Source: a virus
Virus record (IMG/VR): IMGVR_UViG_3300025666_000003
Coordinates: 1-64,000 of that record
Strand: one strand, 5' to 3'
Length of the DNA stretch: 64,000 nt
Part shown: positions 1 through 64,000 of the stretch, piece after piece
Layout: each line of letters begins with the position of its first letter
How positions within the stretch are numbered: position 1 is the first letter of the stretch
Made by a program: the position numbers and the translations under genes
Notes under the pieces: generated by a model
The model's input: only the letters and a program-made list of their open reading frames with translations
Database searches by the model: none
Told to the model about the DNA's origin: nothing

Positions 1-2
1 AG

Positions 3-110
3 AATGGAACTGAATTTAGAGATGTTCCTGTAAAACGTGTTGATGATATAGGATTTAAAATAAATGGAAACTATTATACAGAATTTGATATTGATAGTTT
101 AGCATATTAA
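3..110 (+). CDS. C-terminal end of a hypothetical protein (cut by window edge)
   Basis: An open frame enters from the left edge and runs 35 codons to a TAA at 108-110. The visible tail is polar with several aromatic residues and ends in DIDSLAY. It is followed after 12 bases by the next rightward gene, so it is probably the preceding member of the same run of small early genes. The start and most of the protein lie outside the window, and no family can be recognised. Confidence 0.55.
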   Translation, partial: NGTEFRDVPVKRVDDIGFKINGNYYTEFDIDSLAY

Positions 111-122
111 AACAAAACAAAG

Positions 123-548
123 ATGAGTAAAGAATTTATACCATACGAAGAAGCATTAGCTTTAAAAGAATTAGGGTTTGATGAAAAAACTTTAAATTTA
201 TATAGAAATTTAATAAAAACCACTGTTTTATCATTATTATTTGATAGAGATTCTGTTGAAGAAGATGACTTATTTGAAAACTTTAATGATAATAATGGAT
301 GGTGGTTAAAACATAATGATGCTGAATTTACATCAGCACCAACATACCAACAAGCATTTAGATGGTTTAGAGAGAAGTATGGTTTTTATTCTTTAATATC
401 TATACATAATGATTTTAAAGTAATGCGAAATAATGGGGATTTTGGTAGTTTACATTTTGAATCGGGTAGATACAATACATATCAAGAAGCACAAGATGCT
501 TGTCTTAGAAAACTAATTGAAATAGTAAAAGCAAAACAAAGAAGATGA
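123..548 (+). CDS. Hypothetical early-region protein, 141 aa
   Basis: I do not recognise this protein. It is a soluble, mixed-charge protein with no membrane segment and no obvious metal-binding motif. An acidic stretch (residues 40-50, EEDD) precedes a Trp- and Tyr-rich centre (GWW, residues about 59-62), and the C-terminus is basic (KAKQRR). The ATG at 123 follows an A-rich leader (AAAACAAAG) that recurs before the next genes, which supports this start. Its TGA overlaps an ATG at 545, though the next gene may really start at 689. Probably a phage accessory protein expressed early. Confidence 0.75.
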   Translation: MSKEFIPYEEALALKELGFDEKTLNLYRNLIKTTVLSLLFDRDSVEEDDLFENFNDNNGWWLKHNDAEFTSAPTYQQAFRWFREKYGFYSLISIHNDFKVMRNNGDFGSLHFESGRYNTYQEAQDACLRKLIEIVKAKQRR

Positions 549-688
549 AATTTAAAACAAACTCGCAGTTAAAAAAAAGCAAGCAAGGCAATGTACATTT
601 CAGCTTTTTGTCTATACATTTTGGAAACCGTTCTTTTGGTATTGCTATTTTAGGATTTATGGTAAGTATTTATTTAAACCAAAAAAAG

Positions 689-895
689 ATGAGTAAAGAA
701 GAAGTAAAGTATATAGTATTTGCAGAGGATTCTACTGCTATGATGCAAGAGTCACTAATACAACAAAGTAACCCTTTGACAAAAGAAAGAGCTATTGAGT
801 TTGCAGAAAGAATAAAAGATAGAGATTATTTGTTCTGTGTAACTATAATGAAAAGAGTTAGTAAAGAAGAATTAAACCAAAACAAAAATGAGTAG
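689..895 (+). CDS. Hypothetical small protein, 68 aa (alternative start 545)
   Basis: An unrecognised small acidic/basic protein beginning MSKEEVKY. The open frame extends back to an ATG at 545 that overlaps the previous stop as ATGA. I prefer 689 because it has the same A-rich leader and MS(K/R/E) start as its neighbours, and because 549-688 uses codons (TCG, CAG, AGC, GGC, CGT) unlike the rest of the phage. If 545 is used, the product is 116 aa with a basic N-terminus and a weakly hydrophobic stretch (residues about 30-45) that could be a membrane anchor. The last codons encode NQNKNE and overlap the next start by 8 bases. Confidence 0.55.
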   Translation: MSKEEVKYIVFAEDSTAMMQESLIQQSNPLTKERAIEFAERIKDRDYLFCVTIMKRVSKEELNQNKNE

Positions 896-1112
896 AGGAG
901 AATTCATGGTATCACCTGCAGTGTCTAAAGTTCTTAGAGATATACAAAAGCAAGAAGAAGATTTTATTAAAGGTAAGTCTATAAAGGTAGAAGAGTGGAA
1001 TCAAGAAGATATTCAAAAAGAATATGGACTTATCCTTAAAAAAGAAAGTAAACTTTCATCTAACAATAGAAGAAAGATTTTAGAAATTATAAATCAAAAC
1101 AAAGATGAGTGA
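888..1112 (+). CDS. Hypothetical small protein, 74 aa
   Basis: An unrecognised, highly charged small protein rich in Lys, Glu and Gln with no hydrophobic core segment, probably helical. The start overlaps the previous stop (ATGAGTAG), and the C-terminal NQNKDE is encoded by the leader of the next gene, so three successive genes are chained by the same overlap. This implies translational coupling in one transcript. Function unknown. Confidence 0.65.
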   Translation: MSRGEFMVSPAVSKVLRDIQKQEEDFIKGKSIKVEEWNQEDIQKEYGLILKKESKLSSNNRRKILEIINQNKDE

Positions 1113-1485
1113 AACAATTTGGAATGATGAAGACATGATCCATTTTGCTAGAGTAGCAAGTAAAGGTTCATATGGAGACTATCGTGGATGCAATAGTCTG
1201 GTAAAGAAATTAGCTAGATATAAAACATTAATAAAAAATAAACTTATGAGTAGATATACTAAAGAATTAGATAATGGGAAAACTATAGCATATGGTTATG
1301 ATGGGACACTAGGTTATTACTTTGATGTATTTGATGTTCCAGATGATAATGATAGAGAAATCTTATTAATTGAAGAATCTTCTGCATTAACCGGAATGAA
1401 TAATGGTAAAATGATTGAATTAATGGATATATACAAGCTACCTGAATCTCACATAGAGTTGGTAGCTATGGATTTACCAATTTAA
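1105..1485 (+). CDS. Hypothetical protein, 126 aa
   Basis: Unrecognised. A mixed alpha/beta-looking protein with a Gly/Tyr-rich centre (residues about 55-75) and an acidic patch DVPDDND. No cysteine pairs, membrane segments or nucleotide-binding motifs. It is the last member of the overlapping chain that starts at 123 and is followed by a structured 120-base non-coding stretch, so the transcription unit may end or be processed here. Confidence 0.75.
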   Translation: MSETIWNDEDMIHFARVASKGSYGDYRGCNSLVKKLARYKTLIKNKLMSRYTKELDNGKTIAYGYDGTLGYYFDVFDVPDDNDREILLIEESSALTGMNNGKMIELMDIYKLPESHIELVAMDLPI

Positions 1486-1508
1486 CTTTAATGGAAGTTT
1501 TAATTAAG

Positions 1509-1548
1509 GAAAGTTAAGTCGGCTGATTTTTAATCACCGTTAACTTTC
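1509..1548 (+). other. Long hairpin, possible structured RNA or processing site
   Basis: A perfect 9-base inverted repeat (GAAAGTTAA at 1509-1517, TTAACTTTC at 1540-1548) encloses a second stem (TGATT/AATCA flanked by GG/CC with one bulged base) around a TTT loop. There is no T-tract after it, so it does not look like an intrinsic terminator. It lies between two groups of small genes. It could stabilise or process mRNA or act as a small RNA; the sequence does not show which. Confidence 0.5.
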
Positions 1549-1608
1549 GTTATAACAGGGCCCATTTAGTAGTTTTAAAACTTATTTATTAACCTTAAAA
1601 ACAATTTT

Positions 1609-1704
1609 ATGAAACCTTTATTTATAATAATACCCCAAGTACTACTATGGGGAATAGCTTTAGTAGTTTTAACTATAATATTTATACGTAACACTTCAAA
1701 ATAA
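1609..1704 (+). CDS. Predicted 31-aa single-pass membrane peptide
   Basis: A short open frame starts at ATG 1609 after an A-rich leader and ends in TAATG, overlapping the next start by one base. The product has MKPL, then an almost unbroken hydrophobic run of about 23 residues (residues 5-27, with one Pro and one Trp), then a basic, polar tail (RNTSK). This is the layout of a small inner-membrane peptide. The start-stop overlap with the following gene and the hydrophobic pattern support translation. Phage membrane peptides of this size can modify host membranes or lysis timing, but no function can be assigned here. Confidence 0.5.
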   Translation: MKPLFIIIPQVLLWGIALVVLTIIFIRNTSK

Positions 1705-1901
1705 TGGGAGATGTAGCAGATGCTTTAATTAATGGTAATTTATGTAGCTGGTGTGGAGTTTATTTAGAACCTAATGAAAAAGTTTTTATTATTCCAAGTC
1801 TTGCAGAAGATAACATAATTAACAATACTGAAAATAGAATGCCAAAAAATGGAAATGGTTTTGGTTTACCCGTAGTATGTTCTGATTGTAATAAAAATTA
1901 A
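1704..1901 (+). CDS. Small CxxC...CxxC zinc-binding protein, 65 aa
   Basis: Contains two CxxC knuckles, CSWC (residues about 14-17) and CSDC near the C-terminus, separated by about 40 residues, with the N-terminal GDVADALINGNLCSWCG pattern. Short proteins with this start and two zinc knuckles are common in phages of many hosts and are generally of unknown role; zinc is presumed to hold a compact fold that may bind nucleic acid or protein. The ATG overlaps the stop of the 31-aa membrane peptide, so the two are probably translated together. Confidence 0.7.
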   Translation: MGDVADALINGNLCSWCGVYLEPNEKVFIIPSLAEDNIINNTENRMPKNGNGFGLPVVCSDCNKN

Positions 1902-1964
1902 TATCAGGAGTAAAACGGTCAACTTGTGGGTATACGGGTGTGATACAAACCCTCACTCCTGGTA
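1902..1964 (+). other. Stem-loop after the zinc-protein gene, possible terminator or RNA element
   Basis: A 10-base-pair stem with one G-U pair (TATCAGGAGT at 1902-1911, ACTCCTGGTA at 1955-1964) closes a 43-base loop that holds a smaller GGGT/ACCC stem (1936-1939, 1949-1952). It starts right after the stop codon and is followed by ATTTTTATTT. A terminator is possible, but the large, internally paired loop is more elaborate than the other terminators in the window. Confidence 0.45.
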
Positions 1965-1996
1965 TTTTTATTTAATAATTCAAAAATTCATATATA

Positions 1997-2233
1997 ATGA
2001 AAGTATATTACATTAAATATTTTTTAAATTTTAACTATAATATAGAGTTAACTGATTCTTCAGGAGAAATTGTGTTAGGCGGTAGTAGAAGAGTATATAA
2101 TCCTAATACACCAATTAATGATTTACCATATCTTTTACGTAGCTGTAATAGTGAAAGAAGTGCCAAATGGTTTACAAATTTTAATCATGAGCTTCTAAAT
2201 AAAATTAGAAATTATGAATACACTAACAGCTAA
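1997..2233 (+). CDS. Hypothetical protein, 78 aa
   Basis: Unrecognised small protein rich in Asn and Tyr, starting MKVYYIKYFLNF. It has no strong hydrophobic segment and no cysteine cluster. It stands alone between two hairpin-containing gaps and is probably its own short transcription unit. Confidence 0.6.
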   Translation: MKVYYIKYFLNFNYNIELTDSSGEIVLGGSRRVYNPNTPINDLPYLLRSCNSERSAKWFTNFNHELLNKIRNYEYTNS

Positions 2234-2307
2234 TGACTTTTCTAATTTATAATTAGAAGAACCTAGTATATTTTTTTAAGTATACTTTTTCATGACTAGA
2301 ACAGCAT

Positions 2308-2336
2308 AGGGAAGTGTATATAGCTTCCCTGTTGTT
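2308..2336 (+). terminator. Probable intrinsic terminator
   Basis: AGGGAAG (2308-2314) and CTTCCCT (2324-2330) form a perfect 7-base-pair stem with a 9-base loop, followed by the T-rich stretch GTTGTTGTATTT. It would end transcription of the gene at 1997-2233. Confidence 0.5.
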
Positions 2337-2392
2337 GTATTTAGCTATATAATGCCATAAATATTTATTATTTATTAAAATATATTCGTATT

Positions 2393-2423
2393 ATTTACAC
2401 ATTTAACGTTTATTTGTGTAAAT
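2393..2423 (+). promoter_or_regulatory. Inverted repeat overlapping the start codon of the next gene
   Basis: ATTTACACA (2393-2401) and TGTGTAAAT (2415-2423) are perfect 9-base inverted repeats around a 13-base spacer that includes the palindrome AACGTT. The right arm contains the first two bases of the ATG at 2422. As DNA this is a plausible operator; as RNA the hairpin would hide the start codon. Either would make the 81-aa gene regulated. Confidence 0.5.
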
Positions 2424-2667
2424 GATTTATCAACTACCTAATGGAAAGACAATCTATTTGTCTATTGATGAATATCTTAACTTAACTGATTCAGATATAC
2501 AATACATGGTAGCAAATAATTATGGTGAAGTCACCGTTAATCCATTTACAGGATCAGCTGTTGATTTAAATGCCAAAGAAAAAACATATGATTTTTCAGA
2601 TTATCACAATGATGATGATACTGAAAATGATACAGATATAGATCTAAATGATCTAGAAGGAAAATAA
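2422..2667 (+). CDS. Conserved-looking acidic hypothetical protein, 81 aa
   Basis: An N-terminal segment (residues 1-50) reads as a compact domain (MIYQLPNGKTIYLSIDEYL...). It is followed by a very acidic, disordered tail rich in Asp and Asn (residues about 55-81). I recall this kind of N-terminal segment from small proteins of crAss-like phages but can attach no function. The start codon lies inside an inverted repeat. The next gene follows 75 bases later and ends at a strong terminator, so the two may form one unit. Confidence 0.7.
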   Translation: MIYQLPNGKTIYLSIDEYLNLTDSDIQYMVANNYGEVTVNPFTGSAVDLNAKEKTYDFSDYHNDDDTENDTDIDLNDLEGK

Positions 2668-2742
2668 TAATCCTACTAGTGTGAGCAACTAGAATTAAAT
2701 CAGCTCAAAATCAATTATTTATTAATCCAAAAACCAATTAGT

Positions 2743-3237
2743 ATGGACTCAAAAGTAAGAGTGATGCCTGATTCGTCAGGTGCAGTAATTGTTCAGTCTA
2801 AAAATAATCCAGATTATGGATATATTAGATTAGAACAAGTTAGAACTTTGATAGACGATGAATCAGGTTTCCTAAGAAGAAAGACAGTGTCTACACTTCT
2901 ACACGGAACAGTAGAAGATTTGCAGTTATCAGGCTTCACAGCCAATCAAGAATTACCCGGTAAAGTTATAGTGCAGGAAGCCCTTGAACCTTTCAATAAA
3001 AGGGACCCTGAACGTGAAATCAAAAAAGCTGGTGAAACAGGTATAGTTTTAAAGTTAGAAGGAAATCCTATCTATCGTAGAACAATATATACCACTACAC
3101 CATCAATGGAAGATGTCATTGTTAAACATGATAATAAAGTTGAATTACAAAAAGCTTATGCAGATAAAAATGTAGAAAGTGAAATTAAATCAGCAGTTAA
3201 TCCGGGGAATAGCACATTTGACTTAAATGTTGATTAA
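2743..3237 (+). CDS. Hypothetical protein, 164 aa
   Basis: Unrecognised. The predicted product is soluble and alternates short beta-like stretches with charged loops. No catalytic motif is visible. ATG 2743 is the first in the frame and lies after a typical A/T-rich leader. It is followed immediately by a strong intrinsic terminator (3250-3281). Its position beside the 81-aa acidic protein suggests they are co-transcribed. Confidence 0.75.
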   Translation: MDSKVRVMPDSSGAVIVQSKNNPDYGYIRLEQVRTLIDDESGFLRRKTVSTLLHGTVEDLQLSGFTANQELPGKVIVQEALEPFNKRDPEREIKKAGETGIVLKLEGNPIYRRTIYTTTPSMEDVIVKHDNKVELQKAYADKNVESEIKSAVNPGNSTFDLNVD

Positions 3238-3249
3238 TCTATTCTATAA

Positions 3250-3281
3250 ACAGGAGGTGATAATTCATCTCCTGTATTTTT
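3250..3281 (+). terminator. Intrinsic terminator after the 164-aa gene
   Basis: ACAGGAGGTGA (3250-3260) pairs with TCATCTCCTGT (3265-3275), 11 base pairs with one G-U, closing a TAAT loop, followed by ATTTTT. This is a textbook intrinsic terminator for rightward transcription. Confidence 0.85.
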
Positions 3282-3300
3282 AATTCTAAAAAATAATGTC

Positions 3301-3807
3301 ATGAATAAGTTAAAAGAAAGAAAAGAAAAATTTCACTATCTAGGTGATTTATCTAAATATCAATTAAAGTTACAAGAAACAGAGTATGTTAAATATAAAA
3401 CTGAATCGTATACAGAATATCAAAATTATCTTTATAAGAGAGCTTTGTATGGTTTAAATGCTTTAGCAGAAAAAGAATTAAATAACATTTGTAATAAAAA
3501 GAGAGGTCGTATAAATAAAGTTTATGTTAAAGGTCAAATTGCTATTAATCTTTATAAACAAAAAATTACTAATGATAAGAGTAATAAACTCTTTGAAAAA
3601 TTCTTTCCAGATAGTAAGATTACTAAATATTTAGTTAATCATTCTGAAGTTGATGAAGATTTTAAAAATACATTAACTTTTAAAACTCTTGATATCAACA
3701 AAGAACATATTATATCTATCTTTATAAAAAATGGAATTCTAGCAAAGAATTTCCGTACATTAAGACAAGATCCTAATAAACTTCCAAGATTAAAAAGTGA
3801 AGGTTAA
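3301..3807 (+). CDS. Hypothetical basic protein, 168 aa
   Basis: Unrecognised. It is a Lys/Tyr/Asn-rich, strongly basic protein that is probably largely helical, with a cluster of basic residues (KKRGR, residues about 63-67) compatible with nucleic-acid binding. The gene is first after a terminator and heads the group that includes the HNH-like protein and SF2 helicase; its end overlaps the next gene by 11 bases. A role in DNA metabolism is inferred from context only. Confidence 0.7.
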   Translation: MNKLKERKEKFHYLGDLSKYQLKLQETEYVKYKTESYTEYQNYLYKRALYGLNALAEKELNNICNKKRGRINKVYVKGQIAINLYKQKITNDKSNKLFEKFFPDSKITKYLVNHSEVDEDFKNTLTFKTLDINKEHIISIFIKNGILAKNFRTLRQDPNKLPRLKSEG

Positions 3808-4201
3808 GAAAAAAATATGTGATGGTTGCCAAAAAGAGCAATACATTTGGAAAAATCAGTCTGGAATAAGGTACTGTAAACAATGCTGGAGTCGTCATAA
3901 GCCTAGTGTTAATAAAAAACCAAATACAGTACCTATCCAGGCTGTTTCTCAAAAGAAAAAGAAGAAAGATGAAGAATACAGTAAACTAAGAAGAAGATTT
4001 TTAGAAGAACATTCTTTATGTAAAATTAAAATAACCTCTCGGTGTAGTAATACTGCAACTGATGTACACCACATGTATTCTGGTAATGATAGAATGACTT
4101 TTTATTTAATCCAGAGTACATGGTTACCGGTGTGTAGAAATTGTCATAACTGGATTCATGAGAATCCAAAAAAAGCAAGAATTATGAATTATTTAAAATA
4201 A
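3797..4201 (+). CDS. HNH-like zinc-binding protein, 134 aa
   Basis: Two zinc-knuckle regions are visible. The N-terminal one is CDGC...CKQC (residues about 8-35). The C-terminal half has C-x6-C, then VHH, then CRNCHNWIHE near residues 110-120. The HH-...-C-x2-C-H-x3-H pattern matches HNH/treble-clef nucleases, where the His of VHH would be catalytic. Such proteins cut or nick DNA in phage packaging, recombination or homing. A Lys-rich linker separates the two parts. The start is a GTG overlapping the previous gene by 11 bases; no in-frame ATG lies near. It directly precedes the SF2 helicase. Whether it is an active nuclease or only a structural zinc protein is not certain. Confidence 0.65.
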   Translation: MKVKKKICDGCQKEQYIWKNQSGIRYCKQCWSRHKPSVNKKPNTVPIQAVSQKKKKKDEEYSKLRRRFLEEHSLCKIKITSRCSNTATDVHHMYSGNDRMTFYLIQSTWLPVCRNCHNWIHENPKKARIMNYLK

Positions 4202-4210
4202 CTGATTACA

Positions 4211-5308
4211 ATGAATAAAGATGAAATGCAAAATGAAGTAATACAGCTGATTAAACCTATGAACCGTGCAGGTTTAGGTATTACAGTTGGTGGAGGTAAG
4301 ACTCTAATTGGCTTACGTGATTTAGATGAAAATTGTACACTTATGAGCAGAGCTTTAGTTGTTGCACCTAAGAAGTCAATATGGCAATCTTGGAAAGATG
4401 ATGCTGTTAAGTTTAATAAAGAACATGTGCTTAAGCACATTGAATTTACAACTTACCTCAGCCTTAGCAAGAAAAGCTCTACAGATTATGATGTAGTATA
4501 TTTAGATGAATGTCACAGCTTATTAGATTCTCACCGTGTGTTCTTAGAAAATTTTAATGGAAGAGTTATTGGTTTAACTGGTACTCCTCCTAGATATGGT
4601 AATTCTGAGAAAGGAAGAATGGTTAATGAATTCTGTCCAATTAAATACGAGTACTTAACTGATGATGCAGTTGATGATAATATTCTCAATGATTATAAAA
4701 TTATTGTCCATGAGCTTAGCTTAGGATATGAAAATGATTTAGAAGTAAATACTAGAAATGGTAGTTTTAAAACTTCTGAATCTAAAAATTATCATTATTG
4801 GAGTAGTAGGATTGACAGTGCATCAACAAGTAAGCAAACTCAAATTGCAAGAATAATGCGTATGAAAGCTATAATGAATTTTACTAGTAAAGAAAGATAT
4901 ACTAGAAGATTGGCAGATTCAATAGAATCTAAATGTATTATTTTTGCAAATACTCAGAGTCAAGCTGATAAACTATGTAACTACAGTTATCATAGTAAAA
5001 ACTCAGATTCTGAACAAAATCTCATTGATTTTAAGAATGGAAATATCACAGAATTATCTTGTGTACTCCAACTCAGTGAGGGTGTAAATATTCCAGAACT
5101 TAAGCAAGGTATAATAATGCATGCTTATGGTAATGAACGTAAAGCCAGCCAAAGAATTGGTAGACTTTTACGTCTTAATCCTGATGATGAAGCAACAGTT
5201 CATGTATTATGTTACATGAATACTGCTGATGAAGATTGGGTTAAAGAAGCTTTGAAAGGATATGATCAATCCAAGGTAACTTGGAAAAACTTTAATATTA
5301 AAATTTAA
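4211..5308 (+). CDS. SF2 DNA helicase (DECH box)
   Basis: A complete two-lobed superfamily 2 helicase of 365 aa. Motif I is GGGKT with K30, motif II is DECH at residues 99-102, motif III is TGTP at 123-126, and motif VI is QRIGRLLR at about 314-321. Residues around 290-300 (EGVNIP) match motif V. The family uses ATP to translocate on or unwind DNA; SF2/SNF2-type helicases are regular members of the Crassvirales replication gene set. The protein is short, with no accessory domains. The start overlaps no other gene, and its TAA overlaps the next ATG as TAATG. Likely roles are replication-fork remodelling or recombination; the exact substrate is not visible. Confidence 0.88.
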   Translation: MNKDEMQNEVIQLIKPMNRAGLGITVGGGKTLIGLRDLDENCTLMSRALVVAPKKSIWQSWKDDAVKFNKEHVLKHIEFTTYLSLSKKSSTDYDVVYLDECHSLLDSHRVFLENFNGRVIGLTGTPPRYGNSEKGRMVNEFCPIKYEYLTDDAVDDNILNDYKIIVHELSLGYENDLEVNTRNGSFKTSESKNYHYWSSRIDSASTSKQTQIARIMRMKAIMNFTSKERYTRRLADSIESKCIIFANTQSQADKLCNYSYHSKNSDSEQNLIDFKNGNITELSCVLQLSEGVNIPELKQGIIMHAYGNERKASQRIGRLLRLNPDDEATVHVLCYMNTADEDWVKEALKGYDQSKVTWKNFNIKI

Positions 5309-5793
5309 TGAAAATTGATAAAAACACACTAAAATTGGTACGGGCACTAGTAAAACTTACTAGTGTCATTACTGATATTGATGAACTCAAAGACTGCAAA
5401 GAGTATAAATTTCAGTTAAAAAAAGATTTAAATGATTGGTCAAGTTGGTTAGAAGAAAATACAAAAGATTCTATGATTAAACTTACCACAGCAAATGATA
5501 ATATATTGATGAATTTAATTAATATGTATAATAATTTTGAAAATGATTTTTATGCAAAAAATGATTTTACTACTAGAATATTATTAGTAATAGCAAAATG
5601 TAATTCTGCATTACGTGACATTGATTCAATGGATCCTCCATATAATCAATACGTTGGTGCGTTAAGAGTTAAAATCACTAGTATTACAAATAAAAAATAT
5701 TTAAATGCATATATTAGCTATTGTCCTAATGAATTTAATAAGTTATTAGAAAACATGAATAAGTTAAGTGATGAAATAATAGTTGGTACTTAA
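5308..5793 (+). CDS. Hypothetical helical protein, 161 aa
   Basis: Unrecognised. Dense in Lys, Asn, Asp and Leu with heptad-like spacing, so probably an all-helical soluble protein. It starts in the TAATG overlap with the SF2 helicase stop and is therefore translationally coupled to it, which suggests a helicase-associated or replication role, by context only. Confidence 0.7.
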   Translation: MKIDKNTLKLVRALVKLTSVITDIDELKDCKEYKFQLKKDLNDWSSWLEENTKDSMIKLTTANDNILMNLINMYNNFENDFYAKNDFTTRILLVIAKCNSALRDIDSMDPPYNQYVGALRVKITSITNKKYLNAYISYCPNEFNKLLENMNKLSDEIIVGT

Positions 5794-5820
5794 TAATTTT
5801 TGTAAATTGAAGTAAACAGT

Positions 5821-6060
5821 ATGGTATTGGAAAAAACACATAAAATAACTTTATATAATGATGAAGAACATAGTTTAGCTTTTGTTCAGTCTTGTTTAAT
5901 TAATATATGTAATCATGAACCTATACAAGCAGCACAATGTGCAACTATTGTAGATGGTGTTGGAAAATATGATATTCAAATAGGAAATTTTGATGAGATG
6001 CTTGAAGTTAAGTTTTCTTTTGATGAATGTGGCCTTAAAACTGAAATTAGTGAATCGTGA
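5821..6060 (+). CDS. clpS: ClpS-like Clp protease adaptor
   Basis: At 79 aa the protein matches the ClpS core along its whole length. It has an N-terminal strand ending LYNDEEHS, then a helix FVQSCLINICNH, then QAAQC followed by VDGVGKYDI, then an EM...K helix and a final strand GLKTEI. In bacteria ClpS binds the N-domain of ClpA/ClpC and delivers N-degron substrates (N-terminal Leu, Phe, Tyr, Trp) to ClpP; the LYND region and following helix form the substrate pocket. The long unstructured N-terminal extension of cellular ClpS, needed for delivery, is almost absent here (about 7 residues before the first strand), so it might act as a decoy or inhibitor instead. It overlaps the next gene (GTGA). 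Confidence 0.8.
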   Translation: MVLEKTHKITLYNDEEHSLAFVQSCLINICNHEPIQAAQCATIVDGVGKYDIQIGNFDEMLEVKFSFDECGLKTEISES

Positions 6061-6332
6061 AAGTAATATGTATAAATGATAAAAACAAACCTAATAAGAT
6101 CCCACAAGATCAATGGTGTAAGTTTGGTGAAGAATACACAGTAATTCGTGTTATAAGACTTCCTTTACAAGAAGATACAATGGGCCTTTTATTTAAAGAG
6201 ATTCAAATGGATAATTCTTGTTTTCCATATGAATTTTATGATGCAACTAGATTTGCAGTTAAGTCGGATATATTTAGTGAATCTGAAGAATCTAAAGAAT
6301 TTAAAGAAGCTGATTTAGACATGATTAATTAA
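6057..6332 (+). CDS. Hypothetical protein, 91 aa
   Basis: Residues 1-70 read as a small beta-rich domain: MKVICINDKNKPNKIP, then W.KFGEEYTV, later PYEFYDATRF. Small proteins with this pattern recur in phages of Bacteroidota and nearby mobile elements; none has a role I can name. An acidic tail (residues 72-90) follows. The GTG start overlaps the ClpS-like stop (GTGA), so the two are translationally coupled and may work together. Confidence 0.7.
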   Translation: MKVICINDKNKPNKIPQDQWCKFGEEYTVIRVIRLPLQEDTMGLLFKEIQMDNSCFPYEFYDATRFAVKSDIFSESEESKEFKEADLDMIN

Positions 6333-6336
6333 ATTT

Positions 6337-6358
6337 AAACTTTAAACTTTTAAAGTTT
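6337..6358. repeat. Short AAACTTT repeats forming a palindrome
   Basis: AAACTTT occurs at 6337-6343 and 6344-6350 and its complement AAAGTTT at 6352-6358. The second and third copies make a 15-base palindrome around a central T; the first and third make a 7-base-pair hairpin. It lies 24 bases before the DnaA-like gene and could be an operator or a weak terminator. Confidence 0.4.
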
Positions 6359-6381
6359 TTAATCCACCTTAACTTAATATT

Positions 6382-6819
6382 ATGAAAGTAAACTTTAGTA
6401 AAAGTGATCTATTAATGTATTTGAATGATAATCCAGATATACAAAAGAAAACTAGAAAAAGAATAGTAATTGATAAAAGAAATTACATTATGGCTATTCT
6501 TCATTATCATTTTAAAATGACTGAAGTAGAACTAGCTTCTATTTTTAAAAAAGATAGATCTTCAATCAACCATGCTAAAAGAATGCCCTATAATTTAAAA
6601 AATGATAAAGATTTTATTTTGTATACTGAAAATCTAAAGAAAAAATTTCCTTATACATTTCCTAAATCAGATTTACCACAGAATGTTAGTAGAAAAATAA
6701 AAGTTGAAAGTTTGTATGATAATACGCAACATAAAAAATTGATTAGATTACGTAATAAGTATTCTTTATCATCAATTAATGAAGTCCTACCTCTTTTAAT
6801 AGATATAATAGATGAATAG
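6382..6819 (+). CDS. DnaA domain IV-like DNA-binding protein
   Basis: Residues about 33-70 match the helix-turn-helix of the DnaA C-terminal domain: a helix RNYIMAILHYHF, a turn with the helix ELASIF, then KKDRSSINHAKR, which corresponds to the DnaA-box recognition helix (usually D-H-T/S-T-V-x-H-A). No AAA+ ATPase domain is present, so it is not an initiator by itself. The C-terminal half is helical and basic. In phages such stand-alone domains may bind origin or promoter sequences, recruiting host factors or regulating transcription. It follows a palindrome (6337-6358) that it might bind, which is an inference. Confidence 0.7.
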   Translation: MKVNFSKSDLLMYLNDNPDIQKKTRKRIVIDKRNYIMAILHYHFKMTEVELASIFKKDRSSINHAKRMPYNLKNDKDFILYTENLKKKFPYTFPKSDLPQNVSRKIKVESLYDNTQHKKLIRLRNKYSLSSINEVLPLLIDIIDE

Positions 6820-6997
6820 TATGGGAAAAATGAAAGAAATATACATGGATATATATTATAGTATGGATGGAAATATTCCACCAGACTATGATTTTCAAAC
6901 TTACATGTTTAATAGATTACAAGAACAATTAGAACAAGAACAATTTGAAGCAGACGTTTCAAAGCTTAAAAAAGATAAGTTAAATGAAAATCAATAA
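6812..6997 (+). CDS. Hypothetical small protein, 61 aa
   Basis: Unrecognised. Acidic/aromatic N-terminal half followed by a Glu/Gln-rich amphipathic helix that could form a coiled coil (EQLEQEQFEADVSKL). ATG 6812 overlaps the end of the DnaA-like gene; a second in-frame ATG at 6821, just past that stop, is an equally plausible start. Probably co-translated with the DNA-binding protein. Confidence 0.6.
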   Translation: MNSMGKMKEIYMDIYYSMDGNIPPDYDFQTYMFNRLQEQLEQEQFEADVSKLKKDKLNENQ

Positions 6998-7035
6998 ATT
7001 TATTAGTATAATAAAAATTAAATAAACTTAAAATT

Positions 7036-7239
7036 ATGTTTTTTGACCCAAATAGAAGTAAGTTAAGTTATATTAGAAGAAACACTGTATATCTTAGAGT
7101 GTTGTTTGTTACAGTATTATCAGTTATGATTATTGGTGCAATTGCATTAAATCAAAATGAAAAAAGAATGCTTAAAATGGAAAAAGAATTAATTGAGCTT
7201 AACGAAATTGTAAAAGAAGGTTGGTTTGAAGTTATTTAA
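7036..7239 (+). CDS. Small single-pass membrane protein, 67 aa
   Basis: A basic, polar N-terminus (residues 1-20) is followed by one hydrophobic segment (about 22-40, VLFVTVLSVMIIGAIAL) and a charged helical C-terminus (about 43-60) with coiled-coil character. By the positive-inside rule the N-terminus would be cytoplasmic and the helix periplasmic. The layout fits small phage inner-membrane proteins (holin-like, Rz-like or exclusion proteins), but nothing decides between these. It converges on the next gene with a 4-base overlap, so it is the last gene of the left rightward block. Confidence 0.65.
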   Translation: MFFDPNRSKLSYIRRNTVYLRVLFVTVLSVMIIGAIALNQNEKRMLKMEKELIELNEIVKEGWFEVI

Positions 7240-8381
7240 CTTAACCACATAATTTTAGTATTAATATCTGATGCATCTTCTTCTACTAGTTCAAAAAGAC
7301 AAGCTGCTCTACCATCTGAAAAGTTATCCATTATCCAATCTGAAACACCAAAAACCGAGCCTATATTAAAATATGACATTTTATGTCTAGAACAATCTAG
7401 ATCTGTCATATGAAGATCACCCTTTCTTACATGTATTTCATGGTTAGCTATTTTTCTATCTTTAACGTAGTCCATTATAAAAGATTCTACTTCTGCATTT
7501 ATTTTAATAGGAAAACCTTTAAATCGGTTTTTCTTGTCTTTACCATGTGTGATTACAAAAGCTTTATCATAAACTACATAATGTCCAAGAAATTCTTCCT
7601 GATTAATAAAGTTAACTTCAGGCCATGCTATCGTAGCATACTGTTGTAAGCCAAAACAAGCATGCCAACCAAAATCACCTGCATGATTATCATTAGTAAC
7701 ATTAAATATTGTTACTTTGTTAGCTACATTAGCTTTAATTAGAGTTTCATAAAACCATTTGTGTGTAAAGAAATGTACCCTAGCTGCTTCCTTATTAGAG
7801 AGGTTCTGAGGTAAGGTATGACCACCTCGTGTAGTAAAACCATTAAAACCATCTAAAGAGTCTCCTAGATCAGCTAATACAAGCTCATCTAGTTTACCAT
7901 AGGTATGGAAATAGTCCATAACCTTTTCATAGATGGCAACCATTCTTTTATGAAAAATATGTTCATCGTATTTTCTTTTATAAAGAGCATCTGAAGGAAT
8001 AGCTGCACCAATATGTTTATCAGCAGACCACACAATCAGTGTTCTATTCTTTTCTAACTTATCTGATTCTAAATAAATAGGATCCAGATGACCAATATCT
8101 TTTATTATGTCAACCCAATCTTCCTTAGTTAATGGATCTGGATCAATGTCTGCGTTAGTGAAACTTTCACACCATTCTTTTCCATTATACCATCTTGATT
8201 TTAAAACTAAGTTTTCTGATTGGGTTTTTTCTTTTGGATAAGATACTTCTTTTCGTACTATTTGCAGTGCTTTTTTACATCTAGTAACATCTGCCTCTAA
8301 GTGTTGAGCTAATTTACCAGGACCCCATTTAAGGTAACCTGGTTTAGTTCTTAACAAATCTTCGATCTGATTAATTGTCAT
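7236..8381 (-). CDS. HTH-metallophosphoesterase (calcineurin-like)
   Basis: The N-terminal about 45 residues form a helix-turn-helix-like unit (GPGKLAQHL...CKKALQIVRK). From about residue 115 the calcineurin-like phosphoesterase motifs appear in order: SADKH (D121, H123), LGDSLDG, NDNHAG, THGK and KGDLHM. These ligands bind two metal ions and hydrolyse phosphoesters; family members include nucleases (SbcD/Mre11 type) and phosphatases. The HTH suggests a DNA-bound enzyme. It is one of only two leftward genes in the rightward half and is read from its own upstream region (8382-8463). It converges on the 67-aa membrane-protein gene. Nuclease activity is inferred, not shown. Confidence 0.85.
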   Translation of the reverse strand: MTINQIEDLLRTKPGYLKWGPGKLAQHLEADVTRCKKALQIVRKEVSYPKEKTQSENLVLKSRWYNGKEWCESFTNADIDPDPLTKEDWVDIIKDIGHLDPIYLESDKLEKNRTLIVWSADKHIGAAIPSDALYKRKYDEHIFHKRMVAIYEKVMDYFHTYGKLDELVLADLGDSLDGFNGFTTRGGHTLPQNLSNKEAARVHFFTHKWFYETLIKANVANKVTIFNVTNDNHAGDFGWHACFGLQQYATIAWPEVNFINQEEFLGHYVVYDKAFVITHGKDKKNRFKGFPIKINAEVESFIMDYVKDRKIANHEIHVRKGDLHMTDLDCSRHKMSYFNIGSVFGVSDWIMDNFSDGRAACLFELVEEDASDINTKIMWLS

Positions 8382-8405
8382 AAGCCAAGAAATTTTATAT
8401 GTTTG
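8375..8405 (+). promoter_or_regulatory. Possible Bacteroidota-type promoter
   Basis: TATGTTTG at 8398-8405 fits the Bacteroidota -7 consensus TAnnTTTG, and a TTG lies 20 bases upstream (8375-8377), where the -33 element is expected. It would drive the rightward gene at 8464 by host RNA polymerase. The region is AT-rich, so chance matches are possible. Confidence 0.35.
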
Positions 8406-8463
8406 CAGCCTGAAAAAGGCTAAGCATTAATATTTATATATATAATATACTAAATTTTTACAT

Positions 8464-8826
8464 ATGTTTACATCAAAACTACAAAAGAAGAATGGTAAGC
8501 TTATTTACCAAACAGAAAAAGAAAAGCTTGCATTTAAACTTTTCGTAGATACATTAGAAGAAGGAGATCAAGTTGACTTCTTTATAAATAGATCATCTAA
8601 GGATGCATCATCAGCTCAAATAGCTAAGGTGCACACTTGTATAAGAATATTAGCTGAAGAAGCAGGTTATGCTTTTAATGAAATGAAATTACTTGTAAAA
8701 AAAGAAACAGGATTAAAGTTTGGTGATGAATATAAATCTTTTGCAAAATGTGATAAAGATGAAATAGCAGCTGCTATTCAAACTTGCATACAAATAGGAG
8801 AATTATACAATATTAATCTTGCGTAG
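8464..8826 (+). CDS. Hypothetical protein, 120 aa
   Basis: Unrecognised. Soluble and helical, with an N-terminal beta/charged part (residues 1-45) and two amphipathic helices. A Lys/Gly region (KKETGLKFGDEYKSF) lies between the helices. The layout recalls small phage recombination-associated proteins, but the resemblance is too weak to name one. It is flanked by two leftward genes and lies at the border of the replication module; it converges on the next gene with a 14-base overlap. Confidence 0.7.
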   Translation: MFTSKLQKKNGKLIYQTEKEKLAFKLFVDTLEEGDQVDFFINRSSKDASSAQIAKVHTCIRILAEEAGYAFNEMKLLVKKETGLKFGDEYKSFAKCDKDEIAAAIQTCIQIGELYNINLA

Positions 8827-9127
8827 GAACTACATAACCTTCATCAGTAGGTTCAAGAACTTCTTTATCTTCATAAAGGTTTTCTTTCTTTGCTACTGTT
8901 TCTATCTCAGCAAGCATGCGACTTAAAGTTTGAAAAGCTTGTTCATAAGCATCAAGTTCTGAATATGGTTTTTCCATAACATTCTTGAGAGAAGCTTCTC
9001 TGTTCTTTTCATCATTTGATTTTAACTGAAAAAAAAAGAATAGAGTATTCTTGAGCATTAGATAATATGCTTTATTGACTTTAACGTTAATAATAGCATC
9101 ATTTTTTAGTTCTTTTACTGTTATCAT
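8813..9127 (-). CDS. Hypothetical protein, 104 aa
   Basis: Unrecognised. Starts MITVKELKND; an upstream extension of the frame to 9154 would overlap the divergent UDG gene, so ATG 9127 is preferred. Residues about 15-33 carry a short hydrophobic patch (YYLMLKNTLFFFFQL) within a helical, otherwise acidic protein. The divergent start of the UDG gene is only 18 bases away, leaving no room for two ordinary promoters. Confidence 0.65.
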   Translation of the reverse strand: MITVKELKNDAIINVKVNKAYYLMLKNTLFFFFQLKSNDEKNREASLKNVMEKPYSELDAYEQAFQTLSRMLAEIETVAKKENLYEDKEVLEPTDEGYVVPTQD

Positions 9128-9145
9128 AACACAAATATAATAAAT

Positions 9146-9859
9146 ATGAACCAAACAATTGATATAGAAGAGATAAAAGAAAAATTATATGAACAACTCA
9201 AGCCATCGGGTTGGGGTATTAAACTAAGAAGTTTTATATTTAGTTCTGATTTTGACAATATACTGCTTCAGTTAATAAAACAAACTAAAGAAGGTAAACG
9301 TTTTACACCTAAAATAAAACAATTATTTAGAGCATTTGAAGAATGTCCTTACAGTGAACTTAAAGTAGTTATTGTAAGTCAAGATCCTTATCCTCAATTA
9401 GGTGTAGCAGATGGTATAGCTTTTTCTTGCGGTAACACAAAAGAAGTACAACCTAATTTAAAATATATACAGAATGCTATATTAAATACTGTTTATTCAG
9501 AAGAAGGGTGTGCATTTGATAAAGATTTAAAAAGATTATCTAACCAAGGAATATTACTTCTTAACACAGCTTTGACAACTACTATAAATAGGATAGGTCA
9601 ACATTACATGTTATGGAAACCTTTTTTAGCATATTTATTTGATTTTCTTACCTGGAATAATAATGGATTAGTATATATCTACATGGGAAAGAAAGCTACT
9701 GAATGGCAAACTGCTACTAATGATAATAACTATAAATTGATGTGTTTGCATCCAGCTAGTGCGGCATACAATTCTTCTGAAACTTGGGATTGTAATGATG
9801 TATTTAATAAAACATCAAAGATTATTAAGGATAATTATAACTTTGAAATAAATTGGTAA
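9146..9859 (+). CDS. ung: Uracil-DNA glycosylase, family 1-like
   Basis: Removes uracil from DNA by cleaving the N-glycosidic bond. The water-activating loop reads SQDPYP (D80, Y82), the glycine- and serine-rich phosphate-contact loop follows, and LLLNTALTT (about residues 135-143) matches the NT(V/A)LT motif. The leucine loop is HPAS with H202 in place of the usual HPSPLS, so the DNA-intercalation loop is altered. Length (237 aa) is normal for the family. UDG is a standard member of the crAss-like replication set and suggests that the genome is not uracil-substituted. It opens the main rightward replication module. Confidence 0.9.
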   Translation: MNQTIDIEEIKEKLYEQLKPSGWGIKLRSFIFSSDFDNILLQLIKQTKEGKRFTPKIKQLFRAFEECPYSELKVVIVSQDPYPQLGVADGIAFSCGNTKEVQPNLKYIQNAILNTVYSEEGCAFDKDLKRLSNQGILLLNTALTTTINRIGQHYMLWKPFLAYLFDFLTWNNNGLVYIYMGKKATEWQTATNDNNYKLMCLHPASAAYNSSETWDCNDVFNKTSKIIKDNYNFEINW

Positions 9860-9861
9860 TT

Positions 9862-10455
9862 ATGAAAGATGTATTTAATAAACTTCTTAAAAATTCACTT
9901 TCTCCAAATACGTATTATGTTCTTTACTGCATTAGTGAAAAAATAGTACCAAACAATGGAGTTAGTAAAGAACTTGAAATTAAAAGATTAAAAAGCGATG
10001 ACTGGTTGACAGAAGATCTTAACATTACAGATAAATCTAATTTTCTTTTAAAAGAAATTGGAGCTTTTTTTAAAAACAGTAAAAAGAAGACTTCTAAAGG
10101 TTTAATGGGTGATGATTTTATGGAAAAAATAGAGGATTATTCAGATATTTTTCCTAAATTTAAACTTCCCAGTGGCAAATATGCAAGATCAAATAAAAAG
10201 AATTTAGAAAACTGTTTTAGATGGTTTTTTGACATTCATGACTATGACTGGCAAACTATTCTTCTAGCAACAGAAAGATATGTTAATGAATTTGAATTGA
10301 ATGGATATAAATATATGAGAACTTCTCAATATTTTGTTAGAAAACAAGGAACTGATAAAGTATATGATTCAGAATTAGCTACATATTGTGATGTAGTTTT
10401 AAATGGTGATGAAGATCACGATTCTTCTAATCACTTTAGTGAAAACGTTATATGA
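9862..10455 (+). CDS. Possible replication-accessory protein upstream of DnaB
   Basis: 197 aa. No family recognised with certainty. The N-terminal about 55 residues look like a winged-helix segment (SLSPNTYYVLYCI). A Lys-rich linker follows, and then a helical C-terminal domain with many aromatic residues (FRWFFDIHDYDW). The frame opens at a TTG at 9853, but the ATG at 9862 just after the UDG stop is the likely start. Its end overlaps the helicase start as ATGA, so the two proteins are made together. A helicase-loader or origin-binding role fits this position but is inference. Confidence 0.6.
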   Translation: MKDVFNKLLKNSLSPNTYYVLYCISEKIVPNNGVSKELEIKRLKSDDWLTEDLNITDKSNFLLKEIGAFFKNSKKKTSKGLMGDDFMEKIEDYSDIFPKFKLPSGKYARSNKKNLENCFRWFFDIHDYDWQTILLATERYVNEFELNGYKYMRTSQYFVRKQGTDKVYDSELATYCDVVLNGDEDHDSSNHFSENVI

Positions 10456-11444
10456 CAGAAATCAAAAAATCCAAGAAATGGGTTACACAAAAGAATGGCT
10501 ATTTAGAATCTTTGGAATATCTCCAGGGAAGAATGAATGGTTCTATTTGTAGTATCAGAACACCTTGGCCAAAATTTAATGATGCCCTCACGGATGGGTT
10601 TGAATGGAATACTATAACTGTAATAGGAGGAAGACCAGCAAGTGGTAAAACTCTTATAGCAGAACAAATAATAAGGGAAGCCTTTCCATTAAATCCTACA
10701 GAAAAATTTAGAGTATTACAATTTCAATTGGAAATGCTATCTAGAACCTCTGCTATCAGAGAATACTCTAGTGTCTTAGGAAGAAGTTATAAATACCTCT
10801 GTAGTGCTGAAGTAGAAAAGCTAACAAAGGAAGATCTGAAGAAATGTCATGAACATGCAAAGAAAAGAGTACAGTATCCAATTGATATTGTTGAAAAAGC
10901 TCCTACTATTGAACAGTTCAAAGATATTGTACATGAATATATGTCTGAACATACTGCTGAAAATGGTGAATATACAAAGGTTATAATGACTATTGATCAT
11001 TCACTATTATTTAAACTAGCTCCTACAGAAAGAACTAGAAATGACATGTTAAATAATTTAGGAGAAGCACTTACACATCTTAAAAGAATTTATCCAGTTG
11101 CATTTATTGTATTAAGTCAACTTAATAGAAACATTGATCATCCGGATAGAGCAGAAGATGGAAAGTATTCTAATTATATACTTGAATCTGATATATTTGG
11201 GGCTGATGCTTTATTACAACATGCAGATACAGTTATAGGAATCAATAGACCAGGTAAACAAAAAATAAGATTTTATGGCCCAGATAGATATATAATTGAT
11301 AATGATAGAGTGCTAGTATTGCACTTTCTGAAATGTAGAAATGGTGATACAAGACTTAGCTTTTTTAAAGCTGAATTTGAAAGAATGAGTATTTCAGAAA
11401 TGGATACTCCACCAACACAAGAAAGAAAAATTGGAACCAAATAA
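10452..11444 (+). CDS. dnaB: DnaB-type replicative helicase
   Basis: A RecA-fold SF4 helicase core of 330 aa without the usual DnaB N-terminal primase-binding domain. Walker A is GRPASGKT (residues 60-67). The QLEM segment (about residue 95) is the H1a-type element. Walker B is VIMTIDHS (D182), LSQLNR (about 220) is the H3-type sensor, and the C-terminal FLKCRNGDT matches the arginine-finger/H4 region. It would unwind the fork 5' to 3' as a ring. The ATGA overlap links it to the upstream gene. Primase, SSB-like and polymerase genes follow in the same module. Confidence 0.9.
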   Translation: MTEIKKSKKWVTQKNGYLESLEYLQGRMNGSICSIRTPWPKFNDALTDGFEWNTITVIGGRPASGKTLIAEQIIREAFPLNPTEKFRVLQFQLEMLSRTSAIREYSSVLGRSYKYLCSAEVEKLTKEDLKKCHEHAKKRVQYPIDIVEKAPTIEQFKDIVHEYMSEHTAENGEYTKVIMTIDHSLLFKLAPTERTRNDMLNNLGEALTHLKRIYPVAFIVLSQLNRNIDHPDRAEDGKYSNYILESDIFGADALLQHADTVIGINRPGKQKIRFYGPDRYIIDNDRVLVLHFLKCRNGDTRLSFFKAEFERMSISEMDTPPTQERKIGTK

Positions 11445-11451
11445 ATAAGTT

Positions 11452-11985
11452 ATGAGTTTAAGTACAAATAGTTTTAATAGAAAAGAGAAGACAGCAGAAC
11501 TCATAAAACATCATGCTGATAAAATAAAGGCAAACAATATAGAGAATCCTATATTTATCCCTAAATGTGCATATCAACCACATGGACTAGAGGGATTACA
11601 TTTAGGATTTTTTGATAGTGAGCTGAAAAAAGGTTTAGATATATATACTGAATTTGTTAGTATAGATTTAGAACCTGAAGATGAAGAAAGAAATTTATAT
11701 AAATTACGGGGCAACCCACATTATGAGGAAGAATATGAATCAGCACAACCTATTAAAGTTGGTGGTGGTGTAAGATATTTTGTTCCTGTATCTGAATTAA
11801 TAAAAATTGATTTTCCAGAAAGACAATCATGGCAAGAGGAAGCCGTCTTCCCTAACTTTGATAATATGATGGATCCTGAAAATGATGAACCTTTAGCTAG
11901 AATGACTATTAAAGATTTAGCTGCTATCATGCTAAAGAAGCCTGTTAGTGATAAGAAATGGTTAAATAAAATAATTAAAAAATGA
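11452..11985 (+). CDS. Hypothetical protein, 177 aa
   Basis: Unrecognised. Soluble, mixed alpha/beta, acidic in the middle (LEPEDEERN) and with a GGGVRYFVPVSEL segment (about residues 103-115) that looks like a beta-hairpin. It is wedged between the DnaB helicase and a Sak4-like ATPase and overlaps the latter start by ATGA. A recombination or replication partner role is inferred from that coupling. Confidence 0.75.
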   Translation: MSLSTNSFNRKEKTAELIKHHADKIKANNIENPIFIPKCAYQPHGLEGLHLGFFDSELKKGLDIYTEFVSIDLEPEDEERNLYKLRGNPHYEEEYESAQPIKVGGGVRYFVPVSELIKIDFPERQSWQEEAVFPNFDNMMDPENDEPLARMTIKDLAAIMLKKPVSDKKWLNKIIKK

Positions 11986-12743
11986 GTACATCTGAAATAA
12001 TATTGCCTACTAAAAAAGTAGTTGCAACAATAAGAAATCCTGAAAATTTAGTAATGTTTTCAAAACCTAAAGTAGGAAAAACAAGTTTATTGGCAGAGTT
12101 GCCTAATTGTTTAATTTTAGATCTTGAGCGTGGGTCAAAGTATATTGATGCTATAAAATTAGAAGCTAACTGTATTGATGACATCAAAGCTATAGGGACT
12201 ACAATAAAAGAACAAGGTAATCCTTATAAATTTGTTGCTGTTGATACTATTACAAAGCTAGATGAAATGGTAGTGCCATATGCTGAACAATTATACTCTA
12301 AAAGCCCCATGGGTAAAAATTGGTTTACTCCTAAGACAGGTGGTAAAGCTAAATATGGAACTATAATAGGTATGCCAGAAGGTGCTGGTTATTATTGGAC
12401 AAGATTAGCTTTTACAAAAGTTACTGATTATATATCAACTTGGGCTCCATATACTATATTTGTAGGCCATGTTAAAGATACTATGTTAGAGAAAGAAGGC
12501 ACAAGCTTTTCGTCTCTTGAGTTAGATCTTACTGGAAAGTTAAAAAGAATAGTTGGTGCTCATGCAGATGGGTTGGGTTATTTGTATAGAAAAGGAAATA
12601 AAAATATTCTAAGTTTCAAGACTGCCTCAGATTTATCATGTGGTGCAAGACCTGAACACTTGATGAATAAAGAAATAGTATTGTCAGAAATGATTGAAGG
12701 AAAACTTGTTACCCACTGGGACGAGATTTACATAGATAAATAA
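11982..12743 (+). CDS. Phage RecA-like ATPase (AAA_24/Sak4-like)
   Basis: 253 aa with a RecA-type P-loop SKPKVGKT (residues 27-34, K33), LDLER (about 50) and a Walker B strand FVAVDT (D88). This organisation is that of the phage nucleotide-binding proteins often labelled AAA_24, which include Sak4-type single-strand annealing recombinases. They load on SSB-coated single-stranded DNA and promote annealing. The immediately following SSB-like gene and the downstream RecE-like exonuclease fit a phage recombination set. The assignment to the broader ATPase family is strong; the recombinase function is inferred. Confidence 0.8.
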   Translation: MSTSEIILPTKKVVATIRNPENLVMFSKPKVGKTSLLAELPNCLILDLERGSKYIDAIKLEANCIDDIKAIGTTIKEQGNPYKFVAVDTITKLDEMVVPYAEQLYSKSPMGKNWFTPKTGGKAKYGTIIGMPEGAGYYWTRLAFTKVTDYISTWAPYTIFVGHVKDTMLEKEGTSFSSLELDLTGKLKRIVGAHADGLGYLYRKGNKNILSFKTASDLSCGARPEHLMNKEIVLSEMIEGKLVTHWDEIYIDK

Positions 12744-12764
12744 ATAACAATTAAATAAAAACAA

Positions 12765-13448
12765 ATGGGATTAAGCACAACAGACTTACCACAAGGTGGT
12801 GGATTGCCAAAAACAATTCAACCAGGAAATTACACATTGAAAATAACAAGTGTATATTTAGATGATTTTAAATTTATCCAAGGAGCTAAACATTTTATTA
12901 TGAATGTTGAAACTGAACCAATTGAAGGATTTGAAGGATTTATGATTGATAAAGATGATCCAAGCAAAGGCCAACATAAAGGTCAGATAGGTAGATTAAA
13001 AGCAAGTCAATATGCATTTGCAGATGGTACTACTAAATCTGGAATTAAAATTGAAAGAGATAGATCTTTCTTAATGTTTTTACAAAACTTGTGTAAAGCT
13101 TTAGGAAAAACAGATTGGTTTTCTGCACAAGATAATAAGCATGATACTATTGAAGAATTTGCAGATGCTTTTAATACTGATGCACCATTTGCGGATGTAT
13201 ATTTAGATTGGTGCATAGCTGGGAAAGAATATGAAAGTAAAAGTGGTTACACAAACTATGATTTATGGTTACCTAAGAATTCTAAGAAAGGTTATTCTTA
13301 TGTACAAGTTGATTCTTCTAAATTATTACAATATGATGAGGCTGAGCATCTTAAAAAGATGGAAGTTACTCCTGTTGATGGATTTGGAAGTTCTAATAAT
13401 ACAGATGTTCCAAGTAAAGCAGCATCAGATTTTAGTTTAGACGATTAA
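12765..13448 (+). CDS. Single-stranded DNA-binding protein-like
   Basis: 227 aa. Residues about 15-150 are beta-rich and the C-terminal 30 residues are Gly/Ser/Asn-rich and end in an acidic tip, DFSLDD. A disordered linker with an acidic hydrophobic tip is the hallmark of SSBs, which use it to recruit partners. The first part (PGNYTLKITSVYLDDF) resembles phage SSB-like OB-fold proteins encoded beside Sak4-type ATPases. It would coat single-stranded DNA during replication and annealing. The unit ends at a strong terminator (13465-13495). The fold was not confirmed; the neighbourhood and tail are the main evidence. Confidence 0.65.
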   Translation: MGLSTTDLPQGGGLPKTIQPGNYTLKITSVYLDDFKFIQGAKHFIMNVETEPIEGFEGFMIDKDDPSKGQHKGQIGRLKASQYAFADGTTKSGIKIERDRSFLMFLQNLCKALGKTDWFSAQDNKHDTIEEFADAFNTDAPFADVYLDWCIAGKEYESKSGYTNYDLWLPKNSKKGYSYVQVDSSKLLQYDEAEHLKKMEVTPVDGFGSSNNTDVPSKAASDFSLDD

Positions 13449-13464
13449 TTTAGTTATATTAAGT

Positions 13465-13495
13465 AAGGGGAGTAATTTCTAACTCCCCTTTTTTT
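13465..13495 (+). terminator. Intrinsic terminator after the SSB-like gene
   Basis: AAGGGGAGT (13465-13473) pairs perfectly with ACTCCCCTT (13482-13490), 9 base pairs with an 8-base loop, followed by TTTTT. It separates the DnaB-Sak4-SSB unit from the primase unit. Confidence 0.9.
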
Positions 13496-13514
13496 GGCTT
13501 TAAACTGTAAGTAT

Positions 13515-14501
13515 ATGATTTCTACTAAAAATTTAGTATTTGATATAAGTGATGTCCCAAGAGAATGGGTGTTTGAATATTATCTCACTTTAGGTGAGAA
13601 ACTTACAGGACAAGATGTGAAAATGAGATCTGCTTTTGGAGTAGATAAACTTCCTTCTATGTTTGTATATTATGATGTGGTAAGTTCTAGCTATAAATAT
13701 AAAGACTTTTCTTCAGGATATCAGGGTAATCATCTTGATCTTGTGCAAAAATTACATTCTCTTCCAAATATTGGACACGCAATTGTAAAAGTTATTGATG
13801 ATTATAATGAATATCTTGTTGATCACAAATACAAGAAGCTACCTGATATTAAACCTCATAGTAAATATAGGGTAACTGATTTTCAAATTAGACATTGGAC
13901 AAATATAGATGCTAAATACTGGACACAATTTCATATTACTTCAGAAGCTTTGGAAAAATATAATGTTGCTCCTTTGGAATATTATAAAATGACTAAAGAA
14001 GATGAAAATGGTAAGTCACATACTATAAAAATTAAAACTAATAGCCTTTATGGTTATTTTAGAGATGATGGTATGTTATATAAGATTTATCAACCTAAGA
14101 TTACGGCAAAGAAATTTATTAAAGTTCGTGATTATATTCAAGGTTCTGAACAATTAAAATATGATGTTAAATATCTGATTATAAATTCATCATTAAAAGA
14201 TTTATTAAGTTTTAATAGTTTAAACATAAGTAACATAGAAACTGTAGCTCCGGATAGTGAAAATACTACACTACCTAAAATAATGATAAATGAATACAAA
14301 GAAAAATATAATAAAGTTATTATACTTTTTGATAATGATGAACCAGGTATAAGAGCTATGGAAAAATATAAAAGAGTATTTGACATTACTCCTGTATTAT
14401 TACCACTAGAAAAAGATTTATCAGATTCTGTAAAAAAATATGGCATAGAAAAAGTCCGAGATGTACTTATGCCTTTAATTAAAAAAGCAATATATGATTA
14501 A
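13515..14501 (+). CDS. DnaG-like primase with TOPRIM domain
   Basis: 328 aa from ATG 13515 (the frame opens at TTG 13494 inside the terminator, which is not credible). The TOPRIM core is visible: a strand YLIINSSLKD (residues about 218-227) and IILFDNDEPG (about 270-279), with D273 and D275 as the DxD metal ligands. The usual catalytic Glu of the first TOPRIM strand is replaced in the SSLKD segment, a variation seen in some phage primases. No cysteine cluster for the DnaG zinc domain is visible. It would make RNA primers for lagging-strand synthesis. Its stop overlaps the next start by 8 bases. Confidence 0.8.
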   Translation: MISTKNLVFDISDVPREWVFEYYLTLGEKLTGQDVKMRSAFGVDKLPSMFVYYDVVSSSYKYKDFSSGYQGNHLDLVQKLHSLPNIGHAIVKVIDDYNEYLVDHKYKKLPDIKPHSKYRVTDFQIRHWTNIDAKYWTQFHITSEALEKYNVAPLEYYKMTKEDENGKSHTIKIKTNSLYGYFRDDGMLYKIYQPKITAKKFIKVRDYIQGSEQLKYDVKYLIINSSLKDLLSFNSLNISNIETVAPDSENTTLPKIMINEYKEKYNKVIILFDNDEPGIRAMEKYKRVFDITPVLLPLEKDLSDSVKKYGIEKVRDVLMPLIKKAIYD

Positions 14502-14733
14502 TATTTATTTCATAACTGTTAAACAATATGAGACATCTATAAAAGATGATGGAATTAGTAGAGAAGAGTTGGCACAAGGAAATGAAAAATTCAATCCTAA
14601 AATATTTAAACAATTAGCTAGCCAAGATGGTTTTAAATATTCTCTTACAGAATATGTAGAAAATTATAATCATGGACTGTTAAGTGAAGAAGTAAATCAG
14701 TCTTTTGCGTATATGGCAGTTTTAATAGAATAA
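14494..14733 (+). CDS. Hypothetical protein, 79 aa
   Basis: Unrecognised small soluble protein (MINIYFITVKQYET...). It overlaps the end of the primase gene by 8 bases and is followed one base later by the RuvC-like gene, so it is in the same transcript. Function unknown. Confidence 0.65.
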   Translation: MINIYFITVKQYETSIKDDGISREELAQGNEKFNPKIFKQLASQDGFKYSLTEYVENYNHGLLSEEVNQSFAYMAVLIE

Positions 14734-14734
14734 T

Positions 14735-15226
14735 ATGAGTAAAATTTATGTTGGAATTGATATTGGTCTTGCAGGTGCATTAGCTAGTATTGATAAAAAA
14801 AATGTAAAGGGTCTTAAAATGCCTATGTTAGGTAAAAAAGTGGATCCGCATGATATAATAAAAGAATTAGAATTATTAAAGCCAGATCATGTAGTATTTG
14901 AAAAACTTGGTGTAATCTTTGGAACCAGTAAAGCAACAGCTTTCTCCATGGGTGAACAGAGTGGAATCATACAAACTGCATGTATTTGTCTTGGAGTACC
15001 TTACACAATTGTACCTGCTAAAGAATGGCAAAAAGCCATGTATACAGGAGTACCTGAAACAAAAAAATCTAATGGAAAACGGGATACTAAAGCTATGGCA
15101 CTGATTGCATGTAAGAGAATCTTCCCAAATTTAGAGTTAACACTGTCTGAAAGAGCTAAAGTAGCTCATGATGGATATGTAGATGCTATTTTAATGGCTG
15201 AGTGGGCTCGTAGAAAAAACTTATAA
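14735..15226 (+). CDS. RuvC-like Holliday junction resolvase
   Basis: 163 aa, the size of RuvC. The RNase H-fold acidic residues are in place: GIDIGLAG (D9), VFEK (E56) and HDGYVDAILMAEW (D146, D150). The KAMAL segment (about residue 122) matches the helix before the C-terminal acids. RuvC-type enzymes cut four-way junctions in pairs. In phages they resolve replication and recombination intermediates before packaging. The gene starts after a one-base gap and its TAATG overlaps the next start. Confidence 0.87.
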   Translation: MSKIYVGIDIGLAGALASIDKKNVKGLKMPMLGKKVDPHDIIKELELLKPDHVVFEKLGVIFGTSKATAFSMGEQSGIIQTACICLGVPYTIVPAKEWQKAMYTGVPETKKSNGKRDTKAMALIACKRIFPNLELTLSERAKVAHDGYVDAILMAEWARRKNL

Positions 15227-15672
15227 TGAAAAAAGAAATAATTACTAGAAAAGAATGCAATAGATTATTTACTATAATTAATTCATCTGATGGTGAAAAT
15301 GAATACATAGCTCTTAAATTAATAAATGAATCAGATATTATGGAATCTTTAGGATTCATTATTTTACTTTATAAATTTAGCAAAATAGATAACTTAACAT
15401 GGGAATATGATTGTCCCAATGTTTGGAAAAAATTAAATGAAATTCAATTAATTAATAAAGATGAAGAAATAGTAACGCCAACATCTTCAGAAGTTTTAAA
15501 AACTATGATTGCTTATGATTGTGATATGGATGCAATTGCTGAATTTTTAGTATTACATTCTGAGACTTTAGTGAAAACTTTAAAAGTATGGGGCTATCCT
15601 ACAGAATTATTAAATATTAATATAACACTTAAAGAAAATATATATGATGACAAGAGCAGAATCACTAGCTAA
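15226..15672 (+). CDS. Hypothetical protein, 148 aa
   Basis: Unrecognised. Acidic, helical, no motif visible. Coupled to the resolvase by a TAATG overlap and overlapping the next gene by 29 bases, so it sits inside the primase-RuvC-VWA-MoxR transcript. Confidence 0.7.
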   Translation: MKKEIITRKECNRLFTIINSSDGENEYIALKLINESDIMESLGFIILLYKFSKIDNLTWEYDCPNVWKKLNEIQLINKDEEIVTPTSSEVLKTMIAYDCDMDAIAEFLVLHSETLVKTLKVWGYPTELLNINITLKENIYDDKSRITS

Positions 15673-16963
15673 AGCTAGTAAAGATTTAATGTTAAAAGAA
15701 CCTTTTTATGGGTTTTTTCTTATTATGCTTAACAAAATATGGAACAATAAAATTGTCCCTACTGCTGGTGTAAGTAAAAATGGAATAAACTACCAACTTG
15801 CCATTAATGAGCATTTTTGGGATAGTTTGACAGATGCATATAGACTAGGAATACTCAAGCATGAATTATTACATATTGCCATGTTTCATTTGACAACTTA
15901 TCATAATTATACGGATAGGAAATTAGCTAATATAGCTATGGATATGGAAATAAATCAGTATATTGATGAAGCTTGGCTACCATCTGCAGAGATGAGTAAA
16001 GAGGAATATGATGATATGTGCGACTTAACTACTAAAAAGCTGAAAGCAGATTTTGAAGCTGAAATAATTACTAAAGAAGAATATGCTATTGAGGCAGGAA
16101 AGATTCCTGGCAGAGGGATTTTTATTAAAGATTATGAAGAACTTAATCTTGAATTAAAAGCAGGTACTAGATATTATTATGATAAACTAAGACAAGCAAA
16201 AGATAAGAAAAAACAAACTGGAACATCAGGATGTGAAAACTTTGATAAACTTTGTAAATCTCTTGATGGAGGAGATGACCCTACTGATCATGACCTTTGG
16301 GATTTGTTTGATGGAATGTCTGAAGCTGAAGGTAAGATGATGGACAAACAGTTAGATAGATTATTGAAAGAATCTGCTGATCAAGCTAAAAAGAAGAAAG
16401 GTAATGTTCCTGGAGAACTTGTAGACCATATTCTTAATATTGGAATCATTACACCACCAAAATTTGATTGGAGAGGTTACATTAGAAGATTTACTGGAAC
16501 TTCTACAAAAGTTTATACCAAGAAACTTAGACGAAAGCAGAATAAAAGATATGAAGGAAATCCTGGCCTTAAAGTTAAGATGAGACAACATATGCTTTTA
16601 GCTATTGATACTTCAGGTTCTGTTAGTAATGATGAAGTAAGAGAATTTATGAATGAAATTCAACATATTTATAAAACAGGTGTTGATGTTACTATAGTAC
16701 AATGTGATACTGTTATTAAAAGTATCGAACCCTATAAAGGCAAACATGATGATATGAAAATTCATGGAAGAGGAGGGACTGAATTTGATCCCGTCTTAGA
16801 TTACTTTAATGCACATCTTAAACAATATACTAGTCTAGTATACTTCACTGATGGTGAATGTAATGCTGATGTAAAACCCAAAGCTCCTGTTTTATGGGTG
16901 TTATCTGAACAATCAAATATGAATGAAGAATTACCAGGAAGAGTTATTAAATTAGAACTTTAA
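15644..16963 (+). CDS. VWA-like protein with putative metallopeptidase domain (DUF2201-like)
   Basis: 439 aa with two domains. The N-terminal one has HELLH (H73, E74, H77) followed by NIAMDMEIN, the layout of the putative metallopeptidase half of DUF2201 proteins. The C-terminal domain is von Willebrand A-like with the MIDAS motif DTSGS (residues 322-326), a Thr in GRGGTEF, and TDGE (D403). A Lys-rich linker joins them. In cells such proteins pair with MoxR ATPases as metal-dependent chaperone or insertion systems. Here the MoxR gene follows after two bases. The pair is also known from crAss-like genomes, with no established phage role. Confidence 0.85.
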   Translation: MMTRAESLAKASKDLMLKEPFYGFFLIMLNKIWNNKIVPTAGVSKNGINYQLAINEHFWDSLTDAYRLGILKHELLHIAMFHLTTYHNYTDRKLANIAMDMEINQYIDEAWLPSAEMSKEEYDDMCDLTTKKLKADFEAEIITKEEYAIEAGKIPGRGIFIKDYEELNLELKAGTRYYYDKLRQAKDKKKQTGTSGCENFDKLCKSLDGGDDPTDHDLWDLFDGMSEAEGKMMDKQLDRLLKESADQAKKKKGNVPGELVDHILNIGIITPPKFDWRGYIRRFTGTSTKVYTKKLRRKQNKRYEGNPGLKVKMRQHMLLAIDTSGSVSNDEVREFMNEIQHIYKTGVDVTIVQCDTVIKSIEPYKGKHDDMKIHGRGGTEFDPVLDYFNAHLKQYTSLVYFTDGECNADVKPKAPVLWVLSEQSNMNEELPGRVIKLEL

Positions 16964-16965
16964 TT

Positions 16966-18141
16966 ATGAGCAACGTAAAATTAAATGTAGAAGAGCTTAA
17001 GGGATTCCTTAAGCATGTGATTAACAACAATCAGCATATCCAAAAGGAAGGTAAAATACCTACTGCTGTAAATATTGAAGGTGATGCAGGTCTTGGAAAG
17101 ACCTCAGGACTTATTCAATTGGCTGAAGAAATGAAAATGGATACTATTAAACTTAACTTATCACAAATTGAAGAATTAGGTGATTTAGTTGGATTTCCAT
17201 TTAAAGAATTTCTGATGCAAAGAGAAGATGGTAAGAAAGCTTGGGTACAAGAAACACTTATGCCAACATATATTAAGGCTAGATATAAGCCAATAGGTGA
17301 AAGTAGAATGAGTCATGCTGCTCCGGAATGGATTCAAGGCAAGACTGCAGGAGGTTTTCTAATTTTAGATGATTATACTAGAGCTGATCATAGATTTATG
17401 CAAGCTACAATGGAATTAATTGATAGACAAGAATATATTTCTTGGAGTCTTCCTGAAAATTGGCATATCTTTTTAACTACTAACCCAGACAATGGCGACT
17501 ATAATGTTACAGCATTAGATGTTGCTCAGAAAACTAGATTTATAACTACTGAAGTAAAGTTTGATGATAAAGTTTGGGCTAGATGGGCTGAAACTGTAGG
17601 TATTGATGGTAGATGTATTAACTTTTTACTCATGCATCCGGAATTAGTAACTGAAAAAGTTAATCCTAGAAGTATCACTACTTTCTTTAACTCAATTAGT
17701 TCTATTAAAGATTTTGAGTCTGAGCTTCCTTTAATCCAAATAATTGGAGAAGGTTCTGTGGGAAGTGAATTTTCAAGTATGTTTACAATGTTTATTAACA
17801 ATAAGTTAGATCAAATAATAAGTCCTCATGATGCAATGACAATTGCTGATGAAAAGAAAGTGATGATTGCATTAGATGATGCTATTGGAGCAGGAGACAG
17901 TTATAGAGCTGACATTGCAAGTATTATGATTACAAGATTGATTAATTATTCAATTACACATGCTTCTAAAGCTCCTGTAACTGATTCTATGGTGGAAAGA
18001 TTAGTTAAGTTTACAACTGATTGTATGTCTTTTACAGATGATCTGAAATATTATATGATTAAAGAAATAGTAAACGGGAATAAAGTAAAGTTTGCTAAAT
18101 TAATGATGCATAACTCTGTAGTCAAAATGGCTATAAAGTAA
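16966..18141 (+). CDS. MoxR-type AAA+ ATPase
   Basis: 391 aa. Walker A is GDAGLGKT with K45, Walker B is FLILDDYT (D135, D136), and sensor 1 is FLTTNPDNGDYNV (about residues 168-180), which is typical of AAA_5/MoxR proteins. A RxxT-type arginine region (QKTRF) follows. MoxR ATPases assemble as hexamers and act with VWA partners to remodel proteins or insert metals. The immediately upstream VWA protein is the obvious partner. The unit ends at a strong terminator (18160-18190). Confidence 0.87.
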   Translation: MSNVKLNVEELKGFLKHVINNNQHIQKEGKIPTAVNIEGDAGLGKTSGLIQLAEEMKMDTIKLNLSQIEELGDLVGFPFKEFLMQREDGKKAWVQETLMPTYIKARYKPIGESRMSHAAPEWIQGKTAGGFLILDDYTRADHRFMQATMELIDRQEYISWSLPENWHIFLTTNPDNGDYNVTALDVAQKTRFITTEVKFDDKVWARWAETVGIDGRCINFLLMHPELVTEKVNPRSITTFFNSISSIKDFESELPLIQIIGEGSVGSEFSSMFTMFINNKLDQIISPHDAMTIADEKKVMIALDDAIGAGDSYRADIASIMITRLINYSITHASKAPVTDSMVERLVKFTTDCMSFTDDLKYYMIKEIVNGNKVKFAKLMMHNSVVKMAIK

Positions 18142-18159
18142 ATTATATATATTAACCTA

Positions 18160-18190
18160 AAAAGGGCTGGTTTGATATCCCAGCCCTTTT
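18160..18190 (+). terminator. Intrinsic terminator after the MoxR gene
   Basis: AAAAGGGCTGG (18160-18170) pairs perfectly with CCAGCCCTTTT (18180-18190), 11 base pairs with a 9-base loop. The T-run is part of the stem and is followed by ATAAAT. By symmetry (A-run on the left) it could also stop leftward transcription. Confidence 0.85.
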
Positions 18191-18203
18191 ATAAATTAAA
18201 AGA

Positions 18204-19994
18204 ATGAGACAAATATTACATATTGAATTAAACTTAGCTGATAGTGACTTTTGGAGTTCACATGATATATCAGATTTAGAAATTACAAGTACTGTACAAC
18301 TTTCACTTCAAGAAAAGTATGAGTATACAACTCAACAAACTGTTGAAGATTCTATATTAACCATTACAGAACAAGAATACGTACCTAATGATAAAGATAA
18401 GTTATATTTTTTACCAGGTGTAAGTGTACCAAGAATTAAATTAAAAGATTTAGCAACAACTAGAGGTATTAAAACAACAAGAAAGATTGAAGATGCTAAT
18501 GCAATTTTTGCATCTAGAGCAACTATAGGTAAACTTACAGAAAATACTTGGAGAAATTATTATAAAACTGAAGATGTTAAAGCTTTTGTAGAAGCTGGTA
18601 AAGATTATTTTGACAGCTTTGATTATGGTAAACTTATGACTGCACTTGAATTTTATACTGAAGATATTATAACTACTGATTATAGTGGAGTGAGGATTTT
18701 TTCAAATGAATACATTCCTTTTGCAATAAAAGTTGAAAATTCAAATGAAAGGTTTCTATTAATTAAAGAAGAAAATTCAGAAGTATGTATAGCTTTAGAA
18801 AGTAGTCAAATAGCTACTATTTATGATGAATCAAAAATATTAGCACACGTTAATGGAGACAATTGTGTAACTATTGATCATGATATGTATATTAATTTAC
18901 ATGATATGTTTGAAAGTAGTGACAGTGATAATCATATATTAGCAATGGAGATAATGGCCAATTCAAATTATATTGAAAGCTTGTTGTATATTGAAATGTT
19001 ATTTATGAATCATTCTCATCAAATGGATAGAAAAGAGAAGAATCATGTAAATTTTAAATCTTTACTCGCTTATTTAAAGAAAGATAAAAGTTATATGAGT
19101 ACTGACTTAGATAAAGTAATGTTATCTCTAAGAGAAAAAGGTATATTTACAAGAGAAAATGTAGAAAAGTTAATGGATTATGAAGCTAAGAAGCATCTAT
19201 CACTTAGTGGATCTTATACTTATTTTTCAATAAAATCTGTATCTTTAAAACCTGAATACTTATCAGAAATTAAGTCTGATCTTGACTTTATACTTCAGGA
19301 TGATTATGTTCCAGTTATTGAAGAAGCACCAACTTTTGATAATACAACAGTTGATGATCAAGAAGAGCTAGAAGAAACTCCTCCAACTATGGAAGAGACT
19401 TATGACTTAGTAGAAGAACAACAAGCTGAAGAATTTGGTGAAATTACTGAAGAAGTTTCCGAAACAATTAGCAAGGATGTCGAGGAAGAATTAGCAGAGG
19501 AGCCTGTAGATTTTGCAGCATTGGCTAATAAATATACATCCGAATCTGATGAGCCGGCCATGGAAGTGGTTGATCCTAAATCTCCAGAAGAATTAGCTGA
19601 GATTGCTAATGCAGCATTTGACGAAACGGGTGTTATTGTTCATACTAAAACCCTTACAAAGGAGGAATGTATTGAAGAGTATGGTGAATTTCTTGACCCA
19701 AAGCAGAGAGAAGCAATTCTTGATGCTGGTTCTAAGATTAAGGAGCCTGTTCCAATCATAGCTCCTACAATAAATCTTCCTGAAGAAAATAATCATCAAG
19801 ATGCATTAGATAAAGCATCCGAAAAAAGTTCAGAAGAATTTATTGAATATCCTGAAATAACTGATGAAGAAGCTGAACATAACATTAAAGCTCAAGAAGA
19901 AATTGATATGATTGAAAATGAAGAAATCATTGAAGAAAGAGAAGCAGATGATATGATTGTAGAACAACATAAATTTGATGAATATGACCTTTGA
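18204..19994 (+). CDS. Hypothetical protein with long acidic C-terminal tail, 596 aa
   Basis: Unrecognised. The first about 370 residues read as a folded region. From about residue 375 the chain is strongly acidic with runs of Glu (EELEE, VEEQQAEE, EEELAEE) and little aromatic content, so about 220 residues are probably disordered. Acidic tails of this type can mimic DNA or bind basic partners. It is first after a terminator, just upstream of the RecE-like nuclease, whose start it overlaps. A recombination or replication role is inferred from context only. Confidence 0.75.
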   Translation: MRQILHIELNLADSDFWSSHDISDLEITSTVQLSLQEKYEYTTQQTVEDSILTITEQEYVPNDKDKLYFLPGVSVPRIKLKDLATTRGIKTTRKIEDANAIFASRATIGKLTENTWRNYYKTEDVKAFVEAGKDYFDSFDYGKLMTALEFYTEDIITTDYSGVRIFSNEYIPFAIKVENSNERFLLIKEENSEVCIALESSQIATIYDESKILAHVNGDNCVTIDHDMYINLHDMFESSDSDNHILAMEIMANSNYIESLLYIEMLFMNHSHQMDRKEKNHVNFKSLLAYLKKDKSYMSTDLDKVMLSLREKGIFTRENVEKLMDYEAKKHLSLSGSYTYFSIKSVSLKPEYLSEIKSDLDFILQDDYVPVIEEAPTFDNTTVDDQEELEETPPTMEETYDLVEEQQAEEFGEITEEVSETISKDVEEELAEEPVDFAALANKYTSESDEPAMEVVDPKSPEELAEIANAAFDETGVIVHTKTLTKEECIEEYGEFLDPKQREAILDAGSKIKEPVPIIAPTINLPEENNHQDALDKASEKSSEEFIEYPEITDEEAEHNIKAQEEIDMIENEEIIEEREADDMIVEQHKFDEYDL

Positions 19995-20985
19995 TCCACA
20001 ATTAGAAAAGTTTTATGAAGAAGATTTTTTCTTTAGCTATTCTGGAATTAATAAGTTACTCTTTTCACCAGGAGTGTTTTATAATCATTATGTATTAAAA
20101 GAAAGAGAAGATAGTGTAGATGCTCACCTAGTTGCAGGTAGAGCATTACATTGTATGCTATTAGAGAATGATACTTTTTCGGATCAATTTTTAATAACAC
20201 CCGGAAAGATTCCTACAGGAAATAGTAGGATTATTGTTGATGCTTGTTATAAAGCATTTGAAAATCAACCAGACACAGATTTAGAGCTTACTGATTTTGA
20301 ACAAGTTATATTAGATACATTGTTATCTCTTGACTTACATCAAAAACTCAAAACTGACGAGCAGAGAGTTGAAAAGATGACTATTGATTTAAATAAAGAC
20401 TATTTTAAGTATCTGAAATCTAGAAATGGTAAGGCCCTTATTGGTCAAGAAATGTATGATGATTGTAAAACCTCATTGGAATATTTAAAAGCTAATGATA
20501 AAGTTACATCATTACTTCAATCAGGAGTAAAGAGTACTTTAGAATTTAAAGTATTAAATGAGCAACTTTTACAAATGGATTTGGATACACATACTTTTGG
20601 ATTAAAAGGAATAGTAGACAATATAGTTATTGATTACATTAACAAAAGAGTATTTGTTAATGATCTTAAGACAACAGGTAAATCTATACAAGATTTTGAT
20701 AAATCTGTTGAATTTTACAATTACTGGATACAAGCAGTGATATACAAAAAGCTAACAATAGCAAATTATCTGAAAAACCAAGCAGACATAGAAGATTGGA
20801 CAGTACATGTTACATTTATCGTTATAGATAAATTTAATCAAGTTTATCCATTCCAGGTATCTGCTAAAACGCTGACTAAATGGGAAGCACAGTTTGAAGA
20901 TATATTAGTAGAAATAGATTATCACTATACTAATAAAGATTATACACTTCCTTATAAGTTGGCACAAGGCAATTTTAAACTTTAA
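19978..20985 (+). CDS. PD-(D/E)XK exonuclease, RecE/DUF3799-like
   Basis: About 335 aa; start at ATG 19978 or 19984 (both overlap the previous gene; an upstream TTG is unlikely). The N-terminal part has the SYSGINKLLFSPG and GRALHCMLLE segments typical of RecE/exonuclease VIII-like PD-(D/E)XK proteins. The catalytic core is GIVDNIVID (about residues 210-218) and VNDLKTTG (D about 229, K about 231), with a following Q/Y helix (FYNYWIQAVIY). Such enzymes resect DNA 5' to 3' and work with an annealing protein; the Sak4-like ATPase and SSB-like proteins are candidates here. Confidence 0.85.
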   Translation: MNMTFDPQLEKFYEEDFFFSYSGINKLLFSPGVFYNHYVLKEREDSVDAHLVAGRALHCMLLENDTFSDQFLITPGKIPTGNSRIIVDACYKAFENQPDTDLELTDFEQVILDTLLSLDLHQKLKTDEQRVEKMTIDLNKDYFKYLKSRNGKALIGQEMYDDCKTSLEYLKANDKVTSLLQSGVKSTLEFKVLNEQLLQMDLDTHTFGLKGIVDNIVIDYINKRVFVNDLKTTGKSIQDFDKSVEFYNYWIQAVIYKKLTIANYLKNQADIEDWTVHVTFIVIDKFNQVYPFQVSAKTLTKWEAQFEDILVEIDYHYTNKDYTLPYKLAQGNFKL

Positions 20986-20988
20986 ACA

Positions 20989-21555
20989 ATGAAGCCAACA
21001 ACAATTTATAAAAAGTATTTTCAAAAATCTAAGATTTTCTTATATCCTCTCTTAGATATTAAACGAGGCACTAGTGTTACTCCTACTCAAACTTACATGG
21101 GTTGGGAAGGATACTATGAACCTAAGGATATGAAATTGATTGCAATGTATCATGTTAGAGAAGATTTTGAATTTCTTAATTTTAATAAGAATGTTCTTCT
21201 TAAACATAGTAGATTATCTGATTGTATTTCTATAGATAACGAAACTACTTTATATTCATTTGACTTTTCTGATATGGAAGAAGAGTGGAATTTATTTATA
21301 GAAGGTAGCTATAGTAAAATGGATTCAAAAATAAAATATAAAATACGTGATTTTTTTGAAAAAGATAGTGGTAATTACATGTATGTAGATAGCTATTTAT
21401 TTCCAGAAAGGTATTTTGAAATATACTCAGATTTATTGGGAACAACTGAAAAACAACTTAGGGCTGTTGGAGAATTATGTACTCCTCCGGATTTAAATAA
21501 AGAAACTTTAATTGCGGAGCCTGAAAATTTGGAAAAAACAAAAATTCTGAATTAA
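20989..21555 (+). CDS. Hypothetical protein, 188 aa
   Basis: Unrecognised. Aromatic-rich (Phe, Tyr, Trp) soluble protein with a PLLDIKRGTSVTPTQTYMGW start segment. It follows the RecE-like gene after 3 bases and precedes another conserved small gene ahead of the polymerase, so it belongs to the same replication/recombination transcript. The C-terminal 40 residues are polar and probably flexible. Confidence 0.75.
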   Translation: MKPTTIYKKYFQKSKIFLYPLLDIKRGTSVTPTQTYMGWEGYYEPKDMKLIAMYHVREDFEFLNFNKNVLLKHSRLSDCISIDNETTLYSFDFSDMEEEWNLFIEGSYSKMDSKIKYKIRDFFEKDSGNYMYVDSYLFPERYFEIYSDLLGTTEKQLRAVGELCTPPDLNKETLIAEPENLEKTKILN

Positions 21556-21577
21556 TTTGTATAACAAAAATTAAAAT

Positions 21578-21997
21578 ATGTCAAAAATTAACATAGAAGC
21601 TTCAATGCTTTTAATTTCAACAACCTGGCAAGATGAGCCTTCATTTAAAATGATTCCAATAAGTGAATCATGTCCTTATGTGGAGTGTTTATTTGATCCG
21701 GGAAGTAAAACATTTGTAATAATTTCTAAAACTATTAAAACATCATTTCATATGATGCCTAAACTTGATGACATGGGTGACCCTACTGTACTTAAAACTG
21801 GGAAAAGACCAAATGGTAAAGTTATAAAAGAGCAAAGAGTTTCTCTTGATACTTTTCAAGAACATTATGTAGCAGACATGGAAGATGCAAAAGCAATTAT
21901 AAAAATATTTGCTGTAAATGAAGCTGACTTTGAGTATGCAACTATAGTAGATAAGCCTGCAATTAAGGCTAAGACACCAAGTGCATTAATTACATAA
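21578..21997 (+). CDS. Hypothetical protein, 139 aa
   Basis: Unrecognised. Beta-rich N-terminal half (LISTTWQDEPSFKMIPI), then a Lys-rich basic loop (KTGKRPNGKVIKEQR), then a helical C-terminus. The basic loop could contact nucleic acid. It ends at an intrinsic terminator just before the DNA polymerase gene. Confidence 0.75.
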   Translation: MSKINIEASMLLISTTWQDEPSFKMIPISESCPYVECLFDPGSKTFVIISKTIKTSFHMMPKLDDMGDPTVLKTGKRPNGKVIKEQRVSLDTFQEHYVADMEDAKAIIKIFAVNEADFEYATIVDKPAIKAKTPSALIT

Positions 21998-22000
21998 AGA

Positions 22001-22025
22001 AAAAGGGGTGTAAAAAGCCCCTTTT
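22001..22025 (+). terminator. Intrinsic terminator before the DNA polymerase gene
   Basis: AAAAGGGG (22001-22008) pairs with CCCCTTTT (22018-22025), 8 base pairs with a 9-base loop. The A-run on one side and T-run on the other make it potentially two-way. Confidence 0.8.
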
Positions 22026-22034
22026 AATTTAAAT

Positions 22035-24029
22035 ATGAAAACGCACTGGGTACATGATTATGAAACTATATCAAATTGTTTTGTAGCTGTATTCATCAGT
22101 ATTAAATCTGATGATAATAGAATCTTTGTTGTTCATGATCTTAGAAATGATCTTGATGAATTTATAGAATTTCTTAAACAAAATGTCCTTCATGATGAAT
22201 GGCATTTATCATATAATGGTTTGGCTTTTGATGGTCAGATAACTCAATACATTATAGATCACGCTGAATCTCTTATGATGATGAGTGGTTGTGAAGTAGG
22301 AGAGTGGATATATGATAAAGCACAGAAAGTTATAAATATAAAAAATAGTGGAGAATTTTTAGATTACAGTGAAAGAACTATGGATATACACCAGATTGAT
22401 TTATTTAAATTAAATCATTGGGACAATCCTGCAAAAAGATCAAGTCTGAAATGGATAGAGTACACAATGGATTGGAACAACATAATGGATATGCCAATTC
22501 ACCATAGTACTGAAATTACTACACATGACCAGATTGATGATATAATTAAATATTGTATTAATGATGTTGAAGCTACTAAGAATATAATGAAACTTAGTAA
22601 AAAACATATAGCACTAAGAAAAACACTAACTGATGAATATAATATTCCATTATTTAGTGCATCAGAACCAAGAATTTCCAAAGAATTGTTTTTACATTTT
22701 TTAAGTCAAAAAACTGGTATAAAGAAATGGGAACTAAAACAACTTAGAACAAAAAGAGAAAAGATTGTTATTAATGATATTCTATTAGATTATATAGACT
22801 TTAAAACTGCAACTTTTCAGAAGTTACATAAAAGATTTAAAGAAGTAATCGTATATCCTGATCAAACTAAAGGAGGTTTTAAATATTCTATTCAATATAA
22901 TGGAGTAAAAACTGATTTTGGTCTTGGTGGTTTACATGGTGCTATAGAAAAAGGAGTTTACAAATCTGATAAAGACAATATTATTATGTCTTCAGATGTT
23001 GTAAGTTATTATCCTAGACTTGCCATTGTTAATGAATGGGCCCCAGCACATCTTCCTAAAAAAGAATTTTGTGAACAATACGAATGGTTCTTTAATGAAA
23101 GAAGAAAGATATCTAAAAAAGATATTAGAAACTATGTATATAAGATTATTTTGAATAGTACGTATGGATTAAGTAATGATAAACATAGTTTTCTATATGA
23201 TCCTGAATTTACTATGAAGATTACTATGAATGGACAACTAAGCTTGTGTATGCTTTATGAGATGATAATGGAAAATATTCCAGGAGCTGTTCCATTAATG
23301 CAAAATACAGATGGTGTAGAAACTATTATCCCAAGAGAATACATTGAAAAATATAATGAAATTTGCAATGAATGGGAAAAGCTAACTAATCTTGAATTAG
23401 AACACACTACGTATAGTAAAATGATTATTGCTGATGTAAATAATTACATTGCTGTGTATGATTATAAAGAAGTTAACGAAGAGATCTTTAATGCAATGAA
23501 AGAGGAAAACCCTTTTGATTTGTTTAAAGTAGAGGATGATAAATTTTATTATGCTGGTACTAAATGTACTGGAATGAGATTTGATTTCCATAATCTAGCC
23601 TTACATAAGAATAAAAGTTTCTTAGTAACTCGCAAAGCTCTTTTTAACTACTTTGTACATGGTACGGATCCTAAAGATTATCTGAAAACAAACACTAATA
23701 TATATGATTTCTGTGGAGGAGTTAAAATAAAAGGTGATTGGGAATTTCAAAAAGAATTTATTAAAGATGGTGCATTTGTTGAAGAAAAACTTCAAGATAC
23801 CTTAAGATATTATATATCAAATAGAGGTTCAAAGATTATCAAATGTAATAAGCTTGACGGTAGAAGAACTCAAGTTGAAGCTGGCAGATGGTTACAAACA
23901 CCTTTTATAAGTTATGTTGACAAACCATTTGATGAATATGATATTAACTATGATTACTATTTAAATAAGGTTAACAAAGTGTTACACTCTGTTGAACCAA
24001 TTATTAACCAACTTAAATTAGAATTTTAA
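22035..24029 (+). CDS. DNA polymerase, family B
   Basis: 664 aa, short for the family. The proofreading exonuclease motifs are HDYET (D8, E10), NGLAFDGQI and NDVEATKN (D177). Polymerase motif A is SDVVSYYP (D321), motif B is K-x3-NSTYG (K370, N374, Y377, G378), and motif C is NTDGVE (D426), with TD in place of the common DTD. Crass-like phages carry either a PolA or a PolB, and this is the PolB type. The last residues read QLKLEF, which resembles the beta-clamp-binding hexapeptide found at the C-terminus of bacterial Pol II. TAATG couples it to the next gene. Confidence 0.92.
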   Translation: MKTHWVHDYETISNCFVAVFISIKSDDNRIFVVHDLRNDLDEFIEFLKQNVLHDEWHLSYNGLAFDGQITQYIIDHAESLMMMSGCEVGEWIYDKAQKVINIKNSGEFLDYSERTMDIHQIDLFKLNHWDNPAKRSSLKWIEYTMDWNNIMDMPIHHSTEITTHDQIDDIIKYCINDVEATKNIMKLSKKHIALRKTLTDEYNIPLFSASEPRISKELFLHFLSQKTGIKKWELKQLRTKREKIVINDILLDYIDFKTATFQKLHKRFKEVIVYPDQTKGGFKYSIQYNGVKTDFGLGGLHGAIEKGVYKSDKDNIIMSSDVVSYYPRLAIVNEWAPAHLPKKEFCEQYEWFFNERRKISKKDIRNYVYKIILNSTYGLSNDKHSFLYDPEFTMKITMNGQLSLCMLYEMIMENIPGAVPLMQNTDGVETIIPREYIEKYNEICNEWEKLTNLELEHTTYSKMIIADVNNYIAVYDYKEVNEEIFNAMKEENPFDLFKVEDDKFYYAGTKCTGMRFDFHNLALHKNKSFLVTRKALFNYFVHGTDPKDYLKTNTNIYDFCGGVKIKGDWEFQKEFIKDGAFVEEKLQDTLRYYISNRGSKIIKCNKLDGRRTQVEAGRWLQTPFISYVDKPFDEYDINYDYYLNKVNKVLHSVEPIINQLKLEF

Positions 24030-25324
24030 TGGCAACAAGAATCAAAAATACTACAAGAGAATATCTTGGTAGTGTTGAATTACCTGTATACTCTGATACG
24101 TATACTGTAATTTCACATGAATACATTATGGAAAATACACTAGAGCAGCTTGGATTAGCTGGCTTTGGTGTAAGTGATGCATCTTATAGATGTACAGCAG
24201 ATGGTAATATTGCTCAAGGGCTTTATTATCTGACATACAAAAGTGATCCTGATATTGGGATGATGTTTGCATGGTCAAACAGTTACAATAAACAAATGCG
24301 TTTCAAATGTGCAATGGGAGGACATGTATTTGTTTGTTTAAATGGTATGCTTACAGGGGATATGGGTTCTTGGAATAGAAAACATACAGGAACTGCTGAC
24401 CAAGAAGCAAAAGATGCAATAATTGATCAAGTTAGTAATGCACAAGTATACTATGATCAACTAGTATCTGATAAAGATAAAATGAAAGCTGTTCTTCTTA
24501 GTAAAAAAGAACAAGCGGGTCTGTTAGGGATTTTATTTGCACAATATGGTGTAATTACTACTGAGCAAGCATCTATTATAAAACAACAGATGGATAAGCC
24601 AGGGTTTAATTATAATGCAGATAAGAATAGTTTATGGGCGTTTTACAATCATGCTACATTAGCTCTTAAAAAGTCACATCCGAGAACATGGATGGAAGAT
24701 CAAAGAACTTTACATGCATTTATATCCATGGAGTTTGATTTATATAATTTTGATCCTACAGCAGTTGTTGAAGAAGATGTTACAGAAGGTGAAATAATTG
24801 ATCCTGCTCAAACTAATCTATTAGACCAGATTAAAGAGATTGAATCTGATGAATTAGAATTGCCACAAGCACCTAGTTCTCAAGTTGATGTTCATGAAGA
24901 AAGTTTAAATGAACCATTTGATCATACAACTGAAATTGATTCAGACGGTGAAGAGAAATTATTATTAATTGATAAACAAGAAGGTGATGTTTATGTAGGA
25001 CCTTCACCAGATGTTGTAGAACCTAAAATTATTTTAACTAATTCTATACCAGATATTGCAGAAGTAAATACTCCCTTCGGTAGAGCTGACTCTAACCAGA
25101 CAGAGGATATATTATCAAATACAAAAGATGAAAATGCGACACCAGAAGGAATGGATTTATTTTCAGAAAATGCAAATAGAAATAGAGATGGAAATCTTGA
25201 AACTGAAAAAAATTATGATATAAAATCAGAATTAAATAAAGAAGTAAAATCAGAAATAATTAAAGAAAATTTTGAATTTACTGATGATGATAATGATGAT
25301 ATACCATTAAATTTTGACTTATAG
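24029..25324 (+). CDS. DUF932-like protein with acidic tail, 431 aa
   Basis: Residues about 1-240 match the general pattern of the DUF932 phage/plasmid family, notably FAWSNSYNKQMRFKCAMGGH followed by FVCLNGM and RKHTG (about residues 80-120). The family has no established biochemical function but is frequent next to phage replication genes. From about residue 245 onward the protein is acidic and low in complexity and is probably disordered (DEEKL, DDDNDDIP). It is coupled to the polymerase by TAATG and followed by a terminator, so PolB and this protein form one transcription unit. Confidence 0.7.
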   Translation: MATRIKNTTREYLGSVELPVYSDTYTVISHEYIMENTLEQLGLAGFGVSDASYRCTADGNIAQGLYYLTYKSDPDIGMMFAWSNSYNKQMRFKCAMGGHVFVCLNGMLTGDMGSWNRKHTGTADQEAKDAIIDQVSNAQVYYDQLVSDKDKMKAVLLSKKEQAGLLGILFAQYGVITTEQASIIKQQMDKPGFNYNADKNSLWAFYNHATLALKKSHPRTWMEDQRTLHAFISMEFDLYNFDPTAVVEEDVTEGEIIDPAQTNLLDQIKEIESDELELPQAPSSQVDVHEESLNEPFDHTTEIDSDGEEKLLLIDKQEGDVYVGPSPDVVEPKIILTNSIPDIAEVNTPFGRADSNQTEDILSNTKDENATPEGMDLFSENANRNRDGNLETEKNYDIKSELNKEVKSEIIKENFEFTDDDNDDIPLNFDL

Positions 25325-25332
25325 AGTCAACT

Positions 25333-25361
25333 AAAGAGGGAGGTTTTAAACTTCCCTCTTT
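25333..25361 (+). terminator. Intrinsic terminator after the DUF932-like gene
   Basis: AAAGAGGGAGG (25333-25343) pairs with CTTCCCTCTTT (25351-25361), 11 base pairs with one G-U, and a 7-base loop. Confidence 0.85.
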
Positions 25362-25388
25362 TACTTTAAATAATTAAAAACAAATAAA

Positions 25389-25673
25389 ATGACAGAAATT
25401 AGTTTTACACCATTAGGTACAAGAGTTATTATAGAACCTAAAGAAATTGAAAAAACAACGAGTGGAGGATTAATCATTCCTGATGCATCTAGGCAACAAT
25501 TACCAGTAGGTATTGTTCTTGCTGTAGGACCAGGAAGAGATGGTGAATCTACAACAGTTAAAAGAGGTGATCTTGTATTATACCGTGAAGGTGCTGGTTC
25601 ACCTACTGTATTAGATGAAGGAACTTTTCTTATGATGAGTGAAAGTGAAATTTACGGAATTTTTAAATCATAA
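25389..25673 (+). CDS. groES: GroES-type co-chaperonin
   Basis: 94 aa, the size of cellular GroES, with its beta-barrel signature: FTPLGTRVIIEPKE, the mobile loop around TSGGLIIPD (about residues 20-30), GIVLAVGPG, VKRGDLVLY and a C-terminal EIYGIF strand. The GGLII part of the mobile loop corresponds to the hydrophobic tripeptide (IVL in E. coli) that docks on GroEL. No GroEL gene is present, so it would cap host GroEL, probably to fold phage proteins, as phage T4 Gp31 does for its capsid protein. It starts a new unit after a terminator, which suggests separate regulation. Strong assignment by sequence pattern. Confidence 0.93.
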   Translation: MTEISFTPLGTRVIIEPKEIEKTTSGGLIIPDASRQQLPVGIVLAVGPGRDGESTTVKRGDLVLYREGAGSPTVLDEGTFLMMSESEIYGIFKS

Positions 25674-25675
25674 AT

Positions 25676-25861
25676 GTGGGAAAAGCTTTTAGATTAAAAC
25701 ATAATCTTTTAAGTCTACCAACTAATGTACAAATCGGTCATAAAAATATGACTTACTGTACTGAAGAAGAAGCTTTAAAAAATATTGAGTACTCCATAAA
25801 AGATTTAAAAGGAGATGAATTAAAAATATTAAATGGTAAATATGAAAGAAAGCATAATTGA
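25676..25861 (+). CDS. Hypothetical small protein, 61 aa
   Basis: Unrecognised. Uses a GTG start two bases after the GroES stop; an overlapping ATG at 25674 is in a frame that stops after seven codons. The protein is basic and soluble, with a CTEEEALKNIEYSIKDL helix. Its end overlaps the DNA ligase start, so it lies in the GroES-ligase transcript. Confidence 0.55.
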   Translation: MGKAFRLKHNLLSLPTNVQIGHKNMTYCTEEEALKNIEYSIKDLKGDELKILNGKYERKHN

Positions 25862-26930
25862 TTTTTCAAAAAAAATTTATAAAAAAGACTCTAAAAATAA
25901 AATTAGAGTATTACACGTATATACAGACGGAGCTGATTTAATTCAAAAATCTGGATTAGTTGATGGAAATTTAATTGAACATCGTAATACATGTGTTGGG
26001 AAAAATATTGGTAAATCTAATGAAACATCATCTATACAACAAGCAAAGTTAGAAGCTCAAAGTAAAATTGAAACAAAAATGACTACTGGTTATTTTGATA
26101 GTATTGAAAAAGCTGAATCTGAAACAGTGATTCTTCCTATGCTTGCTAAAGATTATAAGAAAGAATTACATAAAGTAACATTTCCTTGTTATATACAACC
26201 TAAATTAGATGGTATGAGAGCATTGGCTCAAGATAATATCTTTAGTCCAATCATTTCAAGAAAAGGAAAGAAAATAGATACTATGGCCCATATTGAAGCC
26301 AATGTTAGTAATCTTGAAACTGAATATACATTAGACGGTGAACTATATGCACATGGTTTAAGTTTTCAAGATAATATGAGATTGATTAAGAAATATCGTC
26401 AAGGAAAAACTGAAACTGTTAAATATCACGTATATGATATTATATCTGATAAGCCTTTTAATGAAAGATTTGCAATATTAAGGGAACTTATAGTAAATTG
26501 TGCTGATATTGAATTAGTTCCTACTTATCACATTATTGATGAAACTGAGCTGAAAAAATTTCATGTAAAATTTATTAATGCTGGTTATGAAGGAACAATT
26601 ATAAGACACAGTAACGCAGGATACAGTATTAATAAAAGAGATAGTCAATTATTAAAGTATAAAGATTTTATTGATGAAGCGTATGAAGTTATAGATATCT
26701 TGCCTAGTGATAAGAATCCAGATCAAGGTGTTGTACACTGTACTATTGGTGGTGGATATCCAAATGTGACTTTTGGTTGCGGAATGAAGTTTTCTCATAA
26801 AGAACGTGAAGATATTTTAGCAAATAAAGATCATTACATTGGTCAAACAGCTGAGATCCGTTTCTTTGAGTATACTGATGATGGATTACCAAGATTTCCT
26901 GTATGTCACGGATTTAGATTAGATAAATAA
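25833..26930 (+). CDS. ATP-dependent DNA ligase
   Basis: 365 aa (or 362 from ATG 25842). The nucleotidyltransferase motifs are visible: I is KLDGMR with the adenylated lysine at about residue 124, III is LDGELYAHG (about 169-177), IV is EGTIIRH, and V is LLKYK. An OB-fold C-terminus with VTFGCGMKFSH follows. The N-terminal 90 residues resemble a WGR-like domain (VLHVYTDGADLIQKSG..., KNIGKSNETSS), which in other proteins binds DNA near nicks. It would seal Okazaki fragments and recombination nicks. It sits between GroES and the MazG-like gene. Confidence 0.9.
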   Translation: MVNMKESIIDFSKKIYKKDSKNKIRVLHVYTDGADLIQKSGLVDGNLIEHRNTCVGKNIGKSNETSSIQQAKLEAQSKIETKMTTGYFDSIEKAESETVILPMLAKDYKKELHKVTFPCYIQPKLDGMRALAQDNIFSPIISRKGKKIDTMAHIEANVSNLETEYTLDGELYAHGLSFQDNMRLIKKYRQGKTETVKYHVYDIISDKPFNERFAILRELIVNCADIELVPTYHIIDETELKKFHVKFINAGYEGTIIRHSNAGYSINKRDSQLLKYKDFIDEAYEVIDILPSDKNPDQGVVHCTIGGGYPNVTFGCGMKFSHKEREDILANKDHYIGQTAEIRFFEYTDDGLPRFPVCHGFRLDK

Positions 26931-26946
26931 CTTAAATATTAATTAA

Positions 26947-27330
26947 ATGAAAAAACAATTAGAACAACTTAAAAAGTTTCATGAAGCTTTTGAACATCCA
27001 GTAGCTGAAAAACCTACATTAGTAGAAAAAAATACTTGGTTTCTTAGAGGAACGCTGCTTGCTGAAGAATTAGAAGAATACGCAGAAGCATGTAATAGTG
27101 GTAATCTTGTAGAAATTGCTGATGCTTTAGCTGACCAATTATATATCTTATTAGGTACTATGCATGTGCATGGTATGGCAGATAAAATGGAAGAAATATT
27201 TGATGAAGTACATAGAAGTAATATGAGTAAATTAGATGAGTATGGAAATCCTATTTATAGAGCAGATGGTAAAATACTTAAAGGTTCTGATTTTTCTGAA
27301 CCTAACATTGCTTCTATAATTACTGATTAA
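26947..27330 (+). CDS. MazG-like nucleoside triphosphate pyrophosphohydrolase
   Basis: 127 aa all-helical protein with the EExxE...DxxxD metal-binding pattern of the MazG/HisE superfamily: AEELEEY (E40, E41, E44) and IADALADQLY (D59, D63), followed by a short conserved helix IFDEVHRSNMSKL. Such enzymes hydrolyse NTPs or dNTPs to monophosphates and pyrophosphate; phage versions may clean the nucleotide pool or lower (p)ppGpp-type signals. It is the last rightward gene, and the two-way terminator follows. Confidence 0.85.
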   Translation: MKKQLEQLKKFHEAFEHPVAEKPTLVEKNTWFLRGTLLAEELEEYAEACNSGNLVEIADALADQLYILLGTMHVHGMADKMEEIFDEVHRSNMSKLDEYGNPIYRADGKILKGSDFSEPNIASIITD

Positions 27331-27372
27331 TAAATTTAATAAATTTAAACATACTATATTTAAACTAAAAAG

Positions 27373-27408
27373 AGAGAAGATGCCTAATGGTGTCTTCTCT
27401 TTTTTTTT
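27373..27408. terminator. Bidirectional terminator at the convergence of the two gene blocks
   Basis: AGAGAAGATGCC (27373-27384) pairs with GGTGTCTTCTCT (27389-27400), 12 base pairs with two G-U pairs and a TAAT loop, followed by eight T on the right and preceded by A-rich sequence on the left. It lies 43 bases after the MazG-like stop, and the leftward gene ends inside its T-tract. It can stop transcription from both sides. Confidence 0.9.
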
Positions 27409-30400
27409 ATTGAAGTTTAGAATTTTCAAATGTTTCTATACTTTTAATAGCTTTAATAGGAGAATAATTCTTTCCTTTAAGTCCAATAGTAGCACCAAAA
27501 TGATTCCATATTTTATAACGTCCTTCTTTTTGCCATTCATATGGACCAGCATCTTGTGAGTATATTGCTTTTTCATCACCACTTAGCATAAGCAATAAAT
27601 CACCAATAATTTTTGCATAATTACCTAATGTTGGACCAAATGCTATAGTAGTATTATTAGTAAATTCTAGCCAATCACCAAGACCCAGACCAGGGATTGG
27701 AATAAAAGCTTCATTCTCTGTTCTAACAGCAATAAGTTGATATAATATATGATTTCCCATATAACCAAACATACCGTATTTATCTTGTCTTTCACGCATT
27801 TTAGCAAATCTATCTTCATCACCTGAATCATATCCAAATAAGAAATAAGTTGCATAAGATAATAAAGCAATAAAAACACCTTCTGCAAATACTTTTCTTA
27901 CTGCAGTTTTTTCTTCAGGTGTCATTAAAGGATAATACTTTTCAGCATCCCATACAACTTTCTTCATTGCTTGTAAAGCACTTATCCAGTAACCTTTTGA
28001 AAGATCACCCATATCCCAATCATATGTATGTTCACCAGTTGTAGTTACATCACTCCAAAAACCTTTTCCTGTTGAACTATACTGAAATCTATTTAAAAAC
28101 ATTGGAACAGCAAATCTTTTATAAAACGTAAATAATCTGTATCCTAAATACTTATTAGCTTGTGCATCATCAACAAGATTATCCATTTGACCATTAAGCT
28201 TTTTACCAATACCCTGTATTTTAAATTTAAAATCTTGGAATTTTTTAGCACTTGATATAATGATTTCATCACCATAATCTAAATCTTCAAGAGCTATTTT
28301 ATTTTTTTTCTTAAGTTCTTCTACTGGTACAGCATATCTTTCTGATATTAGTTCCCAAGTATCACCTTCTATATATGTGTGATTTATTTTTTGATAACTC
28401 CATTCAGGATCTATACCTTCTAAAAGTGTAAGTTGTTGATTTTCATTTAATTTCCATGCATTAATATATTTAACTGATCTTGTCTCACCATTTGGCATTA
28501 CTTGAGTTACATATTTATCATGCATCATAGCTCCAAATACTTGTAAACCTGCTTCAAGATCTGTAAGTCTTCTAAAATCATACATCCAGGTAGCGTCAAA
28601 GAAATCTTTCATAAAAGTTCTTGAACTTGATTTTCCAAAATCTTTACGTGTTTTTCCAGTAATAGGATCAAAGTGTTCCATTAACTGAAGTTCTAAACTT
28701 TTTGGCCCACGTGAGTAGACACCTGTTGCAATCAATTGTGCAACTGCTTTTGCTGACCAAATTCTTCCAGATGCTAATGATTTAAGATTATAATATTTTC
28801 CACCAACTCCTTCAACAATTGATTGAAACATCATACCATATCTATTCTTCATTGCTGAAGTTAAGTCAAGTGCAATAAAAGCTCTACTTGCATTACCCAT
28901 AAGTAGATTTGTTACTTTAACAGCCATTGGATTATCTACTTGAAATTGAGTGTTACCTTGACCATAAAATACTTTATTAACAAGATAATCAACTGCACCT
29001 GCTCGTTTGTTTTCTGCAAGATTTATATTAACAACTTTATTAGCTGCTTTACTCATGTTACTAGAGATCTTATTCATATCTTTTATAACAGTATTTTTAT
29101 TCTCATTTAATGTTTTAGTAATAGATTTTGCAATCGGTTCCAATTCCATTAATGTTTCTTGCTCATTTAATGAGTATAAATAATTATATAAGGATGCTAG
29201 TACATCAGTAGATGTATCTCCTTTTTTAAGTTTATACAAACCTCTTACTGGAACTTTATCAATAGGATTACCTCGCATATCAGTAGGTTCTAACTGTTGA
29301 TTAGCATCAAAATTATGTCCTTCATTATTTTGTTCATAATCTGCTGCATCTTTTTGGACCATTGATTTTATAACAGATTTTAGATTGTCAAATTTTGTTG
29401 CAAATGATTCCTTTGTTTTTCCTGATTGTACAAGCTCAAGTGTTGAGCGCTGTCTAAATCTTGGAAAATCTAAGTATAATTTAGATCTATTTGGCTTATT
29501 GACTTGTAGCTTAAGAAAATTATCTGTAATACTTGTAAGTAACTTAAATTGAGCAACTCCTTCAGCATCATTACGTGCTTCAAGATTTTCATACTCTTTG
29601 TTTATATATTTTGCATCAACTGCTGAATTAGGATTGCCAGGTTCATACTTACGAGGAAGAGGTTGAAAACGATTATCTAAAATAGTTCCTACATAATCAT
29701 TTTTATCTGATCCTGGAGGAATAGTATAATATTTATCTTTTACTTTTGAGAAAGTATATTTCTTATTTGGCACTCCTCTAACTTCAATTGGCTTACCATC
29801 AATTGGATTAATTAAAGTTGTTTTCTTAAAAAATTTTTCTTCACTAGGTAATGTTAATGTCCAAACACTTGTTCGTACCCAAGTTGGTACTTTCTTTTTT
29901 TGTACTTGGTCCCATAACATCATTTGATAATGATTGACATCAAACCATTCTTTAAAAGTTGGATCTGCCAATGCTTGATCTATTAGTAAAGGATTATTTA
30001 TCCAGTCACCTGCATTTTCTTGATTTATTTGATCTATTTCATCACTAGAAAACTCTACAAAACGTTTAGCAAAATTAAATGAATCTACGTAATACTCTGT
30101 AGCCATCATATCTCTTAACTGAGATAATTCTTTATATAACTGACGTTGTCTTGTTACATCTTCTTTACTCATACCTAACGTATTCTGTACGTTAACTAAG
30201 TTTATATATTCTTTTTTTTCTGCTTCTGTTAAAGGATTTGTTTTTTCTTTTATTCTAGTTTCATATGATTCTAAGATATCCATGTCTGCTGCACTTAAAC
30301 CAGTTTTTGAATCAAACTCACCTTTAAGTTTATTAATATCTAATTCTATTTGATGTAGAATTCGTATTTGATTTGGACTTAACTTTTGACCATTAGGTCT

Positions 30401-33391
30401 TCTATCTGTATCTCTGGATAAAGTAACTAAAGCTCTTCGTTGTTTAAATAAATTAGCTAATTCTGCAGCTATTGGTGAGTTAGTTTTATTTCTTTCTGCT
30501 ATTTTATTTAGTTCTGTATATATTTTTCCTGTTTCCTCGTAATACTCATCACTATAACCAATTATAAAATTTCTATCAGTAAACTTTTGTACTGCTTCTT
30601 GAAAAGCTTCTGCATTATCTTCCATGGTTATACCCGCTCCACCTATTTTAGTGTTAACATAAATTTCAAAATCTCTTTGTACTTTTTTTTCATTAGTGTT
30701 AAACTCCATGAATTTAGCAGATTCTTCTTTATACTTTAATCTAACTAAAACTTTACCTAGTGTTTCAGTATCTTTAACAACACCATCTTCAGTATAATAA
30801 CTAAATAATTCATTATATTCTTTTTCAGCAGCTAAGTATTCTGTATTTACATGATCCTCAATGTCTGCCATATTAACATTTTTATAATTGTTCATGGTTC
30901 TTAAGGCAGTCTGTCTTTCAATAAAAGCATCTTGTGAATCAGTTTGACTTACTGTAAAAAGTTTTCCTGTAACTGGATGTTCTACTTGATTAGCTGTTCT
31001 CCATATTTTTCTTACTTCATAGAATTCTTTTTTAAATTCTCTATGCATGTAATCTTCTTCAAATTTCCATATAGCTTCTAAAGCGGTTCTTTCAGCATCT
31101 TTATCTCCATCTATTCTAGCTTTTTCTAAGTCATACTTAAGTTTACCTTGATCAGATCTCCATCCATTACCAAATCTGTTTAAGAATGTGTATACTTCAA
31201 ATGTGTCAAAGGATCCATCTTCTTTTTGAATTGGTACAGTATCTGTAAAAAGCAACATATCAGATAATTGCCTTGTATTATTTGGATTGTAGCCTAATTG
31301 TTTTAAGAAAGGAAGAATATCAGATGCAATATCATTAGCTTGATTATAACTACGTCCTTCAGTTTCTGATAGATTGCTTTTAATAAATCTTGCAAAGCTT
31401 CCAGTAATTGGATCATTCATACTCATATATGGAGTTATCATTGATGTGAATAAACCAATGTCACCTCTCCTACCTTCTATAAAGTCTTTAATTGTATTTC
31501 TGTTAAGTCTTTTAGAATAAAACTCTTGTGCAACATCTTTAAGATACCTAAAGCTTTTGGGAGTATTTGGCAAACCCATTCCTTTTGGTGTTAATACTGC
31601 GTTTTCATTTTCTAAAATTGCTTTTACAGCATTATCAATCTGATCTTGTGTGTACCCATCATTTTTTAAAATACTTTTAATTCTTTCTTCAGCATATTGT
31701 TCAACTGCTTCACTCATATATTCAGTATGTTCAGTAAAGAATTCAGTTGTAAAATCTAACATTAAATTATTAGTAATTTTCTGTGCATTAGAAACTATAC
31801 CTTCTATACTAATAATCTTTTGTGTAAATGGATTCTCTGTTTCAAGATCCATAGCATCTTTTATATCACTAAGAAGTAATGCTTGTCTATTTAAAAATTC
31901 TTGATAATAAATTACTTTACTTATACCAGCTTGAGTTAAATAAGATTTCTTAGTCTTCATTGTTTTAACAATATTTTCTATTTGACTAGAAAATACTTTT
32001 GTTTGTGTTAAACTATTTACAAGAGCAATTGATCTTTCTTTAAATTCTTTTTGCTGAAGCTCCATAGCTAGAGCCATTTTTTCTTCATTAGTTTTACCTA
32101 CAGTTTCATAATCTTTTAGATATTCTTTTATATTAGTAAGAATACTGCTACTACTAGCTAATTCTTCTCTTAATTTCCATGGTGTATTCCTTAACCTAGC
32201 AATCTCTGCCATATTTTCAGAATATGCTCTGTTAAGAGCTTCTTCTAATTTTAATTTATCTTTATCAAAGTTAAGTGTTTCATAAAGTTTTTGCCATTCT
32301 AATTTTACTACTTCTTTAAATTCAGCAAAATCTTTAGGTTTGAGGTTAAGATTTTCTACTATGAAATCTTCACTTACCATCATATTAGCTAATTCTTCTA
32401 AAGTAGTGTTCTCATTAAGTTTGCCTAATACAACTTTTTTTGTTGTCAACTTTCTGATTATTTGCTTAATAGCATAAAGAAGGTTTTTTATAAATTTTTT
32501 AAATCCTTCGTCAGTTTTTGTTAATTCATTTACTTTATGAGTTGCTTTATATTCTAAAGCTGTTACTAAGACTTCCTCCTTAAATCTATCTGATTGATTT
32601 TGACCATATGGATCACTTTCATCAAATTTAAGATTTGGATATCCAGCTTTTACTTGATTAATTACAGTTTCACCATTCTTAGTAAGTGTTAATTGAGTAT
32701 AAAGATTATCAAAAAGTTTTCTATCAGATATAGATATAGCATTAATAAATGGATGCGCAAACTCATGAAGTACATTGGCTACTGTCATTTGACCATCAAC
32801 AAAGTATACTACATTATTATAAAAGAATGCTGGCTGATTATTATATGGTGTAGGTGTATTAGCTAATAATGCTACTGCTTCTTCTGTACTAACCTGATCA
32901 TAGTTTATACCAAAAGCTGCTTTAAACTTATCACCTAGAGCTTTTGCTATTTCATTTGCTTTAAAATTATCAATGCTACTAGCATCATTATTCATTATAT
33001 TCCAATATTGAAATACTTTTTCATTATATAGTTCTCTATTAGTATAATCATAAGTTTTTCCTCCTAACTCCATTCGTCTCATGTCAAGATCTTGAGCTAA
33101 TACATCCATTCTTTTTATTTCAACTTCTTCTGCAAATGAAGTAGCTTCATTCAATTCTAAAATTACTTCATTATCATAGTAATCAGTAATTAAATTTTCT
33201 GAAATAATAATTTGAGCTTCTAAAAGATCTGTTGTACCTACATATCCAAAAGAAAGTACTTTTTCTCTGTAAAGTTTATTCACTGCTGCAGCTACTGATT
33301 TGGCTTTTTTTGGAGATGCACCCATACCTTCAGTTGCTAATTCCTGAATATCATTATACAAACTATCTTTAATTTTTATTCTACAAGGCAT
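27407..33391 (-). CDS. Giant virion-associated protein with zincin (HEFAH) and LysM-like segment, 1994 aa
   Basis: Last gene of the leftward block, so the one transcribed furthest from its upstream neighbours. The N-terminal part has a zincin-type HExxH, HEFAH (H209, E210, H213), so a metalloprotease fold is likely. Most of the chain is long, charged and helical. Residues about 1668-1713 resemble a LysM repeat (YIEGDTWELISERY, then VEELKKKN and YGDEIIIS), which in other proteins binds peptidoglycan. A hydrophobic segment (VFIALLSYATYFLF, about residue 1850) could contact membrane. Large proteins beside the RNA polymerase gene in Crassvirales are packaged and ejected. It starts 33 bases after the polymerase stop, behind a TAGTATATT motif. 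Confidence 0.75.
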   Translation of the reverse strand: MPCRIKIKDSLYNDIQELATEGMGASPKKAKSVAAAVNKLYREKVLSFGYVGTTDLLEAQIIISENLITDYYDNEVILELNEATSFAEEVEIKRMDVLAQDLDMRRMELGGKTYDYTNRELYNEKVFQYWNIMNNDASSIDNFKANEIAKALGDKFKAAFGINYDQVSTEEAVALLANTPTPYNNQPAFFYNNVVYFVDGQMTVANVLHEFAHPFINAISISDRKLFDNLYTQLTLTKNGETVINQVKAGYPNLKFDESDPYGQNQSDRFKEEVLVTALEYKATHKVNELTKTDEGFKKFIKNLLYAIKQIIRKLTTKKVVLGKLNENTTLEELANMMVSEDFIVENLNLKPKDFAEFKEVVKLEWQKLYETLNFDKDKLKLEEALNRAYSENMAEIARLRNTPWKLREELASSSSILTNIKEYLKDYETVGKTNEEKMALAMELQQKEFKERSIALVNSLTQTKVFSSQIENIVKTMKTKKSYLTQAGISKVIYYQEFLNRQALLLSDIKDAMDLETENPFTQKIISIEGIVSNAQKITNNLMLDFTTEFFTEHTEYMSEAVEQYAEERIKSILKNDGYTQDQIDNAVKAILENENAVLTPKGMGLPNTPKSFRYLKDVAQEFYSKRLNRNTIKDFIEGRRGDIGLFTSMITPYMSMNDPITGSFARFIKSNLSETEGRSYNQANDIASDILPFLKQLGYNPNNTRQLSDMLLFTDTVPIQKEDGSFDTFEVYTFLNRFGNGWRSDQGKLKYDLEKARIDGDKDAERTALEAIWKFEEDYMHREFKKEFYEVRKIWRTANQVEHPVTGKLFTVSQTDSQDAFIERQTALRTMNNYKNVNMADIEDHVNTEYLAAEKEYNELFSYYTEDGVVKDTETLGKVLVRLKYKEESAKFMEFNTNEKKVQRDFEIYVNTKIGGAGITMEDNAEAFQEAVQKFTDRNFIIGYSDEYYEETGKIYTELNKIAERNKTNSPIAAELANLFKQRRALVTLSRDTDRRPNGQKLSPNQIRILHQIELDINKLKGEFDSKTGLSAADMDILESYETRIKEKTNPLTEAEKKEYINLVNVQNTLGMSKEDVTRQRQLYKELSQLRDMMATEYYVDSFNFAKRFVEFSSDEIDQINQENAGDWINNPLLIDQALADPTFKEWFDVNHYQMMLWDQVQKKKVPTWVRTSVWTLTLPSEEKFFKKTTLINPIDGKPIEVRGVPNKKYTFSKVKDKYYTIPPGSDKNDYVGTILDNRFQPLPRKYEPGNPNSAVDAKYINKEYENLEARNDAEGVAQFKLLTSITDNFLKLQVNKPNRSKLYLDFPRFRQRSTLELVQSGKTKESFATKFDNLKSVIKSMVQKDAADYEQNNEGHNFDANQQLEPTDMRGNPIDKVPVRGLYKLKKGDTSTDVLASLYNYLYSLNEQETLMELEPIAKSITKTLNENKNTVIKDMNKISSNMSKAANKVVNINLAENKRAGAVDYLVNKVFYGQGNTQFQVDNPMAVKVTNLLMGNASRAFIALDLTSAMKNRYGMMFQSIVEGVGGKYYNLKSLASGRIWSAKAVAQLIATGVYSRGPKSLELQLMEHFDPITGKTRKDFGKSSSRTFMKDFFDATWMYDFRRLTDLEAGLQVFGAMMHDKYVTQVMPNGETRSVKYINAWKLNENQQLTLLEGIDPEWSYQKINHTYIEGDTWELISERYAVPVEELKKKNKIALEDLDYGDEIIISSAKKFQDFKFKIQGIGKKLNGQMDNLVDDAQANKYLGYRLFTFYKRFAVPMFLNRFQYSSTGKGFWSDVTTTGEHTYDWDMGDLSKGYWISALQAMKKVVWDAEKYYPLMTPEEKTAVRKVFAEGVFIALLSYATYFLFGYDSGDEDRFAKMRERQDKYGMFGYMGNHILYQLIAVRTENEAFIPIPGLGLGDWLEFTNNTTIAFGPTLGNYAKIIGDLLLMLSGDEKAIYSQDAGPYEWQKEGRYKIWNHFGATIGLKGKNYSPIKAIKSIETFENSKLQ

Positions 33392-33424
33392 AATAAAATT
33401 TTTGTTTTGTAAATATACTATTTT

Positions 33425-36400
33425 TTAATCGCATTCTGAACCTGATCTTTTTGTTGGAGGTCTACCTGCAGGTTTATTTTCTCCAAATAAGTTAAGTTGT
33501 GTTCCTGGATCAATTGGTCTAAGTTCTTCTCTTACTTCCATAAGTAATTTTGGAAACTCCGTACCCCATCTACTTTTATCTTGAGTATGTGTAAGAACTT
33601 TATTACCTGTAGCTAAAAGTATTTGTAAAGCATTTGGATTTTGTTCAAATGATGATTTTAGTAAATCTTTCATTATTCTAGAAGAGTTATCATCCCAATT
33701 AGTAATATTTAAGCTAGGAATAGTTTTTCCTATTCTTTTAGCTTCTGCTCCAGTAGCAGTAGATAATTTTCTTAAAAATTCATTTCTTTCATTAACAATA
33801 TCTTCTCTAGTTTTTCCTTTAGGGGGAATTTGAAGTGAACTAAAATAATCAGTATATAATAATTTTTCAGCTTGAAAAGCCCCTTCTACGGTTTTAAAAT
33901 TTTCAATTATACCTAAAGCAACTGGCACACTAGATGTTGGTACAAAAGGTCTATTAGCAAAATTACTTAACTCAGCATTTTCGTTAGTACCCGCATATAT
34001 ATTAACAGTCTCACTAGTTGGTTTACTCCAAGTTCCTAATAATTGACCATCTACTGTTACTTCAGAATAATTATATCCCTTAGCTTCCATATTAGCATAA
34101 AGTCTTTTTTCTCCAGTATTATAAGTGCTAGAATCTGTATAAGCTTTATTATCAGTAAGTATTGTTGCTCCAGCTTCTACAGCCTTGATAGCTTCTTTTA
34201 TAGTTCTATCTTGTTGAGTTTTTTGTTGTAACGCAGTACCTCTTTTACCTCCAATAGATACAAATATTACATCATTAGTTGAGTAGTTGCCTGTATTAGC
34301 AAATTCTCCTGCTTGTTGTCTATAAGTTTCTGTAGAACTTCCAGTAATACCTTCACCAAACCCTATATATTGAGTAGCAATACTTGCTTTAATAATTGCT
34401 TTTTTATCAGCAGATTGTATAGGAGTTACAGTAAATAAATTTTTCTTACTAAGCTCACTAGCTGGTTGAGCAAATGTTTTATTCACGGCTTGACTTTTTT
34501 CAGCATTGTGTCTAAGTGTAATACTAAATCTTTTAGACTTGTTACCTTCTGCGTCTATACCATGTTTATAATTAATTTGACCATCTTTACCCATTATTAA
34601 ACCTAGGCCAGACTTCATTGGTATTTCATACCTTTTTCCTCTACCATTAAGAATCATAGTTCTTTCGTCACCAAAACTAATAGTTACAACAGATGGATTA
34701 AGTTTACCCTTATTGTTTAATATTGGTTCATTATCAGTATGGAATCCTATTTTTTGACTACCATCCTTATATTCATTTATAAGAGCCATGTCAAAGTAAC
34801 CTTTTTCAAAACCTAATTCTGTTTCTATTTTAGAAATTAACCTTTGAAGTTCAGGACTTCCTATATTAGCAGATCTTGTAGTTCCAGAATAAGAATAAGC
34901 AGTATCAGAAAAATACATACTTCTCCTACCTTTACCAAACTTATCACTGGCCTTATGCTCAGTCTCGTAAGTATTCTTATATAATTTTTCTATAAAATTA
35001 AATATTTGTTCAGACTCTTCTTTATTAAATACTTGCTTAGTAAATACTTCAGCATCTTCAACATCTACTTTTGTTAAACCTTTTGTATTTACTAAACCAT
35101 TTGTTAATAGTGTAGCTATATCCAGATCTTCAATTACTTGATTTCCCTGTAATATTTTTTCATTTTTATTATTAAATTGTATTCCCGTAGATAAATCAAC
35201 ATTATCAATGTATACTTCTCCTGTAGCTTGATCAACAAGACTATATAGTTTACTTTTAGGAATTAACATCCATTTAGATGATTGAGGAGCTCTTTCATTT
35301 TTACCAGTATTGGTGTTATAAAATGCTTTAAATATAGTTGACGATGTAAAGAATGCTTTAGGTAAACTTCCATTACTTTTTCTTACATACTCATTGAACG
35401 ATTGAACATCTGTATCATTAATAATTTTACTTCCTCTAACAAGCTGAGTTGGTTCTATAGGTGTTGTAAAAATGCTTTCAGATTCTAATACCTTATCTTC
35501 AGGATCCTCTGATCCTTCATATCTATTGACAGCTGCTGAATCTATTAACTCATATAGTATTTGAATACCTTTATTTGATTCACTAAAGCCTGGATTTCTA
35601 TGCTTTGCCCCATATTCAAATGACCATCCTTCTAATTTACTCCAGTCTTCTATTTCTTCATCAGACATTTTTGAAAAATCAATTAGCCTTTTATCAGTCA
35701 CTTTAACTAATAGCATTTGACCTTCACCAATTTTGTCTCCTGACCAAAATTTAATTATTTGTCCAGGTTTTGCTTTAGCCCAATATGCATATGCATCATT
35801 AGTGTAATATCTAGTAGTGGCTGTTCTTTCACCTTGTAAGATAGCTTCAAATGTATTATCTGATACTACGTCATCTCTTTTATTATCACCATACTGAAAT
35901 GACATGGTACCTTCTTTATCAGCTTTATTATAACCATTGTACTCTTCTTCAGATACTACGTAATCTTTATACTTATCTTTTGAAAGTAGTCTACCGTATA
36001 TAATTTCTAGTGTATTATCATTAAGTTGATTTTGCATAAAGCTATTAGATGCATCTTGCATAATATCTGTAAAATCTTGAAATGGTAAAGCTGCATTAAA
36101 TCCATTTTTACTATATCCTATACCATGTTGGTATAACATCACAAGTGGAAACATTTTAAATAATTTACTTATATATGCATTATCTTTTTTATCAGCTTTG
36201 GCATTACCAGTAGATACTTTTTTAATATTAACATCTGCTAATTCTTTTAAATTATGATAATAACTAGATGCCAAGTCCCCTTCTACTCTATTTTTATCTG
36301 CTAATGTAAGTACTTTATCATCACCAATAGTATCAGCAGGTGTAAGTTGTTGAAGTACAGGATACTTAACTTTCAAACTTGGAAAATCTTTTATAACATC

Positions 36401-39400
36401 AAGTATAGTCTGACTAAAAGAATATGTTTCCATTTGCATAAGAAACTTACGGTTAAATGCATTTATTAATGCTCTTTTAGTTAAAAATTCTTCATATGCA
36501 CGTTCAGGTGTTAAGCCACCTGCTTTGATTCGTTTATATTCTTTATTATCTTTTACTAATTCAATTGGATTTTTTAATTTTGTAATTGCTCTTTCTATAC
36601 TATATTTAAAGAAACTAGATTTTTTATTACGTATTCCTGATTCAGAAACAAAAGGATCATTTTCTTCTGTAAATGATGTCAAGCCTCTATTAGTGTATGC
36701 TTTTTCAGCAGTAGATGATCTAAGGTAATATCCATAATCGTAATCATCTGATAACATTCCTGGATTGATAGTTATAATTTCTTTTTCAGAATTAATTTCT
36801 ACTCCACCAGGTATGTTTTTTGTTGATGTATTAACTTTGTAACCTTTATATAAATCTGGATAATCAATTACTTCTCCTTTACTATTTACAAAGTTAGACA
36901 TGCGATTTTGATAGATGTAATTAACTACACCATTTTTAAATTCACGTATAAATTGACTAACAGCTTCTTGATCACTACCATATCTATCTGCTATTCTTGG
37001 TGACCCTAACTTGTCTAAGATAAACTTTGTTATTACAGAATTGTTTCTTAACTTAAATAATGGTTCAAGTAATTTAAGCACAAGTTCATTTTTATAAAAT
37101 GAGCTTAATATTGATTCATTAACTAATGCCAGTACTGTATCTGAATCTACTTTTGAATTAGTCATTAATTCTTCAAGACCTTGTATTTTTCCAACTAATT
37201 CTTGGGCTGTTTTAGATCTTGTAGTATCAGGATTTGCTAATCTTTTAAGTGAATTCAAACCTTTAATTTGCTTTTCAATTTCTAAGAAATGCATAAACGC
37301 AGCTATCTTTGTTTTTTCACTACCTTCACCTTTTACTATTTTATATAATTCATTTTTATTAAAAGTACCAATTCCAGCTTCTTCCATAGCTACACTTGCA
37401 CCTTGATAATATTTACTTGTAGAAACAGGACTTGATCTAAGCTTATAAATTTTATCTCCTTTTTCAGTAATTATAAGATTAATTATAGTATCCTCATTAT
37501 TTAATAGTTGCTCCATTTCTGCTTTTGTAGCAAATTCTGTATTCTTTTTACCTTTTTGATAATATTCTACAATTGATTTTCCTTCTAATACAGGAATTAA
37601 AGCTTTTAAATTTTCAGTATTTACTTTAGCTTCCATAGCTATTTTTTCTTTAGCAGACATTGATTCTGTTAAAGTTTGATCAGCGGCCATATATTTAATC
37701 AATGGATTAGCTATTACTTCTCCTCTTTGAGTAACAATTTCTTCGTAAGCACTGCTAAGCAATCTTTGTTTTTCTGCATACTTACGTACTAATGGATTGG
37801 ATACAAAGTAAATTGCATCTTTAGCTGGAACTCCAGCTTTAAATAAATAAAATAATACTGGTGCAAGTTCAGGATTAGCTTGAATATAAAATATCCAAGC
37901 ATCCGCTTCAACATCTACTAATCCATTTACTGACTCTGAAAATAGATCAGCTATTTTTTCTATACCATCTACTGAATATATATCAGATAATGAAATTACA
38001 GTTTGGTTTTTACTATTTGTTGTTGAGTTATGGCGAAGTTTTAAACGCATTTTATAATCCACATCTATATCAACATAACCATCTTCACTATATATTTGTG
38101 CTTTATAAGATGCTGGCATTTTTGCATCAATTTGATTTAATAATGGGTGCAATGCATTTTCAATTGCAGCAATACCAAGTACTTCTTTACCAATTAAATT
38201 TGCTGAATGCTTATCTAAATTAAAAGGTACTTCTAATGTTCTTGTTGGACTTATTACAATATCATTATTTTTTCCATCAATTCTTGGACCATCATAAACA
38301 TTTTCAAATTTATCAAATTCACTAACGTATTTTTGAAGATCCATAGCTATGGGTCTTAATGTATTTGTTCCTGTAGGTTTGGTAAGTTGTGCAAAGTTTG
38401 AAGGAAGCTCAACTATACCTTTAATAGCTTGGATTAAGTTATTTTCTAAAGCATTTTTCTGATTACGTATTATAACTGATATACCTTTTCCTTTATCTTC
38501 TTTTATTTTACTTATTTCTTTTTTTAATTCTTCATTAGTTACATTAGATGTAATAAACTTTCCACTTGCATCAATGCTTGGCATGAATGTAGTCATCTTA
38601 TCTACATCAAAATCAGATCCATTTTTAACTACGATCTCTGAAGGAAGTATAATTATATTACTTGCTGCTGGATCTAGGAATTCGTAGACTTCCATTGACT
38701 CAATAAATCCTAATGTTTGAGTAGGAATACGTACACCAGCTAATGTTACAGCTTTTCTATTTGAACCATCATCTTGATCTAACCAATTATCATCTTTGAT
38801 CATCTCATTAAGACGCTCCCTTGTTTCTATAACCTCACCATTTATATCTTTAAGATTTAATAAGTTTAGAAAGTCTCCTTGAAGTGCAATTGCAACCTTC
38901 ATTAGTTTAGTCTTACCATTTACTTGATGATAAAACGGAAGATTGTTACTTCCCAGGAATTTTTTAATATCAGCTTTTGAAGCTTTATCAAATTTCTGTC
39001 TTAAAACCCTATCCCATGTACCATTTGTAGTAGCACTAGACACCTGTACAAGTCCTTCACCTTTTACTTTTTGTTTGATTAATCTTTTTTCAATTAAAGA
39101 TATAATAGTTTTTTCAATTGTGTCGGCTTCAAGATGTAAAGACAAATCTATGTTAATCTTATTCTCTTGATTTACACCTATCATCTTTATTAGATGTTTA
39201 GGTACTGCTTTTCTGCCTAATTCTTTATGAATAACATTTACAAATCTATTTAAATCTCCAGTGTATGCTCCATACTTATATTCAAATCCAATATCATTAA
39301 GAAGTTCTATTGTTAAAATTTCTGTGTATTCATCTACAGCATCATCATAAGCTTTGACTTTTTGCTTATCTATACCTACTGGTACTTCACCATTATTATA

Positions 39401-42400
39401 TAAACTTTCAATAATAACTTTACGTAACTGAGTTGCAAAAATTGTTTTCTTTTTAAATTTATTTGGTACTTTAGTTACATCTTTAAGATATTCACCATAT
39501 ATTTTGTTTATTGTAAACTCTATATTATTTACAATATCTTTTTGTTCTTCGTTATCATATATTTTATCAGGAGAACCATCTTTTGTTATTCCAGATACTT
39601 TTGAACCAGACTCAAATACAACATATTGAATATCTTTTTCCATCATTTGCTTATGAAGATTATCCATATCTGATCCTTCACCAACCATAGTAGGAATAAG
39701 AGGCATTAATGAGAATTTATGCATTCCTGTTAAAGGTAGTAGTGCATCTGCTATAGGTCCGTAATACTGAAGTTTGTATACAGGAAAAAATTCTTTTATG
39801 TCTGAAGGATTAATTTCTCTGTTATGTATTATATCTTGAAATAAGTCTTCTTGTTCCGGACTCCATTGTTTAGATAACTTTTTTAACATTCTGTATGTAT
39901 CAAAAGTAATTAAACCTTGACCATCACCTTCTTCCATATTTTTATACTCATCTATATCTCTAGCTACTCTTGATTCAACTAAAGCTTTTACTAATTGAGG
40001 TTTAGTTGGATTTGAACCTAACTTAGATAATTCAATTTCATTTAATGCATCTTTAAGATCTTCTTTAGCAACTTTCTTAAATCTTATTGCATAGTCTTTT
40101 CTCCAAGCATTTGCTATTTCATCAATGTATATACTAGTTCTTTTAACATCTTCAAGTACAGCTGTATTTATTGTTCCATTGTATTTGATATTTTTGTATC
40201 TTGCATCAAGTGTAGTAGCATAACTACCTTTATTCCATACATTTTGTATAAAGTTTTGTGCTGAAATATCTGTTCTCACACCTAATCCTCCAGAAGTAAG
40301 ACCTGTATTTCTTTTATGTAGATGATCTTTAGCGTGATTATACTGAGCCATATCTCCATACAATAAACCTATTGTTTCAAAGTTATGTATGAATGAATTA
40401 TATACATAAGTTCTTACTAAAGCATCATCAATCTCAGCTTCTGTTAATTTATGTACAGCAAGTTTATTTCTAAGTTTTGGATCAATAAATCTATTTTTTC
40501 TAAGTATTGCTATAGAGTTTGTAGTTTGATTATCAAAATAATTTTTAGTGCTCTCTGCCATTTTAGCTTTAAGACTAGGGTTATTATTCAATGCTTCAAT
40601 AAGATCCGTTCCTTCTAGGTTGTAAATTTGATTTTTTATATTATTGTTTAATACATCATCAAAAGCTGTAAATAATTCACCAGCATAATATTCTTTACCA
40701 TCCCATTTCATTCTTCTATTATAGCCTTTATACTTTTTAAATTCTTCTGGATTTGCACGAAATCTTTTGAGTCTTTCAAACTCAGCAGCCATATAAGGTA
40801 ATATTATTTCTTCAAAAGCATAAGTTTCACCTGATCCATTCTTTAATAAAGATTCAAGATCTACATAAAGTTTACTTTGTTCTTGACTAATGGGTCCGTC
40901 AATACCACCTCTTATAACTATACCAAAAGAAGAAGATTTAGAGGCATGTCTAATAAATTCTTGAATACCTTCTTTAAGCATCAAATTCATTTCTTGTAAA
41001 AACTTACCATAGTAATCTAGACCTGTAGTAACAACTCCTTCTTGAATCTCTGCATTTTGTGTACCTGAATCAATAAATAATTCTAAACTTTTATCTTTTA
41101 ATTTATTAAATTGACCACCATCGTAAAAATTAAATAAGTTTTTAAGTATTTGAGATCTTTTTGTAAATGAATTAGTTGCCGGATTAAGATCTGACATGTG
41201 TTTAAATTCATCTTTAGTCCACAAGTCAGTAAGTTTTTTTGCTTTATTTAAAGCATACACTCTTCTACTTGCAGTTTGATCATCAATATGTTCGTATACA
41301 ACATTACCTTCTGGATTCAGTACACTAAAGTTTGCATATTGTGATCCATATTTACCATGTAAAATAGCTATACGTTCTATTTGTGTTCTTTCAGTTATTT
41401 CTTTACCAAAAAGTTCAGTTGATAAACCAGTTGATTTACTTAATTCAGCTACAGGATCTTTTTTAAAGATTTCAATTTGAGTTAACTTAAATTCTTCCTG
41501 CTTTGTAAGTTTATTATTTTCTGCTTTAGTTTGAAGTTGAAGTTCTAATGCAGAAAGATCTTTAATAATACTATATATGTATGGTAGACCGTAGTATTCA
41601 CTACGCATTTCTAACTCATTTTTAATTATTTTTAAGTCATCAAGATTCATTCCCAAGGCTCTTGCAAAAGCTAAACTTTTACTAACGTCAAAGGTTCCTT
41701 TTACAGTGCTTGCATCTTTAAATACATCAGTAACTTTTTGAAGATTTAATTTAGATTTATTATTATCTCTTGTGATAAATCTATTTTCTTCTATTGTTTG
41801 AGTTTTAAAGTTATCACTAAAGCTTCTTCTAAGAAGTCCTGTTTCATAACTTGCTTTAATAGGTTTTAATACATAACCATCTTCAGTATTAAATGCAGTA
41901 AGTTGCATATAAGAGGTTCTCTTTCTTTTGAAAGTTTGCCAAAATGCTGTAGTAATATCAAATTCTGTTTCATGATCAGCAGAATTTGGATTTGGAAGCT
42001 TATATTTAATTAACTGTTCTAATTCCGGAAAAGATTGCCAAAGTAATTTATTATTTAATATTTCATAAGCTTCAACAGGATCTTCAATTCCACCTATAGC
42101 TCTAACAACATTATCCCACATGCTACCATAGTTGACTAATTTTTTAAAACCTAATCTATTATAAACAAAATTTTTATTTTCTTTCTTATGAAGACTACCC
42201 AATACATAAGATACTTCATCTTCTGTACTTTCTTCTAATGATTTTTGACCAACACTTTTATCAGCTATTTGATCTGAATTATTTATTGATTCAGCATCTC
42301 CAACATAACTATCTTCATCTTCCTTTAATTCTTCATTAATTATAGTTTGTCTTTCATTGATAATTCTATAACTACTATTTTCAACAAGGTATGCTAATGA

Positions 42401-45400
42401 ACCATGCTTTTCATTACCAAAGTTTGTAATTACAGTTTGTAGTATTCTTATATCATCTTGTAACTTTGCTTGCTCAGCTGTAAGTATTTTAGTAGTTACA
42501 GGTTTCTTATTATATTCAAGAGCTTTGTATTTTGCTCCACCTTCAATATAGCTTGTATATTGTACAGTAGCATCTTGCATTGAATCAACTACTATTATTC
42601 CTACACGTTTCCCTTTACTGTTGGTTATAGATTCGTGACTATAGAAGTCTCCAATAATACTAATTCCATGATACATTTCACCTTTTAACCTGTCTCCTTT
42701 TTTTGAGCTTAAGTTAAGTTTGTTAAATTCATCAATTTGTGATCTAAGAAATACATACTTGTCATCTCCTGATTTTTCACTAGCAATCATAACAGCTGCT
42801 GCATTAGCTTTAAGTTCTGATAAAGTATTGATTGAATTAAAAGAAACATCTGTTATTTGCCCAAGCTCTTTTTTACGGTTTTCAAGTTGTTTTTCAAATC
42901 TTCCTTTAAGTATTTTAAATGCAATCTCTCTATTACTTATATTCTGCTCCGTTCCAAGAAACATTCTTTTCTTTTTCTTATTACTAAGAATCTCAATACT
43001 ACCTGCTTTACTACCTGGAGCATCTCCATTTTTAATTGCTAATTGATCAACCATTTCAGAAAGAGTTGAGTCAGCACTTTCAACAAATAAATCTGATTCT
43101 TCTTTATTTAAAGCATCTTCTTTTTTATTTTTTACTTGAGATATACCTCTGTCCATTTCATTAAACATGACATTGTCAATCAATGGAGTATACTTATTTA
43201 GTAGTTTTGGATTTTTACTAGAAAAATAAAGTGTATCAAACATCTCTTTAACTGATGAAATATCATAAAGATCTGTAATTACATCTTGTTTAGTTGTATT
43301 TTCAAATACACTTTTAATCCAATTTAGTATTCTTCTAAAGAGTGAATTTCTTTTTGGCCTACCTTTTTTAGCTTTTGGATTTTTAGAAAAAGTTCTGAAA
43401 TCTTCTGCAAGTTCTTCTTCAATATCATAGAAAGACATATCTTTCCATTTACCACCTTTACTTCTTATCTCTTTATATAGTGCAGTCTTTTCTGCTTTTG
43501 TCAAGAACAATTGTGAAAATGCATGCCAAGCTTCATGATACACATCTACCATGTTACCACCCGTATGCTCATTAATTCCTATCTTACCTAACTTACCACC
43601 TTCAAATAATGTAGACCCCGCACTAATAAACTCTGCATAAACATCAGAATTTACAATATTGGCCATTTGACCTAAAGAGATGAAATTTTGTAGTGGAGAT
43701 GTTTTCCACCAATCATCAGCACGTTTAATATCTTCAGATGTTATACCTAACTGATTAAGAATGGTTTTTCTTTTAAGTCCACTTTTTGTATCAAAACCAT
43801 CAAAAAGATCTCCTTCTGATGGATTAATAGTTCCTTCAGGATTAAGTTTTTCAGCGTCTGTAGTTTTAATCTTTTTTGCTTCAAGATCTTTCTTTTGTTC
43901 TTGATATAATTTTGTTCTTGGCTTTTCATTTAATGTGTAATCAGTTTCTTTAATAAAAGCTATTGCCACACCTTCACTATTATATACAGTAATTGTATCA
44001 GTAATATATTCAGTATCTGTTTCAATATCTTCGCTAACTAAAGTTACAGAATCATTAAGTTTTGGCATTACTTTTTTAACAGTTCCTTCATTTTTTTTAA
44101 ATTTTTTAATAATTGATGCAGATACAGGTTGACCTTCAGCATTAAGAATTGTAAATGAACCATATCCTTCACCTTCTGTATTGGTACCTGTGTTTCCAAT
44201 GTAGTTAACTTTAAAATCTTTTGTGTTATTTTCTTCTAGTTTAAGTTCGTTAACTAAATTATCTTTAAGTTCTCTTGTGTATGATCTAAAATTTTCAGAT
44301 TCAATTTCATTTTTTGCTTCATCAATTTCTTCAGTAATCCCTCCTGGTAATGCAAATTGCATGTAAGCATTAAATACTTCTTGAGTTTGGGATGTAGTAA
44401 AAATTTCAGCATGTGCTTTACGTAGTACATCATTAATATAGTCAGCTCTTACAAGTTTTCCATTTTGAAAATCAAAGTAACCTCCGTTAACTAAATCAGC
44501 TCTATAACGCATTCTTGTTGCACTAACTTGACCAACATTTTCAGCATTTGGATTTGTTACAGTTGTTGCAAACATTAAAGCATCTTTAATTTCTTTAAAA
44601 GCTGTTGCTGATGTTAAGTCAACAGGTTTAACATTTTTATCAATTGCACCACTTTTTTCTGCAACTATTTTAATTGAAAACTCATCAGTAGCTGGAATAT
44701 AAGACAATCTGTATCTTCTTATACTTCTTGCCATATTATTATGAATAAATTGCTCAGCAAAATTCATTTTTTCTTTTCCTGTAAGTTGTGAACTAGTTAA
44801 TGCACTTGCTATTTTTCCAGCAATTTCATCAGTCATACGTGGTCTATCAATAGTAAATTTCTTGTTGTCTATTGTAATAGTATGATATCCTTCAGGTCTT
44901 CCTTTTGATTCTACTGTTACTGATGTTAATGAACTATAAATATTTAACAACTCAGTTTCTGATAATCCAGATTCTGATAATGTATCTAAATACATAAACT
45001 TACCTGCTGCAAAACTTTGGATACCTTCATTAATTCCTGTTATTGGAACTAACTTAGCTTCTTTAGTTTTTATAAATTGCTGAGTAAAATTATAAAGATC
45101 TTTTAATTCTTTTTGTTGTTCCTTATCAATTGCATCAATAATATTTTGTTCAGTTTGTTCAGTTTCTTTAGCATACTCTGTTAAAGTCATATCAAATGAA
45201 GCTGCTAACTTATTTGCAATCTCTGCTGGAGTAGTCACTTGTGATTCTTGATTATAAAGACCTTTTGCATTATATCTAGCTCCTTCTTTTCTTACTGTTC
45301 TTGTAAACTGATATACATAACTACCATCTTCAGTAATTTTTCCATCAGTATTAAACTTAACTGGATTACCATTTGCATCAACAATAATCATAGCAACTCT

Positions 45401-46165
45401 TTCATTTAAAGGAGTTACATTTTTATTTTGTTTACCTTTACCCTCAAGAATATAACCTCTTTCAACAGTTCTTTTAGTATGTGCATCTAAATGTTCTGCT
45501 GGAATATCTTTAACAAGTATAGGTTTAAGTTTAAGCACTTGATCTTCATATATAACATCATTTAATCCAGGAACACTTTTAGGATCAACTTGATTACTAA
45601 TATTTCTTATTGTATTAAATATTCTTCTTCTAGTTTCACTTAAAAGTTCTTGTGTGAAGTCTGTTTTATCTTCAGGATTTAATGGATTATATTCTTGCAT
45701 TGTTGTTGCAAGAGGACTAAATGGTCTAAGTCTTAATTCAACAAATTCATTAAGTTTTTCTTCATCAATTACTTCTTTTGGTGTAAGAATTTCTTCTTTT
45801 TTTTCATTAACCAATTTCTCGAATTCTTCTGGAGATAAATCTGGTCTGAATGTTCTCAATGTATTAACAAATCCGTCATCTGGATTTCTAAAAGTTTGAT
45901 TTAATTTTCTTAAATCAGAACCTTCAAGAACAGCATCTTGAGTATCTTGCTGCATAGAAGCTATTGTTAAAAGAGCAGGTAATTGTTGTACAAATTTTGC
46001 AGCATTAGCTTCATTTGTTTTATTTGCTATCTTATCAAACATTATGTTCATATAATTATCAACATTAAAAGGAATATTTTCCTTCATGCCAATCTTTATA
46101 CTTTTATAAGCGTGTTTGTATAATTTTTCTACCTGGTCTACTGTTAATGCACAAGTTATTTTCAT
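33425..46165 (-). CDS. Giant virion RNA polymerase with ASCH, AlkB-like and NADAR domains, 4246 aa
   Basis: The largest protein in the window. The order is: unrecognised N-terminal region; zincin motif HEAWH (H877-H881); polymerase region about 2100-2750 with PLIPTMVGEGSDMDN, GVRIPTQ and the catalytic GSDFDVDKM (D2518, D2520, D2522). The last replaces the DFDGD of cellular beta-prime subunits and fits the crAss-like two-barrel polymerase. An ASCH-like domain follows (about 3425-3540, LQGERTATTR), then an AlkB-like dioxygenase (H3809, D3811, H3868, RFSITLR at 3879-3885), a Rossmann-like segment (about 3950-4050) and a NADAR/YbiA-like domain (about 4053-4215, E4094). QLNLF (4223-4227) looks like a beta-clamp motif. 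In Crassvirales this polymerase is injected and transcribes early genes. All tail activities are predictions. Confidence 0.88.
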   Translation of the reverse strand: MKITCALTVDQVEKLYKHAYKSIKIGMKENIPFNVDNYMNIMFDKIANKTNEANAAKFVQQLPALLTIASMQQDTQDAVLEGSDLRKLNQTFRNPDDGFVNTLRTFRPDLSPEEFEKLVNEKKEEILTPKEVIDEEKLNEFVELRLRPFSPLATTMQEYNPLNPEDKTDFTQELLSETRRRIFNTIRNISNQVDPKSVPGLNDVIYEDQVLKLKPILVKDIPAEHLDAHTKRTVERGYILEGKGKQNKNVTPLNERVAMIIVDANGNPVKFNTDGKITEDGSYVYQFTRTVRKEGARYNAKGLYNQESQVTTPAEIANKLAASFDMTLTEYAKETEQTEQNIIDAIDKEQQKELKDLYNFTQQFIKTKEAKLVPITGINEGIQSFAAGKFMYLDTLSESGLSETELLNIYSSLTSVTVESKGRPEGYHTITIDNKKFTIDRPRMTDEIAGKIASALTSSQLTGKEKMNFAEQFIHNNMARSIRRYRLSYIPATDEFSIKIVAEKSGAIDKNVKPVDLTSATAFKEIKDALMFATTVTNPNAENVGQVSATRMRYRADLVNGGYFDFQNGKLVRADYINDVLRKAHAEIFTTSQTQEVFNAYMQFALPGGITEEIDEAKNEIESENFRSYTRELKDNLVNELKLEENNTKDFKVNYIGNTGTNTEGEGYGSFTILNAEGQPVSASIIKKFKKNEGTVKKVMPKLNDSVTLVSEDIETDTEYITDTITVYNSEGVAIAFIKETDYTLNEKPRTKLYQEQKKDLEAKKIKTTDAEKLNPEGTINPSEGDLFDGFDTKSGLKRKTILNQLGITSEDIKRADDWWKTSPLQNFISLGQMANIVNSDVYAEFISAGSTLFEGGKLGKIGINEHTGGNMVDVYHEAWHAFSQLFLTKAEKTALYKEIRSKGGKWKDMSFYDIEEELAEDFRTFSKNPKAKKGRPKRNSLFRRILNWIKSVFENTTKQDVITDLYDISSVKEMFDTLYFSSKNPKLLNKYTPLIDNVMFNEMDRGISQVKNKKEDALNKEESDLFVESADSTLSEMVDQLAIKNGDAPGSKAGSIEILSNKKKKRMFLGTEQNISNREIAFKILKGRFEKQLENRKKELGQITDVSFNSINTLSELKANAAAVMIASEKSGDDKYVFLRSQIDEFNKLNLSSKKGDRLKGEMYHGISIIGDFYSHESITNSKGKRVGIIVVDSMQDATVQYTSYIEGGAKYKALEYNKKPVTTKILTAEQAKLQDDIRILQTVITNFGNEKHGSLAYLVENSSYRIINERQTIINEELKEDEDSYVGDAESINNSDQIADKSVGQKSLEESTEDEVSYVLGSLHKKENKNFVYNRLGFKKLVNYGSMWDNVVRAIGGIEDPVEAYEILNNKLLWQSFPELEQLIKYKLPNPNSADHETEFDITTAFWQTFKRKRTSYMQLTAFNTEDGYVLKPIKASYETGLLRRSFSDNFKTQTIEENRFITRDNNKSKLNLQKVTDVFKDASTVKGTFDVSKSLAFARALGMNLDDLKIIKNELEMRSEYYGLPYIYSIIKDLSALELQLQTKAENNKLTKQEEFKLTQIEIFKKDPVAELSKSTGLSTELFGKEITERTQIERIAILHGKYGSQYANFSVLNPEGNVVYEHIDDQTASRRVYALNKAKKLTDLWTKDEFKHMSDLNPATNSFTKRSQILKNLFNFYDGGQFNKLKDKSLELFIDSGTQNAEIQEGVVTTGLDYYGKFLQEMNLMLKEGIQEFIRHASKSSSFGIVIRGGIDGPISQEQSKLYVDLESLLKNGSGETYAFEEIILPYMAAEFERLKRFRANPEEFKKYKGYNRRMKWDGKEYYAGELFTAFDDVLNNNIKNQIYNLEGTDLIEALNNNPSLKAKMAESTKNYFDNQTTNSIAILRKNRFIDPKLRNKLAVHKLTEAEIDDALVRTYVYNSFIHNFETIGLLYGDMAQYNHAKDHLHKRNTGLTSGGLGVRTDISAQNFIQNVWNKGSYATTLDARYKNIKYNGTINTAVLEDVKRTSIYIDEIANAWRKDYAIRFKKVAKEDLKDALNEIELSKLGSNPTKPQLVKALVESRVARDIDEYKNMEEGDGQGLITFDTYRMLKKLSKQWSPEQEDLFQDIIHNREINPSDIKEFFPVYKLQYYGPIADALLPLTGMHKFSLMPLIPTMVGEGSDMDNLHKQMMEKDIQYVVFESGSKVSGITKDGSPDKIYDNEEQKDIVNNIEFTINKIYGEYLKDVTKVPNKFKKKTIFATQLRKVIIESLYNNGEVPVGIDKQKVKAYDDAVDEYTEILTIELLNDIGFEYKYGAYTGDLNRFVNVIHKELGRKAVPKHLIKMIGVNQENKINIDLSLHLEADTIEKTIISLIEKRLIKQKVKGEGLVQVSSATTNGTWDRVLRQKFDKASKADIKKFLGSNNLPFYHQVNGKTKLMKVAIALQGDFLNLLNLKDINGEVIETRERLNEMIKDDNWLDQDDGSNRKAVTLAGVRIPTQTLGFIESMEVYEFLDPAASNIIILPSEIVVKNGSDFDVDKMTTFMPSIDASGKFITSNVTNEELKKEISKIKEDKGKGISVIIRNQKNALENNLIQAIKGIVELPSNFAQLTKPTGTNTLRPIAMDLQKYVSEFDKFENVYDGPRIDGKNNDIVISPTRTLEVPFNLDKHSANLIGKEVLGIAAIENALHPLLNQIDAKMPASYKAQIYSEDGYVDIDVDYKMRLKLRHNSTTNSKNQTVISLSDIYSVDGIEKIADLFSESVNGLVDVEADAWIFYIQANPELAPVLFYLFKAGVPAKDAIYFVSNPLVRKYAEKQRLLSSAYEEIVTQRGEVIANPLIKYMAADQTLTESMSAKEKIAMEAKVNTENLKALIPVLEGKSIVEYYQKGKKNTEFATKAEMEQLLNNEDTIINLIITEKGDKIYKLRSSPVSTSKYYQGASVAMEEAGIGTFNKNELYKIVKGEGSEKTKIAAFMHFLEIEKQIKGLNSLKRLANPDTTRSKTAQELVGKIQGLEELMTNSKVDSDTVLALVNESILSSFYKNELVLKLLEPLFKLRNNSVITKFILDKLGSPRIADRYGSDQEAVSQFIREFKNGVVNYIYQNRMSNFVNSKGEVIDYPDLYKGYKVNTSTKNIPGGVEINSEKEIITINPGMLSDDYDYGYYLRSSTAEKAYTNRGLTSFTEENDPFVSESGIRNKKSSFFKYSIERAITKLKNPIELVKDNKEYKRIKAGGLTPERAYEEFLTKRALINAFNRKFLMQMETYSFSQTILDVIKDFPSLKVKYPVLQQLTPADTIGDDKVLTLADKNRVEGDLASSYYHNLKELADVNIKKVSTGNAKADKKDNAYISKLFKMFPLVMLYQHGIGYSKNGFNAALPFQDFTDIMQDASNSFMQNQLNDNTLEIIYGRLLSKDKYKDYVVSEEEYNGYNKADKEGTMSFQYGDNKRDDVVSDNTFEAILQGERTATTRYYTNDAYAYWAKAKPGQIIKFWSGDKIGEGQMLLVKVTDKRLIDFSKMSDEEIEDWSKLEGWSFEYGAKHRNPGFSESNKGIQILYELIDSAAVNRYEGSEDPEDKVLESESIFTTPIEPTQLVRGSKIINDTDVQSFNEYVRKSNGSLPKAFFTSSTIFKAFYNTNTGKNERAPQSSKWMLIPKSKLYSLVDQATGEVYIDNVDLSTGIQFNNKNEKILQGNQVIEDLDIATLLTNGLVNTKGLTKVDVEDAEVFTKQVFNKEESEQIFNFIEKLYKNTYETEHKASDKFGKGRRSMYFSDTAYSYSGTTRSANIGSPELQRLISKIETELGFEKGYFDMALINEYKDGSQKIGFHTDNEPILNNKGKLNPSVVTISFGDERTMILNGRGKRYEIPMKSGLGLIMGKDGQINYKHGIDAEGNKSKRFSITLRHNAEKSQAVNKTFAQPASELSKKNLFTVTPIQSADKKAIIKASIATQYIGFGEGITGSSTETYRQQAGEFANTGNYSTNDVIFVSIGGKRGTALQQKTQQDRTIKEAIKAVEAGATILTDNKAYTDSSTYNTGEKRLYANMEAKGYNYSEVTVDGQLLGTWSKPTSETVNIYAGTNENAELSNFANRPFVPTSSVPVALGIIENFKTVEGAFQAEKLLYTDYFSSLQIPPKGKTREDIVNERNEFLRKLSTATGAEAKRIGKTIPSLNITNWDDNSSRIMKDLLKSSFEQNPNALQILLATGNKVLTHTQDKSRWGTEFPKLLMEVREELRPIDPGTQLNLFGENKPAGRPPTKRSGSECD

Positions 46166-46166
46166 A

Positions 46167-49100
46167 TTAAGGACATTCTAAATCGTTAAATAAATCTTCT
46201 TCTATATCATCAATACTAGATGAGTCTGCTACGTCATTGATAGGATCTTTAGCTATTCCACCAGTTTCTGCAAATAATTTTACTGAGTCTGATGTTTGTT
46301 TAATTAATTGCTTGTCACTTTCATTAAGTGGTTTAGATGTTGATATAGCTTTTGTTTTAAATATTGCCACTGTTGTAAAATATTCATTAGGGTTATTAAA
46401 TGTTTTGCTTTCTCCTGTACTTAATAAAGTTACTGTTACTGAATAAGAAGCACTGGACGCTTGCCCATCATCATCATATTCTGGAACTCCTTGAATTTTT
46501 GTAACTACAACTGTATCATACTGTTCTGCAAATAATTCTTCACCTTCAAAGATATCATTTTTAACTATAAGTTGAGTCCCTTCTTCAAGATTATCTAAAG
46601 CAATTTCAATATTAGTTCCTTCATCTAATTCTGCTGTTCTTGCTGTAAGTAAACCAGACATTTTGTTTACTGTCTCTGCGTCTATCTTACCCTCTTGAAA
46701 AGCAATAAGTAACTCACCTCTCAATTGATTAACATCATTTGTTTTAGCAATCATTACCTTAACTTCAGCAAGAGTTATTTTTTTAACTGCAGGTTCTGTA
46801 GATTTTATTTCTTCTTTTGGTTTAGTCTCTTTTTTCTGTTTTCTAGGATTAATTTCTGTTGATCCTTCGGTAGGCTCATCATCACTAAGTTCATCACTAC
46901 TTGTTTCTCCTTTATTGTTTTCATAATTTCCTGTATATAATAATATATTAATAATTTCTAAGTTTTCTAAAGCTTTTCCTATAAGAAGCTTTGGTTGTTT
47001 AAAGAATAATTTACTCATATCAACAATAGCATCTGTAACGTATAAATCTAGAATAAGTTTCTCTTGATCTGTAAGTGGAGCAAATCTGCCAGGTGAATGT
47101 AACTTATTAAGTGCATCTGCAATTTCAGGACTCATGTTTTTATTTAAAACATTATTTATAACACTGAGTGTAATGTAATCATCTTCTGCTAATACTTTTT
47201 CTATATCTTCTTGTTCTATTAACTCATCTTTTGTATTTACTTCAGATATTTCTTGATAATTAATTTTATTTCTCTCTACTTCTACAGCTACAATAAGTGC
47301 TTGATTTTTAATACGTTGTTTAGAATTATTTGCAGGAATAAGTGAAATAATATTACCATCTTTATCTGTAACAATATCATAACTTTGATTATTAACAATA
47401 ACTTTCTTTTCACTTTTTAACTGAACTGTATACTTAGAAGCAATATCTTCTCTTTCCTCAGGAAGATTTAAACCAGCTTCTTCAATTGTAGTTTCTCCTG
47501 TAACATCTGTTAAATATAATGTCTTAGTTGGAGAATATAATTCATACCTAGCAGATTTCTTTTTTCTATTAACTTTCTTTAATCTATATGCTTTTCCTTC
47601 AAAGTAAACATTTTGACCAATCATTTCATCTAATGTAGGATACTCTACTTCCCCAATAATTTCAACATTAGTTTCAGGAACTTGATCACTATCTTGAGCA
47701 ACAGTTTCAGTTAATGCATCAGCTACTTCTGCAGGGAGTTCTTCTTTTTCGTCAATAAGAACTTCTTCTTGTATAGGAATTTTTGTATTAACTTTATCTA
47801 TAAGATCTTGACTTGGGTTTAATTCAAACCATGCTGGTGTATCTCTATTTGTAAGGTTTTCATTTATACTACTTGATTCAATTTTACCAGTGTTAATGTT
47901 AACTTTAGTAAGTAAAGGCATTAGATTTATAGTTGCCTCTACGCCTATCATATTAAATAGTAAATTTTTGTATGCTGTTTGTTGTAATTCGTAAGCTTCA
48001 GTCTTAGAATTTTGTGGATAAACACCACCAGTTTTAGTAAAATGTGACCATTTTGTATCCGCACCTGTTTTAAGATCTACAATATGAAATTGACCAAATT
48101 TATCTACAAGTAGTAAATCTATCTCCCCTGCTATTCTTACATTTTTATCATAAAGTATAAGTCCTTCTGCTGCTATGTAATACGTTCCTTCTTTTATATC
48201 TTTTCTTAATTTAACTAAAGGACCTTTGTTAAAAGTATTATCAAATGCTTCTTGAGTTATAAATGCCCCGTGTATTTTTGAATCCCATATAAATGGTTTA
48301 TCAACGTCCATGAAATAATCTCTAACTAATCCATCTATGTATGTACCTGCATTTCTTTCTTCTCTGTAAGTAGCTTCATTTACATCTTTAGTAAGTGTTG
48401 CTTCAGCATCTTCTTTTGCTAAAGGAATTGTTTTTTCTAAGTCAAGTATTTGTTTACGTATTTCTGCAATACTTTCAGGAGTGCTGCTCTCTAATTTTTC
48501 TTCTTCAAGTATTTCATTTTCTTGACTTTCAATTTGCTGATAAATACGATCAATTTGAATTTGATCAATCTTTTTAGCTTTAAGTCTAGCTTCAATAACT
48601 TCAGCTCTTTCAGCCATTACATCAAATGATATACGTGGAAGTTCATTTGTTCTTGAATAAAGCAAATTCATAAAGTCAACTGCTGTTTCACCAGAACCCA
48701 TTGTAAGTTCATAAGCATTTAATACTTTGTCAAGTGCACCATATGCATATGGTTTTTCTTTTAAATCTTCTAGGCTTCTAGTTACTCTAGAGAATGGCTC
48801 ATGATTAATTAAATATGCTTCTTTTGTCTTTCTTATATTTTCATTAAGCTTTTTTATTCTTTCAACTTTTGCAATAGCATCTTGCATTTCTTGAGTTCTA
48901 GCTATACTTTGTTTGTATGTTAAGTATCTAGATAATTCTCCTAATACTTCAGTATATTCTGCAAACATTAATCTATCTTCATCAGTTTGCTTTTCTTTAC
49001 TTTCAATATCTGTAATAACTTTTTGATAACGTTTAATATAATTTTTAATAGTTGCTTCACTCATTTCTGAAGACTCAAGGATTTTACCATCAATAGCAAT

Positions 49101-52100
49101 CTGTGGTGCAACTGGAGGGCCTTCTTTACTTACATTAAAAATTTCTTCCTGTGTATCATTATATTTTTGAATTATATCAGTTGCTATATCACTTTCCATA
49201 AAAGCTTCTAAGTTATCTTCTGAACTACCTTCATATATTCCAGGTGTAATAACCATTTCATTTTCTAAAGCATCTAAAAGTTCTTGTTTAAGTGTAGCAG
49301 GAAGATTATTAACAGGTGTATACATTGTAACAGGAATGTATTCATCTGATTCATTATCCTTATTAAAGTTTTCAATTAATTCAGCTTCTTTTTTAGCATA
49401 TTCTTTTTCTATTTCTGCTACAGCTGCATCTTCCGGTTTAAGTACTATTTTAAATCTATTAGCTGATTCAAATTTTTCAGTAATATTTTCTATATTTAAT
49501 ACTTTACCTTCAGCATTATCTTGTTTTAACTCTTCACCATCTCTATAAAACACTTCTGTAACAGTGTCAGTTCCTTTTTTATATGTAACTGTAACATACT
49601 CTTTATCTTGAAGTTCTTTAAGAACAACTTTAATGCTAAGTTTTTTAAGTTTAGGTTTTTTAATTGCTCCTAAATCTATTTTAGTTTCAGTTTTAGGAAG
49701 TTCGTCAATCTCAGCCTGCATCTTTTTAGCAAGTTCATCACGTTTTTCTTGAAGAGCTTTTCTTAATGGATGTTTACTTATTGTTTCAACAAGATCTAGT
49801 GCTGCTTTTTGATGAAATAAATTAGCATACTTAGCATAATCAGGACTATTTTCTGTAATTACTTTTTTTCTAGATTCATCATAAAATTCAAGTGGAAACA
49901 AACCTTCTTTTTTAAATCGCACCCAGTCTTCAGGACTTAAGAATATATTATCGTTGGCAAGCTTATTAAGTAATGAATTATCTTCAATGTTATCCATTGC
50001 ATCTTTAACCATCTTATCATAATAATCTTTACGATTTTCATAAAGCTCACTCATCCATTCATAATTTCTTGAAACATGGTCTCTAAAATCAGCTGGACTA
50101 CTTAATAAATTAGCATAAAATGCCATTGATCGTGATTGATGACTTAACCTATGATAATCAACTAATTTATCAAATGCTTCATCTATGTTCTTATTAAAGA
50201 TATGATCATCTGATAATTCTGCTATTGTCTTTAAATAATTTTTAAAGTGTGTTTCAAAATCATTTATTGCTTTGTTATCATTCTCTTCAGTTCTGTATGA
50301 TTCAAATCCTTCCCTTAGTGCTGCATCAAATTCTTCATCTGTTGCTTTTTTACCCATATTTTTTTCAAGATCTACACGGGCTTTCTCTCTTAATTCTGGA
50401 GTTAAAGTTTTTATAAAAAAGTATTCATTAAAAGTTTTTAGACCTTCTTGAAAATTAGTATATGCATTAAGTTTCTTTTCAAGTTTGCCTAATCTTTTTT
50501 TAGATTTTTCATCTGTTAATAGTTTTAATCCTTCAATTTCTGTAGAAAGAATATCTTTTTCATTAGAAAGTCTTTCAAGATCAAACACTGAATTAAGATC
50601 TGTAGACGAAACTTTACTAAAATCAAGTTCTGTAGAAAAGTCTTGCATAATACTTTCCATTCTTGAAACAGTATCAGTAAAACTTTCATTAAAAAAAAGC
50701 GCATTTCTTTGAGCTAATTTCCAAGCACTGTCAAATATACTTGCTTTATTATATGTTTCTGTACCTTTTTCATAGTCATCTAAATTAACAGGACTAGGGA
50801 ATTTTTCTTTAATATTTTTATGTGTACGTTCTATTGAACGTGCTCTAGATATTATACTATCAATTCTATCTTGATACTTCTTACCTGTTCCTTTTTCAAA
50901 ACCAAATGCTTCTTCAAATTCTTCAGGAGTTAAACCTTTCATTGATTCTAAATGCTCAACAAAAAAGTCCATTGAGTTTGTATCTAATGCAAGTGCAACT
51001 TTTTGAATCAACCCTTCTTCTCTGGCATCCATTGTCTCCATCTTTGGAGAATCTTTTGAAATATCATTTACTGAATTTTGAAGTGCTTGATTAAATAATT
51101 TTGATTCAAAGAAATCTTTTGGATCAGAATAAAATTCATTAAGTGCAGCAGCAACATCTTTACCTGTTTTAGCTTTTGCATTTTTGTATTCTGCATATAC
51201 ATCTTTATTAAAAATTTTATTATAACCTAGCTGATAGTTATTAACAACAGCATTCATTGGTTTAGCAAACATACCCATCATAAAACCACTTGCAAAAGTT
51301 TCAAATCCTTGAGCTGATAGTTGAGCATCTATTGCATTAGTAAGTAAACCTTTTGAAAAGTCACTTGTTATTACACTTTCATCAACGTACATTTGCTTAT
51401 AGTAATTTTTACTAAAGTCAGCAATTACATCTTGAGCATTTTCTTGTAAACCTTCACTTACGTTTGCTTTAAAATATCCCATAAAACCTTTTACACTTGT
51501 ACCAAGAGGTTGACTACTAAAATTCTTTAATGCATTCTTAAAACTTTTATCTGTATATTCAAATGCACCTTTAGCAGCAGTTTTTTTAGCTCCTTCTTTA
51601 GTTGCACCTTTTACAGTTTTCTTAAATACTACCTTACCTGTTTCAAGATCAATAACATCACTTATTTTTGAACTTAATGCTTTTTTAAGGCCACGGTTTG
51701 ATCCAAGTACATTAGGCAGAAGTATTTTATTACTAGCAAATATTATTGCTGTATTCCAAAGTAATGCATTTGTACCTGCAGCTTTGGCTTGTTTTGTCAT
51801 TTCTTCTTGAACTTCATTAGTTGGAGCTTCATGAAATTCATTATAATGTTCATCATATAATTCTTGATATAATTCATTCTGAACAAAACCACCTTCAAGT
51901 CTAGCTTCAGATAAAGCCATGTTAGCATTTCTCACATCTCTATAAAATCCACCAGCTGTTTTTGATAGCTTAGCTAAATTATTAATATTATCACCTACAG
52001 ACTCTGCTTTTTTTATATCTTGAATTGCACCACGAACATTTTCAAAAGGATTTATTACCCTACCTACAGATGTTCCCCAAAATGTTCTTGCATTAGAAAC

Positions 52101-52934
52101 ATTATTTAAACCTTTCATTGTTTGATTTACTGCTTTTGTACCATCATACATTAAATCAGCAGTAGCTCCAATCTTGCGTATTTTTCTTAAGTTATTAGCT
52201 GTTGCTGCAAAGAAACTTGCCCCTCCTGTAGCAGGCGTTAATAATGTTCCTGCTATTTCTTCTAATATTGCAGATGTAAATATACCAGCAGTGTATGCAA
52301 AAGACATAGCTGTGTTACTCATAAATGCACCAAAACCATCTTTACTTGATTGACCAATAGCTGCTGCTTCAGCATATTCTTTTGCTGATTCAAGATTTAC
52401 ACTAAAGTCCCCTTTTAAAGCTTTAAATAAACTTTCATAAGTATCCGTGAATCCTTTTGTAAATAAAGGAGCCATTGAATTACTTATCATGACAGATGTA
52501 TTTTCCCACCAACTTGTGTTTGCATTATAGAGAGCTTCATTATCTCTCATTGGTGAAAATCCTAACTTTTCAAACTTTTCTGGACCATACGCAGCATATC
52601 TTTTATAAAAGTTATTACCAGAAGCTCCCGCATTATAAGAAAAAATGCGTGAATGTTGTTCAGGTGGAGCTTCGCCAAGTGCTAGAAGTCTACCTTCTAT
52701 TCCATTAAATTTTTCTTGATATGATGTAGGAACACCTTTATTTACTTTATTTATGTCAGCATTTTTTTTTCTTAATGTTTTAAAGTCTGCAGTAAGTGGT
52801 TCTTGATAAAATTCAGGAAACGAAGGTGTATCTCCTTCAAAAGGTTTTAAACTTTCAGGATTAATATTTTGTGGATTTATTTTTCCAAATTCTGGACCTA
52901 AGGATTCAGTTGCGTCAAATGTGTTATCTGCCAT
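46167..52934 (-). CDS. Giant virion-associated protein with PD-(D/E)XK nuclease domain, 2255 aa
   Basis: The N-terminal about 550 residues include several Gly/Ala-rich hydrophobic stretches (around 200-240 and 395-420) that may interact with membrane, as in phage ejection proteins. The centre is long, charged and coiled-coil-like. Residues about 1540-1740 hold a Cas4/RecB-type PD-(D/E)XK core, GEIDLLLVD followed by HIVDLKTG (D1606, D1620, K1622) and a Q/Y helix (ELQQTAY). The C-terminal 350 residues are acidic. The gene lies one base upstream of the RNA polymerase and overlaps the preceding gene by 11 bases, so the three are co-translated. It is likely packaged cargo; a nuclease in the virion is unusual. 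Confidence 0.75.
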   Translation of the reverse strand: MADNTFDATESLGPEFGKINPQNINPESLKPFEGDTPSFPEFYQEPLTADFKTLRKKNADINKVNKGVPTSYQEKFNGIEGRLLALGEAPPEQHSRIFSYNAGASGNNFYKRYAAYGPEKFEKLGFSPMRDNEALYNANTSWWENTSVMISNSMAPLFTKGFTDTYESLFKALKGDFSVNLESAKEYAEAAAIGQSSKDGFGAFMSNTAMSFAYTAGIFTSAILEEIAGTLLTPATGGASFFAATANNLRKIRKIGATADLMYDGTKAVNQTMKGLNNVSNARTFWGTSVGRVINPFENVRGAIQDIKKAESVGDNINNLAKLSKTAGGFYRDVRNANMALSEARLEGGFVQNELYQELYDEHYNEFHEAPTNEVQEEMTKQAKAAGTNALLWNTAIIFASNKILLPNVLGSNRGLKKALSSKISDVIDLETGKVVFKKTVKGATKEGAKKTAAKGAFEYTDKSFKNALKNFSSQPLGTSVKGFMGYFKANVSEGLQENAQDVIADFSKNYYKQMYVDESVITSDFSKGLLTNAIDAQLSAQGFETFASGFMMGMFAKPMNAVVNNYQLGYNKIFNKDVYAEYKNAKAKTGKDVAAALNEFYSDPKDFFESKLFNQALQNSVNDISKDSPKMETMDAREEGLIQKVALALDTNSMDFFVEHLESMKGLTPEEFEEAFGFEKGTGKKYQDRIDSIISRARSIERTHKNIKEKFPSPVNLDDYEKGTETYNKASIFDSAWKLAQRNALFFNESFTDTVSRMESIMQDFSTELDFSKVSSTDLNSVFDLERLSNEKDILSTEIEGLKLLTDEKSKKRLGKLEKKLNAYTNFQEGLKTFNEYFFIKTLTPELREKARVDLEKNMGKKATDEEFDAALREGFESYRTEENDNKAINDFETHFKNYLKTIAELSDDHIFNKNIDEAFDKLVDYHRLSHQSRSMAFYANLLSSPADFRDHVSRNYEWMSELYENRKDYYDKMVKDAMDNIEDNSLLNKLANDNIFLSPEDWVRFKKEGLFPLEFYDESRKKVITENSPDYAKYANLFHQKAALDLVETISKHPLRKALQEKRDELAKKMQAEIDELPKTETKIDLGAIKKPKLKKLSIKVVLKELQDKEYVTVTYKKGTDTVTEVFYRDGEELKQDNAEGKVLNIENITEKFESANRFKIVLKPEDAAVAEIEKEYAKKEAELIENFNKDNESDEYIPVTMYTPVNNLPATLKQELLDALENEMVITPGIYEGSSEDNLEAFMESDIATDIIQKYNDTQEEIFNVSKEGPPVAPQIAIDGKILESSEMSEATIKNYIKRYQKVITDIESKEKQTDEDRLMFAEYTEVLGELSRYLTYKQSIARTQEMQDAIAKVERIKKLNENIRKTKEAYLINHEPFSRVTRSLEDLKEKPYAYGALDKVLNAYELTMGSGETAVDFMNLLYSRTNELPRISFDVMAERAEVIEARLKAKKIDQIQIDRIYQQIESQENEILEEEKLESSTPESIAEIRKQILDLEKTIPLAKEDAEATLTKDVNEATYREERNAGTYIDGLVRDYFMDVDKPFIWDSKIHGAFITQEAFDNTFNKGPLVKLRKDIKEGTYYIAAEGLILYDKNVRIAGEIDLLLVDKFGQFHIVDLKTGADTKWSHFTKTGGVYPQNSKTEAYELQQTAYKNLLFNMIGVEATINLMPLLTKVNINTGKIESSSINENLTNRDTPAWFELNPSQDLIDKVNTKIPIQEEVLIDEKEELPAEVADALTETVAQDSDQVPETNVEIIGEVEYPTLDEMIGQNVYFEGKAYRLKKVNRKKKSARYELYSPTKTLYLTDVTGETTIEEAGLNLPEEREDIASKYTVQLKSEKKVIVNNQSYDIVTDKDGNIISLIPANNSKQRIKNQALIVAVEVERNKINYQEISEVNTKDELIEQEDIEKVLAEDDYITLSVINNVLNKNMSPEIADALNKLHSPGRFAPLTDQEKLILDLYVTDAIVDMSKLFFKQPKLLIGKALENLEIINILLYTGNYENNKGETSSDELSDDEPTEGSTEINPRKQKKETKPKEEIKSTEPAVKKITLAEVKVMIAKTNDVNQLRGELLIAFQEGKIDAETVNKMSGLLTARTAELDEGTNIEIALDNLEEGTQLIVKNDIFEGEELFAEQYDTVVVTKIQGVPEYDDDGQASSASYSVTVTLLSTGESKTFNNPNEYFTTVAIFKTKAISTSKPLNESDKQLIKQTSDSVKLFAETGGIAKDPINDVADSSSIDDIEEDLFNDLECP

Positions 52935-55900
52935 TTTGTAAGTCTATATTTGCTTTTCTAACGTTGAACAATTCTGTTATTAAAACTTCTCGTGTATGCA
53001 TAGATAGATTATGTAAAGGTATTGGACGGCTTTCATTTCTATAATCTTTTATATTAGGATCCCATGTTTTATATTTAACCAAAGCTGACCAAGGTGCACC
53101 TGTCTCTTTTGGATTACTTGGAGTAATGTGAAAAGAACCAACATTAGGAACCTCATAAAAATCTCCTGCAGCTCCTTTATATTTTACACTTTGCTCATAT
53201 GGATCCATCCAGCTAGAATTAAATAAATTATTATTAAAATTTAATTTATCTGACATAAAATTAAAACCATTTTTCATAAATTTTTCACCTTCCTCTACTG
53301 TAAATAAATTTTCTTCTTTAACTTCTCCTTTTGCATTTAGAGTAGATATATATGATTCCATCCATTCTTTTTCAGGTATTACTTGCATTCCACCTACTAA
53401 ACCATTTCCTCCAGCTATTGAAAGTGCTTTTATAGTAAAAGGTTTCATTTTATTAAGTGGGTTGTAAAATTCAGCTTCAAAATCTCTCCATGCTAATAAT
53501 ACTTTTTCATTTAATTCTAAATCTCCACTATTAAGATCTGAAGGTTCATCTCCAAGAGCTGCAACACTATTAGTACCATCCCAATCAATATTAGCAAAAT
53601 CTCCTTTAGAAAACTGATTCATTGTTACATATCCTGGTGACATGTATGCTTTAGGGATTACCATTTGGTTTCCAATGCTATTTACGGATAGTCCGGTACC
53701 TCCGTTACCATCTCCATACATATTAATACCAGAAACGTAATCTTTCATTACATCACCATCTTTGTAAACATTATTAATTTGTGTTATTAGATTATCATAA
53801 GTTGTCTCATAATCATCAGAACCTTTTGGTAAAAGAAGTCCTGTACCAGATGCTGCAGCTTTAGGACTATGCATTTGATAATCACCTACTATTTTTTGAA
53901 TTTGTTTTTTATTTTCTTCTGTAACTTCATAAATATCATGTTCTCCTCCAAACCAACCACGTGCACTTTTTGTAAGAGTAACATATTGACTGTCACCCTT
54001 AATGTTTTTCTTCCATAAAGCAGCTTCAGGTTCACCTGTCAGTACTTTAACTTTTCCATCTGCTGTATAAAGATTCACTGTTGAGTTAGCTTGAAGAACT
54101 CCTTCTTTATTTACTTTATTCCATACATTAAAACCATTTTCTACTCTACCCGTTCCAAAGGGACCCTTAGAAGCTCTCATAGCTTTTGCACCAAGTAAAT
54201 CTCTGTAATATAAATAATTATTGTTATCAATTGTAACTGGCTTACCATCTATAATTCTTTGCGTAGGTCTTTCAATTAAATTTCTTGATGTACCATCCGC
54301 TTGTAATTTTTCAATAAATTCAAATTTACTTAATTGTGAACCTGATTCATCAAAAATTGCATTTATATCTTCAGTATTATACCCATTGTCTAGAAGTCTT
54401 CTTTCTACTGCTGCAGCCATTTTAAGTTTACTATCTTGATAGTTTTTTTGATTATCAAGACTTACAGTAAATTTATCAGAGTTTATAATTAAATTTGCAT
54501 GCATTTGTTGTAACACACCTCCATCTTCAGTAAGTGTAGGATTTTCTTTTAAATAACTAGTTACTCTATTAACAATACCTTCTAATCTTTTAGCAGGAAA
54601 GTTTACGCCTTGACTTGTAAAAGCTTCATTTAATTCATGTACAGTTTCATAATCTGGAGTTCCTTGATTTTCTTGTCGGTTTGCTGCATTTTGTTCCCAA
54701 GCTTGCCTTGCGTAATTCCCTACAGGTTTATTTAAAAAATCATACCATTTCCCTTTACCAGTTCCTCCACCAGATTCTTCTTGTCTTTTTACTCTATCAA
54801 TATCAGCCTGCTGCATTCCAAATTGATACGGTTTCTGCCCAGTACCATCACCAGTCCCATTTAATAAATCTTTTATTTCAGCATCAGTTATTAAGTTTTT
54901 ACCTTCTAAATAACCAAAAAATGTTGTATATTCTTCAATAAGAGGTCTGTTAATATTTTCAAGATTATGTTTAGCTTGTTGTTCAGCAATTTCAAACATA
55001 TTTTGGGGTGGTGTAGTTTGTCCTGTTCCTCTTGGTTTAGTAAAAAAAGTGTTATGCATATCAGGATTTTCTACAATCTTACCACTATATGGATCAATTT
55101 TATCTATACCATTATCTAATCTAAACTTTTGTATCATATTTAGCTTTTCACCTGTATTTCTAGCTTTTACTCTAGACATAGCTGCAGCATCTTTAAGCTC
55201 CTGAACTTTATATGGATTAGCTTCAATATCAATACCTGCATTTCTAAAGGCCCAATTCTCAGCACCCTCTTTCATATCTTTTTGCATAAAAAATGAAGCC
55301 ATACCTGCATCTACTTTTTGTCTTAATGATTTAAGATCACCATATGGATTTTCAAAACCTGTTGAAGTAGATAGTGTATTTTGTCCTGTACCAAGAAGTT
55401 TTTGAACGTATTTTGATTGTTCTAAAACAGTTGTATTAATACCTGCACTTTCTTTTAACTTTTCTAAATATGTCATAGATTCAACACTACCATTACCACC
55501 ATCAATATTTTTCTGTACTTCTATTGATTTATTTTTAGTAGCTCTCCCACTATCTTCTAAAGTTTTTACTCTATCTTCATTTAATTTTTTAAGAGTATTA
55601 AAACTAGTTTGAAGGTATTCCATTTCTGCAGCTTCCTTACTATCTCCAAACTGTGCAGCATTATTATATGCAAAATCTTTTCTAGTTACATAAGATTGTG
55701 TTCTATATACTGCACCAATTGCAGGATCAGATCCTAAAGTAGCTTCAAATATTTTATAAAGCGGATCCATAGCTGCTTCACCATTAGTTTTCTTAATGAC
55801 CCATTTACCATCAGGACTAAAATCAATTGATTCAACGTTAAGATCTGCTTTTATAGCTAAATCTTCAATTCTTTCACCTACATTTATGTATGATGTATAT

Positions 55901-56400
55901 TCAGCATTACCAAATGTCATTGATTCTTCATCATTACTTTCTTTGAATTCTTCTCTACGATAATCCATCTCTCTTATACCAGTATCCCAGTATTGAGACT
56001 TCATTTCAGCATCCATAGAATTCTTTAAGCTTTTTGCACGAGATCTTTTTCGCATGTAATTCTTAGTCCATGCCATATCTTTCATAAGAAATTTATTCTC
56101 ATAAAAAGGTTTGAATACTTGACTAGCTTGAGATACGTTTTGTTCTAATGATAAATCTAAACCAGCTACTCTATTTAGATTAAATTCTATATCTTTTAAA
56201 TATTCCTCTTTTCTTTCAATATTTGGTTCTCTTGTAAGATCCGCATACATATACTGACCATACATTTTATTAATTGATTTCCAGTTTTGATCATACTGAT
56301 TTTGCTTAGCCTGCATTAAACCACCATAGAAATTCAAGTCCGGTTGAAAGGGTTGAATTTCTGGTATAAAATCTGTAACTCCTTGAAGATAAGTTGCCAT
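52924..56400 (-). CDS. Virion-associated cargo-like protein, 1158 aa
   Basis: No enzyme motif recognised. The start MATYLQGVTDFIPEIQPFQPD, a Gln/Asn/Tyr-rich N-terminal helical region, and then about 1000 residues of alternating helical and Gly/Asn-rich segments resemble the large proteins next to the RNA polymerase genes of crAss-like phages. Some of those are ejected with the polymerase. No membrane segment, signal peptide or cysteine cluster. It overlaps the 2255-aa gene by 11 bases. A hairpin lies just upstream, at the end of the preceding 1140-aa gene. Confidence 0.65.
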   Translation of the reverse strand: MATYLQGVTDFIPEIQPFQPDLNFYGGLMQAKQNQYDQNWKSINKMYGQYMYADLTREPNIERKEEYLKDIEFNLNRVAGLDLSLEQNVSQASQVFKPFYENKFLMKDMAWTKNYMRKRSRAKSLKNSMDAEMKSQYWDTGIREMDYRREEFKESNDEESMTFGNAEYTSYINVGERIEDLAIKADLNVESIDFSPDGKWVIKKTNGEAAMDPLYKIFEATLGSDPAIGAVYRTQSYVTRKDFAYNNAAQFGDSKEAAEMEYLQTSFNTLKKLNEDRVKTLEDSGRATKNKSIEVQKNIDGGNGSVESMTYLEKLKESAGINTTVLEQSKYVQKLLGTGQNTLSTSTGFENPYGDLKSLRQKVDAGMASFFMQKDMKEGAENWAFRNAGIDIEANPYKVQELKDAAAMSRVKARNTGEKLNMIQKFRLDNGIDKIDPYSGKIVENPDMHNTFFTKPRGTGQTTPPQNMFEIAEQQAKHNLENINRPLIEEYTTFFGYLEGKNLITDAEIKDLLNGTGDGTGQKPYQFGMQQADIDRVKRQEESGGGTGKGKWYDFLNKPVGNYARQAWEQNAANRQENQGTPDYETVHELNEAFTSQGVNFPAKRLEGIVNRVTSYLKENPTLTEDGGVLQQMHANLIINSDKFTVSLDNQKNYQDSKLKMAAAVERRLLDNGYNTEDINAIFDESGSQLSKFEFIEKLQADGTSRNLIERPTQRIIDGKPVTIDNNNYLYYRDLLGAKAMRASKGPFGTGRVENGFNVWNKVNKEGVLQANSTVNLYTADGKVKVLTGEPEAALWKKNIKGDSQYVTLTKSARGWFGGEHDIYEVTEENKKQIQKIVGDYQMHSPKAAASGTGLLLPKGSDDYETTYDNLITQINNVYKDGDVMKDYVSGINMYGDGNGGTGLSVNSIGNQMVIPKAYMSPGYVTMNQFSKGDFANIDWDGTNSVAALGDEPSDLNSGDLELNEKVLLAWRDFEAEFYNPLNKMKPFTIKALSIAGGNGLVGGMQVIPEKEWMESYISTLNAKGEVKEENLFTVEEGEKFMKNGFNFMSDKLNFNNNLFNSSWMDPYEQSVKYKGAAGDFYEVPNVGSFHITPSNPKETGAPWSALVKYKTWDPNIKDYRNESRPIPLHNLSMHTREVLITELFNVRKANIDLQNGR

Positions 56401-56438
56401 GTCTATTATTTATTATAAATGTATTAAAATTTTATAAG

Positions 56439-56465
56439 TTTAGTAAACCTATAAAGTTTACTAAA
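56439..56465 (-). terminator. Hairpin at the end of the 1140-aa gene
   Basis: TTTAGTAAAC (56439-56448) and GTTTACTAAA (56456-56465) form a perfect 10-base-pair stem with a 7-base loop. It covers the stop codon of the leftward 1140-aa gene and is followed on that strand by A/T-rich sequence with TTTT. It could be a weak terminator or an mRNA 3'-end/processing element between virion genes. Confidence 0.5.
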
Positions 56466-59400
56466 ACATGAAAGGGAATACATTTGAACCCATAACATAC
56501 CCACCATCTTGTTGATATTGTGACATTGCATTGTCTACATCACTTCCAGCATAACCAGCTTGTTTAGCTAAAGCATCTCTGGCAGCTTTTTGTGCTACTG
56601 CAGCAGGTATACCTTGATCTAAATATTGCTGGAACCATTCATCATATGTCTTAGCTGTACGTTCACCTGTAAACTTTTTCTTCTCCCCTGTATAATCCAT
56701 TTGACCACCTACAGATGGGTCAACTGAATACTGCGGATACATTTGATTAAGTGCATCTGTTTTCCATCTATTGGTAATTGCTCCTGTATACAATCCTCTA
56801 CCTTGAGCTCTTGATTGAGCCATTGAATTATCATATTGTTGATTAGCAATTGTATTTTGATCATACAATCTTTGATTTTTCTGAGCTTCTAACATACGCT
56901 CTTGATTTCTAACACCTACGTTAGCTTGTTCAAATTGATTTGCTATTCCAACATTTTGTGTATTGTGTCTTGAAATTGCTTCTGCAGTATTTCCTGCTAA
57001 TTGACCTTGTATAGAACTTGCTCTTGCGGATGCTGCTTGTGGTCCTGTAAATTGAGATAAACCTTCCATCATTGAAGCAGCACCTGCTGTAGCTAGATTA
57101 GCATCAAATCTTGGATCAGTAAATGTAGGATCCATTTCTTCAAGATCAACACCTGGTGCCCACGGCATGTACTTGTTGATTCTTGATCTGTCCATTATGT
57201 TACCTGCAATGTTTACTTCATCTTGCAACCACCATGGAGCGGGTCCTCTTGGGCCATCAGGTTCAATATCTACTTCTGTTTTCTTTCTTTCTTTTTCTTC
57301 TTTTAAATCTTCTTCACCATATCCATAGTTACTTATACCAGCTAATTGACCTGCAGTTGTATTTCCATATATTGATTGTGATAAATCATCACTAAAATCA
57401 TCAATAGGTGATACATTTGGAAACCTCTGACCTGTTTCATCTGAAGCACCCATTTGAACATTATTTGCAAAACTACGTAAAGCATACTGTTTATCTTGAT
57501 CTGTATAAAGACCTTTATCAACATTATCAGTTAAAGTTGTATAACCATGGAAAGTAGCTTGTTGAAGTGCTCTTTCTTTTCCGCTAGCTTCAAGAGGAAC
57601 TCCAATCAGCTTTGATGCATTCTGAATAGTAGTCCAACCTTTTTCTTTATACGTTTTGATTAGTTCTTTGCCTTCTTCTAAAGTTTTAACAATTTTTTTA
57701 TTTACCAATTCCTGAGCTGTTTTTAAACCTCTTCCACTATCTATAAATACTCTTGAGTTAATATCATTAGCACCAAGTTTAAGATTTCTTTCTTGATGTT
57801 TTAAGAATGAAGCTATGATTTGATCATCTGTAGGTTTGGTATAACCTCTAGCACTCCATGTTTTACCATACTTTCCAGGTTTTCCATTTTTCCCTTTTCT
57901 TTTATATGATTCTTTATTATCTAAAGCTGCCAAAGTTTGTTTAATAATTTCTGCTCTTACTATAGGATCTTTTACTGAAGCTACTAAAGCCTGATATTGT
58001 CCAGCTTCTACACGAGTAGCGTCTCCACCCCAAGAATCTATATCAGTACCTGAGTATTCAGGAAAAGTATTTTGTGTTTTTGTTATTTTTCTTCTCTTAC
58101 CATCATTACCAATAACTACTAACACTTTATTAGCTTTCTCAGCTTCATTAAATTTAAAATATTTAGCTCTTTTATACTCAGCTTCTGTTTTATAGTCTGA
58201 TCTATTAATAACTATTTCACCTTCCTTTTTTGCTCCACCCCCTTGATATTTATCAAGTTGACCACCACTTCTATAACTTGAATTACCATAATTCATTTCT
58301 GAATTTGGCATCATGTATCCTTCAGGCATCATATGATATCCTTCAGGTGTAGATTCTCCTCCAGTTTGAAATGTTGTTGAAACTCTAGGTTTTTTTCTTT
58401 GATGAAATAAATCATATACTCTATCACCAAATGTTCTATTATATATATCTTCAGCTTCTTGATTTGAACCATATACATTTAAATCTGCATTTGGATTATA
58501 ATGAAAACTTTTATTTCCTTTTTGTACATATTCAGGACTGTTTGTAAATTCTTCAGAATTAGGATCTAATCCAATTTGATTATAAGAAGTATTATCTGCA
58601 TCATTAAGATCATTAGTAGAAAACATAGTTTCTGGTAGTAAAGAAACACCTGTTTGAGCTTGAGGTATAAATCTTTGTAAACTACCTCCATTTCGTGCCA
58701 TTGGCATTTCTTCACAAGGAACACATTTATCTTGCATTATTGTTTGACCATTAGCTAAAGGCATAGGAACTTTTATCATACAAGGACATTTATCAATTGC
58801 ATCCATACTATTTTGTAAATACCCAGGAGTAGGTTTGCCCCAATCCATTCTATGCATCATTCTACGTTGAAAGTTTTTTTCATATTTAACTTTTTCTTCT
58901 GGAGTCATTGATGGATTAGGTGTAGGTGAAATAATTTTTTCAAAATTTTGTCGGTTAAGATTGTATTCATTCTTTTTCTCCCACCAATCTTTTTCCTCTT
59001 GAGACCATTTTGTTGGATCTGAAAGATTAGGATTATCTTTTAAATAATCTATTGTTTCTTGATCATTTTTAAACTCTTTTGGAAAAACTTCTCCATCCTT
59101 TTGATATTTAGGAATAAATCTATTAAGAGGAGCTACTGATTCATAACCGTATCTAGCTAATGGCATTTCCTCCATTGGCTGCTGTTGTTGCTGTTGTTGA
59201 TCCTGTTGAGCTAATTGTTGTTGTTCTTGCAACATCTCTTCTGGTAAAATATCTTGATCAGTAAGCCCCATCTTTTCCATGTAGGGTCTAGCAACTTGAG
59301 GAATACCTTGTTCAAAGTTTTTTAAAGATTCTTGTGCTAAAGCAAGTGCACCGAGTTTCATTTGAAACTCTTGTATCATTAATTCAGCAGTAGCAATATC

Positions 59401-59883
59401 TTTTTTATCAGAATTAGGACTCTGTAAAATTTCTCTATATTTATTAATATCATATTGCTTAGCTAATTCTGCAGGAGTGTATCCTCTTTTAGATTTACCT
59501 TTTTTATCAACTTTACCAAACATTGCTAAGACTTTTGGATCTTTAATCTTCATTTGATTAAAGTCACTAAAGATAAATGTATTAGCTGGAAGATTTAATG
59601 GTGTTCCTCCATTATTATGTCGTTTACCACCAATTACATAAGTTTCTGCAAAGTTATCTCCATTAATATCACCGTATGCAACTTCACCTTTTTCAGCTTC
59701 TAAATTAGCATTTTCCCTAGCTACTGGTTTTAAAGTACGGGAAGTTGATGTATTTTGCATTTTATTTTCATTAACATCTGCACCACCAAAGTTTCCAAAT
59801 TGTTCTGGAACTGTGTTACTATAACCATTTGCAGCGCCTCCTGCTTTAGCTTGCGGTAATCTTTTTATTCTTACTCTACGCAT
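56461..59883 (-). CDS. Virion-associated cargo-like protein with Gln-rich tract and Gly-Gly motifs, 1140 aa
   Basis: Starts MRRVRIKRLPQAKAGGA, like the next upstream protein (MKKRVRVYKAGGA). Residues about 60-130 form a compact segment (KGEVAYGDINGD, GGKRHNNGGTPLNLP) that I associate with crAss-like structural or cargo proteins. A Gln-rich tract follows (about 220-240), then two copies of a short motif, EEMPLAR...LNRFIPKYQKDG and EEMPMAR...LQRFIPQAQTG. Between the copies lies a CPC...CVPC cysteine cluster, a possible zinc site. The centre is basic and helical, and the C-terminal 150 residues are Gln/Ala/Tyr-rich. No catalytic motif. Probably packaged and ejected with the polymerase. Confidence 0.7.
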   Translation of the reverse strand: MRRVRIKRLPQAKAGGAANGYSNTVPEQFGNFGGADVNENKMQNTSTSRTLKPVARENANLEAEKGEVAYGDINGDNFAETYVIGGKRHNNGGTPLNLPANTFIFSDFNQMKIKDPKVLAMFGKVDKKGKSKRGYTPAELAKQYDINKYREILQSPNSDKKDIATAELMIQEFQMKLGALALAQESLKNFEQGIPQVARPYMEKMGLTDQDILPEEMLQEQQQLAQQDQQQQQQQPMEEMPLARYGYESVAPLNRFIPKYQKDGEVFPKEFKNDQETIDYLKDNPNLSDPTKWSQEEKDWWEKKNEYNLNRQNFEKIISPTPNPSMTPEEKVKYEKNFQRRMMHRMDWGKPTPGYLQNSMDAIDKCPCMIKVPMPLANGQTIMQDKCVPCEEMPMARNGGSLQRFIPQAQTGVSLLPETMFSTNDLNDADNTSYNQIGLDPNSEEFTNSPEYVQKGNKSFHYNPNADLNVYGSNQEAEDIYNRTFGDRVYDLFHQRKKPRVSTTFQTGGESTPEGYHMMPEGYMMPNSEMNYGNSSYRSGGQLDKYQGGGAKKEGEIVINRSDYKTEAEYKRAKYFKFNEAEKANKVLVVIGNDGKRRKITKTQNTFPEYSGTDIDSWGGDATRVEAGQYQALVASVKDPIVRAEIIKQTLAALDNKESYKRKGKNGKPGKYGKTWSARGYTKPTDDQIIASFLKHQERNLKLGANDINSRVFIDSGRGLKTAQELVNKKIVKTLEEGKELIKTYKEKGWTTIQNASKLIGVPLEASGKERALQQATFHGYTTLTDNVDKGLYTDQDKQYALRSFANNVQMGASDETGQRFPNVSPIDDFSDDLSQSIYGNTTAGQLAGISNYGYGEEDLKEEKERKKTEVDIEPDGPRGPAPWWLQDEVNIAGNIMDRSRINKYMPWAPGVDLEEMDPTFTDPRFDANLATAGAASMMEGLSQFTGPQAASARASSIQGQLAGNTAEAISRHNTQNVGIANQFEQANVGVRNQERMLEAQKNQRLYDQNTIANQQYDNSMAQSRAQGRGLYTGAITNRWKTDALNQMYPQYSVDPSVGGQMDYTGEKKKFTGERTAKTYDEWFQQYLDQGIPAAVAQKAARDALAKQAGYAGSDVDNAMSQYQQDGGYVMGSNVFPFMF
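59178..59229 (-). repeat. CAA/CAG-rich tract encoding poly-Gln
   Basis: A run of CAA/CAG-type triplets inside the 1140-aa gene encodes a Gln-rich segment (seven Gln in a row before PMEEMP). Triplet repeats of this kind vary in length by slippage, so this part of the protein may differ between isolates. A shorter Gln/Met/Pro tract occurs in the 722-aa gene near 61890-61935. Confidence 0.6.
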
Positions 59884-59892
59884 AATACAAAT

Positions 59893-62061
59893 TTATATAA
59901 ATTCTAGTTCTCCACCACTATTAATGAAGTCTTCTATATCTTCTTCACTCATATACATTTCATCACCTATCTGTCCACCTTTTTGTGATACACCTCTGAA
60001 TCCTTGTTGATTTGGTCTAAAGTTACCTTGTTGACCCCAGTCACCTACTTTCTTTTTTCTTGTTACAGGGTTAAAAGCTTCAGCATTAGTTTGATCTTCC
60101 AACCATTTGTCTCTTGATTTTTCAGCTGGTTTTTCAAATATGTTACCTATAGTCCAGTTAGCTTTTGCATTAAAACCTTGAACCAATTTTTCACCATCAA
60201 TATTATACATATCTTTTTTTTCATAATCTACATCAGCTTTTCCTTGATTATCTCTATCATTTTGTGTAATTAATCCATCATTTTGATAGTTTCCATCTTC
60301 ACCCATTGTAATTCCAGGTGTATAATTTTCATTTGTAAATGAATTAGTTATGTTTTTCATTAAAAATGGATTTTCAACTTGACTATTAAGACTGCCACCA
60401 ACATCTTCGTTAATATCAAATGAAGGGTTTCCTTGAAAATCTCTACATACACCATCTGCGCCTTTAAAATAACCAGGCTTGCAAGTTTCTAGACCCATCT
60501 GTGCTCTACTTAAGTTACCATTTTCTTGTCTTTGTTCAGGTCTACCTTGACGTACTTTATTCCACATATTTTGGAATACATTAGTACCACCTGTATCATT
60601 ACCTTGGATACCTTGCTGTGTTTTCCATTTCATTCTTTCAAATATATTACCTTCATCTGGAACTTTGTACCCTGCATCAATGGCATCACGTCTTTGTTCA
60701 ACAGTCATGTTTTCTGTATCACGTTTATTAATTCTACCTCTACTGTTAACAGGTGCATCTATCATAGGCATTTGTTGATTACCTAGTCGATTCATCATAC
60801 CATCTGATCCTCTATACATTGTAGGTGCTTCATAATTTTCTAATGCTGCACCAGGTACTATATTTGTTCCATATGTAGTTGTCCATTCTTGTGGTCTACC
60901 TCTTCTGCTTGCTTTAGTTACCTTAGTTTGTGTAGCATCATTGTAATTTATCCCTCCTGTATAAGGATTACCTTCCATATCTCTAGCATTACTGGCTTGT
61001 GCCCAAGAACCTTGGTATTCTACACCTCTGTTGAATGGTATTAAATCTCTCCAATTTCTTTTACCTTTCATTTTTTTATCAAATAAACCAGGATAAATGT
61101 TTTGTCCAGTTGATGTTTTACCAATTATACCACTATTAATTCTTCTTTGATTATTTATTTGCTGATCAATATACTTATCTCTTTCAGCTTGTATTCTTCT
61201 AGCTTCTGCATCATCTTTAACTTCACCTTCTGTTTGATATTTTTGTATACCACCTTTAGAAAATCTTGTAAGATCACCATCTACAAATCCACCATACTGG
61301 TTCATTTGTTGTTGTTCTTGGATCATTGCTTCATACTGCTCTTCAGCTTGCTTCTTTAAACTAGATTCATTTGAAGCTTCTTTAAGACCACTCATAAATT
61401 CTTCCTTAATTCTTTTTCTATCTCCTAGTGCACTATCTGTAATAGTTGCTTTAGTAACTTTAGGCTGTTCAGGTTGACCTACATCACCCATTTGTTTTTT
61501 AGCAAGTTTCATTACATTACTAACAAATTTCTTTTTACTTATTTGACCACCTTTTTTTGCTTCTACAAGTTCATCATCATACAAGTATGACTCATCAAGA
61601 TCTTCATTCATCATTTGATCATTCATCATTTGATTAGCTGATGGTTGTGATTGTATCATTTGTTCTTGCATTCCAGAATATTCAGGAGCTGTTTCTGCTG
61701 CAAGGTCATCTTGTGGTTTTGGAATTCTTTTTTCATTAAATGAATCAACAACTGAACTTATCATTTTAGATAATTCTTCAGGATTTATTTGATCTTTAAG
61801 TTGTTTAAGTAAAGCTTCATAAATTATTTGTGGTTCTTCACCTTCTTCTAATGCTTGTGAAATAACACTAAGTAATTGTTGTTTTGGATCAACTTGTTGT
61901 TGTTGCATAGGTTGCATAGGTTGTTGTTCCATAGGATATTGTGCTTCAGCCATATTACCGCCTTCCTGCACTCTATTCATAAACTGAGCTGTCCTATTTA
62001 CATAAGCTCCTGCTCCTTCTGTAGCACCTCCTGCTTTATATACTCTTACACGTTTCTTCAT
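59893..62061 (-). CDS. Virion-associated protein rich in Gln and Gly-Gly motifs, 722 aa
   Basis: Starts MKKRVRVYKAGGATEGAG, very like the following gene. It has a Gln/Met/Pro-rich segment (about residues 40-62) and repeated short Gly-Gly motifs (VYKAGG, AKKGGQ, QYGG, FSKGG, SQKGGQ). The C-terminal end is acidic, SEEDIEDFINSGGELEFI, and resembles the end of the 622-aa protein. No enzyme motif is seen. The gene follows a 59-base gap that holds a TAGTATATT motif shared with other leftward genes. It is probably a minor virion or cargo protein; an assembly or scaffold function is possible. Confidence 0.7.
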   Translation of the reverse strand: MKKRVRVYKAGGATEGAGAYVNRTAQFMNRVQEGGNMAEAQYPMEQQPMQPMQQQQVDPKQQLLSVISQALEEGEEPQIIYEALLKQLKDQINPEELSKMISSVVDSFNEKRIPKPQDDLAAETAPEYSGMQEQMIQSQPSANQMMNDQMMNEDLDESYLYDDELVEAKKGGQISKKKFVSNVMKLAKKQMGDVGQPEQPKVTKATITDSALGDRKRIKEEFMSGLKEASNESSLKKQAEEQYEAMIQEQQQMNQYGGFVDGDLTRFSKGGIQKYQTEGEVKDDAEARRIQAERDKYIDQQINNQRRINSGIIGKTSTGQNIYPGLFDKKMKGKRNWRDLIPFNRGVEYQGSWAQASNARDMEGNPYTGGINYNDATQTKVTKASRRGRPQEWTTTYGTNIVPGAALENYEAPTMYRGSDGMMNRLGNQQMPMIDAPVNSRGRINKRDTENMTVEQRRDAIDAGYKVPDEGNIFERMKWKTQQGIQGNDTGGTNVFQNMWNKVRQGRPEQRQENGNLSRAQMGLETCKPGYFKGADGVCRDFQGNPSFDINEDVGGSLNSQVENPFLMKNITNSFTNENYTPGITMGEDGNYQNDGLITQNDRDNQGKADVDYEKKDMYNIDGEKLVQGFNAKANWTIGNIFEKPAEKSRDKWLEDQTNAEAFNPVTRKKKVGDWGQQGNFRPNQQGFRGVSQKGGQIGDEMYMSEEDIEDFINSGGELEFI

Positions 62062-62079
62062 TATAAACTTTATATATAT

Positions 62080-62095
62080 TAATATACTAAATTTT
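62080..62095 (-). promoter_or_regulatory. Shared AT-rich motif upstream of leftward genes
   Basis: TAATATACTAAATTTT here is identical to 8443-8458, and a shorter form (AATATACTA) lies at 33412-33420. All three precede leftward genes (722-aa, metallophosphoesterase and 1994-aa), and in two of them the motif is about 20-30 bases before the ATG. It might be a phage promoter or a start-region element; AT-rich chance similarity cannot be excluded. Confidence 0.35.
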
Positions 62096-62120
62096 GATGT
62101 ATTGTTTAAACTTTATAAAT

Positions 62121-63989
62121 TTAAAATTCTTCTACTACATAACCACCGTCTCTATACTCTTGTATTTCTTCATCACTTAATTCCATTTCTATAAAGTTAC
62201 CACCTTTAGAAAACTTATATGATTTTCCTTTGTCATCACTTTCTAATGCTGCACCAGTTGCTATTGCTCCTGGTATTATACCATATGTTTTATTTAAGAC
62301 ATCTGTAACTGCTTTAATCCAATTTTTACTTCCTACAGGCATAGTAGGACTCATACTAGCAGATCCTGGTGAATTTAAAGAATAAGCATCTAAATAATTT
62401 AAAAGTTTATATATATCATCATATTTTCCACGTTGTAGTTGTCTCCCGCCTTTTACACCTCCCCTGTAATCACCTTTTAAAACCTTATGTTTATAGATAC
62501 CTCCTTCTTCTGAGGGAGCTGACCATTCCCCAAACATGTTTGACTTTGCAAATTCTGTTTCTCCTTCGTTTAATCCTTTCCCCAGCTTTTCAACCATTTC
62601 CTCTGTAATCTCATCTCCCATTTTTAAACCAGCATTTTCTTCTAACCAGCCGATAGCTTTTCTAAATCTAACTTGTTGTTCTGGAGCAATTGATTGATAC
62701 TCTGCACCACCAGGTATACTTACATTTTTATCTTCAGTAAGCTTTAAAGCAGGATAATTATCATATAAAGGTTGACCATGAAGTTTCCCATCTATAGAAA
62801 TATAAGGACCTTTTGAATCACTGAATAAATGATTAACTTCATGGTCTATAACACCTAAAACATCTTCTTTACTTTTATTTTTTAAGTTTCTAGTATTAAT
62901 CGCTATTTTACCATTTCCTTCATATACACCACCCGCTTTATCTCCTAAGTCTTTTAAAGTAATAGAACCTTCATTAAATTCTTTTGTAAATTTTTCTATA
63001 GACTCTGTTACTTCCTCTCTACTTCTACCTGTAGCTTTCATATTATTAGTAATAAACTTATCAGTCGTAAGTCTACTTTTTATTTTTTGAACTATATCAG
63101 CAACATCTTTATTTGTTACTCCTAATTTAGACAAATCTGCAAGATCATTTGATTTTCCTAAAAATTTATTTATATTTGGATCTACTTGATTCATTCTTTT
63201 GTATACTGATACAATTTCATCTACAGGTGTTCCTTGTGCAATTGAATTAATAATTTCAGCTTTAGGTACGGATAAAGATATTTCGTTTAATTTAGGATTT
63301 AGTTTATCTAAAGTACTAAATACTGATTCTAATGTAATAAGTGGAACTTCGTTTTTTAATGCAATCTCTGCAAAATCTTTTAATTGTTCATTTGTTACAC
63401 CTGTTGGTAATTTGTAATCTTGGAAATTACCCATTTTTGGTACAGAATTATTTGTAACATAATATTTTTTATCAATTGATGCAGTGTTTTTTATTACATC
63501 ATCAATTAATTTCTTAGCTAAAATTTCTTGATGCGTACCTACTTTTTTATTTATTAAAGCTTCTGCTTTTTTAAGTTCAGGAATCTTATTAAAAATTTCA
63601 GGACTGCGCCCTTTTAACTTGTCTAAAGTTTGTTTAAGTATAGTTTGATCATAAAAACTAATATCATCAGCAAGAGCTTTTGGAGCTTTTGGAACTTTTA
63701 TATTTTTAGCTGATGCTGGAAGTGCTTTATGAGCTTTTCTTATTGCACGCCATTCTTTAGTTCCTGGTATAAATGCAAGTAAACCTAAGGCAGCTTCTAC
63801 GTAATTTTCATTATCTATTGCCATATCTATGTCACTTGCCCATTTAAGTGGATTACCCATTTGATTAACAAAGTCAAGTGGGTTGGATCCTTGTCCTTTT
63901 CCTTCATCACCATAGCCAAATTTTTCTCGGAAACTTGATGCAGTTGGATCAATTCCTGCATATAACATTTGATTATAGTTTCTTGGCAT
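62121..63989 (-). CDS. Virion-associated protein with zincin motif (HEVNH), 622 aa
   Basis: Starts MPRNYNQMLYAGIDPTAS. A hydrophobic/helical region at about 55-90 (AALGLLAFIPGTKEW) precedes long helices. At residues 383-387 lies HEVNH within GVIDHEVNHLFSD, a zincin-type active site; the segment before it (KIAINTRN) fits the strand that lines the protease cleft. The C-terminal FSKGG, ELSDEEIQEYRDGGYVVEEF matches the tail of the 722-aa protein. The gene is the furthest upstream of this leftward block within the window; transcription continues from outside. A virion maturation or ejection protease is possible, though no substrate can be named. Confidence 0.7.
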   Translation of the reverse strand: MPRNYNQMLYAGIDPTASSFREKFGYGDEGKGQGSNPLDFVNQMGNPLKWASDIDMAIDNENYVEAALGLLAFIPGTKEWRAIRKAHKALPASAKNIKVPKAPKALADDISFYDQTILKQTLDKLKGRSPEIFNKIPELKKAEALINKKVGTHQEILAKKLIDDVIKNTASIDKKYYVTNNSVPKMGNFQDYKLPTGVTNEQLKDFAEIALKNEVPLITLESVFSTLDKLNPKLNEISLSVPKAEIINSIAQGTPVDEIVSVYKRMNQVDPNINKFLGKSNDLADLSKLGVTNKDVADIVQKIKSRLTTDKFITNNMKATGRSREEVTESIEKFTKEFNEGSITLKDLGDKAGGVYEGNGKIAINTRNLKNKSKEDVLGVIDHEVNHLFSDSKGPYISIDGKLHGQPLYDNYPALKLTEDKNVSIPGGAEYQSIAPEQQVRFRKAIGWLEENAGLKMGDEITEEMVEKLGKGLNEGETEFAKSNMFGEWSAPSEEGGIYKHKVLKGDYRGGVKGGRQLQRGKYDDIYKLLNYLDAYSLNSPGSASMSPTMPVGSKNWIKAVTDVLNKTYGIIPGAIATGAALESDDKGKSYKFSKGGNFIEMELSDEEIQEYRDGGYVVEEF

Positions 63990-64000
63990 ATTATCTAAGC

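Follow-up and report, generated by a model that had tools for sequence, protein, structure and literature searches.

Terminal cysteines and an exchangeable enzyme bay in a giant crAss-like RNA polymerase suggest a coupled train of ejected proteins

A phage that ejects several giant proteins must bring them in order, and in matched numbers, through a tail less than 50 Å wide, and how this is done is an open question. One locus of the Crassvirales, the most abundant phages of the human gut, bears on it, with a presumed injected polymerase that is itself extended by a chain of enzyme domains. The locus lies in a 64,000-nucleotide stretch of DNA (the window; positions 1 to 64,000 of the 100,107-bp IMG/VR virus record IMGVR_UViG_3300025666_000003), to which INPHARED holds no near-identical phage DNA and no close relative among named phages. 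The first-pass annotation had proposed a 4246-aa open reading frame here, and it is real: it begins with ATG and occupies positions 33425..46165 of the minus strand (the strand of every window feature below), and the plus strand of the same region is dense with stops. We refer to its product, which would be the middle link of the train proposed below, as P0001.

P0001 carries the catalytic motif DFDVD at residues 2518–2522 (38600..38614). The motif is kept in the aligned relatives, and its aspartates are invariant in an alignment of 16 sequences (P0001 and 15 IMG/VR relatives). The conserved polymerase part, delimited by alignment with relatives, spans residues 2000–3408 (35942..40168); the core is 20–25% identical to its counterparts in crAss001, phi14:2 and many other crAss-like phages, and tblastn links P0001 to crAss001 gp50 and phi14:2 g066. 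In the same transcription block, the upstream neighbor P0002 (46167..52934; 2255 aa) matches the gp47 profile (E = 3e-50) and contains a PD-(D/E)XK motif at residues 1582–1631, and the downstream neighbor P0003 (27407..33391; 1994 aa) matches gp49/g065 (E = 1e-168 and 1e-109) and has a weak LysM match at residues 1675–1712. A DxDxD motif within the conserved core and flanking proteins of the gp47 and gp49 families are the two marks of a Crassvirales virion RNA polymerase, and P0001 has both. Homologs of all three window giants (gp47, gp49 and gp50) were detected in crAss001 virions by mass spectrometry (PMC10172136), and the phi14:2 RefSeq record annotates g065–g067 from MS/MS; RNA synthesis, too, is known for the homologs from these two phages. 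The earlier identification of a crAss-like virion RNA polymerase is therefore upheld by the motif at residue 2518, by core homology and by the presence of homologs in virions, and on sequence grounds we assign P0001 to this family. A zincin-like HEAWH motif is also present at residue 877 (43523..43537), in a segment kept in relatives; such HExxH motifs occur in two of the three window giants (P0001 and P0003) and may mark processing or host-targeting proteases.

Beyond the conserved part, P0001 ends in a tail of residues 3409–4246 (33428..35941), delimited by comparison of relatives, in which the annotation had read ASCH-, AlkB-, Rossmann- and NADAR-like segments. Most of this reading stands: Pfam identifies the AlkB and NADAR domains, structure prediction, a check that it had suggested, yielded models for the ASCH and α/β segments and recovered ASCH by fold, and the Rossmann-like segment is the one part without a family match. 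The ASCH domain (residues 3421–3556; 35498..35905) falls under the Pfam cut-off (3437–3521, E = 0.095; profile E values range from 0.02 to 0.1), which is too weak for a call from the profile, and the fold decided: the AlphaFold2 model (pLDDT 80.5) has as its best Foldseek match a solved ASCH protein, the Escherichia coli N4-acetylcytidine amidohydrolase YqfB (E = 5e-5), and other ASCH structures match too, so that the assignment is confirmed at the level of a predicted fold. The AlkB 2OG-Fe(II) dioxygenase cassette (residues 3706–3888; 34502..35050) matches PF13532 over 3710–3885 (E = 2e-17) and keeps the HxD...H and arginine signature of the family as H3809-x-D3811, H3868 and R3879. The NADAR cassette (residues 4051–4210; 33536..34015) matches PF08719 over 4061–4204 (E = 2e-10) and retains catalytic E4094 together with the phage-type H4193, a histidine that replaces Glu/Asp in the last strand and is invariant in seven relatives, its position being taken from alignment rather than structure. 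Profile and histidine together place it in the phage gp30.3 subgroup. Between these two lies the Rossmann-like cassette (residues 3904–4046; 34028..34456), modeled as an α/β domain (pLDDT 86) with no match at E < 0.001 in a fold search of the PDB. We considered an SLOG/cpYpsA (YpsA/DprA-like) identity for it and set this aside, given the lack of such a match in the window tail by Pfam or by PDB fold at that threshold; the cpYpsA match in one relative (L025) falls on a different, adjacent segment. Pfam found none of the typical polyvalent domains in P0001.

About 100 loci emerged when viral contigs were scanned with the core and the tail as queries, and among them we took 61 non-redundant chains with complete C-termini and cores 35–55% identical to that of P0001. 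In these chains, the conserved polymerase part stops about 650 aa past the catalytic region, and the remainder is anywhere from about 120 to 1860 aa long. The annotation had taken such a tail to be unusual for a crAss-like polymerase; the comparison does not support this, since tails are at least 400 aa long in 43 of the 61 chains and are modular in the clade. A NADAR domain is already annotated on the cr126_1 polymerase, and others lie inside or adjoining giant transcription-block proteins of cr130_1, cr131_1 and cr272_1. By Pfam, the 61 tails contain AlkB-type dioxygenases (16), SF1 helicases (7), NADAR (5), cpYpsA (4) and ART-PolyVal (4), and more rarely kinase-like AAA_33/Zeta-toxin matches (2) and RNase H (1); iterated profiles add ASCH in 10 of the giants and the Rossmann-like cassette in 9, with order and combination varying and the domains at times N-terminal. 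One such tail (L010:7910-12979) combines a dioxygenase with an SF1 (RecD/UvrD-like) helicase of the kind found in seven giants.

Cassettes and cores have separate histories. At the DNA level, the AlkB block is 82.6% identical to that of L021 over 637 bp, and the Rossmann-like block is 85–87% identical to its counterparts in two further loci (87% in L023 and 85.5% in L020). Both blocks have sharp edges, and the remainder of the gene matches in short patches only. Across all pairs, how similar two cassettes are says nothing about how similar their cores are (Spearman rho from −0.26 to 0.19, none significant), which rules against a tail inherited vertically along with its polymerase; AlkB cassettes as much as 97% identical, for example, sit on cores that are 36% identical. 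These sequence comparisons indicate that phages trade tail modules without regard to the core, and the tail is best described as a swap bay that is common in the clade. No unfused Rossmann-like cassette was found in viral contigs: every examined locus is an ORF longer than 2400 aa or the open-ended 1956-aa ORF of L025. Two single giants (L143:871-12948 and L150:805-14517) have no crAss polymerase core and contain no cysteine; they carry the P0001-type Rossmann-like cassette at up to 60% identity, and L150 also has an LPD23 polyvalent domain. We also looked for a bacterial source of the AlkB cassette; the single homolog (L122, an Ignavibacteria MAG; 33% identity, one cysteine in 197 aa) gives no origin and is a weak control for cysteine content.

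The ends of the three window giants bear on how such proteins might travel together. They contain four cysteines in 8495 aa, all of them terminal, whereas the remaining ORFs of the window have 82 in a total of 7726 aa (1.06%). The sole cysteine of P0002 is residue 2254 of 2255 (codon 46173..46175) and faces the polymerase N-terminus; P0001 has cysteines only at residue 5 (46151..46153), facing the upstream link, and residue 4245 of 4246 (33431..33433), facing the downstream link; and the sole cysteine of P0003 is residue 3 of 1994 (33383..33385), facing the polymerase C-terminus. In gene order, a link with a cysteine only at its C-end is thus followed by a polymerase with one at each end and a link with one only at its N-end. 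A single cysteine wherever two links face each other, with the outer ends bare of it, points to joints.

The same rule holds across relatives, counting a facing cysteine when it lies within 12 residues of the end. Among 60 IMG/VR relatives, it is present at the polymerase C-end in 60/60 and at the N-end of the next protein in 60/60, at the C-end of the upstream link in 48/48 and at the polymerase N-end in 49/50. We do not count the one locus without it (L036) as an exception, as its start appears truncated. Outer C-ends lack cysteine in all 40 complete cases, so that these relatives show both halves of what a disulfide-joined train would require. The 61 tails hold 61 cysteines in 44,361 aa, one each within the last 10 residues and none internal, and the polymerase bodies of the same giants hold six in 191,225 aa. 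Avoidance is not universal, as internal cysteines persist in some gut lineages (38 in cr272 gp23). The cysteine-free L143 and L150 do not break the rule, being neither polymerases nor accompanied by partner giants. Seven chains have four links, with an extra protein of 242–782 aa between the polymerase and the final link, and this protein has a cysteine at both ends in 7/7. The extra-link loci include L029, L041, L036, L015, L016 and L032; Pfam matched 0/5 of the extra links scanned, and at their C-ends they look like polymerases from other genomes whose C-ends face a terminal protein of the same kind.

The rule extends to 14 named Crassvirales: the Steigviridae crAss001, phi14:2, cr106_1, cr108_1 and cr126_1; Dulem virus 41; and cr130_1, cr131_1, cr272_1, cr118_1, cr52_1, cr4_1, cr113_1 and cr10_1 from four subfamilies of Suoliviridae. 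All facing ends examined have a cysteine and no outer end does; for cr10_1, the observation covers just the two ends of the giant itself. In crAss001 and cr106_1, gp47 and the polymerase are encoded on opposite strands, which means that the pattern is no by-product of gene adjacency. In six genomes (cr118, cr52, cr4, cr113, cr130 and cr272), the upstream link and the polymerase form what gene order and ORF length indicate to be one fused chain of 4300–6400 aa; the cysteine pair of that joint is absent, and the other joint retains both of its cysteines. Splits by probable introns (cr108_1 and cr131_1) or by an in-frame stop (L019) create no cysteine. In the two probable intron cases, the polymerase gene is interrupted within the DFDID motif (L112 of cr108_1 at 20409/20700 and L110 of cr131_1 at 22317/23112), and in cr131_1 an additional ORF lies between the halves. 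The terminal-cysteine rule is described nowhere in the literature that we searched, whose scope did not include the main phi14:2 polymerase paper (Drobysheva 2021).

The facing ends also vary together. Similarity between C-ends correlates with similarity between the N-starts that follow them (rho = 0.52, reached in 0 of 500 permutations), a value unchanged after controlling for core identity, which neither end tracks. A recurring pair joins PEGLPPIDRTS..C to MPCRIQI. Junctions of the 61 giants also show matched end types with a lock-and-key appearance, KILDKLC with M..SCPNKNS.EW and EEDPFKC with M.C.SK..L.YL. In most genomes the DNA for the two ends is contiguous, and transfer of a whole junction in a single block could account for, or add to, this co-variation.

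We propose, with a probability of about 70%, that giant ejection proteins are coupled head to tail through their terminal cysteines and threaded in order, with a swap bay on the polymerase. The train would run from the gp47-family protein through the RNA polymerase to the gp49-family protein, neighboring links being joined through the lone cysteine that each presents to the other. Disulfides between the chains are the most economical mechanism for these joints, most likely made in the mature virion; because the cytoplasm is reducing at assembly, the bonds would have to form late. Native chemical ligation is unlikely, as the N-side cysteine sits at residue 3–10 rather than at an exposed N-terminus. 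Coupling would hold the giant chains in register and order during largely unfolded threading through the narrow tail, after which the host's reducing cytoplasm would free the links, and the scarcity of other cysteines would keep pairing specific. This hypothesis fits the crAss001 virion, for which about six copies each of gp47, gp50 and gp49 have been suggested, passing constrictions of less than 50 Å, and in which disulfides occur elsewhere (PMC10172136). The published map does not resolve the cargo and its authors are silent on cargo cysteines (PMC10172136); no cargo disulfide is reported in the literature that we examined. That the Crassvirales as a whole inject their transcription machinery as a single covalent, disulfide-hooked train of about 0.7–1 MDa, with matched couplers and an exchangeable enzyme bay, we consider somewhat better than an even bet.

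The bay, just ahead of the C-terminal coupler, would accept recombined cysteine-free cassettes, here ASCH, AlkB, Rossmann-like and NADAR. Tails avoid cysteine as the body does, and the conserved terminal cysteine lies beyond them; as far as sequence can tell, this speaks for packaging and injection of the tail within the polymerase chain, with which it would travel into the cell. The tail enzymes would then arrive ahead of phage gene expression and would probably undo or prevent nucleotide-based attack by the host on the incoming genome or its early RNA. From the domain families, the NADAR together with AlkB and ASCH would likely repair damaged or modified bases, or clear nucleotide signals, during the first minutes of infection. 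Packaging of NAD/ADP-ribose domains for early counter-defense has been proposed (PMC9503650).

Other readings of the tail fit the data less well. An artefact, in which assembly or recoding created one long ORF from a polymerase and a separate tail gene, has a negligible chance of being correct: genes of Crassvirales are often split or recoded (PMC7886860), but this ORF is continuous from ATG to stop without internal stops, its architecture recurs in independent contigs and no internal start with the cysteine signature lies between polymerase and tail. It is conceivable, if unlikely, that the tail is ordinary polyvalent-protein accretion, with passenger domains on a chain whose interest lies in the polymerase only. 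Injected proteins of the polyvalent kind have precedent (PMC7824862), tail length varies widely with many relatives lacking the domains of P0001, and the Rossmann-like cassette also occurs in the non-polymerase giants L143 and L150. Passengers would nevertheless not be expected to keep AlkB and NADAR active-site residues, to be free of cysteine and to recur in the same few functional classes.

The cysteines, too, admit explanations other than bonds between neighbors. They might bind zinc, perhaps across several chains, or dock the neighbors non-covalently into a polymerase complex, an idea with some appeal because annotation and literature associate all three giants with RNA polymerase and because the end peptides resemble docking motifs. 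We regard it as improbable: two thiols per junction are few for zinc, and neither variant explains the avoidance of cysteine elsewhere, which fits shielding from unwanted disulfides better. A shade less probable still is that the terminal cysteines bond a common partner, such as a pair in a gp45-type channel protein, the portal or the tail wall, and serve as packaging anchors. Disulfides are known in the virion, and gp45-type proteins keep a close cysteine pair (390/398 in crAss001 gp45, 369/378 in phi14:2 g069 and 259/267 in cr106 gp44), a possible partner or oxidation site. A common partner would, however, leave unexplained why cysteines lie only at neighbor-facing ends, with two on extra links and none at outer ends, why the pair is lost on fusion and why C-ends co-vary with N-starts.

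If the bonds of the proposed train are real, a covalent ejection train would be a new kind of mechanism. The coupling rule spans an order with cultured members, which reduces the question to a one-gel experiment. Through the swap bay, a presumed injected polymerase would double as a vehicle for cargo that even distant phages exchange with one another; the contents of the bay would predict host defenses that strike ahead of the first phage transcript, and the arrangement may serve as a model for designing phage particles that deliver proteins.

The closest known systems are phi14:2 g065–g067 and crAss001 gp47/gp50/gp49, which share with the window a giant DFDxD polymerase, the same two flanking families and the same cysteine rule. 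The window polymerase differs in length (4246 aa versus 2180–2412 aa) and in its C-terminal bay of ASCH, AlkB, Rossmann-like and NADAR cassettes. By analogy, the bay may make P0001 work like a phage polyvalent protein: its length, its avoidance of cysteine and its mixed nucleotide/ADP-ribose and nucleic-acid domains are in keeping with that class of large injected chains, and sister tails of P0001 carry ART-PolyVal and cpYpsA domains. Unlike polyvalent proteins, P0001 is built on a virion RNA polymerase and has presumed end-coupling cysteines matched with its neighbors. The large ejected proteins gp50, gp51 and gp52 of N4 (Schitoviridae) and gp15 and gp16 of T7 resemble the cysteine-poor proteins of the proposed train in having no cysteine at all, and differ from them in lacking even the terminal ones; the N4 virion polymerase is, moreover, a T7-type RNA polymerase and not of the two-barrel type. 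In N4-like virion RNA polymerases, the absence of cysteine has been tied to passage through tail and periplasm (PMC3715699). Avoidance in ejected proteins is thus already known, and the single cysteine at each facing end appears, from these sequences, to be the new element. Phage NADAR proteins of the gp30.3 type and the DarT1-associated NADAR antitoxins have the same domain as the window tail, and the phage-type histidine is also found in P0001; phage NADARs hydrolyze guanine-ADP-ribose in vitro (PMC11125620). Whereas phage NADARs are typically standalone (PMC9503650), that of P0001 is fused to a presumed injected polymerase.
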